Shown here piece after piece: positions 1-64,000 of a DNA stretch of 64,000 nt. The position numbers and the translations under genes were made by a program. The stretch is from Branchiostoma floridae (taxonomy: Eukaryota; Chordata; Leptocardii; Amphioxiformes; Branchiostomatidae). How positions within the stretch are numbered: the stretch's first letter is position 1; every line of letters starts with the position of its first letter. A model generated the notes under the pieces. It had not been told where the DNA came from. It did no database searches and saw only the letters and a list, made by a program, of their open reading frames with translations. The DNA lies in NCBI RefSeq assembly GCF_000003815.2, contig NC_049984.1, forward strand, positions 12,938,003-13,002,002, given 5' to 3'.

Positions 1-316
1 ATGTCATTTGAAAGCTTCTCAACCTGCTATAATTTAGTCGTGAGAATCAGTTTACTTCTGTTATTTGGAATGTAAAATGAGAAATGTAATGACTCATCTA
101 AGTAACAATTTACTAAACTTGTAACCATGTCACCATGAAAGATAATGAACACAATGGCTTTCAATGTTTAATATCTTGGAAACAGAGTAAAATGAACCCT
201 GGGACACATTAACAATCAGGCTGCATCTGTTCTCAAATCAAATTCGTACATGAGATTTATTGACAGTACTTGTGATAGTAAGAAGACATGCTGTTAACTG
301 AATGTTGTACCTTTAG

Positions 317-3300
317 AGTGGACCATGCAGCATTTCTCTGACATGGCTCATTTCTACGTCAACTGTGAGCAAGTGACCAGTGCGGATGTGCCTGATGCAT
401 TGGAGGTACACATGTACAGGATACTTGTGTCTAATATGTACAGAACTAAAAAGCAAAAACCATTCTTAATTTCCTCTACACTATTCCTATAGTAATTGTA
501 TTAAGATATGTCTATGATGTCTTTATGTCATTGATGATAGTTTGTCAGACTTGTTTAATATTGCATTTAAAGCTGTGTCTGTACACCATTACCTTCCTGT
601 TAAAGCTTTGACATTGAATGTTAGCACAAACATCTCCATCACTTTCCCCAGAAACTAGCAGTGAAGCTCATAGAGGAGGGCCACAAGGATAGACTGATTG
701 CCATGTCTCCTCAGGTACGCGAGGGCAAAAGTATGATGTCAGCTGCTGAAAGTACAAGATTATCATAATGTGGATTATTATAATGTGTAGTGACACTATC
801 CTTAATATTTATATATATACATATATATATGTGTGTGTGTCTATGTAAAAAAATGAGATGAAATTGTGTTGCCAGAATGGTCTTTGTGCGGATTGATAAT
901 TGATCATTTCACGTACAAATAACTACAAACCATAAGCGTATTTTACCCTCACTGAATATCAGAACAAAGCAGGGCTGTCATCAGGACATGTGCTTCCATT
1001 ACAGAATAGGATTTTTTTAGGGAGATGGTAAAAAATTTACCCTGTCCATCCCAGCGGTACTGAAGAACCTCATAACATGAAATTTTTGCCATTGCTCCCC
1101 TACCACAAGTAAAATAAGCAAAATACTTATGTGGGACAGACAAAACTTGAAAGCTGAAGACAGCCATGGAAAGAAGTTGATTTTCACAGGAGTAGTTTTT
1201 ACATTTGAGATGAATAACTTGATGTTGTATTCCACTTTCACTTATTTTATTCCATTTGCCACTTGCTTTATTTTCTAGGATGCTACAACCTGGCTGTTGG
1301 GTGCTGACAGCGGCTCCTCCGGACAGCTCTTCCAAACATTCCTGGACCTGCATGGACACAGGTGTCTCAGGGAGGTCAGGTGGAATCCTTACAACAACAT
1401 CAGGACATAAACTGGACTTTGGTGGCACACTCCCAATTCTGATGCAATACATGAAAATGGCAAAACATTTGTTTTGATGTACCAGTAGTTGTGACTCTGT
1501 TTTACAGTTTCTGCCATCATATACTTACAACGCATCTGATCTCATCTGGCAGTAACTCATATTCCACAAGCATTATTACAAAAACTTTTGTATCAGTCCT
1601 CACTTAGTTCTCTTCTGTTTGACAGGCAGAACTAAGAGAAATGTCTTGGAGAGCAGCCCCAACAAAGGTGGTTTTAACCATACAGGTATGTTTTCAATCC
1701 TTTGGGAATAGGACAAGAAAACTGGAATTGGTTTTATAGATGGATTTCCTCAGGCAGCAAATAGCAGCACAAGAAAATTTTCCTTCAGTTTCCTTTGCGA
1801 TATCATGTGATATCAATAGTCCTATATTTTTATCAGCTATTTATCATGAGTAATAATCATAGAAAGTGAGGGGTGAAGAATGTGTTGTTTTTTCAGACAA
1901 TGCTCAGGAATAACCAGATAGCCAGTGTGAAGGAGTCGTTCAACTTTGATGAAGCTGTAAAGAAGATCAAGTCGCCCATAACCATGGCTGGCAAGTAGGT
2001 GATACCTTGGTACTGAATAAGACATCAAGAACTGTTACACTGTGCTTGGTACTGAATAAGACATCAAGCATTGTTACACTGTCCTTGGTACTGAATAAGA
2101 CACGAAGCGCTGTTACAGTGTCTTTGGTACTGAATAAGACATCAAGCACTAATACTCTGCCATGGTACTGTGTAAGACATCAAATGCTGTTACACTATTA
2201 TAAATACTGAATAAGACACCAAGCACTATCCTTGTTACTGAATAAGACTTTAAGAACTCAAACACTGTCTATGGTACTGAAAGAGACATCTAGAACTCTA
2301 ACATTCTCCTTTGTACTGAATAAGACATCAAGAACTGTTACTGGAACTCAGGAACTCTCCTTGGTACTGAAATGTTGACTGCCTTGTATTCCTCACCTTC
2401 CATTAGGTACATCTTGAAGTGGACTCTCCCCTACGCACGGCAAGGTGTGATGGAGAGAGAGCAGAGCAAGTCAGCCGCAGTGAAAATGGCCGACCATTTC
2501 AAACAGGCCTACTGGTACCTGGCATCACTTATGGTTGCTGAGGTGAGATCTACAGACATCAATAATCAAATACTGTCATTTATAGCTATAATAATGATTG
2601 AAAATATATATCTAGTCCTTTGATGAATTCAAAATATTCACATTTTTCTGACACTTTTCTTTACTTACAGGGTCGCCTTCCTGAGGAGGATTTGCTGTTC
2701 TTCCTGACACACCAGGAGATCGGCACTCTTCTGCACAGCCGATCTGCTGTTCTAGTGGCCAAGTGAGTGATATGTAGATATACCTTAGGGCTAGGATCCG
2801 CATCGCCACATTTTAAATATTATAGAAGCTTATGATATGTTTATCTTACAAATCTGCAAACCTCAAATGACTTCCATTGGATCTCAGTTGTGGTAGAGTT
2901 GCTCCTCACTAGGTCTGGATAAAACATTTTCATTCATGGTGAATCTCAATACACAGTCATAAAAAGGTGCTGTCTGTCCCCTCCCAGAGCACTTCGAAGA
3001 CGTCGCATTCTACCCAAACAGATGTCACTCAAGTTCCCAGAGATTTGTCGTGGCCATCCCGAACCTGTATGTAGAAGCTGTACATATGTGCACACTAATG
3101 TTCATTTAATATGAAGATGTGAAGACTCCATCAATGGAGACTTGGTTTATATACATAGAACCATGGGACAAAGATGTATGTGTACTCTCAGTGTATGGTA
3201 ACACTCTGTCTCTTGAAAAACTGCCTGAGAAAATTATGATTTTTATTGAAAATGGTGAAACTAAACATTGGTATCTGGTATCCCAGATTGAGGTTGGTGT

Positions 3301-4259
3301 GTTGAATGTGAGCGGGTCAGACCTGATGCTGAAGGGAATGCCGGTGAGCCACGGGACTGTGACAGCTCCTGCCAGGGTGGTGACCAGACTGGAGGATGCA
3401 GGGACTATCCAGGTACAGGGTTACAAGCTAACAACTAATCATACTTAATCATATAGTCTGTTCTTTACTTATGTGAGTGTGTTTTGTTGAGGCTATGCCA
3501 TCAAAGTAGTTGAGCAGGGTCACTCAGGAAAATGCCTTTCAGTTTGCTATCTGTAATGTATGTAACAATCACAATGAACAAATAGCAAAATTTTAGTGCT
3601 AAACACAGTAGACTCTGTTTTATCAATATATGATAACTGCATATTTGTCTTCCTACTTTTTTCATAGGCAGGAGAGATTTTGATAGTCCAGAGCACAGAC
3701 ATAGGATGGAGTCCCTACTTCCCCTTACTGAGTGGGCTGGTCACTGAGCTGGGAGGGCTGATTTCACATGGTGGGTCATCAGAGAAGGTTCTTAAACCAT
3801 TTCAGTGGTATAATTCTGTAAAAATTAAAGAATATGTCATTTGGGTGTATGTGCTCATTCAGGGCAAATCTGACTTTTGGAGGGCTGTAGCAGTAATCTT
3901 TCAGCACCAAGGACAAGTTTATATTATCATACCATAGTGGAACCATGTAGATGTCCAGACAAAATGAAGCCTGAGTGTCATCCACTGTAGAGACCATTGG
4001 CTCAATACAGTCATGTTAGCCAGTGAAAGTATTGAGTCAGCGGTCACTACGGAGTATGGTAATCAGGCTAGACAAAATGACGATTCTTTAGCTTATGACA
4101 TCACATCTCCCCGCATGTACAGGCGCAGTGGTTGCCCGTGAGTACGGCCTCCCCTGCGTGGTGAGTGTGAAGAACGCCACAGCGATGTTCCAGACTGGAG
4201 ACATGGTGCTGCTGAATGGTACCGAGGGATCAGTCAGGAAACTCAACCCTGACAACTAA
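317..4259 (+). CDS. PEP-utilising phosphotransferase (rifampicin-phosphotransferase/PEP-synthase-like), copy 1, 3' part
   Basis: Last eleven exons of a gene whose 5' part lies left of the window. Exons: 317-405, 652-714, 1279-1374, 1626-1685, 1897-1994, 2407-2542, 2671-2762, 2988-3066, 3287-3412, 3668-3770, 4123-4259 (stop TAA). All have AG/GT borders and join in frame to 359 codons plus stop. The last three exons encode the PEP-utiliser swivel domain: the motif GGLISHGAVVAREYGLP carries the histidine that takes the phosphate from ATP or PEP in this family. The residues match copy 2 (7749-30200) almost exactly; exon lengths are identical except that this copy ends one codon earlier (LNPDN). 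No stop or frameshift is seen, so it looks functional. What it phosphorylates in animals cannot be read from the sequence. An equivalent of copy-2 exon 28 is not found in bases 1-316 and may lie just outside. Confidence 0.88.
1995..2370 (+). repeat. 39-bp intronic minisatellite in copy 1
   Basis: Eight to nine degenerate tandem copies of a unit of about 39 bp, core TTGGTACTGAATAAGACATC followed by a variable AAG..TGTTACACTG part. It fills the intron between exons 1897-1994 and 2407-2542. The matching intron of copy 2 (10111-10248) has only one or two such units, so the array grew in this copy, or shrank in the other, after the duplication. The open frames it contains are by-products of the repeat. 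Confidence 0.85.
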
Positions 4260-7200
4260 GAACTAAAAGTTTGGAGAGAGTGGGGATAGAACCTTGAGTA
4301 GCAATGTTAAGGTTACACAGACATCATGAGATCTGGAGGAAGGTTTTGATTGTATTGTCAAAAGTTCTAGTTTTTGGTAATCATGAGCATCATTGCTTTG
4401 ATTTTCATTCGCATTTTTGCTTGATTAGTCCTTATTGTTATGATCAGAAGTGGACTGTGATGATTATCATATAATGAATGCTCTGGGCAATTGAGCATGT
4501 TGAAAGACCTACAATGTCATGTCATGTGTATGTTAGAAAGAATGTACCACTACAGTGCATGTGTTCTCTGAATGATGTGTTTTTGCATACCTTATATGAG
4601 TAACCAATGTCATTATGTTGTAGTCACTGATAATTGAGATTGCAATGAAAGTATTTTTCATCCAAAAAAATTGAATCTTTTTAACAGATGCTTGTCAAAT
4701 AGTATTTGATAATAGTATGGATTAACAAGATATATCATATATATTTTTGTGATAATGGCAAACAAGATATGACGTGTGTACATGGCTGTTGGTGGCATGA
4801 TGCAGCAAAGCTTCTGATTCATTTTACAAGTGTCAATTTTACTGGATATATGATTAGATTTTATTGTTCCATCTATGTTATTCCGTAAGAACAATATTTG
4901 ATAAAGATTTGATAAAAAAAAAAAACAATAGGAGAAACTCAAATCATCTCCCACATCTCCTCCTCTAAACAATGCTTTACAGCACTATCTATCTGTATAA
5001 ACATGTCTGCAATGTCAGGATAGAGTCGGTATTGATGGTGAGTGGCAACCACATCTCACATTACCACTGGTCCAGCAGGTCCATCACACTCTCGCTTGAT
5101 CCGCTTGACCGCCTTTTCTGCCACTAGTCGGTCAAGATGCTGTAGGGTCAACAAGGCAAGCTTGGACACTTCTTAATTGGCACAGTGCATCAGTATGAAA
5201 ACAGAAGGAATCATGCATTTACCATGATAATAAATACAAAGTTGAGTATATTGTAACAGAGTTTGTGTGCACTTATTTCCCATTGTCTGTCTTTTCGTCA
5301 CCCTTTCTTATCGTTCCATGATAAATGTAGTGTCATCAGATTAACTAGTCAATGGAAAACAAAGTTCTTTGCAAGTTTTGCCACCTTCCTTAGGGTATAC
5401 TGACTGGTTTTATTTCCCACTGCAGCTTCGTGATGCTGCTAACAAATGCGGTCCCAAACGTATTTACTCCTAAACAACCTTGTAGACTACTATATATGTA
5501 ACGTTCCTATATATATACCATGTTCAGCAGGTCATCACACCGTTTAGCAGGGCGTTTAGTGGAAATTTATTTCGCAGCTTTGCGCAAAAAGTCTTCACGT
5601 TGGTTTCCCGGTTACGAGTGAAAGAACGTTAACAATGAGTGATAAAAAGGACAGAGGGAGGTAAAATTTAATGGTAAAATTTAATTGACGTCAGAAGGTT
5701 GTATTGTCCTGTGGAAATGCATAGGTTATCAAGCAACGTTATGATGTTTAAATGAAATTTCATGGAATTTATTTTGGAGTAATTGGTATCTTATGTTGAT
5801 GGAAGTGCTGCCCCTACGGCCGGTGAGGCTATGGGACGGTGAGGTGAGGTGAGAGGTTTCTTATGCCCTTTAAGGAAGTTGTGGGTTCCGAAATGGTTCT
5901 TATGGTAGCTGGGTTTATACATGTAGCTGTTGGAATGTTTATGGAGAACGCTTCATCGACATGGCGTCTGACGACACCCATTCTTTCTACCGCTCGTAGC
6001 AGCTTTCGACAAGGGTCCAAATATCATACTCGAACAGCCACTGGTCACCTGTGTACAGGGAGTATGCGGTTGTTGTATTTCTACGCCAAACTGTTTGGAG
6101 CAGTGGTTCTTCTTGGTATGATGAACATGGTAGGTGCCATGGGCGATGTGGGTTACGATAGCGGTCTATGTAACTGCAACGGAACATTCGGTTTGAAACT
6201 AGCACTGAAGACGGAAAAACGGGCACTTCTTTCACCATAAATGCTTGTAGAATGTGGTGTAACGTTGGGTTTAAATGAATGAATAAATGTACTTACATAA
6301 CTGTTGTACACGCAGGGTACAATGTAACGTTTTAGAAAACAGTATTTTTCAGAGACTGATCTACATCTGGTATATGCTGATAACTAACATAGGTTGTCAA
6401 GAGTAAACACTAATTGATTTTGATTTGATTTTGTTTATTTTCACATAAAGAAAGTACAGAAAGTAAAATTAGGTAATTATATATATACCGTGCGGGAGAG
6501 GAGGAGAAGCCAAATAGGCTTATACGAACCCTCCTAACAAATAGTTTTACTCAATTTGACTAAAATGATTGAAATAGGAAACAAATTATAACTGTTACAA
6601 TTATAAATGATTAATGACAAGGAAATAAAGCATCTATTGTAACATAAATGAAGCTACATGTATATAATAGTAAAATAACAAATCAAATACAGTGCGATGC
6701 ATAGATGTATAGCAAATTATGCAAACAAGGAAATGTAGCAATTTAAGTACCATGAATAAAAATATGTTCAATATTATCAAATATGTGGCCTTTAAGTAGG
6801 AGCTAGGAAATGAAAGAATGGAAATGTAGTTTTTGATATTGCGCTTAAAACTTACATGGACTTTTCAGGTGGAGGGAAGGTTGTTCCAGTTAGCTACACA
6901 TCTAGGTCGAACACTCATTCGGGCTAACTATTATTAGATTTCATTTCTAGGTATATTGATACTGTTAAGTATTGATAATTTCATCGCACATTTGAGATGC
7001 AAGTATAACAAGACTCTGTTACTGGTGGTTACCCTCCAGTGTCACAGAGTAACTAGTAATGTATACGTCGAGGGTTTCGCGCAGTCCATGTGCTGGAGGG
7101 TGGCGGCTCATGAATACGTAACAATACAGTTGAGGAATATATCAATGATATTTATGTGTATATATATATATCATAGGCTTCTTAGTGTCGACTTTGTCAA

Positions 7201-7483
7201 ATCAACACACGGTTTGTCTCTTTTATGTATATGTATGTATACCAAACATATTTACCTACACATTTTGTACCTAAGTTATTCACACCATTGCATGGATACT
7301 TCTATTGTATTGTGTTGACCAAAACTTCCATATCATTGGCAATTCTAAAACTACCGTTACATGGACCACTTCTTATCACAAATATGCTAATCAACCAAAA
7401 TCGAGTAAATGAAAGCAATGACGATAATGTTACTCAAAATTATAACTTTGACAACACAACACAAAACAAACGATGTTTGTGTT
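4260..7483. other. Spacer between the tail-to-tail gene copies
   Basis: AT-rich stretch of 3.2 kb holding the unmapped 3' UTRs of copy 1 and, towards its right end, copy 2. I see no exon chain. A 125-codon plus-strand frame at 5863-6240 and its antisense partners have no recognisable domain and no splice partners. An ATG at 5636 followed nine codons later by a donor-like GTAAAA is the only start-like context, and I do not call it. Confidence 0.6.
6410..6570 (-). repeat. 3' end of a CR1/L2-type non-LTR retrotransposon (fragment)
   Basis: Begins with a TTGATTTTGATT-type repeat, continues TTTGTTTATTTTCACAT, then a GGAGAGGAGGAGAAGCC..AGGCTTATAC..CCCTCC segment. Such T-rich simple repeat plus inverted GGAGG/CCTCC blocks are typical 3' ends of invertebrate CR1-like LINEs in reverse orientation. 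No coding part remains. A similar tail with a TTTGAG repeat lies at 52658-52800. Family assignment is by resemblance only. Confidence 0.45.
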
Positions 7484-7697
7484 TAGCCTCCATAGCAGGC
7501 TCTCTGAGGCCTTTTTTTTGCTCATAATGCACTTTTGCTGGCCATTTCTTTTTGTCCTGGCTCGCTGATTGCTGGCGAGGCCGGCAGTCTGATAAGGCCA
7601 GCAATCAGCAAACCAGTACAAAAAGAAATGGCCAGCAGAAGTGCATTATGAGCCAAAAAAGGCCTCAGAAAGCCTGCCATGGAGGCTAGCTTGTGTT
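7475..7697. mobile_element. MULE-type MITE, copy A (205 bp) with 9-bp target duplication
   Basis: Near-palindromic element 7484-7688, TAGCCTCCAT..ATGGAGGCTA, inverted arms of about 90 bp containing TGGCCATTTCTTTTTGT and its complement. Flanking 9-mers GTTTGTGTT (7475-7483) and GCTTGTGTT (7689-7697) match at 8 of 9 positions. A second copy of exactly the same length sits at 46678-46882 with a perfect 9-bp duplication. Long inverted ends plus 9-bp duplications point to the Mutator-like superfamily. No ORF, so non-autonomous. Confidence 0.85.
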
Positions 7698-7748
7698 GTC
7701 TTAACATTACTCCTCAAGCTTTCATCTCAACCCTCTCATAACAGTTAG

Positions 7749-8701
7749 TTATAAGTTGTTATGGTTCAGTTTTCTGACTGATCCCTCGGTACCATTTAGC
7801 AGCACCATGTCGCCAGTCTGGAACATCGCTGTGGCATTCTTCACACTCACCACGCATGGGAGGCCGTACTCACGGGCAACCACTGCACCTGTACGTGCAG
7901 GGAGATGTGATGTCATAAGCTAAAGTATCGTCATTTTGTCAAGCCCGATAACCATCCTGACCGCTGACTCAATACGTTCGCTCGCTAAATTGAGCCAATG
8001 GTTACTACAGAGGATGGCACTCAGGCTACATTTTGTCTAGAAATCTAAATGATTTCTGCTATGGGTAGCACTATGGTATGATAGCGTAGACTTGTCCTTT
8101 GTGCTGAATGATTACTACTACAGCCCTCCAAGAGTCAGGTCAAAGCCAGAGTTCTCATTTTCCATCAGTGCTTTTAACTGAATGACATATTCTTTAATTT
8201 TGACGTATCAAAGTCAAATAGCACAGAATTTTTAAAGAACCTTCTCCAAAGACCCACCATGTGAAATCAGCCCTCCCAGCTCAGTGACCAGCCCACTCAG
8301 TAAGGGAAAGTAGGGACTCCACCCTATGTCTGTGCTCTGGACTATCAAAATCTCTCCAGCCTGTAAGAAAAGTTAGAAGAAAAATAGGCAGTCGCAATTT
8401 TATCTTAACAAAACGTTGACTACTGTGCAAAGCACATGTTCATTGTGATTGTTACATACATTACAAATGGTAATCTCCTGAGTAATAAGACACACTCACA
8501 TAAGCAAAGCTTTTTATATACTGCATGATTAAGTATTAACAGATGCTGAATGGTTAGCTGCTTGTAACCCTGTACCTGGATAGTCCCTGCATCCTCCAGT
8601 CTGGTCACCACCCTGGCAGGAGCTGTCACAGTCCCGTGGCTCACCGGCATTCCCTTCAGCATCAGGTCTGACCCGCTCACATTCAACACACCAACCTCAA
8701 T
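7749..8701 (-). CDS. Copy 2 exons 37-39: swivelling phospho-histidine domain
   Basis: Exons 8576-8701, 8258-8360 and 7749-7888. Encodes VSHGTVTAPARVV, then TDIGWSPYFPLLSGLVTELG, and the catalytic motif GGLISHGAVVAREYGLP split between exons 38 and 39 after the SH codons. The protein ends RKLNHNNL. The SHG histidine is the carrier of the phosphoryl group in PEP synthase, pyruvate phosphate dikinase and rifampicin phosphotransferase. The stop codon is 61 bases from the right end of MITE copy A. Confidence 0.9.
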
Positions 8702-11700
8702 CTGGGATACCAGAAAAATGGTAAGTTTACCACTATCAAGAAAAATCACAATATTCTCCCAGACTATTTGTCAGGTGTTTTGCCCAACACTGGAGGTGTA
8801 TGTAACATGAATTTCTTGGTACTAATAGGTTGAAATTCATTTAGACCATCATAGAAACCAACTAGACAAACCATCGATCATTAAACATATCTGTTCCTTT
8901 ATTTCCATTATAACGCTAAGTGAAAGCGAGGCGAGGAGAAGTTGAATTCATATGACGATGGTTTTGTTTTGTGTCTACAATTTGCATCTCTTCAACATTT
9001 CTTGTTGTGCAATAAAGGTTTTCATTCAATATCAATTAAAGCTGTTTCTGCATCGTTAATACCCAAATGAACCAGCCGTGCATACAGCCTTGACTTACAG
9101 GTTTGAGATGGCCACGGCAAATCTCCGGGAACTTGAGGGACATCTGCTTAGGTAGAATACGGCGTCTTCGCAATGCTCTGTGAGAGGACAAGCAGAAGAT
9201 GTTTTTTACGTACATTTGAGGTTCACGGTGGATGAAATATTGTAGAAGTTAGAAAAAATGCTTATGTCAACAATTTCATTAGTCTTCCTCAGACTTTCTG
9301 ACGCGTAACGTAAGCATAACTTAGATCTAAAAGAACATCATCTTAGGCTTGCAGATTTCTTAGATAAACATGTTACGTGCTTACCTGATACTGATTCAAA
9401 ATGCTATTGATAAGGATTGGTAAGGATTCTAACTCCAATGTATGTATATATCACTCACCTGGCCACTAGAACAGCAGACCAGCTGTGCAGAAGCGTGCCA
9501 ATCTCCTGGTGTGTCAGGAAGAACAGCAAATCCTCCTCAGGAAGGCGACCCTGTAAGTAAAGAAAGGTGTGTCATTTCAGTAGTGGCAAATGCAGAAGAT
9601 TAATTTGAATAGTTGGAATTCATATTACATTTAACAAATAGATAATGGTCTAGATAAATATTTTTCACAGCTATAAGTGACAGTATTATATTGCTGATGT
9701 CTGTAAATACAAAGAAATTTGTATCACTGATGTAACCTTGACCAATTTTTTACTTTAAAGTTATGTTTCATCTGTGTCGTATTTGGTTAAGGTTTTTGGT
9801 TAGATGGTTTACTTGTTTGGATGGTTCACATGTTTACGCCTCGTTAACTTATAAAAAGAGGAAGAAGATTGACGTGACATTTCAGAGAAGGCGGACATTA
9901 ATCGAACACAAATATAGAATATTTTCTTCAATTGCAATTTCCAGTGTCTATTTATTGAAGCCTATAGATCCCACCTCTGCAACCATAAGTGACGCCAGGC
10001 TCCAGTAGGCCTGTTTGAAATGGTCATTCATTTTTATTGCTGCTGACTTGCTCTGCTCCCTTTCAGCCACACCTTGCCGTGCGTAGGGGAGAGTCCACTT
10101 CAAGATGTACCTTATGGATGGTGAGGAATACAAGGCATTTAAGTTTTCAGCACCAAGGACAGTGTAACAGTTCTTACCAATGCGGTATGGTAATTGGCAT
10201 GTCTTGTTCAGTACCAAGTACATTATAACACTATTGAAAATCACTAACCTGCCAGCCATAGTTACGGGCGACTTGATCTTTTTCACAGCTTCATCAAAGT
10301 TGAACGGCTCCTTCACACTGGCTATCTGGTTATTCTTGAGCATTGTCTGAAATGAGGAACTACATTTCTGACACCACTATTCTAACTTTATGCATTCATG
10401 ACAAAACATGGTTTTTGGTATAAAATATCAACTCGTGTCGCTGGCAAGATTTCAGTCGCTTGTTTTCCGGGCGCACTTAGCGCCTGTTTTGGCCTGTTTC
10501 TCACAGGCAGTTTAATAGCGTGCTTTGGACTGTTTTTTTTTACATGACGCACATACCAGTTTAATTAGCCAATTTCTGTACATGTTCTACTTCATGTAAC
10601 GTTACTAGCCGGCTAGCCTCGTGTTGATACTATCGTTTGTTGTGTGCCACGATAAATGGTTTCACTTCCCGCCAAACTCAGCTGTGTATGTGATTGTATG
10701 ACTTTGAACTAACTCAACATAAGCTGTCCGGGTTTGAAAGCAAAAGCATTATAATCTCCATTCAAAAGGCTTGCACCAAAAAAGGATCACGCTACACAGG
10801 AAATCAAAATAACGACTTTGTAAGGCTGATATTTCTTGTACGAGGACTGTTATCCGTTAGACATTTTATTTGTCTCACAATGTTTGTCACATACCTGAAT
10901 GGTTAAAACCATCTTGGATGGTGCTGCTCTCCAAGATGTTTCCCTCAGTTCTGCCTATCAAACAAATGGTAAATCGTAATGTGTGAGCTGAATTTCAACA
11001 TGTTTAATATATTGACATTTCATCTATTCCAAATCTACGCAAAAGACACTGATAAATGGCTTATTGAAACACCTACACTGATCATGACATTACTGAAAAA
11101 ACATCACAAAAAGACTTTAAAATATACATATACAGTAACAAGAGAATATGTTGTATAATCATTTAACTGAACCGTAAGCACAGTATTCATTTTGTTTACA
11201 CATTGCATCAAAATTTGGAGTATGTTGTCCACTTCAGGACAGTTTGTGTATCCTTATGTTGTTGTAAGGATTCCATCTGACCTCCCTGAGACACCTGTGT
11301 CCATGCAGGTCCAGGAATGTTTGGAAGAGCTGTCCGGAGCAGCCGCTGTCAGCACCCAGCAGCCAGGCTGTAGCTTCCTGGAAGACGACCTCATTCAATG
11401 TTATTTATCCTAAATGTCAAAATTAATCTTGATCCAGTGAAAATAGACGTCCATCTGAAATGTAGTAAAGAGATACAATATGGTAACGTTACTGGTTTGC
11501 AGTTGTTTGTACACCAATTGGAAGGGTCATCAGCACAACTACAATTCAGGCAGCACAGTTTCATCTCGTGTTAACTAGTATACTACACATTAATGATAAC
11601 GTTAGTATTATTAGAATCCTAACTTGTACATTCAGCAGCTTACGTCGTACTCTGACTGACCTGAGATGACATGGCGATCAGTCTATCCTTGTGCCCTTCC

Positions 11701-13145
11701 TCTATGAGCTTCACTGCTAGTTTCTGGGGAAAGGAATGGATATAATACATCCAATGTTTTCGTAAGAAAAGTAAGCCATAGAATGACATTTTCAAAATGC
11801 AGAAAACCACCATGACAAATACCTGATTCGTCCAATGCCTGAGTCCAACTTGACATACATAACACTGGTTTGACTCAGATTATGTAAAATCAATGAATTG
11901 CGTATGTTTTTTTCGTTTCTTGGGTACTGTTTTAACACGTATTTCCCCTATATTAGTTTTAAACAAAATGCCTTGTATGCCATGTAACAAATGACGCAAT
12001 TTAGGAGACATTGATTTAATCATATAAAGTTATCTGCTATGTTGTTGGAAACGAAATATGAATGTGAATGTAGTTGCGCTGATCAAAATTAAAGCACTAG
12101 TATTTTGTAAGAATACAATGTACCTCTAATGCATCAGGCACATCTGCACTGGTCACGTGTTCACAGTTGACATACAGATGAGCCATGTCAGAGAAGTGCT
12201 GCATGGTCCACTCTACAGGTACAGGATACAGAATTGGGTGATCGGTCTTCTTGTTAATATAAAACCACGACTTCGAACATATTTTAGACATGTATATGAT
12301 CTGAGAGAGGGTCCAGTTATGTTATATGCCACTGTGTTTGCCAAGTTTCGAACATTTTACCAAATAGAATAGTCAAGTTTACTTCTTCAAATATCCTTTG
12401 AACTAAAATACAAATGAGATACCTTATGAGAAAAAGAAACGACTTATAGAATTAACTTAACCTTTTGGTTAGCGAAATCGGCATCGTTCACACACATGTA
12501 TGAATTTGTGTTATTGAGGCAACCGCAGAGTCCTCCAGGCCAATTGCTAGAAGGCAATGCCATTAGTAATCAAATATCTTATGAACTAAAACATACATTA
12601 CATATGGTATTGAGGCAAATACAGAGTGCTACAGGTTATAAACTTCAAATAAGGTCATTAATATATTTCTACCGCTGCTTCCTTGTGACAGGACCATCAT
12701 CAGGACAGTGCTCCATGCTGCTGATCGGCCACTACAGCTACAGTGATATGCCCAGGCCTGTAGACACATGGACGACAATGCTTTAGTTCTGCCTAATGAG
12801 CAAACAAAATTGGAAAAATCATTCGTGCTGACGTAATTGTGTCAGCTGTTTATTTTAAAATCAACTCCAAAATCCGCTCAAAATACATTATCTTGACGTG
12901 ATCTGTGCCAAAAAAATGATAATGGGGTCCTTTGAGTAAGTGTATAATGCACACGAAATTCAGTTTCTTGTTTCTTTGGTTTTAAAACCAGGGCACATGA
13001 GTCCAATATATACGTTTTTGGTCTGACAGTGGCCACTAAAATCATCTTAAAGGACCATATAAAGAATATCCCGGGTATTGCTACACCTTTGTGCCAAAGT
13101 TCAGGTCATTAACAGTATTAATTGTTTTACAACCACACACACACA

Positions 13146-13202
<57 letters not shown>

Positions 13203-16200
13203 ACACACACACACACATATAGATATAGATATATAGATATTATATAATCTGTAAAACGATTGATACTGTCTTACTACGGAACCAGTTTTATTCATGCTAC
13301 TTATCTAATCATTCTCACCATCATCAACCCATGTCTTCTGATGTTACTTTTAGTTACATATTTGAATTTCTTTGCATCATCGTATGCAAGGAGCTCGTGC
13401 AGGAACAACATGATAAATTTTTGTTGCCGACACTTTTTTATTCTGAAAAGTCGAATAAAGAACTAGAGTTCGGCGACCTCATACCTCCATGAATATTTAA
13501 AGCTTTTGTTAATTTCATGCAAATGACTTAACATTAACATGATTTATGCATGGTGTTGTTCATCATTGAATAACTTACAGTACACATGTCACAAGTAAAA
13601 TTCCCAATTCAGATCATCAATCATTAAGTTATTTGCAATTTTTGCATAAATTATGCAAATAAGTTCCTCATTTGCATATTTGATATCTGCATATGTTCCA
13701 CCGATTATAATTAACAAGTGTTACATTTATCGAAGTCCAGTTATTGCAAATAATTGAATTATACAATTTCCTCATTGATTATGCAAATTAATTCCTCATT
13801 TGCATAAAATGCATATCATTATGAACATCTTTGCCCAAGCTACCTGCATACCTAAAATGCAGGCAATCCGTCGTTCCTTTCTGCAGTTATCCTCTTTGGA
13901 GTGTCTTGACAAAAACACCCCTGCAGTTCCACAATTAAATGTTAGGGAACTGAAACTTGCCCCACTTTGTCATGACATTAAAAGCTATCTACCACCCAAA
14001 TGTCACGACCATATCACATTTGAGACGAGAGATACATTGAAAAAACTGCTATGATAGAATATTCTCATTAATTATGCAAATGTACTCCTATTTTGCATAA
14101 TTAGTATTTTATCTTGTACAACATTGTCTAAGGCACCTACATACCACAAATCATGAAAATCCGTTGTTCCCTTCTTGAGTTATCGTCTTCAGAAGTTTTT
14201 GACAAGAATGCTATCCCAAAACTAGACGCTAGGTGGCCCAAACTTATGTCATTTCTTTCTGAGCACAAGAGCTATCTAATACTCAAAAATCGTGACCATA
14301 GCATGTTCAGAACACCAAGATAGCAAAACCGGAAAAGTTGCGCTGCAGTACCAAGGGGAGCTGCTAGGGGGCCCAAAATCAATCATTTCTAGCTTTCATC
14401 ACACCCTACCAACACACCAAGTATCAAACCAATCCACCCAGCCGTTCTTGAGTTATCTTGTTTACACACAGACACACAGACACACAGACAGACAAACGCG
14501 GGGTAAAATATAACCTCCGTGACATTTCATGGAGGTAAATATATATGACTTACATGGTTCATTATGTAGGAGGCCATTCGTACTTAATTACTGGGCACAT
14601 CAAAATAGCCTTCTGCAAAATACACTGTCATTACCTGGTAGAAGTCTGGTAACCTCTCGTTGATCTCTTGGTACATCGCCATGGCGTTGTCATGACGACA
14701 GATGCTGTACGTAGTCAGAGTTTTCTCCAACTGGAGGATGTTGTGTTTTGATGTGTATAGATGCTGTGAGACATGAAAACAGTCAAAGAAAGTCATCAAC
14801 ACACTGAGGGCCACATTTCAGTTGTTAGCTGTCTGTAAGCTATGCCTCTGATGTTTGCTAAATCAAAGAATGTCAATATTCATAGTTCGCATTTGCCCAC
14901 AACAAAGACAAATGATACTTTGATACTAAGTTCTGTATATATATTGATTAGCTAGACCAATAATTCCTATACTGCAGAAAACAGAAAAATCTTATTGTCT
15001 TCATATCTCCAATGTTATACTGTAAATGTAATTATGTTCGCGGGGATTTAATTTCGCGGTAGCGGGAAAAGGGACTTAAAAATGGCAGTGGTCTTAAGTT
15101 CGCGGTGGCACCATGCACTGTAGTCTCCTACTGCCATGGAAAATGTTCGCGGTGGTTTTAAATTCCCGGTGAAGCGGCCACCGCGAAAACCGCGAACATT
15201 AAACTACCGCGAACCTTTCTGCATTCACAGTATTTCATCTTTCTCACCTTTGTAAAATTGTAGGAATTAACGATACGTTTCCATACAGATGATTTGCCAT
15301 GGTATTCAACGATGTCGTCCATTGTGATCTCTTCTAGGCACTGTATGCAAGCAACAGAACGAAACATTTACAAATTGAAGTCTTTGGTTGTGTTTATTTT
15401 AAACCAACAATCCCCTGAGACCAAGGGACATCTCTATATTCTTAGACAAAGAATTGTATCAATGATTTGTGCATAATAATATTAACAAAATATCAACACC
15501 AGAATCATTTGTCATGGAGCGAGATACTCACCCTTCCCACAATTGACATCTCAGATATTCTCTTGTCTCCAATTGCCATATGCGGCTCATACAACTCACC
15601 AAAATTCTGGGGGCAGGACCGTACAAAAACATACATCACAACAGATACATACTAAACGTTAACGTATGCTTCATGTCACATGCCATATTTATCAAAATCA
15701 GATAAAAAAACAAGGAAGCCAAAAAATGGTTCCAATCTTCGTTCTTCCTTCGTTGACACACAATGCAAAGAAGTTAGAGAAAACTCTGATTGAGCTCACA
15801 TGCATGTTGACGAACAAATTGCCCAAATAAAGTCCCATCTTCTTGGAGTAAGGTTGATAGCTTCTCCTCCTTATGAAGTTCGAGTTGTACTAATTAAAAA
15901 AAAATGATCACATTCAAGTCACGCCAATTTAATTCCTTGGTCCTCGGATTTAAAAAAAGATAATGGTAGACGGCATTGCAAGGCTAAGACAATCTATGCT
16001 ATTGTGCAGTATATCAATACATTTTTTTTTATTATTTAAAGTGCAGGTTACATTTATGTTCTCAAATCATTCACGAAAAGCATTAACATCGAAGATACAA
16101 GCATTAGCAGACAAAAATAAATTGGCATCAATATACTGCCATGATCTGCATTTCCCATTTTTTCAAACAATCAGAAAAATGTGTATTTACAAATAAAATA

Positions 16201-19200
16201 TTTGGAGTGTCTTTGACCCACTTTTTCTTAAAAAGGCAAATGCAGCTATTGTAGTGCAGTTTCCTACAGTATTGATGTGTCGATATCCTTTTAGAAGTCT
16301 TTTCTACAATGTAGGATTAACATGATCAAGTAGGTTATATTTAACTCTCGTCATATGATTATTCCATTTCACGTTGTGCCTTTAATCAATAGAAATTGAC
16401 TTTGTTGAATTCATTTACGGGTAGGAAAGTAAAGCTTTATTTTCTTACGTGATTTATAGATGCATGTAGCTATGAACTGGGGAAATATTTACTGCAATAA
16501 AAAATGCACCCACACTATATGATACATGTGAAGATGGTTAGGCCATTTTGAAATACTGGATGATTAATGGTATACATGTAAATCATTAAGGGAAAATTTT
16601 GAATGGGCGATGTGCAATTCTGGGAAAAAATCCGTGTTTCCTCATTCGCGATAACAAAAAAAGCGTTAACGTTTGTTAAGTACATTCAATAGAATCGCTC
16701 AATTTTGCAACTGTCCTCACAACGACGACAAGTAGCACGAATGAGCTCTGAAGGTATGCTGGAAAGATCCCAGGTATTTTTCTTATATAACATTGCATTG
16801 TATCAGATAATAAGCTACATGTCCTTTACAGTGTCCACCTACCTGAAGTCCATATTCTAATGCCTGACAAACGGTTGATGCTGTCAGGGGGGTCACAGCT
16901 CCCGGCAATATCTCTCTGAGGGAACAGCACAGCAAAGGGCAAGTTAATATTTTCTTATTTATCATGCAAATTAGGCCACCTTTTGCATAATTGATATGTC
17001 ATTCATCTCTTTCTCATTTGCATATGTGACAAGTTTGAGAGTCCTTTCATGGAATGCAGTGGGTTAATAAACTTTCCTCAATCAGATTTGCATAATTAGT
17101 ATCTCACAATTAAGGGTTAATGACCCGCCCCGATGTGTATATGGTGTGATAACGCCTGGTCCTTTGCTATAACCTCCGAATGAAACCACCAAGTGAGCGA
17201 AGTACGATCAGTCAACACGTTCTTATTTTCACTCAAAATAACCTTCTTGGCGAAGGTAATGAAAAATTGTAACCACACGTTATATGTGAAGAGGTCTACT
17301 ACAGTAAAGCAGTATATCATCATATCAGGACACTAGCCCTAATGTAAGTGTATTCATGCTGAGAAGTATTTTTGTGCTATTGCAGTTACTCACCCAACAT
17401 TACTGGTGGTGCTAATTTCTTTCTCCGACACAAGCGGTGTATCGAACTCGTGCATCAGTTCCCACTCAGTCTCCATGCCAAATGTGGTGATTGGTCGAGC
17501 CTAAAGATAAAAAGAATTAATGGAAGTTTTGTGAGACGGCAAGGCATGAAACCAATAGAGTAAGCCTACATTTTTATGATACTCAAGTTTTTTTAGTGCC
17601 ATTGTCTGCTACATCTGGTATTATGCTGTTCTATAAATTCATTATCACTGCTTACTAAATTCAGAATAATAACGTTAGATATGTAACGTTCAACGTAGTA
17701 CAAAATTTGGAGTGTCATGTTGTTGATTGTATTACGGACCTGTGCGTATAGCGCAAACATCCAGAGCTTCATATAAGGGTCAGATCACTGAGACTGGTGT
17801 ATTGTCTAACTACTGATACAAACTCTGTGTTGTACTGACTCCGGTAGATCAGCCATTCATAATATATTTATACAGCACCTGTAATAGATACACTGTGCCC
17901 TGGCTCACTGCCCATTCTACATCTTGTGGCCCACCATAGGCGTTCTCCACCTGAAAAACACAATCGGAAACATTTCCTGTAGCAAAATACGTAATGATAT
18001 CGTATATCACCAAGATTGTATGTTGTCAGATCAGCAAATTACCCACTCCAGAATCGGGCATTGTTTTTCGACAGAGAATAAACTATTATGCTTAAAACCA
18101 GTTTGTTTTGCCCTTTCACGACAAACGTCCTTTTCCAGTATTAGACAATGCTGGCTGCTCGGCTGAAGATCTGCCCAAGGCCATGGAGGATAGGGAAGGA
18201 TGGAGGGAAAGAGTCATGTCCACCCGCGCAACCAGCACGCCCGGATGGTGATGATGAGACAACCTTAGTCAATGTTGAAAATCGCGAACCAGCGCCCCCT
18301 AAAATAAACGCCAAAAGTTAGAAATGTATTCTTGTTGAAAAGACAGCTGAGGTAATCTAGTCCAAAAATGGGCGCATTTATATCCCGAAAAATACTACTT
18401 ATTTACTCGCCTCTGTAGTGGAATGCCCTTTAATGACAATGTGCAAAGACCACACTTACATTTTTGTATCATGTATAAGGTCGTCTAAACAGCCATATTA
18501 CTGGATGCCAACATATTTATTGTGTAATTAAACAAACTGTAATTCGTCATATTCTTATGTTGTGTTAGTCAGAGACAATTCTGGTAGCAGAACCCTTCCA
18601 TACCTGAACACCGATGTGTCCCAGCTTGACAGCTATGTCATTACTTAGACAGCACGCCTCAGACTGAGCTGAAGTAACCGCTTGCACTGCTGTGCCCCCT
18701 TTGTCTATAAAAGATTCAACAGTTAGGTTTCACTCAAAAATATATTTACCATTGAGTTCCAAATGGGTATTTCTGTGTCAATATACAAAAAAAATCGTTT
18801 GCCTGGTAATGTTCATTGACACGGGCATTTTTCCATAACATACAAAGATTTCCTCTCATCAAGGAGAAGGGTGAGTCTACAAACAGATTTATGCCTATGG
18901 ACATGGAGGAGATTTACCTAGAGGAACCACCTGTTGAGTCTTGCTTCCCAGATCCACACCTTTCACCTGACATGAACCATCCACACCACGGGACAGGGTG
19001 ATGGTGTCTGGATGGGACTCACCACTGACCACAGACTGATTGAAACAAGTCGCAATCACAGTGTTACATACCTAATAATCCTACTTGGTATTTACTGCTT
19101 GGAGGTTAATGCTCAAACATTACCCATTTCATCAGTGAAAACTAGATCACTCTGGAACTTATATTGAGAAACGTTTTTGCATAAAACTATTAGTAAGACA

Positions 19201-22200
19201 AACTATAGTACACGACCATGTCCAGGAATATACGGAGATTTTTGGAACTGGGTAAACCGTGGCCAAAAATCCCTGTATATGTCCCGGACATGCTTAATAG
19301 GTGCGCCAGGACACAGAAATTCGGAGAAAGTATTGTTTTCGTGCAATGTACTAAAAGCAGCAGGCCAAGAGCCTGGGCATGGTTTGAGAACATTTTTCTT
19401 ATCCATGTACGTATGCACAACTCACCTCACCCAGCCCGTAGTTGGCATTGATAACCATCTTGCCTGGATGTCCAGTTACTGGATGCTGAGTGAAAAGGAC
19501 ACCTGGGAAAACAGAAAATATTACAGTAATGAATAGTTACCATTATTTCTTCCTAACAGAAAAATATCTCCTAGTCAATAGTGGTTGCACCGGTTAAATA
19601 GAAACAAATACAAATACCGATAATAAATTACAACATTTTACAGTTCACTATTCACCTGCCACTTCTGCTGGCACCATCTCCTGTACCACCACAGCCATGG
19701 AGGACACAACAGGCTGACCATGCTGTCTGTGAGAAGACGCACATGTATGTGTAACAAGCCACATAAGCTTTACCAAATGTATAGTTTGTGAATATGTAAG
19801 AGCAGATACAATGCATTTCAAGATAATGAAGAACATAAAGAACATGGATATACGAATGATATATAGAGACCAGACTAGCATAAGCATTAGGGCATATTAT
19901 TGCAAAAGTGATTTGGGACAAAATGAGATCAACATTCCGCCTTTATCACCTTCTGTACTGGACAGCCGGAAAACCATAGAGTGAGGCCCAACACTTCTGA
20001 ACTGCGTCACAGATCTGAAATGAAGGGACTCAATAAAATCTCATCTCAAGAAAGCATAATGTGCAATAAAGGTCTTCATTAATTCAAGTTGAGAAATCCA
20101 CGTGATGTATTCTGTTTTTTATATAAGATGACGGAAACTTCACCTGATCCAGCCCTCGGACACCCAGCCCTGTTGCCATCTGTCCTGCGGCAGACATCTC
20201 CTCGGTATCTTCACCTGAATAAGGAACATTTCTTTGTAACTTGCTTTATAAATGTTGAAAGAAAATTATGTGCCCCTACAAGTTGATCAGAAAACAATAA
20301 CCCATGATGTATTTCATGAAAAGTTCGTTTTCCACCTACATAGTCAGATGACTAAAGAACAGCGCATACCGATAGCAGATGAACGAACAGCGAATTGACT
20401 GCCACTTAGGTTGTCCAGTTCATCTTTGATGGCTTCTCGCACTTCCGACACCAGGGCAACAGAAGTAAATATTTCCCCCACACTGACAAATTTGGAAAAA
20501 ATCACAAAGAAAATTTACAAATTGGAGCAAAAGAGCATGGATTGTCATGGCAATCCGTCCACTACTTCTTGAGTTATTCTCTTTCGAAGTCATACAAAAT
20601 CGGCCCTAAGGCCTGTAGTTAGAAAAAGCCGCTGGGGGACCCACCACGCCATGGCTCAACCGAATACATAGCTTTTTGGAGAGGTCAATACAATAAGCTA
20701 ACCGATCAAAATATTCCTTCTTTGACATAAACGAATTGCGCACTTGCCTTTGACACATTCCCTGCAGTGCTTCCACTTGGCCGCTACTGTAGGGAAAAAG
20801 AAGTAGGATAACAACCCTTGCATTTTGTTAACCCTGATAATAGTACTAGAACTACAACTTTATTGCGCGACAATTGTAGCAGGTACAATGTATGGCAATC
20901 TGAATATACATGGGAGTTGAACTAGTATGATATAGCAATGGAAACAAGGAAGTAGAATACATTGGTTGAGGCCGTCAAAAATGGAATTATGAAGTATGAG
21001 TTCAGGGTTACTACTTATACAAAACGTGTGGAAATTGGTATGGTACATACCATGAGACTTGCTTGAGTTCTTCCAGCTTTGATTTCAAAGATGGGTAAAG
21101 CTATGAAAAATGATAACAGATTAGATATTTTTCATCTCAGACATTCCAACATTAACATTTACATATTCATATCACATACACAGACATACAATGTGATTGG
21201 ACAAACGGTTTCGGATAACATCATAACATGTTCAATATTTCAAGGCACTGACCTTCAGCTGCAGCTCCATGGCTGCCATGGTAACGCAGAACCCAGATGG
21301 AACCTTAAACTGAAATAGAGGAGAGGTCATCATCAATCATCATCATGCACACAAGTGCACATATGTAAGGTGAAATGTTCTACAACTGGTATACTAGAGG
21401 AGATGGTAACGAGAGGGGAATGTGGGGATATATCACCATTGAACCATTTTTCTGCAGAGCAGTCAGTGTGGCCAGACTGCTCCCCTTCCCTCCGACCAGG
21501 TCAGTACTGCGACAGACTGGGCTGGACAGGGACAGGGTCAGCAGTTTCCGGTGTGTACTGGTGATATCTGGCAGCGGCTGCTGTGGTCTGGACTCACGGG
21601 GAGGCAGTGGGCAGCCAGTAGTGTTCCTTCATGGACATGATGGACATTTGAACTTTAAATAGCAAAGCTGTACCATTCAGTAAACATTGTACAATAAATG
21701 TGGATTGCTATTTTCTAAAAGTTACCAAACAAAGCTAATTAGATATTTATCACTCTTGGCTTATATACCACAGGTGAAGAAAAACGCTCACTTGTAATTG
21801 AACTCACAGACTCCCCAACCTTTCAGGCCATTAACCGTGAAGTTAGCAAGCCGTTCGTGCACACGAGATTCCCATTGAAGCCCATTGTACCAGGTAGACT
21901 GGCAATATATTTCCACCTGAACATGGTACTTCTTGCCCCCTGAAAGGTAGACAAGAAAACAATCAATTGAAATTTCCATGCTGCAGCTGCCTTTGACATG
22001 TTAGACAGTTATGAAAATGAATGTCAACAATATGATTAAACATTGTCACTTGTCATGTAACAATGTCCATCAAACGTCACGTGACAGAGAAACTCCAAGA
22101 TGAGATCTCAGGGTTGACAAAGAGACAGAGTTCGTCTCGAAAGCTCCCCAGGCTAATTGAACTTTAGTTGTGTGTATGCTGTTTAAATCTTTGTCAAAAG

Positions 22201-25200
22201 TATGATTAAACATCGTGTTTCTTTTCAATTTCTTTTGACAATGCAATATGCATTTTCAGAGGGAGAGGGGTGTCTGAAACTGTTTTCCTGTATGGTCTGA
22301 CTATATGAAGCAGATTCTACAAAGCTTTTGAAAAGTTTCAACCAAACTAAAGAAAGTTTAATCCCATGTGAAGAACGCATGGTCTTTTTAGCGAATGCCC
22401 ACAAACGCCCACTCTAGAGAAGTCCGCGCTGCACGAATCTCATTTTTTTTGCTTGGAATATGTCCACGTTGTGCTCCCATGTATTAATCCTGAGTTTCAA
22501 GTCAATCCATTGACCCGAAGTGATATAAATCAAAGTTTTCAATTCTCGATGGTCTTTTTAGCGAACGCCCAGCAAAATGTCTTTTTAGCGAATGCCCACT
22601 ATATCCACAAAAATATCGGCCGTCGCCCAACGACACCTAAACCTACCGCCACAAACATGTTCAAGATGGTGTCCCATTGATGTGTACGGAGTTTCCGTGC
22701 TTTACAAGCATTTTAAGTCCCTGTTTTTGGTCAAAATGTACGGCGACGATACTACCATACTTTAACTATAGCAATTCAAAATGGCGGGCACTAGTCATGT
22801 GACCTCCTTGCGGGACTGTTCTATAAGTATCGCGGGAGGGACTGTTGTAGCATAGCTTCTCATACAACCATTTTAGAGTGAATTCTGAACAAGATTTTCA
22901 TTTCATAGTGCTATCATCTGACTGATATTTACAATGTGGACATTTTTTCTGTGCTATTATTACCCAGGTTTGAGGAACTTAGTGCAAATATTTATTATTA
23001 ACAATACTATTTGCATTATAATAATAACTCTTCACCAAACTGGACTTTTCTTATCTTTATTTATCACAGAAACATTGTTACAATGAGGATTTGATTAGAT
23101 GAGTATCTGTTACAGTGTGTACAAACTTATTTCAAATACAAAAATGTATTTCGTTTCACTTCCTAAATATTTTTAAAGTATTGGAAGAAGTTGACACATA
23201 AACAATATTAATTGCATTATTTATGTGCAGTAAAATGTGACCACATGCTATCAATAGCCTAATAAAATGTTGGAACATGGCACAAGCGGGCTCCCCTTCT
23301 GAGTACAGAAAGAAAATGTTTTATTACATTTAGTTATGACGTAGAAAATTTCAATTGTAAAATGTACCTTTATTAACATTTACAAACAAATTGTTTTTTT
23401 CTCTTCTTAATAAATGACAACAATACAGGTAAGTAAGGTGTGTTTCCTTTTATAACAGGCCAGGTAAGACACCGTACAGGTCAGTAAGGTGTGTTTCCTT
23501 TTATAGCAGACCAGGTAAGACACCGTACAGGTGAGTAAGGTGTGTTTCCTTGACTACAGACTAGGTAAGACACCTTACAGGTGAGCAACGTGTATTTCCT
23601 TTGATTACAGACCAGGTAAGACACCGTACAGGTGAGTAATGTGTAGTTCCTTTGATTACAGACCAGGTAAGACACCGTGCAGGTGAGTAAGGTGTGTTTC
23701 CTTGACTACAGACTAGGTAAGACACCGTACAGGTGAGTAACGTGTATTTCCTTTGATTACAGACCAGGTAAGACACGGTACAGGTGAGTAAGGTGTGTCT
23801 CCTTGACTACAGACTAGGTAAGACAGCATACAGGTAAGTAAGGTACGTTTCCTTTTATAACAGACCAGGTAAGACACCGTACAGGTGAGTAACGTGTATT
23901 TCCTTTGATTACAGACCAGGTAAGACACCGCACAGATGAGTAAGGCGTCTTTCCTTTGCCTATAGACCAGATAGGGCATTATACAGGTAAGTAAGTTGCT
24001 TTACTCACCTGTTTAATACCTATCTGGTCTATAGGCAAAGGACAGACGCTTTACTCACCTGTATAATGGCCTATCTGGTATATAGGCAAGGGAAAGACAC
24101 CTTACTTACCTGTACAATGCCCCATCTGGTATATAGGCGAAGGAAAGACACCTAACTTACCTGTATAATACCCTATCTGGTCTACAGGCAAAGGAAAGTT
24201 GCTTTACTCACCTGCATAATACCCTATCTGGTCTATAGGCAAAGGAAAGATGCCTTACTCACCTGTATAATGGCCTATATGGTATATAGGCAAAGGAAAG
24301 ACGCCTTACTCACCTGTGTAATACCCTATCTGGTCTATAGACAAAGGAAACACACCTTACTCACCTGTGCGGTGTCTTACCTGGTCCGTAATGAAAGGAA
24401 ATACACGTTACTCACCTGTACGGTGTCTTACATGGTCTGTGAACAAAGGAAATACACGTTACTCACCTGTATGGTGTCTTACCTGGTCTATAATCAAAGG
24501 GAATACACGTTACAAAACCTGTGCGGTGTCTTACCTGGTCTGTTATAAAAGGAAACACACCTTACTCACCTGTACGGTGTCTTACCTGGTCTGTAATGAA
24601 AGGAAATACACGTTACTCACCTGCACGGTGTCTTACCTAGTCTGTAGTCAAGGAAACACACCTTACTCACCTGTACGGTGTCTTACCTGGTCTGTAATCA
24701 AAGGAAATACACGTTACTCACCTGTACGGTGTTTTACCTAGTCTGTAGTCAAGGAAACACACCTTACTCACCTGTACGGTGTCTTACCTGGTCTGTAATC
24801 AAAGGAACTACACATTACTCACCTGTACGGTGTCTTACCTGGTCTGTAATGAAAGGAAATACACGTTGCTCACCTGTAAGGTGTCTTACCTAGTCTGTAG
24901 TCAAGGAAACACACCTTACTCACCTGTACGGTGTCTTACCTGGTCTGTAATCAAAGGAACTACACATTACTCACCTGTACGGTGTCTTACCTGGTCTGTA
25001 ATCAAAGGAACTACACCTTACTCACCTGTACGGTGTCTTACCTGGTCTGTAATCAAAGGAAATACACGTTACTCACCTGTACGGTGTTTTACCTAGTCTG
25101 TAGTCAAGGAAACACACCTTACTCACCTGTACGGTGTCTTACCTGGTCTGTAATCAAAGGAACTACACATTACTCACCTGTACGGTGTCTTACCTGGTCT

Positions 25201-28200
25201 GTAATGAAATGAAATACACGTTGCTCACCTGTAAGGTGTCTTACCTAGTCTGTAGTCAAGGAAACACACCTTACTCACCTGTACGGTGTCTTACCTGGTC
25301 TGCTATAAAAGGAAACACACCTTACTTACCTGTATTGTTGTCATTTATTAAGAAGAGAAAAAACAATTTGTTTGTAAATGTTAATAAAGGTACATTTTAC
25401 AATTGAAATTTTCTACGTCATAGCTAAATGTTATAAAACATTTCCTTTCTGTACTCAGAAGAGGAGCCCGCTTGTGCCATGTTCCAACATTTTATTAGGC
25501 TATTGATAGCATGTGGTCACATTTTACTGCACATAAATAATGCAATTAATATTGTTTATGTGTCAACTTCTTCCAATACTTTAAAAATATTTAGGAAGTG
25601 AAACGAAATACATTTTTGTATTTGAAATAAGTTTGTACACACTGTAACAGATACTCATCTAATCAAATCCTCATTGTAACAATGTTTCTGTGATAAATAA
25701 AGATAAGAAAAGTCCAGTTTGGTGAAGAGTTATTATTATAATGTAAATAGTATTGTTAATAATAAATAGCTATGTTTTTCTAGTATTGGTTACCTGCCCC
25801 TATTCAGGTTTATAACACTAATGTGTCTGAGACTTTTGTACATTAATTGGGCACTGAGGTGAATCAATATCCATATTTGCACTAAGTTCCTCAAACCTGG
25901 GTAATAATAGCACAGAAAAAATGACCACATTGTAAATATCAGTCAGATGATAGCACTATGAAATGAAAATCTTGTTCAGAATTCACTCTAAAATGGTTGT
26001 ATGAGAAGCTATGCTACAACAGTCCCTCCCGCGATACTTATAGAACAGTCCCGCAAGGAGGTCACATGACTAGTGCCCGCCATTTTGAATTGCTATAGTT
26101 AAAGTATGGTAGTATCGTCGCCGTACATTTTGACCAAAAACAGGGACTTAAAATGCTTGTAAAGCACGGAAACTCCGTACACATCAATGGGACACCATCT
26201 TGAACATGTGTGTGGCGGTAGGTTTAGGTGTCGTTGCGCGATGGCCGATATTTTTGTGGATATACTGGGCATTCGCTAAAAAGACATTTTGCTGGGCGTT
26301 CGCTAAAAAGACCATCGAGAATCGAAAACTTTGATTTATGTCACTTCGGGTCAATGGATTGACTTGAAACTCAGGATTAATACATGGGAGCACAACGTGG
26401 ACATATTCCAAGCAAAAAAAATGAGATTCGTGCAGCGCGGACTTCTCTAGAGTGGGCGTTTGTGGGCATTCGCTAAAAAGACCCTCCCTGTGAAGAATTT
26501 GTATATTTTTCTATGATTATCAGTATTTAAGTGCCTTATAATCACCTGCCACAAAGCTGAAAGAGTAGTTGTCAGGCATGGTTCCATCTTCTCCAATACT
26601 TGACAATACCAAGTCCACTTCTGACACCGCCTCCATCGTCCCATTAGGGGTGAAGACATAGCCTGTCCGCAGACTTGAGGAAAGGGTTCAGCCATAAGTT
26701 ATTAGCCTCGTGTGTAACCAACATAAGCTGTTCTTGATATTACCAACTGACTACAGTTGCATGTTACCAGAGGTGTGTACCTTGCAAGATGAATTACAAG
26801 CGTAGGAATTGTAATTCTCTACGTATACTGGTGTAAGGGACAAGGGTTCATATCATAATGAACATTGCCAGGATCATATCTTTTCCAACAACTATTGAAC
26901 CAATCAAAATTCTGTAACTCTACTAATATTTCAGTGGCATATCTCTCACTTCTTTTAGAGCATGATCGCAGATTGATCAGCACAAAAAGCACACTTACTC
27001 TGACATGGTTGTTGGAAAACAGGATGTAGCTACTTGAAAGCAGGAACCACACTGTATAAAAAAACAGCAATTAAAGGTATTCTTACTATATTGAAACTTT
27101 AAGTATAATTAACAGTTGACTGAGAAAATCTATTTCATTGCTTTCATTGCATACAATCATTATGATATTCCATTAAAATGTCTTTGTTATGATCCTATAT
27201 TCGTGGGTTAAGCATCATGGTCATGGATACTTAAGTATGCACACAGCTGTTTTTACAAGTAAAATATGATAACGCAAGGATATGGTTAGCACCCTGACAA
27301 ATCTGGAAATGGTCAAATATTTCAGGTAGTATCTACTACCTTTAATGAAGGAACAAATTGACTGAACAATATTTAATTACCAAAAAAGTTATGGATACGT
27401 AATTCAGATGCCTGAAATAAAGAATAATAAGGATGAGGACAAATTTTAGATACTCCAATAGGAAATAAAAATAAGACGAAGTCATGACTAGGGTGATGCC
27501 ACACTGCTCCTGTTGTTTGAGTACATGAGCTAATGACAACATTTTGCCAATGTCACTCACCTCCAAGTAAGCAAGATGAACTATGCAGCGATGCATGAGG
27601 CTCGAGTCTCTCACACCTATGGAAACAGGTAGGACTGAGCAACTCCCACTTTGATGTTCTGTAGTAACTTAAATTATCAATGTTCAACTAAGATGCGTTA
27701 AATATTAAAGATATATGAAAAGAAGTAAAATCCTATTGTTTAAACCAAAATTAGTGATTTGTGTAAAATATGCCTTTCAGAAACCCGTTGCCATGGCAAC
27801 ACGAAAAATTCTAAACTTACTCTATTCTTTTTTAAATTGTTGCCAACAATATTCTAGGAAAAGTCATCAAGTTTGGTTCTTCTAGCACAAGCCGTTTGGG
27901 AGTTATACGACATCAAAGTTGGCTCAGCAACTTTTAGCAATGAAGTTCATTATCAGTTCATTCAAAGTTGTACAAATTAAAACTACAATAGGCTTTTGAA
28001 GCTTGGTTGTTTGATTCTGAACATTGCACCCATTTGATAAATTCAAATTCAAACTCGACTGTGCCCTACCAAATAAACGGTCCCTGCAACCCCTCAGCCT
28101 GACGTGCTGCTCCTCATGACCCTCTATGTGCAGACCTCCCCACAGCTGTCCCCACTGGTTGTAATGAGTCTGGTGTGAACTGAAGTTACAATTTGAAAAG

Positions 28201-30200
28201 AAATCTTACTAAACATGCAATTTAAAATACAGTGGAGAAAACTTCAATATCAATAATTTTCATCGCTGTTTACAACAATGTTACACAAACAATCACTGTC
28301 TACAATAATATTACACAAATAATACTATAATGTTCCATTGCTGAGGCCATTACTAAACGCAATAATAAAGTACACTGCCAGCATGAATTCTCTTCAGACG
28401 TAACTCCAAAACATTAAAGCGATTGAGTTTCTTTCCACCAGTTGACGACTGTTGTAAAATTTCTAACAAGTAAACAGACACATCCTTGACATTCAACACG
28501 TACGTTCGCAAGTCCTGGAAGAACTGCTTGTTCCACTTCTCGATGGCCATGGCACGGGCGATCGCACGAGGATGAATGTCAGTGTCAAAGTTGAAGGGTA
28601 AGGTGTAAGCAGACCACATGAAGGAGAACCTGACATGGACCAGACGACCCTCCTCCTTCGTTACATCAGTGCGTGGTGATTCCGTCAGCCTGCAGTGATG
28701 GAAAGTGTTGTTCGTATCTATACAAGGTGTACCAATTGCAAAAGATTCCATGCAAGTCCGTTTAATATGTGTGGTGATATGTGCTTAATGATAAATACCA
28801 CATAAATCTGATAATCATGTCAAAAGCAACCATTACCAGACTTGCCTGGCATTTATTACCACTGCAGTACTGGTAGATCTCAATTTTGATGCAGTGAAGT
28901 GTGTTTTGTTTACCTCATCAGTCCGTTGAACTGTACTTTCCATGTTCTCATGGCTTCCACTGGTTCAAAGTGCAGTCCTGCTGCGGAGAAGGTTTTCCCG
29001 TCCGTGTTAAAGACGGCTGTGTCCGGGTGCTGAGGGGCCTGCAGCACGCCGACTCCGGGCACGTGGAGGATGAACCAGATCTCCGCACGGCGGCCTTGGT
29101 GGCGACAGATTCGCGTTACGACAGCAGTTCCATCTGGTGCAAAACCATTGAAGCAGACGCTGTCTAAGGCCTGCAGAGATATACATGTAACACTGAATCA
29201 AGTAAGGCTATCCCTACCACCAACCTGTCAACACTTGGTCATGGGATCTCTTATTTCTTTGTAGACCCAATAAAATTGAGGTTCAAACGTCTTAACCCAA
29301 GGTATTGTCTATTTCCATATTCAAGAATAGTCAAGTTACTTGTATTGCAAGTATATAGTTTGAAATAGTATAGAATTTCAATCCGAACTTATGAGGTTTC
29401 AACATTTAACTCAGAGGGCAGCTTGTCAACTATTCTATTACACTCCTCTTCCTCTAAAACGTTTCTTTTCAAATACTTCTGGCATATTTAGGTATGTATA
29501 TAAAATATCCTGTCCTACATGTTCATGACCCTGTAACTTCTGAGGCTGGTCCATTTCTTCTGGAGTATGAGCCCCGTGATTTGGTAGTCCTGTTACCATC
29601 GGGGCACCTTTTTTCTGTTTCTGCCTTTTTCTCCACTGTTGTAGCTTCGCAAGCAGGTACATCATTGCAAACTTCAGTTCATACCTGTCGATTGAAAAAT
29701 AGTTCATTAACTCATTACTTTAATTTTATTACCAAGTGTATACACCATTTCTGGGGAAGGTACTTTTAGACTGAAGGTACAGAAGTTTACAAATCTTTAC
29801 CTCCTCCCTGTTAATATAGCCATTTGACAAGGAATCACCTTTGAGATGATGATGGAAACATTCAAATCGAAAGTGACAGACCTTGAATTGCTCTTTTGAA
29901 GTGATAATATCCCATGGGTTATACATTACACCCAGTCCGCGCGTTTTTAAGGTAAATGTATTCAATAAAAATGGACAACGAATGGAACTGCCACGTTACT
30001 TTAGATGGCAACTTTGTAGACCCATTTTTTATTAGCTGGTGCTTTTGTATAACAGAAACATCTCACCATCTTCCAGGCCGGTGATACACTCCTAGGTGAA
30101 CAGGAGGATCAGGTGTGAAGATAGACTTGATAACGTACAGCACCGCTGCTGTGGCAATGGCTTGCAACACAAGGACGCACGTGGTGGCTAATTCGTCCAT
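7749..30200 (-). CDS. Membrane-anchored PEP-utilising phosphotransferase (rifampicin-phosphotransferase/PEP-synthase-like), copy 2, complete
   Basis: Complete gene model: 39 exons, 3990 nt including stop, 1329 aa; every junction keeps frame, 37 of 38 introns are GT-AG and one is GC-AG. Start ATG at 30200 (MDELATT), stop TAA at 7749-7751. Order: N-terminal hydrophobic anchor (about residues 6-24); animal-specific N-terminal region to about 410; ATP-grasp module with GGKG (456-459), AVRSSAIGED (554-563), GGPQDVEWA (734-742) and LLQARPIT (750-757); linker with PGAVTPLT (792-799); swivel domain with SHG, His about 1283. In this family ATP gives a phosphate to the swivel histidine, which passes it to a substrate such as pyruvate or, in bacterial resistance enzymes, rifampicin. 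The animal substrate is unknown. Bacterial relatives have about 860 residues, so the first 400 or so are extra. Exons are listed in the four module entries. Confidence 0.9.
8985..9040 (+). repeat. LINE 3' tail fragment (AATAAAGGTTTTCATTC type)
   Basis: TTGTTGTGCAATAAAGG followed by TTTTCATTCAATATC. The same wording recurs at 20060-20090 and, in its fullest form, at 44150-44236, so it is a dispersed non-LTR 3' end rather than a poly(A) signal of a gene. It lies in the intron between exons 36 and 37 of copy 2. Confidence 0.45.
9099..16915 (-). CDS. Copy 2 exons 23-36: linker / substrate-side module
   Basis: Exons: 16843-16915, 15800-15889, 15532-15606, 15248-15340, 14635-14763, 12673-12757, 12124-12212, 11661-11723, 11282-11377, 10895-10954, 10249-10346, 9975-10110, 9459-9550, 9099-9177. 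Starts with GEILPGAVTPLTAS, the sequence that opens the middle domain of PEP-utilisers of the rifampicin-phosphotransferase type. The remainder is largely helical with HGHRCLREAELR, RYILKWTLPYARQG and EEDLLFFLTHQEIG. In the bacterial resistance enzyme this middle region binds the acceptor molecule, so it is where substrate choice should lie here (inference). Exons 29-36 have same-length counterparts in copy 1. Confidence 0.85.
13131..13218. repeat. (CA)n microsatellite
   Basis: About 85 bp of nearly pure CA dinucleotides with two TA interruptions, inside intron 27 of copy 2, followed by a short AGATAT repeat to 13241. Any reading frame through it is an artefact. Confidence 0.97.
13482..14537. 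mobile_element. MITE-like element with ACCTCCATGAA/TTTCATGGAGGT ends
   Basis: About 1.05 kb in intron 27 of copy 2, bounded by TACCTCCATGAA and its complement TTCATGGAGGTA. Inside are repeated ATGCAAAT / ATTTGCAT blocks, then a segment reading GCTGCAGTACCAAGGGGAGC, a phrase TTCTTGAGTTATC, and an ACACACAGACACAC run before the right end. Shorter relatives with the same ends or internal phrases occur at 38133-38415, 52322-52623 and 54248-54617; internal parts also recur near 30610-30730 and 59970-60180. No protein-coding capacity is seen. Confidence 0.65.
15018..15232. mobile_element. Inverted-repeat MITE with TTCGCGG repeats
   Basis: 215 bp from TACTGTAAATG to CATTCACAGTA, imperfectly palindromic, with six or more GTTCGCGG / CCGCGAAC blocks. 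Elements of this wording are common in lancelet and mollusc genomes (from memory). It lies in intron 26 of copy 2 and ends about 15 bases from the 5' splice site of exon 26. No clear target duplication beyond a possible TA. Confidence 0.7.
17394..21626 (-). CDS. Copy 2 exons 10-22: ATP-grasp (PPDK/PEP-synthase N) module
   Basis: Exons: 21437-21626, 21253-21309, 21051-21100, 20748-20786, 20370-20482, 20144-20214, 19950-20014, 19656-19726, 19426-19502, 18918-19035, 18604-18704, 17879-17950, 17394-17500. Visible family landmarks in order: LVGGKGSSLATL (nucleotide-binding loop), KVPSGFCVT, FAVRSSAIGEDTEEMSAAGQ, VVVQEMVPAEVAGVLFT, ANYGLGE, GGPQDVEWA and LLQARPITT. This is the domain that binds ATP and makes the first phosphotransfer. 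Exon 13 (39 bp) ends in AAAG/GCAAGT, a GC donor; only that border joins AG to the T of exon 14 in frame. Exon 19 must run to the CTAG/GTAAAT donor at 18918, not the earlier CAG/GTGG, to keep frame. Confidence 0.88.
19215..19292. repeat. Imperfect hairpin in intron 18 of copy 2
   Basis: CATGTCCAGGAATATAC..GGAGATTTTTGG pairs with CCAAAAATCCCTG..TATATGTCCCGGACATG across a loop of about 16 bases, giving a stem of nearly 30 bp with a few mismatches. It may be a tiny foldback element or a structured intronic RNA. No other copy was noticed in the window. Confidence 0.6.
20055..20092 (+). repeat. LINE 3' tail fragment
   Basis: AATGTGCAATAAAGGTCTTC followed by ATTAATTCAAG; same terminal wording as 44200-44236. 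It sits in intron 15 of copy 2. Confidence 0.45.
21792..30200 (-). CDS. Copy 2 exons 1-9: membrane anchor and N-terminal region
   Basis: Exons 5' to 3': 30067-30200, 29519-29684, 28914-29170, 28500-28689, 28070-28169, 27561-27616, 26999-27051, 26546-26673, 21792-21939. Exon 1 gives the start, a single hydrophobic helix and then HLGVYHRPGRW. Exon 2 is basic (WRKRQKQKKG) and ends GHEH at a weak donor (CAT/GTAGGA). Exons 3-9 form a mixed alpha/beta region with motifs such as QHPDTAVFNTDG and FTVNGLKGWG that I recognise only from animal members of this family; it has no named domain that I can assign. A likely acceptor (CTACTCTAG) lies about 25 bases upstream of the ATG, so there should be a 5' UTR exon. 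Intron 8 holds the foldback element. Confidence 0.85.
22367..26497. mobile_element. Foldback (FB/TU-like) transposon, 4.1 kb, with 9-bp target duplication
   Basis: The element 22376-26488 is flanked by the perfect 9-bp repeat TGTGAAGAA (22367-22375 and 26489-26497). The two halves are inverted copies: outer arms of about 1.05 kb (left) and 1.15 kb (right), then inward-facing tandem arrays that meet near 23995. The ends share GGTCTTTTTAGCGAATGCCC. The right arm has about 110 bp near 25770-25880 absent from the left, and its array is longer (about 26 units against 11). Long inverted arms with internal tandem repeats and 9-bp duplications are the hallmark of Drosophila FB elements, whose autonomous relatives are Mutator-like. 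No transposase is present, so mobilisation in trans is inferred. It makes up about 90 per cent of intron 8 of copy 2. Confidence 0.85.
23420..25345. repeat. Inverted arrays of 50-51-bp splice-site-like tandem units
   Basis: About 37 units, 11 reading forward on the plus strand to 23995 and 26 reading forward on the minus strand from 25345 back to 23996. Forward unit: TTTCCTTTGATTACAG, ACCAGGTAAGACACC, GTACAGGTGAGTAA. Two subtypes alternate (TTTGATTACAGACCAGG and TTGACTACAGACTAGG); units nearest the centre are more diverged (CTATAGACCAGATAGGG). Each unit has a pyrimidine tract plus ACAG acceptor-like site and two consensus-like donors. Apparent repeat proteins in this stretch follow from the 51-bp (17-codon) period and are not called as genes. 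Confidence 0.9.
27787..27800. promoter_or_regulatory. Perfect palindromic X-box-like site (RFX motif)
   Basis: GTTGCCATGGCAAC, a perfect 14-bp palindrome matching the RFX X-box consensus, in intron 5 of copy 2. Surrounding sequence looks like a dispersed repeat, so the site may have come with a repeat. Function is not shown. Confidence 0.4.
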
Positions 30201-31359
30201 TTTATAAAAGCAGGTTTCCAGCTAGAGTAGAATGAATGTTTCAGAACATACAACAATTCAGCGGTCCGTGATAGACAGGTATTTCTAAGGAGCTAAAGAA
30301 ATTCGGAAGGAAACGTTTTTACCAAATGTTAAATCACGACGATCCATCAACCCCTTCCTGAGTCAGTCCCCTCCAAAGGGATGATGCAGCTGCGCACGTG
30401 CGGAAGAATTGCTGTAGAATTCCGGGTATTTTTGGCAATTGGACATATACTACACAGTTAGGCTAATGTTTCTCTCTTTTTCAGTTACACATTTCATATG
30501 TATCCTATTATGAAATGTCGTGGATTTATGGACTGTTTTAATTAATTATGTAAGTTAGCCCCTAATTTTCATGATTATTATTAAATTACTTATAGCATAT
30601 CTGAAGCTATCTATATTCCAAATATTATGACAATCCGCACTCCCTTTCCCGAGTTATTCTCCTCCAAAGAGATGATGCAACTACGCAGGTTTGGAAAAAA
30701 TCCTGTAGAATACCGGAAATTTTTGCCAATCGGACATACATACAATGTCATATATATTACACTGTTAGGCTAGCCCCTGAGGCGTCGCCAAAAATATCTG
30801 CAGCACCAGACGGTTAACAACTGTACGAACTGAAGACAATTGACCTAAATTATCTGCACATGTGGGTCAAAGGTCGTATTTGAGCCTAAAACCATCAACA
30901 CTATTAATTAATAACACTAATATGTATTGAGTAAAATGTCACATTATGTAACTTTGAATCTACAGATATTGTTACTTAACTGATTCGATCTGAGAAAAAT
31001 AAGCACAAAACAAAAAAAAACAGGAGGCGTGACTCAGCAGGTGCCTAAGTTACCCGGTGTGGTACACTATGAGGCGGTTTACCGGGTATGCAATACAAAC
31101 AAACATCTGGACGGAGGTAGGTCAGGTTACTAGTACTGCAGGTCAGATTACTAGTACCGTAAACCTCCACCTACAACCTCTACCCTTCGGACAACGTAAG
31201 TCCGAACCACACAGCTCCCGCAACAAAATGAACCAATCGACGGAGGCATTCACATCTGTTGCATGTACTTGAAATTTGTGAACCATAATTTGAGAGTGCA
31301 TGGATGATAAGCTACGACATAAGATTCGTTCTGGACGTTGTAGTGCCTAGTGGCACATA

Positions 31360-31606
31360 GGCCGGATCGGGCGGCAAGCTATCTTGTTGTTTCTGTGGCA
31401 GGACGTATCTTTACAGGGAGGAATTGCTAGGCCTTCCCGCTTTAACTAGCGTGCCCCATTCTACGTCCATTCCGAAGGACGGATGCAGCCCAAACCGAGA
31501 TGCCCGACCCAGGATTGAACCAGGGTCTCGTTGTTACCGACTTATTGGAACCAGGAGCTCTGTGTGACTGCTATCAGTCATCCACTCTCCTACACCCCTG
31601 GTAACC
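31360..31606 (-). mobile_element. tRNA-derived SINE
   Basis: On the minus strand an A-box-like TGTAGGAGAGTGG (31582-31594) is followed by a B box GGTTCAATCCT (31511-31521) and a body with TTCGGAATGGACGTAGAATG, a wording seen in many tRNA-derived SINEs of marine invertebrates (from memory). It does not fold into a full tRNA, so it is not a tRNA gene. The 3' boundary is approximate. Confidence 0.6.
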
Positions 31607-31958
31607 GTGACGAGGATACCCTCAAAAAAGACGGGATTTGCTACTAACGCAGGAAAATTGACACAACATAAATCATGAGCCATAACCATCCTGTAACCAT
31701 GTGGAAGCAGTTTGGGTTTGCCTGCCATAGGCAATTTGACTGCATGTTGAGGCTGGCATGATTACATGTCTGCAGGTCTATCTATTCTAGTGACCCATTT
31801 ATGTGGATTAAAAGCTGATCATTTTCTGCTATATTAATTTCTAACCACACCCTTTGAAGTCAGAAAAGGAGACATTGTCCAACAAAGGCATTTAGACCAT
31901 CTTACTGGAAAGTATCACTGCGGAAGGTGGACTACACGTCGCTAGTCTTTTGCAATAC

Positions 31959-32260
31959 CTGTGAGTTCAGTTGTCGCACCCTCTTCCTCTGAAAACAAAG
32001 GTGGAAAGAGGTCGTTTGATGTGATATGTGGACGGATATGTGGATAGATTTGCCCATTTGGTTACGGGGAGGGGGGAGGGGGTTCTGCAGCATGTTAAAA
32101 GACCGAGGACTGTTTACTAACACACTCACCGTGAGCTTCTTCGGGTTCCGCTGTCCAACTGACCGGTCCTAACTCGACTCACCTCCAGGTACTCTACCCA
32201 ACTGAAGAACTCTACTCTGCTCTTCTCCGCTCAGTCCACGGCAACCACACCCCAAAACAC
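31959..32260 (-). other. Possible 5' UTR exons of copy 2
   Basis: A 30-bp minus-strand segment (31959-31988) has a good acceptor (TTTGTTTTCAG) and ends CTCACAG/GTATTG. Further upstream, two donor-like borders CCTGGAG/GTGAGT (about 32180) and CTCACG/GTGAGTG (about 32127) follow a purine-rich stretch. They lie 1.8-2 kb upstream of the copy 2 start on the same strand, where non-coding leader exons would be expected. Spliced cDNA would be decisive. Confidence 0.25.
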
Positions 32261-32497
32261 CCCCAACAAAACAAACAAACAGCATTGACAAGATAGATAT
32301 TTTGATAAACAGGTTTACATAGCAAGTGGGCGTGACAGCAAGCACAAAGGGCAAAGGTTAACTTGGCAAGCTGTGGATGGGTCCTTATCATAATAAGTAA
32401 ACAGCCAGAGAGAACACATCAAACGGTCTCTTTTTACAGCATTGTTATCCAAGGTAGAAGATACGACAACTTATCTCTCAGGTCAGCAAAATTGACC

Positions 32498-32745
32498 ATT
32501 GTGTCACGGTGGCATGGTAGGTAGTGAGTCAAGCAAGGATCAGGACAGAGGCATGATGTGGCGGAGATGATAAGCTTTATTCAGGACAATCTGGGCACGT
32601 CCTACCCTGTCCGCGTCTCTAGCTGGAATCCCCTGATACGTGTCCCTTCTCAAACCCCTGTACATCTGCTCCCAATTACTCGGGTGACATTCCCCACACC
32701 AGGGGGTGATCACAGAGTGATCACGATGTCACCTCGTGACAATTG
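32498..32745. mobile_element. Solo LTR with 4-bp target duplication
   Basis: 240-bp unit 32502-32741 starting TGTCACGG and ending CGTGACA, a 7-bp inverted terminus with TG..CA ends, flanked by ATTG on both sides (32498-32501, 32742-32745). This is the form of a solo long terminal repeat; a 4-bp duplication suits the Gypsy group. No internal retroelement part is present. A short DNA transposon is the alternative. Confidence 0.6.
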
Positions 32746-35292
32746 TTTTTGAGTATCGCCAATTCAGACGTTTTGAGAAAGAATTAGGGCCATGTTCAGG
32801 TCCGGACCTGGACACCTGATCCTCCGGACCTGAACCGGATTTGTACCTGAATTTTCTGTACTGGTACCCAACCCTACGAACAATATATTTTTTCAATTGT
32901 TATCTCACATCTTAGTCTTCGACTTTATATTTACTTTGGCATTGTATGACATTAGTTATCTGTTTTTCGATACTTTTTTTTAGTTTACGGCATGTATGTG
33001 CTCATTTTACAGCTGCTTTGTATGATCTACAGTATGGTCGAAAACCTTTTTTGGAAACGTACGAAAACTGATCCGCGCAAGGATGTCATCCATATAATCA
33101 AATCAACATGACGTTTTGTGTGAAAAGTGATATGACCTTGAAGTTGAATAATTTAATCAACGAGCTTGCAAGATTGTTTATGCAATTCTGCAAACTGTCG
33201 CTTATTATCTTCCAGATCTAGGTTATTTGATCATTCATTTATTTTTTCATCTTAAGAAGCAACTGGATGGCTGTTTCAGTCAAGCACATACTGATTCCAA
33301 AGGAGAACAGTGCACAAAGCAGGTAAATAACAATGTATAGTAAAGGTTGCAATAGAGTTGCTCCTACGCAGGTCTGATGAAAATAGATGAAGATTAATAC
33401 CGTGGGAAGTTCTTGTAGGACTTTCTTGGGAAAGTCGAACTATGGCTATGACGTGAGGGCTGTATTAATTCGGCACCAAGGACAGGTCCACACCATTATG
33501 GCATCGTGGAAGGTTGTAATGATAATCCTTCAGCACCAAGGACAGTTCTACACTATCATAATCACACCATAGCGATGGCTGTAGTAATAGTCTTCAGCAT
33601 CAAGGACAGTTCTATACTATAATACCATAATGGTGGCATTTTCATAATTACTTTCACTCATTTTCATACTCATATCTCAATAAATATAGTCATAAAGATC
33701 TTTGATCTTTGTTTTGTCTTTACCATCTAAAGTTGGCCGTGCCAATCAAGAGGTGTATGTAAGTACCTTGTAATAGTCTGGGTAATTATGTGATTAGCCA
33801 TGTATTTCAATGTTATGCTATGTTTGAAAATTAGCAACGTCCTAGGTATGTTCATGTAACATTACAGTATGTGAGTTCATGTTTTTTTTCAGACTTGATA
33901 CCGAATACTGTAAAAAACAGCTATGTAATGACACCATGTTGAAGATGTAATTTATGCAATGATAATTTAGATGGCAACGGAACCATTCAACATAAAGATA
34001 AAACTCTGACAGATGTTTAAGCGTGATATATGATACTGTAGGTCATAAAGTATCAAGGTATGTCATGTATTTTCTTGTAATGATAATGACCTCTTGTTGT
34101 ATTGTCGATTGAGCAATGTAATGGTTCTTAAGGACAAGTATTGTGAAGTGTGGCTAAAAAGGTTCACAAAAAGGTTTAGAACTTTAAGGTGTCCGTCTTC
34201 TACGCAATGCTAAAAGGAATGGTTCTAATGTGAACAGGCAACACAAATATCCACAAAATAAAAACAAAATCAGATAGAAATCCGATATTTCAGTCATTTG
34301 TAATCATTTAGACATATACAATACAATTCTGTTTTTTTTTTCTTCAAAAATACTCAATCTTCCTACACGGTCAATATCCGATTTACATTACAGAAAAATA
34401 TACATCATATTTAACACTTATGAATACCGGACGATGTCTACCATTTGCTGTGGAGCAGGTCTGCGTTACATTGTTGGGTTGTTCAGTTACCCTGTGAATA
34501 TGCAAGACTTTGACAAATAATGTCTTCTAGCTGTCAGTAGTCGTAGGGTTGAATTCATCCGAGGAACAGGTAATTTGATAAAATGGCCTGGCCAAGCAGA
34601 ACAACCAGCGTATCATGCTTTGGCCTGGCTTCTTGTCATCTCGACACAAGTCGAGTCAACACTGACTTGATTATATGGTTGATATCCGCACGTGCACCAC
34701 GCCCCCTCCAAAAACGTTTGTGACCATATTGAATGATAGAATAACGGGTACTAATATCGTCGAATGCAAAAAGATAAGACGAAATTAAGACAAAATAAAA
34801 GAATTCAATGTTTGGCATACGATGCTCTGTTTGTTAAGTCATTTGCTTAACCTTCCCGGTTGGGATAGATTTCATAAAGAAGGCAACTTCTTTGTTTTGC
34901 TCGCATCGATTCGGGGAACCCAGTGAATGTCATCCATATAGTCATATCAGTATGTCTATAGTCAGACCTTACGAGAAATACAATACAACGTCAAGTGCGG
35001 ATGTGCACATGAAACAACATTAACATTTTCGCATGTTTCCACGTATTACAAACTGAGCAGCCTTGTCGGAACAGGTCAAGATTCTATCTTGTTCCAGATT
35101 GTCCTCTGTATACCTCAACCTGATACCTGACCATCTTATTTACACTAACACCTCGTGTGGCTTATGAAAGGTCTCTTCAAAATAGGCTCGCCTTCTTTGA
35201 GCGTCGCCAAAAGCCCGACTAAGGCAATCGATATATAAAGATCTGTTCTGTGTGCAGCAATTCTTGTTTTCCCGTAGGTACAGGTGGTCCCT
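32746..35292. other. Stretch without a recognised gene
   Basis: Mostly AT-rich. At 33460-33640 three spaced copies of CAGCACCAAGGACAG occur in an imperfect tandem repeat of about 60 bp; the same phrase occurs in introns of both phosphotransferase copies (3905, 8095, 10150). It should contain the 3' UTR of PRR5 near its right end. No exon chain is seen. Confidence 0.6.
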
Positions 35293-38200
35293 TCAGTCCG
35301 ACCCTGCCACTTGGGTCACGTTGGCCTGGCTCTTGGGGCTGTCCCCCGCGCCCCCTGCGATGCTGTGCCTCCTGCCGTACCCGCGCGTCATGACCTCCCC
35401 CTCCACCAGCGGGTCTAAGCCCTGCCCCACAGCGGACGGCGCGCGCTTGTGCGCCTCCCCCCGACCCGGGGAGGGGAGCTGCTCGTCCAGCTGTTGGGCC
35501 GGGAAGAGCTGCATGCTGAGGGGGCGTTCACCTTTCAACGGCTCGTCTGTTGAGAGGGGCAGAGAATCAACAGTTAAGAAGAAAGGTAAAGGGGGTATCT
35601 CACTGAAGCTGTGGTACGTTGGTGGCGTCACTGCGGCCAAGCACCCAGACAGAGCGCTCAGCGAATTTCATTTATGAAAAACGAATCTTTTACGCTTTAA
35701 GTGTTTTGTTGTCTTTTTAGTCATTCTCGTTTTGCATGATATTCCGATAATTCACATTCCATTACAAAGCCAATGGTAACTCAAATTCGGTTTAGAACGC
35801 AGCGACGCTGCCATCGTGCCACCCCAGGTGAGATACCCCCGCAAATACATAATGTTTACTTATACGTGGTCCAGCCTAATGTGAAGGTAAAAACTACTGC
35901 TCTGTTTAGTCTTTCTCAAATACATTTTATATACTAGTATAAAGTGACTTGCCCCTCAAGCTCTGCCCTGCCACTTGCTACGTAGCTACATGATGTAATC
36001 CAATACCACAGGGCGTCTGATACTTGACTATTTAGGAGCTTGACCATGCAGTATGTGCATAGATAAGTAGTTCATGTCTTATTTACAATGTACAAACTAG
36101 ATAGGTAGTCCATTTGGTGTTCTACAATTCTAATTCCTATGCTTGTGGAAAAACTCCGGTGCGACCTTACCGCCCAGTGTCTTCTGTCTGAGCACGACGG
36201 TGACTGGTTTGTTGGCGGGGATGAGCGGTTCCGGCCCGCCCATGTACAGCCCGCGCAGCCCCAGGTACGGGCTCACTATTCTGGCCACCAGGGACTCCAA
36301 CTGGAGGTATTCCGGGTTGTTATCGTGTACACTCTGTATAGAACAAAGGACATGGAATAAAACTGAACCTTTCACTCTTACATCCACCAAGAGAGAGAGA
36401 GAGAGAGAGGAGGGTTATAAAAACCAATCCGAAACAAGCCCAACCAAACCAGGTATACTATGAATGAATGAATGAATGAATGGTTTGGTCGCGTAAAACA
36501 TGAAACAAGCTGTATATGGGCACCCCTAACGACTTGTGTGGGTATAGCCATAATGGCTGTCTACAAGATTGGACCAAAGCCAAAGCTTTGACTTCGAATC
36601 CTCAAAGTATCCAATTGCACCATTTCCACCTTATACTAATATCTTAACATGCTGTTTCTCTGCAGCACATAACTGCGGACACAAGACAACTTGACAAACA
36701 TACCAGCTGATTTATACAATACCTCCGTTTTAATGGAGGTGATCTGCAGCTTTTTGAGCAGGACAACAGGAGAAGTGATAACGTTAACGTTACCTGTAAG
36801 ACAAGCAGCATTTGCGTGATGGAAGGGCTGATGACAACATCCGGGGTATCCAATGCATCTGTGGCGGGAAAACATGATATGTCATAAGTCCTTTCTCGCC
36901 TTTTCATCGGTTCAAAATTTGTGATTTTCTATCACTTAAAGTGCGGTATCAAAATCTTTCCTATAATCCTTGAAAGCCCCCGTCGTGGATCATTTCTTGA
37001 CACAACAGGGAACAACATGTGCAAGTTAGCCATTTCGCTAATCGCCACCATTAGGGAAATGGTGTTGTCGTCATGACGGTTTTTCCTTAGAGCCCTCAAA
37101 GACTCTGTACACTGTCTACATGTGTCTTCATGACGCTTTTCATTCTTTCAAGCCCCCACACATACGTAACATCAAATTCCAGCCGGAAGGCGACTGTGAG
37201 CCCTGATCACTAAGAGCGATTCTTATTTCGTTAAACCCCACTAACGGACAATATTTCGAAGGCCATGCAATGGCGTCAGACAAGCGTTTTTTTATTTATT
37301 TCAACAGTATTAATGATTACGTTGGCCAAAAAGGATCTGTTTACGGTGCCGTTTATGGTAGGGTTTGTGACTGGATTTGATTGTGGAAAGCATAACTCGA
37401 AAAGCTGTTCAAACACGTGGAAAAAAGAGAGCAATCGATATCGATGCATGTAGATTATGCAAATGAAAACCTAATCTGCATAATCAATGAGAAAACATCA
37501 TAGTTCCGTAGTGGAAAATGATGGGTATTTGATACGTGCAAGTTGAGTGAAAGTGAACGTTTTAAATTTCAATTTACACAACTGATGACGATTTCATACT
37601 CTGGATATCGCTGTTATTTGGGTAGAGAAGATGATCAGTTGATATAATTTATACAAATAAACCTTATTTGCATCATCAATGAGAAACATTTATAACACGT
37701 CAGTCGTAAAGGTCATCATCTAGCGAAGGTTGTGGAACTCTTACAATCGTATTTCGCATGAACACAGTTCGGTGCCTCAGCTATGTGATTTGTACGGTTA
37801 CAAGCTGACTGAGCCAACTGGAATGAGTGTGGATGTTTCGGATACCGTGCTATATGGCCTGGGGTACGGATCTAAAGCGTGGCTCGGTGTAACTCTTCCC
37901 ATCAATCGTCTTGGTACAAACAGTGATTAGGATAGACACATGACAGAAGACATCTGTACAGACAGCCACAGTAAATAGAAAATAGGTCTATATACGAAAC
38001 GAACAGATGACATTGCTTGGGTGCAAATAAGGAGTCCATATGAAACGAATTATACAACATTCAGGTTCACATGCATTTACGTTGGATAACACTGCCCTGA
38101 CAAAATATACTCGCTCTGCAATGAAATGATATCTAAAACCTCCATGAAATATTTCTAGAGTTTTTTTACTGTTGTATTGGTTGTCCCAAATCGAGGTCAT

Positions 38201-41200
38201 CGACCTGGCTTTCAGGACGGGGGTGTCGACCTGCGTTCCTTCAGTACCTGAGAAAGCTGCTAGCGGGCCCAAAATATTATTTTGTGACCTCAATGGCCAC
38301 CCACATACCAAAATTATACAAATCCATCAAAAAGGATCTTGAGTTACCGGAGCAAACACACAGTCATACACAAACACCCCCGTCGGAGATCACTAGTAAC
38401 CTCTTCCCGGAGGTAAAAAAAAAACATGGAAAATGAACTTACCTGAAAATGCTATCTTCAACAAGATTGTGTCTCTGAAACCGACTAACGACATCTCTCT
38501 AACAGAAAAGCCCGTGGCCTGTGAAAAGATAACAGTCAGCCTTAGAGTTCATTTGAGGTTTAATGTTGTAGATGTTATACACTGTAGTATACACTATCCC
38601 ACGGGATGATAGAAGCTTGGCATAGCAGCATACCTGAGTCACCATAGTGATCAATTTGTTCAGATTTCTGAGGCTGGATAGCTAGACTAACCCAGTTTCT
38701 ATTTTAGTTACTAATCAGTAGTAGTTCGTGACTAAACAAAGGGGTTACGTGTTGGAATTTACCCTTGAACCCTTGTCACTAGAGGTGGTGCTATATAAGG
38801 CTAATTGAGAGTGGATGTAGAGGGGTGTGAAATGAAGGACCGTGTGTGTGTATGTGTGACAATGCGGTAAGTCTTTTTTCCCCATTTTGTCATTTGGCGT
38901 CGTTGTTCTCAACATAGATATCCACAAAACGTAATTCAATATATATATATGATCACTGCGGCATTCCTGGCCTGCTAGAGGGTAAGGGGCGGCTGCGGTA
39001 AGCAGAAGATGAAATTTCAGCCCCCGAACTTCCGAAACAGCTTCCGTTTGGCCGTGGCTGTTCACACTGACAGTATGTCACTGTCAATACAATTTTTGGT
39101 ACTATTGACAGGATGTTCCTTTCCAAATCTTGTGAACAACTTATGATCCTGTCAAATGGTACAAAATTATGACTTATTTACATTTCTGAGCAAGAATAAT
39201 CAACTAAAATGATGAAAATGGATGTTCAAAAAGAAAATATCGTATCCGTGGATTAATCCAAATAAACTTCCACATGCCAGGCTTGAAAGTCGACCACTTT
39301 ACCCCCTGAGCCTTCGCACCAATGCTTTGATTGGATGTCTACTGATTCTGAGGCTGTGCTTCCTGCCAATACGACTTTCTGCTTTATTGATCAGATGTTC
39401 CTGTCAATAACCACGCCGTTTCCATTGTCATCCCTCCCATCATCTCTTTACCTTGTGATACACAGAAGCATATATCTTTTTATCATTATACAGTCAGACT
39501 ACCTGCACGGGACAGAATATGGCTTGCAGCATGGGCAGCACCTCGCAGAAGAAATAATCCCATATGTCCGACAGACACTCCAGCAGCTGTTGGCCTGTAG
39601 ACACAAAGAACGCCATGTGAGACAAATAGAAGCGCCGCGGTGATCAGTCTTCAGCATTCAGCAGTGTCACGACAATCTGTGCAATTGCTGAACTAAAAGT
39701 TTGCAGTGCGGTCCTTTTATACCCATTTTACAACATGGTAGATAAAGAACGAATACTTATCTATGTTTTGTGTGCGATTTGTTCTCCTTTGAATCATATA
39801 TCTATAGAGAGGAATCTACACGAGAGTTTGAACGTTTGATCATATTTTAAAACATTGCCTTGAAATGTACGATTGTATCCAGCTTTCAAAAATTACTCGC
39901 AATTCTTAAAAGTGTTCGATTTAGTTTGTAAAGCACTGGTGTACTGTATGATTTTCTATAAATCCAACATGTCAACAATGCAAGGACATTGCCGTCTTTG
40001 ATTCACACGATCACTCAAACATGGCAGACAATCTAATGCTTCAGACACGAGAGTGCAGAAAAATAAGGAATAAAACAGAAATCGTGATTACCTTTTTCTC
40101 TCTTGATCTTTTCCCGTAGAATCACCATTCCTTTCTTCAATAACTGATTCTAGAGATGAAAGATGTGAAAAAAGCTTTAATATTGTCTAGAGTGAATGGT
40201 CTTATTTGTGCTAAAAACAAGCGAGCAAATATATCAGCTGTTTTGGGGTTACTCTGTATTACACTCCATCATGAGACATACAATCAAATCATAAGTGTAA
40301 CCAGTACAGGGAATCATACGACATTTGGTGTGGTCACACGACAGAACCAACTGCCGAAAAGGACATAAGACAGTCTTTTCCGTAACAATACTTTGTACGA
40401 CATATCGACGATTATCCCGAGAAGGTCTTCAGTTTGCCATCGTACGGTGATCGTACGACATATGTAACCGGAGCGTCGCAAGTCTAAATTCTTATTGGTC
40501 AGTACTAAAATCACTTTACCTGGAAGTAGTCTAAAATGAATGGTCCGACTTCTGTCTTCATAAGCATTCTGGGAACAGAAAAATAACAAAGTTAATGATT
40601 CACTGGTATCATGTCTAATAGAGTAATTGGTCTATTGATTGTAATCGATTTATCTTCGATACTTTGATTAAATGCTTAACCTACCAGGCTACATAAACCT
40701 TACAGAGAAGTTACGGGTTATCTAGAGATACTGAGTCTATCCAGGGATATTGATGTGGATCATAGAAAAACTGATAACCCTCTTGACAGGGTCGGTATCG
40801 TAGTAAGAACTGGTGACACATTGATACTCTGCAGTGTTTACTCTTGTTTAGGTTACACATACACCAGGCTAGAGGTATTTATCACGCGTCCAGACAATAG
40901 ATATTGCTCTATTCAAAGAGACGTCTGACTTTCCAAAGATATAAGCCTTCTAGACCCACTGATTCGATCTAGCTATGCCTTGATTATGGGATGATTGGTG
41001 AGAGGAATATCCCTCTCGCGGGAAAGGAGATTATCACAAATTGAGATTGTAAGTCCACACGCAACAAAACTGGGTCAAATGTCCTTTAGACCCGACGTGA
41101 GAGCTGGCCGGGCTGTGTAGGTATGGGTTTAAAAGCTTATAGTAGATTTTATATCTTCACATTTCAGAAATGTGATACTGTGGTGTGACAAAATGTACTG

Positions 41201-43588
41201 TTTCGAGGTAAGGAAACAACCACCGTTTGAGGCCCTTACGTGCGCCGGTAGTTCTGAATGAATCCAGGCACAGTGGCTGGGTAAGATATCTGGTGCCTTT
41301 CAAAGGCATAGTGTGTTCAGTAAAGGGTAGGGTAGTGTTTTCTCGGCTAATAAAGCGGCTGGCATGTATGCAGGGGTCAGCACGAGCCGTGCAAAGGTCC
41401 ACACAAAGGTTCCCCTTTACATCGCAGTGACGTAGAGTGAAAAGAGAACTTGGCTTATTGTCGCCCTGTCACAAGACCAAGGTGCTGGTTGACCATAAAG
41501 CATGGCAAACAACTTCGGCGTTGCCATGTATCGGTGTGCTGCATAATAAAGGAATTCTTTTCTTCACACCGATCGAGACGTACACGCAAGCCATAACCCT
41601 TCAACCTGCCGCTCTAAGGTTTAGCATTCTGTGTCCTAGACTAATTTTGTCGCAGGTAAGTTACTGGCAGTGCAGGTGGTCCCCGATTAAGTGCCTTCAC
41701 CTTAAATGAACCGGTTTGAAATCCGAAGTAACAGACTGACCTTATCTTCTCGTTTAACAAGTCCAGCTCATTTGGCGGTAGTTTCTTGTGTTGGAATAGC
41801 GACACCACTGCGCTCTGCACGCTGGAAAACAACAAACACAAAACGAGCGTCGTAAGTACAGAGGCGCCTCATTCCGTACACTTCATGCATGAACATATGT
41901 GAGTTACGTATGTACGTACTGCTCTACTCCACTGGCTCGTGCACATTCCGCTGTATAGCGACCAACATTACGACAGACATTCCGAAAGGGCATTGATGGT
42001 CAGGACACATGCATATGACAGTTTCAAGCATGTTAAACCCGGAACTATGGATTCACTACCAAATCGAGAACACACACACAAACACACGCACGCATATGGC
42101 ACTTAACACCGTGTAGTATTTACGGTACATTATCGCATCCGGGGAGTTGTAGAGTGCGGCGGCGGCGGCGTGCTTGTCGTTGAGGATGATGGACGGGCAG
42201 GATGAGCGGCGCCCCCGCCGGACCTGCCCGAGCATTTCGAACATGGCTCCGTCCCTCGCCGCCCTGCCAGCGCTGCGGGTCCTGTCAACAAACCTGGCAC
42301 ACACAGCTCGCCTTTCTGTCGGGTCACCCACCCTATCCACCTGTCGCCTGTGTGCCACACATCACGTGACTTTACTCGGAGGGTTATTTTTTCAGGCTCT
42401 TGACTGCATGCCACACAGGCCTGTTGTGTTAGAATTTAGAGAGGAATGCTGATAACAAATAGCACCCTCTTTACATTGGTAAGACTGATATTCTTTGCAC
42501 AGATGTTTGGGGAACAGTCAGGTAAAGTGTTGCGCCCCTGTTGGTTTGTTCTCGCCTGCGCTGGGAAGCTGGAGGATTAATTAGCCGGTAGTGTACTTAG
42601 GTTCCGGTTACAGCCCCACGCTTCGAGTGTCAAGCCTAGAAACTTATACAACAACATACAGAGTCTACCCCAGTTTGAATGCCAGGAATCTTTTCTCAGA
42701 ATGATTAGCAGATGAAATAGAAAACGCAGTCTGGTAACTCGTATTTGAGTAAAAACTGTGTTGTATGTGCTTCGTTCTTGAGAGTTGAACCCCTTTTAAA
42801 ACAAATTGAGGGAAAGAAAACGTATAGCTATTCCATGCAGGGATAGAATAGAAATTTCAAAATTAATGGGCTAGAGATATAGAAAACTAACACACAGTTT
42901 GCCAACAAACAACGAAATCATTTCGCTTAGCCGTTTGTATTTTTTTCCACACCATAACAAACATTTGATAATTTTGGAATCAATTCAGCCGTCACCAACG
43001 TGAAGTGACCTAGCACCTGTTTTAAACGCGCTTTATCCCAAGGACGGCTACTAGATACCATTCAAATGTCATGGATGTTTAAAACCCTACAATAACAAGA
43101 GAAGCTTGGCACATCGCCCCCCTCCCCACATTGTTTAAACATTACCTCACAATCAGGTTGGTAAGTTGCTGACGACTCCGTCTGCGGCGAAAGGTTTGCG
43201 GTTCTGCCGACCACAGGGCCCCCATGGACGGTCACTCCCACCGGCCTTACATCCGTCAGCACCTCTGCCCGGACACTAAACACACCGTAGTGCGGGCACC
43301 CACTTTACTTTTCTTCACACAGTCAAGAGCATTGCTTTGGTCTTTGTGAGCACGATAAATAGAATTATTGATTAATCTATATCCCGGCTGCTGAAAGCTG
43401 TTATGTTTCTGGCTCCCCTTCATAATCACGCATACCTGGATCTAACCAAGGGGAACAGAGGCGTGGCGAAACACAGGAAGTGTTGGAGGAGGTAAACACC
43501 TGACTCGATTCCTTGAGATCTAAGGCATCTGATGAAGACACAACATGTCGCCCGTGTCCACAGGGTAATGTTAGGCGGATTAATATTA

Positions 43589-43619
<31 letters not shown>

Positions 43620-46600
43620 TAAACAAACTTTTTAATGAGCAAACTACAGGAAAATAATGAATTTCAGATCATCTTATGCTTTCCTGTACCATTCGTTAAA
43701 GTATATTTTCAAAATGCCGGTCACGGGTAGAAGAAGGGAGTGGCATAAACATGTCCTGAAACACAGAACTGCATCTACCGCGTGTCTAGACGGGCCGGGT
43801 TCTGGGTTTCATTTTCAAACGTTATATTTCATTTGCGTGTATTGTGGGAGGTATGCAGCTTTGACTGGAGATGCGATAAGATTTCGGATTGGCCAGGATT
43901 TTCTTGGAATGTGTGCCATTTTCAGAGATATAGATCAGTCTGAAATCGCAAATGTCAAAATTATTGATCGATTCGGTAAGCATTCTGTAGGCTGACTGCC
44001 GCTACTAGTATTTCCTATAAACGCTTGATTTGTTGTGTTGTTTTTTTTTTACTTCTTCGTCTTCTAATGTTAATGGCCCTCTCAGCAATGAGCTATTTGG
44101 TAGCCTTGTCCAAGTTTTGTGTTAGACTAGATTTGTGACACTTTTATGTAGGTATATATCCTGACTTGTTGTGACCTGTACTTCGCCCGGTTGGGCAAAA
44201 TTGTACAATAAAGGTCTTCATTCATTCATTCAATAAAGAGCTGTATTTCAACTGCCTGGCTCCGCTATTACTTCTCACTGCCAAATGATGAATAAGGAGC
44301 TTCATTAGGATTACATCGTTTTCTCGTTGTAACATCTGTTGCTCTCCCTGAGCGTGGCTAGCCTATAGCTAGCTCAAAACCACGCGTGATTGCATAAGGT
44401 GAAGGTAACTGTTAAACACAGATAAAACCGCAAGGGGGCGCTTCCACGGACAAAAATCGAAACAGGACCTGCACTAGTTCCCAAATCTCTTCTTTCCTCT
44501 TCGCAAATACGTATTGGCGAAGAGGACAGAAGAGACTCGGGAGCTAATACAGTTGGATACCAAGTTAGACCAGCACGTCCTAAACCTTCGGGTAATCATG
44601 TTTTCTATCGCTAAATAACTGTCAGACATTGTGTTATGATGACTTGGGTACACACTGTCTTATGTGGATATCTAATGATTGACGTGCAACAGCGTGAGAT
44701 ATTACGGGAGCACGCTGATTTGACGTGAGGCAAGACACGAAGCACCAGGGGGGTCGTGTCGGTACGTCCTACTGATCGAATGGCTTCAGACGAAAATACT
44801 GCAAAAAACATGTTTACGCAAAATCTTGAGTGGAATAAAAATTTCTCAGGTGTGTGATAATGTTCCAAACACACACGCACACACATACACATACACACAC
44901 ACGCACACACACACATACATACATACACGCACGCATATGTTGGCATATTTCGTCTTAAATACATGTATTTCGACAAACAGAAGCAGGTCGCTTTACTGAC
45001 AGATAGCTAGTTAAAGGAGAGTATGCGTTTTCCCGCCACTTGCTACGTTGACGTGATTATCTTACGACAATTATGTCCGCCTTCGGAAACACATTACTGA
45101 TAACTACATTCAGCCACCAGAGCTGGCGATAATACACTTTGACGCAGGCGTACGAGTGTAAGATTCACTTGTATTACGCAGACGTATATAAGACTCACTT
45201 GTATAACTCATTATCAACCTGAATTAATCATTACTTCCAAGAACTGAGGAAGGAGACTTACGTGCGACTGGAGCATTATTTCTGTTGGTGTAACGGTTCG
45301 TAAATATAATATACGATCCTTCCGATGGATTGAAACATGACGATTTGGGGACAATCATTTTCAGGTAATGCAAAAGTATAGACCGACCATCTCAACTTGA
45401 AGGTCATCTGGGACAGCCCATTATATCATCTGTTTGGATTGCTTGCGTAATAGGACCATCACACTAAAACCCATGTAAAACCGAAGCAACAGGAATCAAG
45501 CAGAACCAGCCTGAATGAACAATTTGCAAACTTCGTGCCACATTCGGGCGGGAATTCCAAATGGACCTAATACCTCGTCACACGAGAGGCGGAATGAGCC
45601 AGAATGCCGTCTAAATGAAAATTCATGTATATTCCTGGGTATTCGTAGTACATTCTAGAAATTCTCACTGCATTCCAGATACTTGTGTGCATTCTTGTAG
45701 CCGGCGCCGGCCGGTTCGCCAGCGAATAAGATCAGAAAGTTTCGAATAATGTCGGAATGTCTTAGAATGCGGTCATACTGCAGTTTAGAATACACTTTGA
45801 ATGTCGTCCGATATTTCTCCACCTCAACACCTCATGATGCATCTCGAAAGTTTGCATGACAAAAACATTCGGGACTGCCACAGAATTTCTAGCATACACT
45901 ACGAATTCCCAGGAATATACTAAAGGTTTTATTCAGACGGCAGTCTGGCTCATTCGGATTTTCGTGTGGTAGTCTGTGTCCGCGTGGCACGATCGGGAGC
46001 GCGTTGGTCTCAGGCCCGAGAGGTCCCGGGTTCAAATCCGCTTGCCGTGTCACCGATCTTGTGCCCTTGGGAAAGGCACTTTACACGACTTTCCTCACCT
46101 AACTCAGGTGTAAATGAGTAGATAGCTTCGGCTAGTGGCAGTGACAGGCCTTTGTTGTGGTGACAGGCCATAGGGGCATGTTCGGGCATGACGCACCCGC
46201 CATGACACACGAGTCAGGGGTAGGAGGAACCCCTTACATCCTTGGTCGGAAGTCCTCCTAGGAGACGGAAACTCCAAATAACAAACCTGCATCTGCTGGG
46301 GCCGTCTTACACGTTGCAAACAATTGCCCCTGTAGGACTTAGTGCGCCAGTGGACGAGAGGGTGGTGGAGTAGGAAGTGCACACCCCTCCTTCACCTTAA
46401 AAAAAAAAAGTGCAGGCCAGGCAGACGGGTCGCCTTAAACCCACCCTGTCTGCCTACCATTGTCTTCCGAGACAGACGGATGCCAAAACAAACAAAAAAG
46501 TCTGTGTCATACAAGCTATCTAGCTAGCAGGACCTAACCAGCTACTATCCAAGCAGAGGTTGGGCTACGGCTTGTAATGTTTAAAACAGGTTTAAAAGAA

Positions 46601-49600
46601 ATTGGTCATATTCGTGGTAGAGAGGTATCATACACCTTAGCCCACACCGCAAACAATGTAACTTCACGGAGGTTTGCTAGCCTCCATAGTAGGATCTCTG
46701 AGGCCATTTTTGGATCACAATACACTTTTGCTGGCCATTTCTTTTTGTACTGGGAGGCTGATTGCCGGCCGTCGCTGATTACTGGCCCCAATGAAGTTTC
46801 AATCAGCGACTGAGTACAAAACGAAATGGCCAGCAAAAGAGTATTATGACCCAAGGCATCAGAGAGCCTGCTATGGAGGCTAGAGGTTTGCGTCCTACGT
46901 CTTCGTCTGTATCACGCTAGCGTCTAGAATTGGCAACCCCAAGGGTGTCATTACAGCAACATTTGTACGTATGCGTGGAATGGCCCGTTTCTTAAAGTGT
47001 TGTGGCCGAAGGCACCTTCTGTGCGTGTTTGCGAAACGAGAGCGCTGGGGATTTCAAGTAATTGCTGACGGAGTTTATATGTGCGCCTGTCAAAGTCCAT
47101 CACACAACAGACACTGCAGGGTGTTATTGTCGTGGAAGCAAGTTTACCAGAGAGGTAAGGATATGAAAAAAACTTGTTTTTGAAACTCTTCCGTTATTAT
47201 ATCTCCAACAAGGACTGCGTTAGTCAAAAGTTTTGACGAAATTTTTGACGAGTAGCTTGAATCAATGACGATGGCGTCTATCACGGTCTGTGTTATAACT
47301 TAAGTCATTTTCCCTACGTTGAAGGCAAATATTTGGCTGCTTTCTAGAGCAGCATCAACAGGTCATCTGCCACAAATTATAGAAACCGAGGACATAACCG
47401 CACCCTCTTGAACAACGAATATGTCGATACTGTAACACCATTGTGTGGTAGAATGTTAGTTTCGAGTGAGCGATGAACTTTGTAGAATGATATATTTTAT
47501 GTTTTTTATGTTTTCATCTTTACTTAGAAGCGTCAGAATTACTTACTGGGTTATAGCACTTGTGCTAGCATAAAAATCTACATGTTGCTCGTATCTGTAA
47601 ACCGTTATTTTGTTGTGAGCTATACTTAACCCCGTGGGTACATTTATCAGTAACGGTCTTCACTCAATATTTTGAAAGCATGGGATATGGTAGCCTCTTG
47701 GCTCTACCAGGCTCCACAGATCGCTGAAAAATAGCAGAAATTGGCCAAACAAGACAGTAAACACGCCAGAGCAGTTTTAGGACCTAAGGAGGCTGCCTAA
47801 CACTCACAGGGCAATTAACTCGTACTAAGCTTTTATTTCTAACTTGGCCAAAGACCCCTATTCGGCTAGGCGGGAGTCTGGTAGAGACTAGGGATGTGTC
47901 GTTGTAATAACAACAAGGTTTCAACATAATCTCCGACCCGGTTGTAGGCAGACATGGGACGGAAGCGGAAGAGGTCCAGCAGTAGCGGCAATGTCCTGCC
48001 GGTCTCCTACGTCTCCACCATGAACAGTCGGCTGTGCGACAACAATTCTAAACGCGAGGACTACGAGCGCCGCTGGCATGACGACTTCTTCCGAGGATGG
48101 TAAGCGGCCAATTTCTATTGCTTAAGGCGTGGAGGAAAGAGATATACAGTGTTTGCATGATAGTTGAAAATCTCAAGATGTGTCATATGCCATGCGTAAC
48201 GGTTCCTGACAACTTGCTATCGCTGGATCCTATTCATTATTTGTATAATATAGAGGAGAGTCATGACTGATGATCTTATTGCTCGCCGCATTTCATTGCT
48301 CATGGGAACTGGCTTTTGCATAATATACCTGCGCATTTGGACAAGACCCAAACCGAACGATAATTGGTGCCGCATGACAATAGGTACCACAGCGTTAGTC
48401 GGAAAAGATATAACCGGTGTTGTTGTTTTTTTGTCACGATATACGAGCCGTAAGCCCATGACAAGACGCTATCCAGCGTGAACATCGTTCTTGGTTCGTT
48501 TGATAGGCCATTCCATTCGTCGCTAGATATCCCGCCAACGTTTCGGATCCGGAACCAATGTACACTTTAGTGATCTACCCGATAGGCAAGTTTCAATTCC
48601 TAGTCCAGACCTCAAGATATCACGAATCAACTGAATGTGTATATAGCTTGTGCCTGTGTAAGGCATTGTGTCTACTTGCCGGGGATTTTCATGTCAACCA
48701 CGCTCAACATTAGCCATTTTGGTTGCTGCGCTGCACGATAATATTGCACAGTTTCACACTGCCTGTGCTCTAGTGCACATTCTCGGTCAATCTTCTACCT
48801 AAATGGCACTGTTCAAATCCCACCCATTACTGACAACACCTTCTGACCTGCCTTGTCACTGTCGTGATTTCCGCTTGAAAGGGTCTTGATGCGGGTGTTT
48901 TTACCAATCCCTCAGGAAGAGGCCTTCCAACCGGGGATGTGATTCACAGAGCGACCCTCATCACATCAAAGGCGACATCGCGACTAAGATGTGCTCGCTC
49001 GGGTTCAAAGTCGGCAGTCTTCACGGGCATAACGACTTGGAGGAGGTGAACGAGAAAATGGAGGAATATACTAAGGAATGGGTGGAGGGCTTAGGCACTC
49101 GAAGTCGGAGCTAGATGATGAACATTCANNNNNNNNNNNNNNNNNNNNNNNNNNNNNNNNNNNNNNNNNNNNNNNNNNNNNNNNNNNNNNNNNNNNNNNN
49201 NNNNNNNNNNNNNNNNNNNNNNNNNNNNGGCAACTATGGCATGCAGCAAGACTCACTCTAGCTTTATATTTAGTCGCTTTGACATATTTGTATGCAAACA
49301 GTTCGGTCGCTTGGTATCGCATTTATCTGAGTTCTTGAAGTTCTTCAAATATTTTGGATAAGCAGAGAACCCTCTTGACACCCACACACACACACACGGA
49401 GACACGCAGGTATGCACCTTCTACACACAAAGAGAGAGAAAGAGACATACACATTCATATGCACAAACACACGCGAGCATACACACACATGCGCACGCAC
49501 TGTCACATTTATTCACAAACACACATAGGCACACACACACACGCGTGCACATACACACATATGAACACACAATACACAGAACTTTGTGTAATATATATAA

Positions 49601-50334
49601 AATACAGAAGAACCACAACCTTTCGTGCAATAACTACTTGATGTACAGCGGAATCACAGTCTTTCCAAGCTGCTACCTTCACCTTGAACACTCTCCGCAC
49701 AGGTAATACTCATCGTTGGTGTGTTACCACTTTCCCTAATCCGCAATTACAAACGAGCAAATTGCATCCCGTTAGCCAACCAACGCCACGTGAATGGCAT
49801 AAACTTAAGTGCCATCCAGGTCGCATGTGTCATGGCGGTATATTTCCTGCTTCCTAAGAGTCAAGATGATCGGGTGTTAAAATGTAGTCTGACACTGGAT
49901 GAATATACAACATTCATAACGCTACTAAATCTCATTTTTCCGGTCTAGCAAAGGGAGCATGAAGTACACACGAATACATCGATGAGGGTTAGACATCCAG
50001 GTGATAAGATACGCCAGTTACTCAAGCAACTGGATATGATTTTGGAAACGGTCAGACGTTTCAGTAGCTTCCACTACCTTTCGTGTCACCGACAGTATCA
50101 GTTGCTTGAGTGCCGACTGGTACACATAACTCGATTATGTTATTGAAATGGCGGATATCCATGTACCCACCTGTACCATTCGGGCTGTGCGAAGCCTCTG
50201 GGGCGGCCGCTCTGGACGGGATTCTTGGTGGGAGACCGTACCGGCGGGGGCCGATGTGACGACCGCCTGGGGAGCGACTGACGACTGGCGATCAGCTCCC
50301 CGATCCCCGGTATTGCCTGATGTGTGAGATTCAT
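35293..50334 (-). CDS. PRR5: Protor (PRR5/PRR5L), TORC2 subunit
   Basis: Nine exons: 50171-50334, 41741-41821, 40520-40568, 40092-40149, 39503-39594, 38443-38494, 36794-36858, 36171-36333, 35293-35546. All phases agree, giving 325 aa (vertebrate paralogues have about 370-390). Protor binds Rictor in mTOR complex 2. The HbrB-like core runs from about residue 55 to 230: EWYSVQSAVVSLFQ, NQLLKKGMVILREKI, IWDYFFCEVLPMLQAIF, SLVGFRDTILLK and SPSITQMLLVLQSVHD closely match vertebrate PRR5L/PRR5 as I know them. The last exon is proline/glycine-rich, GC-rich and ends VAGSD. Start: ATG at 50334 (MNLTHQAIPG) in an open first exon; an upstream coding exon cannot be excluded. Exon 38443 probably lacks a neighbouring microexon: vertebrates have about eight more residues before SLVGFRD. 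Confidence 0.85.
36394..36480. repeat. (GA)n and (GAAT)n microsatellites
   Basis: GAGAGAGA run at about 36390-36412 and five to six GAAT units at 36461-36482, inside the intron upstream of PRR5 exon 36171-36333. Confidence 0.9.
38133..38415. mobile_element. Short relative of the ACCTCC-ended MITE family
   Basis: Begins AAACCTCCATGAAATATTTC, contains GAGAAAGCTGCTAGCGGGCC, ACCCACATACCAAAATTATAC and GATCTTGAGTTACC, and ends TTCCCGGAGGTA. It shares order and wording with 13482-14537 but is only about 280 bp, so it looks internally deleted. It lies in the PRR5 intron next to exon 38443-38494. Confidence 0.55.
42129..42281 (-). CDS. PRR5: Possible cassette exon of PRR5 intron 1
   Basis: 153-bp open segment with acceptor TTTGTTGACAG and donor AT/GTACCG. 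It can enter and leave in the same phase as the junction between exon 1 and exon 41741-41821, adding 51 codons in frame (content RRGRRSSCPSIILNDKHAA and a run of five alanines). It is GC-rich, unlike its surroundings. A better-looking donor six bases on (C/GTAAAT) would break the frame. No homologous segment in vertebrate PRR5 is known to me, so it may instead be an alternative first exon (two in-frame ATGs). Confidence 0.35.
43589..43622. repeat. (A)n(AT)n microsatellite
   Basis: A-run followed by about twelve AT units. Confidence 0.95.
44100..44236 (+). repeat. Non-LTR retrotransposon 3' end with ATTC tail
   Basis: Ends GTACAATAAAGGTCTTC then ATTCATTCATTC, with TGTACTTCGCCCGGTTGGGC just before. 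This is the fullest copy in the window of a LINE 3' end also seen at 8985-9040, 20055-20092 and, diverged, 47610-47675. The open frame at 43657-43995 upstream has no reverse transcriptase motif and is not called. Confidence 0.55.
44868..44938. repeat. CA-rich microsatellite
   Basis: ACACAC, ACGCACAC and ACATACAT units over about 70 bp. Confidence 0.95.
45579..45968. mobile_element. 390-bp inverted-repeat MITE
   Basis: Left arm CACACGAGAGGCGGAATGAG and onwards pairs over about 85 bp with the right arm, whose complement reads CACACGAAAATCCGAATGAG. Shared blocks include GCCGTCT, TATATTCCTGGG and TTCGTAGT. A GC palindrome (GCCGGCGCCGGC) lies near 45702. A tRNA-SINE starts almost directly at its right end. 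No target duplication could be fixed. Confidence 0.65.
45970..46411 (+). mobile_element. tRNA-derived SINE with poly(A) tail
   Basis: A-box-like GTGGCACGATCGGG (45984-45997), B box GGTTCAAATCC (46029-46039), then the body phrase GTGCCCTTGGGAAAGGCACT, well known from lancelet and other deuterostome SINEs, and an 11-A tail at about 46400. The tRNA head lacks a closing acceptor stem, so it is not a tRNA gene. Confidence 0.7.
46669..46891. mobile_element. MULE-type MITE, copy B (205 bp) with perfect 9-bp target duplication
   Basis: Element 46678-46882, TAGCCTCCAT..ATGGAGGCTA, flanked by GAGGTTTGC on both sides (46669-46677 and 46883-46891). Same length and ends as copy A at 7484-7688, with diverged centre (CTGATTGCCGGCCGTCGCTG here). 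It lies in PRR5 intron 1. Confidence 0.9.
47954..49114 (+). CDS. Small nested gene of unknown family
   Basis: Two exons, 47954-48099 and 48916-49114, with donor GATG/GTAAGC and acceptor ATCCCTCAG; they join in phase 2 to 114 aa. The start MGRKRKRSSSSG is basic and serine-rich, like a nuclear localisation signal. Then comes an acidic/aromatic patch (YERRWHDDFFRGW) and a charged C-terminal helix (LEEVNEKMEEYTKEW). I do not recognise the family. The gene lies inside PRR5 intron 1 on the opposite strand. The second exon may instead use the GAATGG/GTGGAG donor at 49080 and continue into or past the N gap 15 bases after the stop, so the C-terminus is uncertain. Confidence 0.5.
49129..49228. other. 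Assembly gap (100 N)
   Basis: Exactly 100 unknown bases, the usual placeholder for a gap of unknown size. The CA-rich tract 49380-49570 lies nearby. Confidence 0.99.
49380..49570. repeat. CA-rich degenerate microsatellite
   Basis: Long degenerate ACAC / ACGCAC / ACATAC tract with a GAGAGA insert. Open frames on both strands here are low-complexity artefacts. Confidence 0.9.
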
Positions 50335-51754
50335 GACAGACCGTGGCTTTCAGGTCACCGTTTACTACAGCACTACAGGCTGATTACTTCCATGGTGCTG
50401 TGGAAAGAAAGGAAATAAAACAAACGAATCGGTTGGGGCCAAAGTTCGTGTGCAGGTAGCGCCGTAAACACGCCCTACCTCAAACATTGCAAAGTAAATC
50501 TTTAACCAGGAGCCTAGTGTAAATTTAGCCCGCACGCCCGTTTCTATAGATGGTGGGGAATAAAGGTGCGCGGAGCATAGGGAGCAATTCTGCGCAGACG
50601 ACACTTGACTTGTGATCACCGCTTAACGTCTGCGCGACAAATACATGTGTATCCGTATTCTATCCTGATTTACGATATCACCACCTAATTTCAAGTCCAG
50701 CATATCCAGTTATAGTCCTGAACTGCGCGCGAGAGTCAAGGAAGGTTATCTCGAAAAATGTAAATTGGACTTGGCGCCATTCTGACTATGCTGTAACTCG
50801 ATTTCTGACGTGGAATGAGAATGAGATAGCATCGCCCCTTCTCCACTACACGCAGTCGTTACGCTGCCAGTAACTCAACCGTCACGAAATAGATCGTTTT
50901 GAGAGATAGTCCTAACGTCAAAAGAAGTTTGGAAACATTTTTGTCTCGAGCTCGTTCAACGGTTTGACGTAGAATCTCGGGCTACCCCGAGGCCATTTGG
51001 CACATATACAGTCATGACGCCATGGTTCGCCGTAGCGCCGGCCTAACTCACATTGAAAACACCAGGTGTTTAGAGCACGTCTAATGTAGCGCTGTTAGCG
51101 ACATGTACGTAGTTGACGCCATAGTCAGCAGAAAACAACTACCCCGTTTTCCCGACGTATGGATGCTTGTGGCCCCTTTCACCATATTAGATACCTCTCT
51201 ACCATCAAGTAATGCCAGGATATTTCCAGGAAAAACCTTTTGAAACCAAGCAATTTACCCGCCAGACATAGACTCCAGCTAACTAATGACCCTGGTCAAC
51301 CTGTCTGGTCACAAAGATATGAGGCAAATACCTGAAGAAGAAAAAAAACATATTGCTTCCGTTAATGATAACGTGGACTGATAAAATCCCTTGTCGTCTT
51401 TAACATCTCTATCATGCTTTCTATTAGTATCAGATCTCCACTGATTACGTGAAAATACCGCGTACTAAGTGACTGGATATGTGTGCTAATAAATAGTCAT
51501 TTGTGCTAAACATTAGACAGTTTGGGTGCGCCCCCCTCCCTTCCCGACATTTTTACGACCCCATAGTGCAATCACATACCTGTTGCGTGTTGTTACCACC
51601 CAGATACTATATACATGTTGCAGCATGTCAATCGACGCCGTTGCGAGTGACACTTGTGGGCGGCGTGAGATCCATCTCCACCCGTCAAAGACATTCTTGT
51701 TGATGGCGAGGCGGCGGAGGATGATAAGGGTTCGCCGGGCCAATTGAAACGACA

Positions 51755-51823
51755 GTTGCTAGGCAACCGAACGGAGGATGTTGCGGAGAGGGAGGAAACG
51801 TTGGCGCGCGTCGCCGTGGCAAC
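51755..51823. promoter_or_regulatory. Two X-box-like (RFX) sites in a GC-rich segment
   Basis: GTTGCTAGGCAAC (51755-51767) and GTCGCCGTGGCAAC (51810-51823) both fit the RFX X-box pattern and lie 43 bp apart in a GC-rich island-like segment (about 51530-51970) that also holds a CCAATT (51741). Paired X-boxes mark promoters of ciliary genes in animals. The nearest mapped start is PRR5 exon 1, 1.4 kb away on the minus strand; no plus-strand gene could be identified to the right. Confidence 0.45.
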
Positions 51824-52321
51824 AGGAGTACTGACGACAGCGACATTCACAGGCTCCGGGTTATTGTGCCGATTGAAGTCGCTAATGAGACAACTGGTAT
51901 GCTGGGGCACAGGGATAGGTGGCTGCGGTTCAGTCTCCAATGCGGGCGCTGGGAGAGTGTTATCCTACCCTGTAGATTCCCAATGGCTGTTGTCTTTTGC
52001 GTTACCGTGCGTTTTTTTACTACATTTTTTTTCTTATTGTGGGCCAAATGAGACAAAATGGTAGTGAAAAAAATTAAATTAAAGAGAAAACGGTAAAGAA
52101 AGGAAGCAAACTATTGAAAATCAGAAACAGCAGGGGACTTTGTTGGAATATCACGTTCAAAATTTGTGTTGCTCGACATTTGTTAGAAACTGAATCGATT
52201 CAAACGGACCACCTCGTACTTGAAGCTTGAAGAACAGGACATTTACACCATGTAGCTGTTTCCGTCCTATTGGTCAGCCCCACCAAAAATCTGTCAAGCA
52301 GGAAATAAGAAATACGAGATC

Positions 52322-52623
52322 CTATACCTCAGTAGAGTTTCTGCAAATTTGTCAATGTCATAGCCCCAGCCATCACAGTTGATAACTTGATAGTGACCTT
52401 TCCCTTCCTTTCTTTCCTTAATCATCACAGCTTAAAGCCTCAGTAAATGCTGCAGTTCTTGAAAATACCACCAGGGGTTCAAAATCACCAAGTTTCTTTG
52501 GGACCTCAATAACTACTTACATATAAAAATTCAAACAAATCCACCAAAAAGATCTTGAGTTATAGGTGCGCAAAAAACATACACAACCAAAAAAAATACC
52601 ATACATCGTTCCTCAGGTAATAA
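52322..52623. mobile_element. Diverged relative of the ACCTCC-ended MITE family
   Basis: From ATACCTCAGTAGAG to TCCTCAGGTAAT, containing the internal phrases AAATGCTGCAGTTCTTGAAA and GATCTTGAGTTATAGG in the same order as at 38133-38415. Confidence 0.5.
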
Positions 52624-52657
52624 TCTATGTACACTACCTACTAGTAGTGCATTGAGT

Positions 52658-52800
52658 TTGAGTTTGAGTTTATTTAGATCCACAATTAACCTTATAAGAG
52701 ACTATTCTTCCTGTGGTCTGCACATTCATATTTACACAGAATATCTAAAAACATAATGACGATAACCCCTAGTCATACCAACGCAACATAAAAGTAACAT
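52658..52800 (-). repeat. 3' end of a CR1-type LINE (fragment)
   Basis: TTTGAGTTTGAGTTTGAG followed by TTTATTTAGATCCACAATT; the complement of a simple-repeat-tailed LINE 3' end, like 6410-6570 but of a different subfamily. Confidence 0.4.
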
Positions 52801-53233
52801 AAAACTTCATAATACTTGAATTTCACACACTTCATAGGGTTGGAACACCACTGTCCAAAAAAGGTATTGGATACAATCGTTGGCTAGTTTTCAAATTGAA
52901 GTCGAGCAGAATCGCTACCAGAAGCGACAGCTGCTGATTGCCCCTCAACAGCCCGGTAACAAGGTGCGAACGGGCCACTTCACAACACACTTCTCTTCGT
53001 ACTGCCGGTAGTCAAGTGATCCTCGAAATAAACCAAGTGGTGAATAGCCTCATTTGCCGCCAACTTGCATATGGCAAAAGAAATTGCCGTATTTCAACCA
53101 GATTGCATTTACATGGTAATAGTCCAGCACCATAGCTAGAAAAAAATGACCATTTGTGCATATTTGTCCAAAAGCACAGAATGTGGCACACGTGTAGTTG
53201 TAACATAGTCTACATAAATAAAGACGGATTGCT

Positions 53234-54037
53234 GTGCTAGAAGACCTGGACTTTGCCGACGACCTGGCACTTCTCTCACACAACCACAAACAGATGCAGG
53301 ATAAAACAGTCCATCTGGATGCAACATCACTGAGTACAGGGCTCAAGATCAGTAGAAAGAAGACAGAACTCATGAAAATCAACACTACAAACAGTACACC
53401 AGTCACAATTGGAGGTGAAGAAGTGAAGGAGACAGAGTCCTTTGTATACCTGGGAAGTGTGGTAGACCACCACGGGGGCACGGATAAGGATGTTACAGCC
53501 AGGATAGGGAAAGCGAGAGCAGCTTTCATCATGCTGAAGAACGTCTGGGCCTCCAGGGTGATACGGGTAGCCACCAAACTCCGCATCTTCAACTCCAACG
53601 TTAAGTCAGTACTGCTCTATGGATCGGAGACCTGGAGAACAACAAAAGCAACGCAGCACAGGATACAAACCTTCATTAACACTTGTCTGAGAAGGATCTT
53701 TAAAATCAAGTGGTCAGACAGGATCAGCAACCTGGAGCTGTGGGACAGAGCAGGACAAGAACCATTGGTCAGTCAGATACTCAAGAGGAAGTGGTCCTGG
53801 ATAGGGCACACTCTCCGGAAGCCAACATCCAGCATTACACACCAGGCTCTGACTTGGAACCCTCAGGGCAAGCGGAAGAGGGGGAGGCCCAGGAATAGCT
53901 GGAGGAGAGATACGGAGGAAGAGATGAAAAGTATCTGCAACAGCTGGCAGGATCTGAGGAAGAAAGCCCAGAGGAGGGTACAATGGAGGACCATCATCGG
54001 TGGCCTATGTTCTGACCGGAACAAAGGGCCCAAGTAA
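53234..54037 (+). pseudogene. 5'-truncated non-LTR retrotransposon, reverse transcriptase C-terminal part
   Basis: An open frame of 267 codons beginning inside the reverse transcriptase at FADDLALLSHN, the FADD form of the catalytic YxDD box, followed by GLKISRKKTE, FVYLGSVVD, SVLLYGSETWR, WSWIGHTLRKP and KRKRGRPRNSWRRD. This set is typical of RTE-like invertebrate LINEs; the clade is by resemblance. The endonuclease and most of the polymerase are missing, as expected from incomplete reverse transcription. It ends in an AAGT repeat (AAGTAAGTAAGTAAG) rather than poly(A), and GCTGTG on both sides may be a short target duplication. The frame is unbroken, so the insertion is fairly young. Confidence 0.88.
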
Positions 54038-54247
54038 GTAAGTAAGCTGTGTTTGCATCCTCTATGCAGACACCAAAATGAGAAGGGTTTTCAAATATAA
54101 TGTGCCTTCTTCTGATGTACTTAAAAATAACGACTCATGATCATTTGATTGAATTTTAGCCATGATTTCTACGAAACTGATGTGATGCAGTCAAAATTAG
54201 CCCATGTTAACTGAAGTGTTGACGCATAACAATAGCAAGAATATCTC

Positions 54248-54416
54248 ATACCTCCGTCAAATGTTTTTTGTGAATGTCTTAATGCCATAGCCATACCCTA
54301 TGTTAGATATCTTCCCTTTCCCTTCTTCCCAATCCCAGCTATGTCCTTCGGGAGTGCTTCCCATAAGGAATAATTCGTCAACTTTCTGGAAAGAGGTGTC
54401 GATCTGCTATGCTGCA

Positions 54417-54454
<38 letters not shown>

Positions 54455-54617
54455 TAACAAGAAGATTGAGGCCCTAACATCGACATATTGGGACCGCAGC
54501 TACCGACCGTACGGTACCAAAATCTATTCAAAACCGTCAAAATCTTCGGTTACAGAACACACACACACAACCGAAAACTATACCGTCGTCGGAGGTGAAC
54601 CGGCTTCCCGGAGGTGA
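54248..54617. mobile_element. ACCTCC-ended MITE with internal (TA)n
   Basis: Begins ATACCTCCGTCAAATG and ends TTCCCGGAGGTGA, with an ACACACACACA run before the right end as in the 13482-14537 element. A (TA)n microsatellite of about 34 bp lies at 54418-54451. Confidence 0.5.
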
Positions 54618-54949
54618 GAATTGTCCATCTCAGTGAAAGACTTTGAAGACTGACTGAGTTTTCTCCGTGCGGCTGTGATGACGTCGTCTCTGGTATTTTC
54701 TGGGGCAAAAACCTTTGCCTGACGCACACAACCATTCATAGCCATAGGCGTGCATTTAATAGTAAGATGACCCCAAAGCTACCGCGGTGAACGGCCACAG
54801 TGGTCAGCGGGGAGACTGAGTGACGCAAATCAAACAAGAAATCTGAGATCTCATGCTAAAGCTATTTGAAGCTTTTTAATGACATAGCCCACGTCTTCTC
54901 GTGCATTATAACAGTTGATACCTAACAAGTCCCAAGCCACCTGGAGTCA

Positions 54950-55150
54950 ACGTCCTAAATTGAGGTCATTGGCCTCGCCGAGCACTGAGACCAGCTGCAT
55001 ATGGACTACTTTCAGTGTCAGTCTGCAATGCCTTAAACTACATGCATATTTAGGACTTTAATGGTTACCCACATACCAAAATTCATACAAATCCATCTGA
55101 TAGCGAAGGCGTTGTCTAGAGTTATAGCACACATACATGCACACTTCCTA
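54950..55150. repeat. Dispersed repeat fragment, same family
   Basis: Contains AAATTGAGGTCATTGGCCTC and TACCCACATACCAAAATTCA, both matched at 38190-38320. The ends are not definable. Confidence 0.45.
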
Positions 55151-55990
55151 AAACAGATTTGGCCATTTGTCGGTACAGTGTCAGCAGTAATGAATAGTCA
55201 ACCGTCCAGAAATAACGTGTTGTACAACACGGTCACCAGATGGTGGTTATAGGGTAGGGACGACCTTATGTGACCCGAAGTTACCGTTGATGGTATGCCG
55301 AAATGGCCCAAGGGTTATCATAAGTGGTGGCTGGAGAGAGATTCTTGTATCGAAAAACGTTGAGTAGGGATGCCTATCATAGCAGTACCGAGACCTCTAC
55401 CAATAGTCGCTCTCCAAGTAGAGGTTGGAGACTGAGATAGCTAACAACCCTCAGGAGGTAGAGGTCCTCGGTAGCCTAACGAAAAGTCCCTAGTCGCATT
55501 ATACGCTCTGAAGAGAATATCACTTTAAAATTGAAGACCCAAATGATGATATAGATGAATGACCAAAAACAGTGATTTTGTTTTAATATTTTGATCAGTC
55601 GCATTCTACAATATGCTGTTTTAAGAGAGACAATCTCCGGTAGCCAAACACACACCACGCCATATTCACTCCTCTGGCAGTTTTTCATACTATCTTATGC
55701 TACCGTAGGATCTGCTTGGAGATTATCCAAAGCGACAAATTGTCACATTAGCGACTGAATAAACTGCAACAAAATGCTCAGCTTACATGTTCTTAAGAAG
55801 TACTACCATTGTATCTTACGGAAGTCACATTGCCACAAATGACCGAGAAGAAACGAGTGTGGTGGTGTCCTGTACCTTATTACATTTTCCACAACATTTT
55901 CATAGCAATGACACGTTGAGCGACATATCTATCATCTCTATCTAAATTCACTCGCACAGAAAAACTACATTAATCTGAAGAATCGCTTTG

Positions 55991-55996
55991 TTTATT
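55991..55996 (-). terminator. Poly(A) signal of the kelch-like gene
   Basis: AATAAA on the minus strand, 28 bases beyond the stop codon of the kelch-like gene. The 3' UTR would be very short if this is used. Confidence 0.6.
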
Positions 55997-56023
55997 ATCG
56001 ACAACCAAACAATGCATATCACA

Positions 56024-57862
56024 TTATTCGGTGTTCTGTTCCCCTGACGTGTGTTGTTGTTGTCGTTGTTTGCTGTTCAGGTTGCTCATGTATATGGTCA
56101 AACAACCGTGTTGGTACAGGGGCTCGGGTAAAGTACCCACAATCCTCCACGTGTCAGTTTTTGGCTCGTAACACTCGATGGTGTCGTGCGGCTCCGCGGA
56201 CAGTCGGTGCGACACCCCGCCCGTCACGTATATTCTGTCGTCAAGAACCGCAGCTCCGCAGAGCAGGCGCTGTTCGACCATTTCCCCTGTTTGGAAGAAC
56301 TTCTGACTGGCGGGGTCGAACACCGTGACGCTCCGCGACAGTTCCCCGCCGATGATGTAGATGAGCCCGCCCAACACCACAGCTGACGCGCCCGTCTCGC
56401 AGGTAGGCGGGGTCTGCATGAGGGTCCACTGGCCGGTGTCGGTGTCGTAGCACTGTGCGAAACCCACTGTTTCATCCTCAAGAAACCCTCCAAAGACGTA
56501 TATCTTTCCCTGGAAGGCGACCACTGCCGGGCTCGTGACGGCCTTCAGCATTGGAGCCACGATATCCCAGGTGTTGGCGGCAGGGTTGTACCGTTCCACC
56601 TGACTCAGGATAGAGATGTCATCGAACCCACCCAGGACGTAGACGTGCCCGTTCACGGCGACCGAGCCGTGCCCGCACCTGCCTTGGTGGAGTGGAGCGA
56701 GCTTACTCCACTCGCTAACCCCTGCGTCGTACCGCCACACGTCTTTCAACTTCTCCCTCTGGCTTGCTTGAGACAACCGCACGGGGGCGCCTCCAGTCAG
56801 ATAAATGTAGTTTCCGATGGTTGCAACGCTCGACAAGTCACGTGGTTCCATGGGTAACGGTTCAGGCTGTAGCCATGCCTGTGTCCGGTTGTCGTAGTAT
56901 GACATAGTTGTGCAAGAGCCAGTCTGGTTCTTCCCGCCCAACACCAACAGGACCTTCTGCGCCACACAACGTCTTGGCGTCACACGAGGGTCACTCACGA
57001 CTCCATGTTCTTGAAGTAAGTGTTGTAAGTTTTTTGCCTCATCCAACAGCTCAAGACACCTTGAGGAGTTTTTGACGATTTCCTTTCCCTCTATTTCTTC
57101 AAGAAGATACTTCGCGTCAATCAACGGAAGGCGGACGGCCTCCAAAACGCCAGAAATGTACTGTGATCGCTCCTCGCTCTTGTAACGCAGCCATTTCATG
57201 CCAGCCTCAAACACATGTTCTTCTTTGGTTGCTTCCAGCTCGTCGTGAGACAGGTACTCGACGAGACCATCTTTTGTCAACTCCACGAATTCATCATTCT
57301 CAATGACGTCATTAAACTTTGACAACGCAAAATCGAGAGCCTTCTTCCGGAGATCCTCACAATAGTGCGTGTCCGCGAACTGGAATATCCCAATGCAGTT
57401 GTAAGGGTGCAGCTGCATCTCCAGGAATTCGCAGCAAGCGTCTTTAATGGCGGGAATCTGGAATCTGTCGGAGACGTCCAGCACGTCCTGTACGTTCTCT
57501 CGCGTGATGGTGATTTTGGAGGTGTAAGCGTAGTCTGTTACCAGCTTCAACATGTCCGGATTGATGTCTTTCAATTGGATCTCTTTCGCACGGCTCTCCA
57601 TCAGGTCGCCGGCAAACATGGCGCGGAAGTACGGGCTGCACGAGGCCAGGACGACCCGGTGACAGGAGAACGCCTGTTCTCCCGCGCACAGGGTGACGTC
57701 AGTGAGCTCCCCGCGCCTGCGCAGTTCGTTCATGGCGACGAGCAGGTCACCGGAGTGGGACGGCTGTTCGAACTCGTACACGTGCTGCTGGACATCCCCC
57801 TGCAGCTCGGCATCGGGAGGCTCCTCACCGAACTCTATACACACCTGGACATGGTCAGCCAT
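56024..57862 (-). CDS. BTB-BACK-Kelch protein (KLHL24/KLHL35-like), intronless coding region
   Basis: One uninterrupted frame of 612 codons. BTB domain about residues 44-150 (LTDVTLCAGEQAFSCHRVVL, then YFRAMFAG); BACK domain about 155-260 (PYNCIGIFQFADTHYCEDL); kelch propeller about 303-590 with repeated GG pairs and aromatic partners (YIYLTGGAP, HVYVLGGFDD, KIYVFGGFLED, LIYIIGGELS, RIYVTGGVS). Such proteins recruit substrates to Cullin-3 ubiquitin ligases. Details such as TPRR before the propeller and QHGCLTIY near the end recall KLHL24 and KLHL35, but orthology needs a tree. The start has a strong context (CGCCATGG). A candidate acceptor (TGTCTTGCAG) at about 57902 suggests a 5' UTR exon further right. 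Nothing is broken. Confidence 0.93.
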   Translation of the reverse strand: MADHVQVCIEFGEEPPDAELQGDVQQHVYEFEQPSHSGDLLVAMNELRRRGELTDVTLCAGEQAFSCHRVVLASCSPYFRAMFAGDLMESRAKEIQLKDINPDMLKLVTDYAYTSKITITRENVQDVLDVSDRFQIPAIKDACCEFLEMQLHPYNCIGIFQFADTHYCEDLRKKALDFALSKFNDVIENDEFVELTKDGLVEYLSHDELEATKEEHVFEAGMKWLRYKSEERSQYISGVLEAVRLPLIDAKYLLEEIEGKEIVKNSSRCLELLDEAKNLQHLLQEHGVVSDPRVTPRRCVAQKVLLVLGGKNQTGSCTTMSYYDNRTQAWLQPEPLPMEPRDLSSVATIGNYIYLTGGAPVRLSQASQREKLKDVWRYDAGVSEWSKLAPLHQGRCGHGSVAVNGHVYVLGGFDDISILSQVERYNPAANTWDIVAPMLKAVTSPAVVAFQGKIYVFGGFLEDETVGFAQCYDTDTGQWTLMQTPPTCETGASAVVLGGLIYIIGGELSRSVTVFDPASQKFFQTGEMVEQRLLCGAAVLDDRIYVTGGVSHRLSAEPHDTIECYEPKTDTWRIVGTLPEPLYQHGCLTIYMSNLNSKQRQQQHTSGEQNTE

Positions 57863-59351
57863 GGCGAGCTGGTTTCCAGTCTCCTGAAGAAATTTTTATC
57901 TGCAAGACACGGAAAACATGGCATCAACACTTTATAAGTAACGTTTGCTGTTACAAGTTCATTACATTTTGATCTGCAAACCTAACGGCAAACACACTGA
58001 CCAAAACAATGCCTCTCTGTGAATGGCAAGTCTGACCTTTTCGGTCATCTTCCCAGTCACTTCCTGCCACTCCACTGACAAAGTCAGAGGTATTCTACAC
58101 CGTACACTGTCAATAAATTGTTGAGTGTGTAACATCAGTAATCAGATGTAGACTTTTGATTAAGGATCATTAAGGTGCATAAAACTTCAACCGGAATTTG
58201 AGCTCGAAATACTGTTTGCAGTAGAATGTTACCTTTGCATCAATTCTCTAAACACAATGGCAGAACTAAGCCAGAGATGATTGAATGTTTTTCTGTTAGC
58301 CTCGCAGCCGTACATGATTAACAGTTAACTGATCTGAAGCGCCACACAAGGAAGTAGAAGCGTTCGCTAATTTCGACCACATTTCATTCTGTCTAGATTT
58401 TGGCTATATTCCTGCATACAGTCATTTGCCAACCCCACTAGTAAGTGTTTGAAATATCGCCGTTAAACTTTGCCCGTCCTTGGAGACATGCGTGACTGTC
58501 GTGCTCCAAGTGATGGCTTCTGGTCAACCTTGTCAGTCAGGTGCACTAATGTGACGTTATCTTGCCCCAGGGACTTAACCCAATGGGGACGGGCGGGCCC
58601 AACAACGCCAAGCTCATGTCTGATGAAACACCATGAATCATTATATGGGTGTGTGTTGTTCCGAACTGGTAGAACCGTATATAACACAGTTATGGGGGAA
58701 TAAGCATATAACCATTGATTGGCACAATGTTAAGTACATAAAGGCTTTAAAAAAACAGTGCCATTTTTGTTATAGTCATTGGCATCCAGTCTAGTATGGG
58801 TGGCGACCTAAATATTTCATGATCATGGTTTTTACGAGGTAAAGAAAGCATGCTACAGGGGCATTATGTTAGGAGATGTATACATACAATCTATGTAAAA
58901 TACTGTACTGATGCAGATGCAAAGCTAAATTTTTAGGTAGATTCTAAGAATATCGGTATAAATCGTTCAAATTTATGTAAAACTGTTTATAGCGTATTGA
59001 AAGAAAGGCCGTCTCTTACCGTCTTAGTCACAAACAGTGTTCGTCTCTGCGTACCTCCGGACTAACTACCGTGTAATGTTTGTCTGTAAACCGTTTGTTG
59101 AACAGCCAGCAGCGTCACAACAGTGTCTTTTTATGAATGGAACCACGGTATTTATCATTTATTATGCATGAAGCCTGAACCTTTAAGCCTCATCAAAAAT
59201 TTAGGGTGATGGTACCTCGGCCAAATACGGGAAATTGGTAGACACCCCACTCCCCTCAAATGCATTCCTACAATTGTACTTTAACGTCGCTTTCGCACAT
59301 TTTTAGTGGCCCACATAAATCCCCTTTACCTTTACCTTGACCCCCCTTGGT
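57863..59351. other. Upstream region of the kelch-like gene, no coding features recognised
   Basis: Likely holds the 5' UTR and promoter of the minus-strand kelch-like gene. No TATA box in a convincing position and no exon chain were seen. Confidence 0.5.
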
Positions 59352-59555
59352 CAAGGTTCCAACTGCTCATGCACGGCAAAATGCAGTGTGGGTAATAGGT
59401 CAAAGGTGAAGGCCCCAAACTTGTAAACAGTTCTTGCCTAGACCATGCTTCATACATGTTCAGATGTGGTTTATGTGCCAGGGGCCTTGACCTTTGAAGA
59501 ATTACCCACAATTCATTTCGTCGTGCATGCGCAGTTATAACCATCAACCCCCTTG
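59352..59555. mobile_element. 204-bp inverted-repeat MITE
   Basis: CAAGGTTCCAACTGCTCATG at the left pairs with the complement of the right end, CAAGGGGGTTGATGG..ACTGCGCATG. Shared blocks include GTGGGTAAT, GTCAAAGGT and AAGGCCCC. A diverged relative sharing AACTTGTAAACAGTTCTTG lies at about 60820-61010. Confidence 0.65.
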
Positions 59556-59964
59556 TATGTGTAAATCCACCTATTTTCTTTAAACACTTTGTACCGTGAA
59601 AAATTGACTAAGATACGTTTTCTTTGTTCAACAAATGACCCACGTACCTACATGTATGACTATTTTGGGAAGTTCCACGTCATAACACCATAGTTATTCT
59701 GAGGTGTGACGAAAGGAATGAATAATTCATTAAAAAAATCACATACCCCAGGGAACTGTAATAATTATTTCTACTACAAAGTAATAGCAAATTCCAGACA
59801 GTTCTTGTTTCATTACCTTATTCAACCCCTTGCTGACATACATTCGACCGAATGAAGTACAAGGAATTTCCCTCAATCTAATAACGTTGACTTTTAACTC
59901 TTATATGTCGCAACCTTGCAGGGATAAGCAAGACCATATCATGCCCAGGACAAAAGATACAAAA

Positions 59965-60180
59965 AGGAGGCTCTACTGCAGTACCAAGGAAAGAACCTAG
60001 TAGGCCCATAACTGACCTTGCCTTTTATCTTCTCAAGACCTACCCACATACCAAGCATCATAAAGCACCAAGTATCAGAAATTGTTAAGTTATGCTTTTC
60101 ACAATCAAATGTTATGAAACACAAGCACACACAGAGACACACATGAAACAATACTGAGAGTCTATTTCCATGGAAGTGAA
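59965..60180. repeat. Fragment of the ACCTCC-ended repeat family
   Basis: CTACTGCAGTACCAAGGAAAG, ACCTACCCACATACCAAGCA and an ACACACAGAGACACAC run follow the order of 14340-14490. The outer ends are too diverged to place. Confidence 0.4.
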
Positions 60181-62184
60181 ACGATGACGTCAGTTTTTGA
60201 ACTAGGTAATGGCGTTGCTGTGGGAGGTTTAGTGGTTGCTGTGCAATTAAATTTTAGTGCTCGCCACACGCAGTCGTCATGCGTCTATATATAAACGTAT
60301 CAGCTCTCATTCTGTACAACATAAATTTAGATGGTGAGGATGGGCAATTGAATTTATCAGCAGGTGAAGGTGAAGTTAGTAAGTGTAGCTAAAGACTGCC
60401 TCTTCGCACGAAACGTCACTCAAATAAAGGTTACACTTCTTCTTCTCAAACTTGAAGAGGAACAGACGACAAGCTTGTCCAGAAGAAGAAATCGGCACAC
60501 TTGTCAGTAAGATGGAATGTGGCCGAAGTCTAGAGGTGACCGGTGGTTGTTGTAAATAACTTTAAAAGAAATTATCAGTAACGTTATATAATTTCACGAA
60601 CTGTTACAAAGGGCATGACGAGTGTTGTCACCGACTTGATGGAAGACAGTGGTTGGGCCAAGGTGTTCATCTGTTGCCCATTTGTAGGGCGAGAAAGGTT
60701 CGGTTTCAATGTCACGGTCTACGTCATGAGTGATAGCAATTAGTAGGTTCGAGATTTCAATAGCGCGTGTGCAGCAAGATGCATTGTGTGTTGCGTCAAA
60801 CGTGAAGGCCTCTCATTGTTGTGAGTCTAGGAAGATTAGCTCCTTTTGGGGCTAAAGGACATAATAGACTCACCCTAACTTGTAAACAGTTCTTGACTAG
60901 ACATTATATGATACATGTCCTTAGTAATACGTGTTTTGTCTATGTCTCAACGGCCTTCAACTTGAATACATTATCCATATCGCATTTCCCGGTGCATGTG
61001 TAGCTGGAACCAACTTCTTATCTGGAGGAATATGTCCTGAAGCCTTGAGTGAATTGTAGAAATAAGGAAATCAGCGTGAATTGTATTAGAAAAGAGTATT
61101 GACCAAATACACACTAGCTATCATGATGTATTATTCAACCCACGTTGTCGGAGAAGAATATGTACAAAGGGAGGTATACCTCCTGGCTTGTGTGTGACAT
61201 TTCCAATACAAATGCGATGTTAACCCCACATTATCCGTTTCAAATACAGCTGAATACAGAGGAGGTTTTCTGAATCGTTGGCGTGTCTAATGGGGAGAAT
61301 GTCAAAGGTTATGTTGGGTGTGGGGCCACAAACCTGAACTACAGAAGCTCTTCACGTGGGGAGGGGGGCCCCACCGAGAGAATGTTGTCTACAATGAGCT
61401 ACAATGAGGTGTATTGAACTGGTTTGTAAATAAGGGGGAGAGGGCTACACAATTCCTAATTCTAGATGACATGTAAAGAAAATATGCCTAAGTATCTTGC
61501 TGACCATGCTACGTGAATGTTGTTTCAGGTACGTTTAAAATGGTCTATGAAAAATAAGAACTGCGTCCAAATGATGAAATACTCGATAATGCTGACCATA
61601 CACCTTGTCCATGATCCACTGCTATTTTGATCTTAAAAGTAGGATTTAGTACACCTCTATCGTATCCTTACATGCATATCACGTGCCATGCAGACCAACT
61701 GTGAATAGAAAAACGTAACCTACCAAATGTGACTTCCAATGTAGCTCGTCCTGTTCTTTGTCTCAATCTGACTGTGACCGTGTCACGAGCTCTCCGTACG
61801 ATCAACTGGACGGTTGTGATGATTGATCTAGCCTCTGTTTATCATTATCATCATGAATTCTTACACACCTAGATCTTGTAATATTTGTTTACACGTCAGT
61901 CATCTTCGTAGTGATGTGACCCAGATGACGTCATGAGGGCGTGTCCAGGTAATGTCAGGCCTTTGTAAAAGATAATCGCTCCGTCCATATATGGATCCGA
62001 GGCAACAAAGGTGATTACAATCCACCACTGTCACAAATGTACATGCAGTGTTATGCCTGTTCTACTGGCAGGAAATATCAAAAAAGTTTTTTTATAATCT
62101 TTCATGGCTCAACCATATCTTAACATGATTGTTTACTAAGTTTTTGGACAGGTATTGTCCGCCTGGTTCTGTAGTTTCGCACCC

Positions 62185-62998
62185 TTATACCCCCCTCGCG
62201 ATTCGATCGGAAGACTAGTTTACGAGCTCTAAATGACATTTTCGTGAGTAAGACGTCCGGTGTTCTCACGATCATCTTGAGATTTTTAGGGATCGCCGGC
62301 AATTTTCAGGAGTCTTACGACGGTCGCGGTGCAGCGAAACATGTTCTTAACATAAGCGACAAGTCGCAGGAGATCTCCGAGATCGCAGAGCTCGTTACCG
62401 AGTCGCAGATCGTGCGTGCAAATCGTGCATACCTCGCAAGGGTATCGGTCAATAGTCTTGCGTCAATCCAACGATTGAAGACCGATAGGCGAGCACAGAC
62501 ATAGTTATTAATCATCGAACGCAAATCGGATGGCGAACGCCCGTTAGTCGGGCGACAGTCGGGCGACGTTCACCCGACTTCCGATTGTTTACAAATATTG
62601 AATTTCTGGGAATGTGAGGGTAATTCTAACATTGTGGCCCCTGTGGCAGTATGTAGGCTGGCTTTGTGACACACTTTCCTTTCTTGTGTCGTTTCTATTA
62701 TGCCCGCGCATTCCATTCATTGGTTAAAAAGATTCCGACAGCAAAATAAACAACATTTATTGATCTCTTGCCTTTTTTGAGGAACGTTTTGTATTCCCTT
62801 GTCCGCGTGCAAGAGGTCATGGGAGGTTCATTATCATAGATTTATTCACCGCCGATCGCACGAGGCTCGCTTATATGTGAGGGGAACAGGTTTTGGGCGA
62901 AAAATACGCAAGACCATCTTAAGATCTTAAAATCAGCCGACCTTCCTGCGATCGCGAAGTACGTCCGAAGATCGTATATAATGTGAGGCGGGTATTAG
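62185..62998. mobile_element. Possible MITE with diverged inverted ends
   Basis: Left end CTTATACCCCCCTCGCG..TTCGATCGGAAG resembles the complement of the right end, AATACCCGCCTCACA..ACGATCTTCGG. The inside is rich in TCGC/GCGA words (CGAGATCGCAGAGCTCG, GTCGGGCGACAGTCGGGCGA). The 86-codon plus-strand frame at 62244-62504 has no known domain. Low support. Confidence 0.35.
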
Positions 62999-63927
62999 TA
63001 GAGCTACTACAGATTGACTATTAGCCTGTAGAGGGCGCTGTTAGTATGTCTAGATTCATATCATACAGCGTTTGAAGAAATGACGCACGTGTGTATTAAG
63101 GTGATCATAATAAGTGACAGGTAGACGTGATCATATTTTTATTTATTTATTCATTTGGCTGGCATTAAAGGCAGTCAAGGCTGTAGAAGTGATCGTAAGT
63201 ACACTTTGTATTCCACTCAGAGATCTGTTGCCCCACGAATTTTGTACCCCACGAGGAAGTAAAGCCCTCATCTCCCACCCGAACTCTTCCTGCCTTTTCT
63301 TTCTATGCCAGCAGGGCCCCCCACACACATTCTAACCTTTAACTTTATTGTTACAAAGCAAACAAACTTTTTGTCTAAAAATGGTCACGGAAAGAAACAA
63401 CTGCCGATTCTATCAGCATGGTGAGCCAACTAAATGTGTTCCAGCAGTTTCTCCCGAGTCTCTTGCCAAATTCCTGCGCCCCCGGACGAGGCACAGGTAG
63501 AAAGAGCGAGACGTACGGACGTGACAACAGTTCCGGTGAAGAGGTCGGGCGTTATCTGACGCTAAACATGCACCAAATGCCCTGGAAGCACCGCAAAGGC
63601 CGTCGTAAAAGTCGTTGACTTACTTTCATGCACAATAATTTATCGTATAACCCTCCCAAAATAGAGTGCAACGTCTGTTGATATCTTAAGATCAGAGTAG
63701 AGTGTGATCTTTTACGATTTGAATGTAAAGATTCTAAGTTTAAGTTTTAGTAGGAGACATCTGGTTGTCTGATGCCTGACTACGTGCTGCCTGGCTGTTC
63801 TAGCAAGCGTCTTTGTCTGGGTAATGCTCCTTGAGTGTAACGATAATAAGCAGAGACGGATTGACACAGAATTGTTCAGCTGCCAGTGCACGGGGCTTGT
63901 GAGACCTTGACTTAATCAACATTTGTG

Positions 63928-64000
63928 TCAACGTATGTATGTGAGTGCGTGCGTGCGTGCGTGCGTGCATACGTGCGTGCGTGTGTGTGTGCGTGCGTGT
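63928..64000. repeat. GTGC/GT microsatellite at the window edge
   Basis: GTGCGTGC units with a short GT run, continuing past the end of the window. Confidence 0.95.

Follow-up and report, generated by a model that had tools for sequence, protein, structure and literature searches.

A gene of the amphioxus Branchiostoma floridae is almost certainly a bacterial-type gene pair fused into one reading frame, in which a domain of the DUF7065-DUF7064 family precedes a dikinase. From the homology of its parts we propose, at about even confidence, that it encodes a bifunctional, probably membrane-anchored and AMP-forming enzyme, an ATP-driven dehydratase that would act on a lipophilic alcohol by way of a phosphoester. 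Phosphorylation of a hydroxyl by the dikinase half is quite likely, and elimination of the phosphate by the N-terminal domain is a reading for which the chances stand roughly level. Each part is of a known kind, and their combination is a new variant.

The gene, here copy A, lies on the minus strand of the window, by which we mean the whole stretch of 64,000 nucleotides that was analysed. From 30200 down to 7749, its 39 exons join in phase to 1331 aa with one terminal stop, and 37 of the 38 introns are GT-AG, the single GC-AG intron following exon 13. A first-pass annotation of the same DNA had already described 39 exons without a frame break, although it gave the length as 1329 aa; the ATP-grasp and swivel-histidine motifs that it named are all present in the translation. 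The features of copy A are as follows.

7749..30200, minus strand: complete coding span of gene A, 39 exons, 1331 aa
Minus strand, exons 1-8 (high to low): 30200-30067, 29684-29519, 29170-28914, 28689-28504, 28179-28070, 27616-27561, 27051-26999, 26673-26546
Minus strand, exons 9-16: 21939-21792, 21626-21437, 21309-21253, 21100-21051, 20786-20748, 20482-20370, 20214-20144, 20014-19950
Minus strand, exons 17-24: 19726-19656, 19502-19426, 19035-18918, 18704-18604, 17950-17879, 17500-17394, 16915-16843, 15889-15800
Minus strand, exons 25-32: 15606-15532, 15340-15248, 14763-14635, 12757-12673, 12212-12124, 11723-11661, 11377-11282, 10954-10895
Minus strand, exons 33-39: 10346-10249, 10110-9975, 9550-9459, 9177-9099, 8701-8576, 8360-8258, 7888-7749
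30067..30200, minus strand: exon 1, start codon and single hydrophobic helix (residues 6-24, from hydropathy; also in copy B), putative membrane anchor
29519..29684, minus strand: exon 2, helix WYELKFAMMYLLAKLQQWRKRQK and linker
21792..29170, minus strand: exons 3-9, residues 101-412, DUF7065-DUF7064 domain, AttH/25-phosphosteroid-lyase-like
27561..28179, minus strand: exons 5-6, motif RDxSFG..RxW; Asp281 kept, family positions Ser283 and Trp289 lost in A and present in B
17394..21626, minus strand: exons 10-22, residues about 413-789, ATP-grasp domain (PPDK_N)
9099..16915, minus strand: exons 23-36, residues 790-1209, acceptor-binding middle domain
7749..8701, minus strand: exons 37-39, residues 1210-1331, swivel phospho-histidine domain, His1285 in GGLISHG

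Exons 27, 28 and 29 join in phase without two open stretches that lie between exons 27 and 29, near 13440-13320 and 12545-12480. These were rejected as exons, as by eye the phase is broken with the best acceptor, and copy B holds no match to either of them at E under 0.01. Rfam and tRNA scans of the window gave no matches.

The hydrophobic helix of residues 6-24 has a mean hydropathy of 2.1 in A (2.11) and 2.0 in B, in line with the single N-terminal helix described earlier, and it would serve as a putative membrane anchor. Such a helix is missing from all 20 bacterial members compared, in which the top 19-residue hydropathy within the first 70 residues is at most 1.24, versus 2.11 in A. As such, the animal-specific portion seems limited to this exon 1 helix and some of the linker. 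The nearest bacterial DUF proteins begin with a basic stretch that by eye resembles that of exon 2.

A complete paralogue, copy B, which the first-pass annotation had overlooked, runs on the plus strand from the left into the window, so that A and B are arranged tail-to-tail. Its start lies 13.5 kb to the left of the window (near 12924503 on the contig), and it encodes 1335 aa; its portion within the window, 1..4259, comprises the following exons.

Plus strand, paralogue B exons 29-34 (3' part): 317-405, 652-714, 1279-1374, 1626-1685, 1897-1994, 2407-2542
Plus strand, paralogue B exons 35-39: 2671-2762, 2988-3066, 3287-3412, 3668-3770, 4123-4259

All 39 exons of A are collinear in B, where they keep their phases and have usable splice sites (exon ends of B were set from homology to A and then checked), and their lengths are equal except for exon 2, 15 nt longer in B, and exon 39, 3 nt shorter. 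The introns of B are GT-AG in 37 cases and GC-AG in one, after exon 23. This independent, collinear copy confirms the exon chain of A. Furthermore, 38 introns, each matched one for one in B, rule out bacterial contamination, and the inverted order of the copies together with a dS of 0.27 rules out unmerged haplotypes. A search of the 513-Mb genome (431 contigs) with the B protein gave at least 39 matches, all inside A or B (35 of 78 candidates scored), and the swivel-domain family occurs in two places in the whole genome, one per copy (4 of 4 candidates scored). The PF01326 and PF23212 profiles found no match over the same genome, which we ascribe to the shortness of the exons.

The two copies are 88% identical (dN 0.063, dS 0.269), and 98% identical in the swivel domain. 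The identity is patchy: at the DNA level exons 8 (26673-26546) and 37 (8701-8576) are 100% identical and exons 2, 14 and 25 about 79%, and dS ranges from 0.05 in exons 8-9 to 0.38 in the middle domain. Gene conversion between the inverted arms is a candidate cause.

Does copy A still carry out the full reaction? A alone among 22 aligned sequences deviates at three positions, Tyr106, Ser283 and Trp289 in A numbering (exons at 29170-28914, 28179-28070 and 27616-27561), and two of these fall in the RDxSFG..RxW motif, where the stretch GYRDHSFGVRYW of B reads GCRDRLFGVRDS in A (RDHSFGVRYW in B versus RDRLFGVRDS in A). With its motif and three family positions changed in A, the better candidate for the full reaction is copy B. 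It is therefore a serious possibility, although somewhat short of an even one, that A is a decaying or re-purposed duplicate on its way to a pseudogene or a kinase-only role, and that only B is a working two-step enzyme. A fold-back element of 4.1 kb in intron 8 of A (22381-26483) would agree with decay; it is present in A only, as intron 8 of B is under 400 nt. However, the 39 exons of A are free of stops, frameshifts and broken splice sites, dN/dS over the whole is 0.23, and the catalytic-candidate Asp is retained. The outer arms of the fold-back element itself measure 611 nt and are 99% complementary, and its inner arms measure 411 nt. It also carries a 51-bp repeat in two arrays of opposite orientation; the repeat consensus contains splice-acceptor-like and donor-like sequences (TTGATTACAG/ACCAG/GTAAGAC), which in one of the arrays lie on the transcribed strand.

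The N-terminal region had been described as an addition of about 400 residues with no domain that could be named. About 317 of these residues turn out to correspond to a DUF7065-DUF7064 protein known in bacteria: residues 310-411 of A match the Pfam family DUF7064 at 37.2 bits (cut-off 24.7), and residues 101-417 can be aligned over their whole length with bacterial DUF7065-7064 proteins that stand alone. The DUF7065 profile itself finds no match in A, and in two bacterial members it stays below its cut-off of 27 (18.1 bits in L158, 25.6 in L225); the full-length alignment nonetheless holds. A tblastn search of plasmids with the N-terminal region of B matched three records, the best being a 335-residue hypothetical protein of Sulfitobacter (22.6% identity over 89% of the query, E 1e-10) that carries both DUF7065 and DUF7064 and with which the animal region aligns end to end. 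DUF7064 exceeds its Pfam cut-off in 28 of 296 genomes from the phylum of Prauserella, in none of 299 from that of Novosphingobium, in 76 of 377 from that of the genome G007, and in 3 of the 33 genomes identified by way of dikinase loci. When nearer relatives were sought in another phylum, 7 of 301 genomes matched with a best E of 9e-9; in a further phylum none of 294 did, in a scan that lacked a known positive as control.

What could such a domain do? Single-sequence searches of solved structures, with the N-terminus of B or with one bacterial member, matched none for this family. A profile of 22 family members (A3) instead finds the 25-phosphosteroid lyase, at E 1.6e-13 for 9fzn/9g2i and 4e-12 for 9g4c; its other matches, up to E = 10, are the AttH-type protein 2ich (0.013) and a peptidase propeptide (0.038). 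A smaller profile of 11 dikinase-linked members, A and B included, recovers the same lyase at 5.9e-8 and has no AttH match. The likeness to the lyase, the best solved relative, is found by profile only and consists of three short co-linear stretches, of which one contains RDxSWGxR; Q..G and G..E are also among the co-linear motifs. The Asp of RDxSWG and nine further positions are invariant in 22 of 22 aligned members, and this Asp reads Asn in 9g4c, which we infer to be an active-site mutant.

In Sterolibacterium, two separate enzymes, a kinase and a C-O lyase, dehydrate 25-hydroxysteroids at the expense of ATP (PMC8449060). The available part of that 2021 report gives the lyase gene as not yet known, and in that of a 2024 paper the lyase is still termed putative (PMC11061730). 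In contrast to the animal domain the lyase is free-standing, and its partner, the 25-hydroxysteroid kinase, is a small phosphotransferase and not a dikinase. A kinase or dikinase beside a relative of the 25-phosphosteroid lyase leads us to expect the same chemistry. To our knowledge, no dikinase-lyase pair has been assayed.

The domain could also bind or hydrate rather than eliminate, since the AttH relatives include proposed binding proteins and hydratases. In the first of these cases it would be a lipocalin-like escort that merely binds and presents a hydrophobic alcohol to the kinase, with a phosphate ester as the final product. AttH-type proteins (2ich, about 335 residues) match the profile weakly around RDxSWG, and one of them, NE1406, is described in the available part of its report as consisting of two lipocalin-like barrels, for which a ligand site is proposed and a role in lipid metabolism suggested (PMC2954199). 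Moreover, copy A keeps its kinase half, as the near-identity of its swivel domain to that of B illustrates, while its lyase motif has drifted. Nevertheless, the solved structure closest to the domain carries a lyase annotation, and its match is at 1.6e-13 as against 0.013 for AttH, whose match is lost with the smaller profile and which the available portion of its report does not show to be an enzyme (PMC2954199). The invariance of the motif Asp in all 22 members also goes beyond what mere binding demands. We therefore regard an escort role as possible but doubtful, and the lyase-like reading is the one pursued below.

The genomic surroundings of the bacterial relatives were inspected at 61 DUF7064 loci (14 plasmid, 27 + 20 genomic), over about 6 kb or more per side where contigs allowed; the loci are not independent, as L092/L094, L098/L100 and L102/L103 are near-copies or close kin. 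At nine of the 61 (L145, L148, L149, L150, L151, L153, L158, L224 and L225) a full dikinase gene lies beside the DUF gene on the same strand, and two further loci hold a partial one: at L163 it is on the opposite strand and cut by the contig end, and at L137, from the phylum of Prauserella, DUF7064 genes lie beside two dikinase-like ORFs with acceptor and swivel parts and no ATP-grasp, which are perhaps split enzymes. At the remaining 50 loci a dikinase near the DUF7064 gene is absent, which counts against the proposed reading. Two paired dikinase ORFs reach about 1500 aa: in that of L151 (680-5227) the acceptor-plus-swivel part occurs twice in one frame, and in that of L150 (7323-11972) the same duplication is probable, judging from blastp pieces.

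At 20 of the 61 DUF7064 loci, versus none of 80 control dikinase loci, an APH-type small-molecule kinase is encoded within about 6 kb, which favours the lyase reading. The controls were the best 80 of 470 confirmed, chosen irrespective of DUF7064; no DUF7064 gene was found near these 80 either. Several plasmid DUF loci carry genes for acyl-CoA ligase, acyl-CoA dehydrogenase, enoyl-CoA hydratase, SDR and thiolase as well. On plasmids L090, L091, L092, L095 and L097 the DUF7065-7064 genes belong to or neighbour beta-oxidation-like clusters that include an APH-type kinase, and are candidate kinase-lyase pairs for alcohol breakdown.

The relatives nearest to the animal gene come from the phylum of G007. 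A profile of the two animal N-termini and L158 ranked, over 359 genomes of that phylum, G007 first (2e-147, itself in the model), followed by G673 (9e-87) and G733 (2e-51), after which E drops to 4e-17. The three nearest DUF genes (L158, L224 and L225, in this order of E) each lie directly upstream of a dikinase gene, as in the animal order, and the likely ATG of the dikinase overlaps the end or stop codon of the DUF gene (ATGGCTGA in two of them). At 18 other DUF loci taken from this phylum, a dikinase was found within about 6 kb in none, where contigs allowed. The animal chain joins its halves at the same place and in the same order as these three pairs, whereas in the Actinomycetota DUF-dikinase pairs the gene order is the reverse. 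Four neighbour ORFs of L158 and L225, one encoding a DNA glycosylase and three without a family, gave no clue to a pathway.

Both halves lead to the same three pairs in trees. A 77-row dikinase tree took in those 65 of the 80 dikinase loci whose ORF measures 700-1250 aa; L150 and L151 entered it with their first 930-960 residues, and RPH (the rifampin phosphotransferase) was entered minus its middle part. In this tree the animal enzymes group with the dikinases of L158, L224 and L225 (SH-aLRT 99), and their neighbours are L010 (93) and the dikinases of the six Actinomycetota DUF pairs (93). The L010 dikinase, just outside the group, is 35.3% identical to B and has no DUF gene in the stretch examined. 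A 30-row tree selected from these 77 recovers the group of five at 100/99 and leaves its deeper link to the Actinomycetota pairs without resolution. The tree of the DUF half (67 rows, many with long branches) unites the animal domains with L158, L224 and L225 at a support of 90; the next neighbours, L227-L229 (93), are three loci without a dikinase, of which L227 is cut by the contig end. Linkage to a dikinase requires two changes on this tree versus a mean of 8.6 after shuffling, and 0 of 500 shuffles were as low. Identity to B is 34.6-35.5% for the three nearest dikinases and 29-31% for their DUF proteins.

The bacterial pairs, both these three and more distantly L145, L148-L151 and L153, are thus the nearest relatives of both halves and have the same catalytic residues, and the first three also share with the animal the GHRCxREAEL of the acceptor domain. 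They differ from it in being two genes, in lacking the hydrophobic helix, and in being, for the first three, about 29-36% identical. Since the nearest DUF relatives overlap dikinase genes that are themselves nearest in the trees, the animal gene almost certainly arose by fusion of such a pair plus the addition of a hydrophobic anchor.

The dikinase half was correctly recognized by the first-pass annotation as a complete ATP-grasp and swivel-histidine machinery. In this half of A, Pfam reports PPDK_N at 248 bits (cut-off 27) and PEP-utilizers at 72.8 bits (cut-off 23.1), and up to E = 10 nothing else, a pyruvate/PEP-binding domain included. The term 'PEP-utilising' is as such a family label only: although PEP synthase and pyruvate phosphate dikinase (PPDK) share the ATP-grasp and swivel-His domains, in the animal enzyme the His domain is C-terminal and not in the middle, and together with 299 of 740 bits for the PEP_synth model and the missing pyruvate domain match this excludes either identity. 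The C-terminal 900 residues instead show the order ATP-grasp, acceptor, swivel-His known from RPH, and the best solved relative of this half is that of Listeria (5hv2/5fbs), at E 6e-76. Lys460 and Arg558 of A align with RPH Lys22 and Arg117, Arg1124-Glu1125 with the acceptor-site pair Arg666-Glu667, and His1285 with His825, chain position 825 of 5fbs falling on the aligned His. These RPH residues are named in the available part of the structural report (PMC4844700), and counterparts of all five are present in A, B and 10 aligned bacterial relatives. Glu742, Gln754 and Arg756 of A, in the PQDxEW and LQxRP motifs, which we take to have a role in the ATP site, are kept as well.

The layout is thus RPH-like, yet in the dikinase trees the animal enzymes group with the three uncharacterised DUF-paired bacterial dikinases and not with RPH. 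The RPH group was named after the first tree had been inspected; forcing the animal enzymes together with its six rows in the 30-row tree is rejected by the AU test (log-likelihood lower by 161, p-AU 1.1e-43). Furthermore, the dikinase half falls below the cut-off of every one of the 25 NCBIfam models listed, reaching 355 of 999 bits for RPH, and RPH has no N-terminal DUF7065-7064 domain. Tree, AU test and model score together rule out RPH identity, and leave the animal enzyme as a dikinase that has the layout of RPH but belongs to no named family. Public annotation labels related invertebrate proteins after RPH, PigC or PEP synthase. A detoxifying phosphotransferase of xenobiotics, as the earlier annotation had suggested, could draw on the shared domain order and on RPH being the best solved relative. 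It is improbable, given the same tree and score evidence and a conserved partner domain, which argues for one substrate class; a lipophilic alcohol undergoing phosphorylation and subsequent dehydration would suit that domain better than a xenobiotic acceptor. More improbable still is a PigC/RedH-type ATP-dependent ligase, in which the dikinase would activate one substrate by phosphorylation and join it to another that the N-terminal domain holds: PigC and RedH score near the RPH model on the animal dikinase (316 and 312 bits), and among NCBIfam models RedH scores best on the paired dikinase of L145, but the scores on the animal dikinase are far under the cut-offs of 1300 and 1350.

So how would the proposed dehydratase work? 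Going by its motifs, the ATP-grasp domain would phosphorylate His1285 with release of AMP and Pi, after which the swivel domain would bring the phosphate to the middle domain, where the Arg-Glu pair may pass it to the hydroxyl of a lipophilic alcohol. The DUF7065-7064 domain, by its homology, would then eliminate the phosphate to leave an alkene, resulting in a net ATP-driven dehydration. The hydrophobic helix would keep the enzyme at the membrane where lipophilic substrates live, with the catalytic part probably on the cytosolic, ATP-containing side, as the positive residues after the helix suggest. By itself, the in-order fusion predicts that both halves act on one substrate. The phosphate transfer potential of a tertiary phosphoester is about that of ATP, according to the available text of the Sterolibacterium report (PMC8449060), and a dikinase, which spends two ATP bonds, may therefore suit such a product ester. 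Tentatively, and with doubt outweighing confidence, the acceptor could be narrowed to a hydroxylated membrane lipid (a hydroxysterol or other isoprenoid alcohol), from which a one-chain ATP-driven dehydratase would make an alkene without a redox step.

One other ATP-dependent dehydration is named in that same text, the single-enzyme repair of hydrated NAD(P)H (PMC8449060). In the open-access literature, which leaves subscription journals mostly outside, we found no paper on this animal gene or on DUF7064. Apart from the repair enzyme for hydrated NAD(P)H, we know of no ATP-driven alcohol dehydratase on one polypeptide. A bacterial-type PEP synthase is listed among the foreign transcripts of a bdelloid rotifer, in the portion of that study at hand (PMC3499245).

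The present proposal supplies a testable function both for an animal gene that was an orphan and for a domain family that has no name, with an acceptor suggested by the lyase-like partner. As an evolutionary case it is a clean one, with overlapping bacterial genes on the one side and their in-order fusion in an animal on the other. If true, the amphioxus would possess an animal ATP-driven route to dehydrate lipophilic alcohols, a chemistry that, as far as the accessible text goes, is described for the degradation of sterols in one anaerobic bacterium, where kinase and lyase are separate (PMC8449060).
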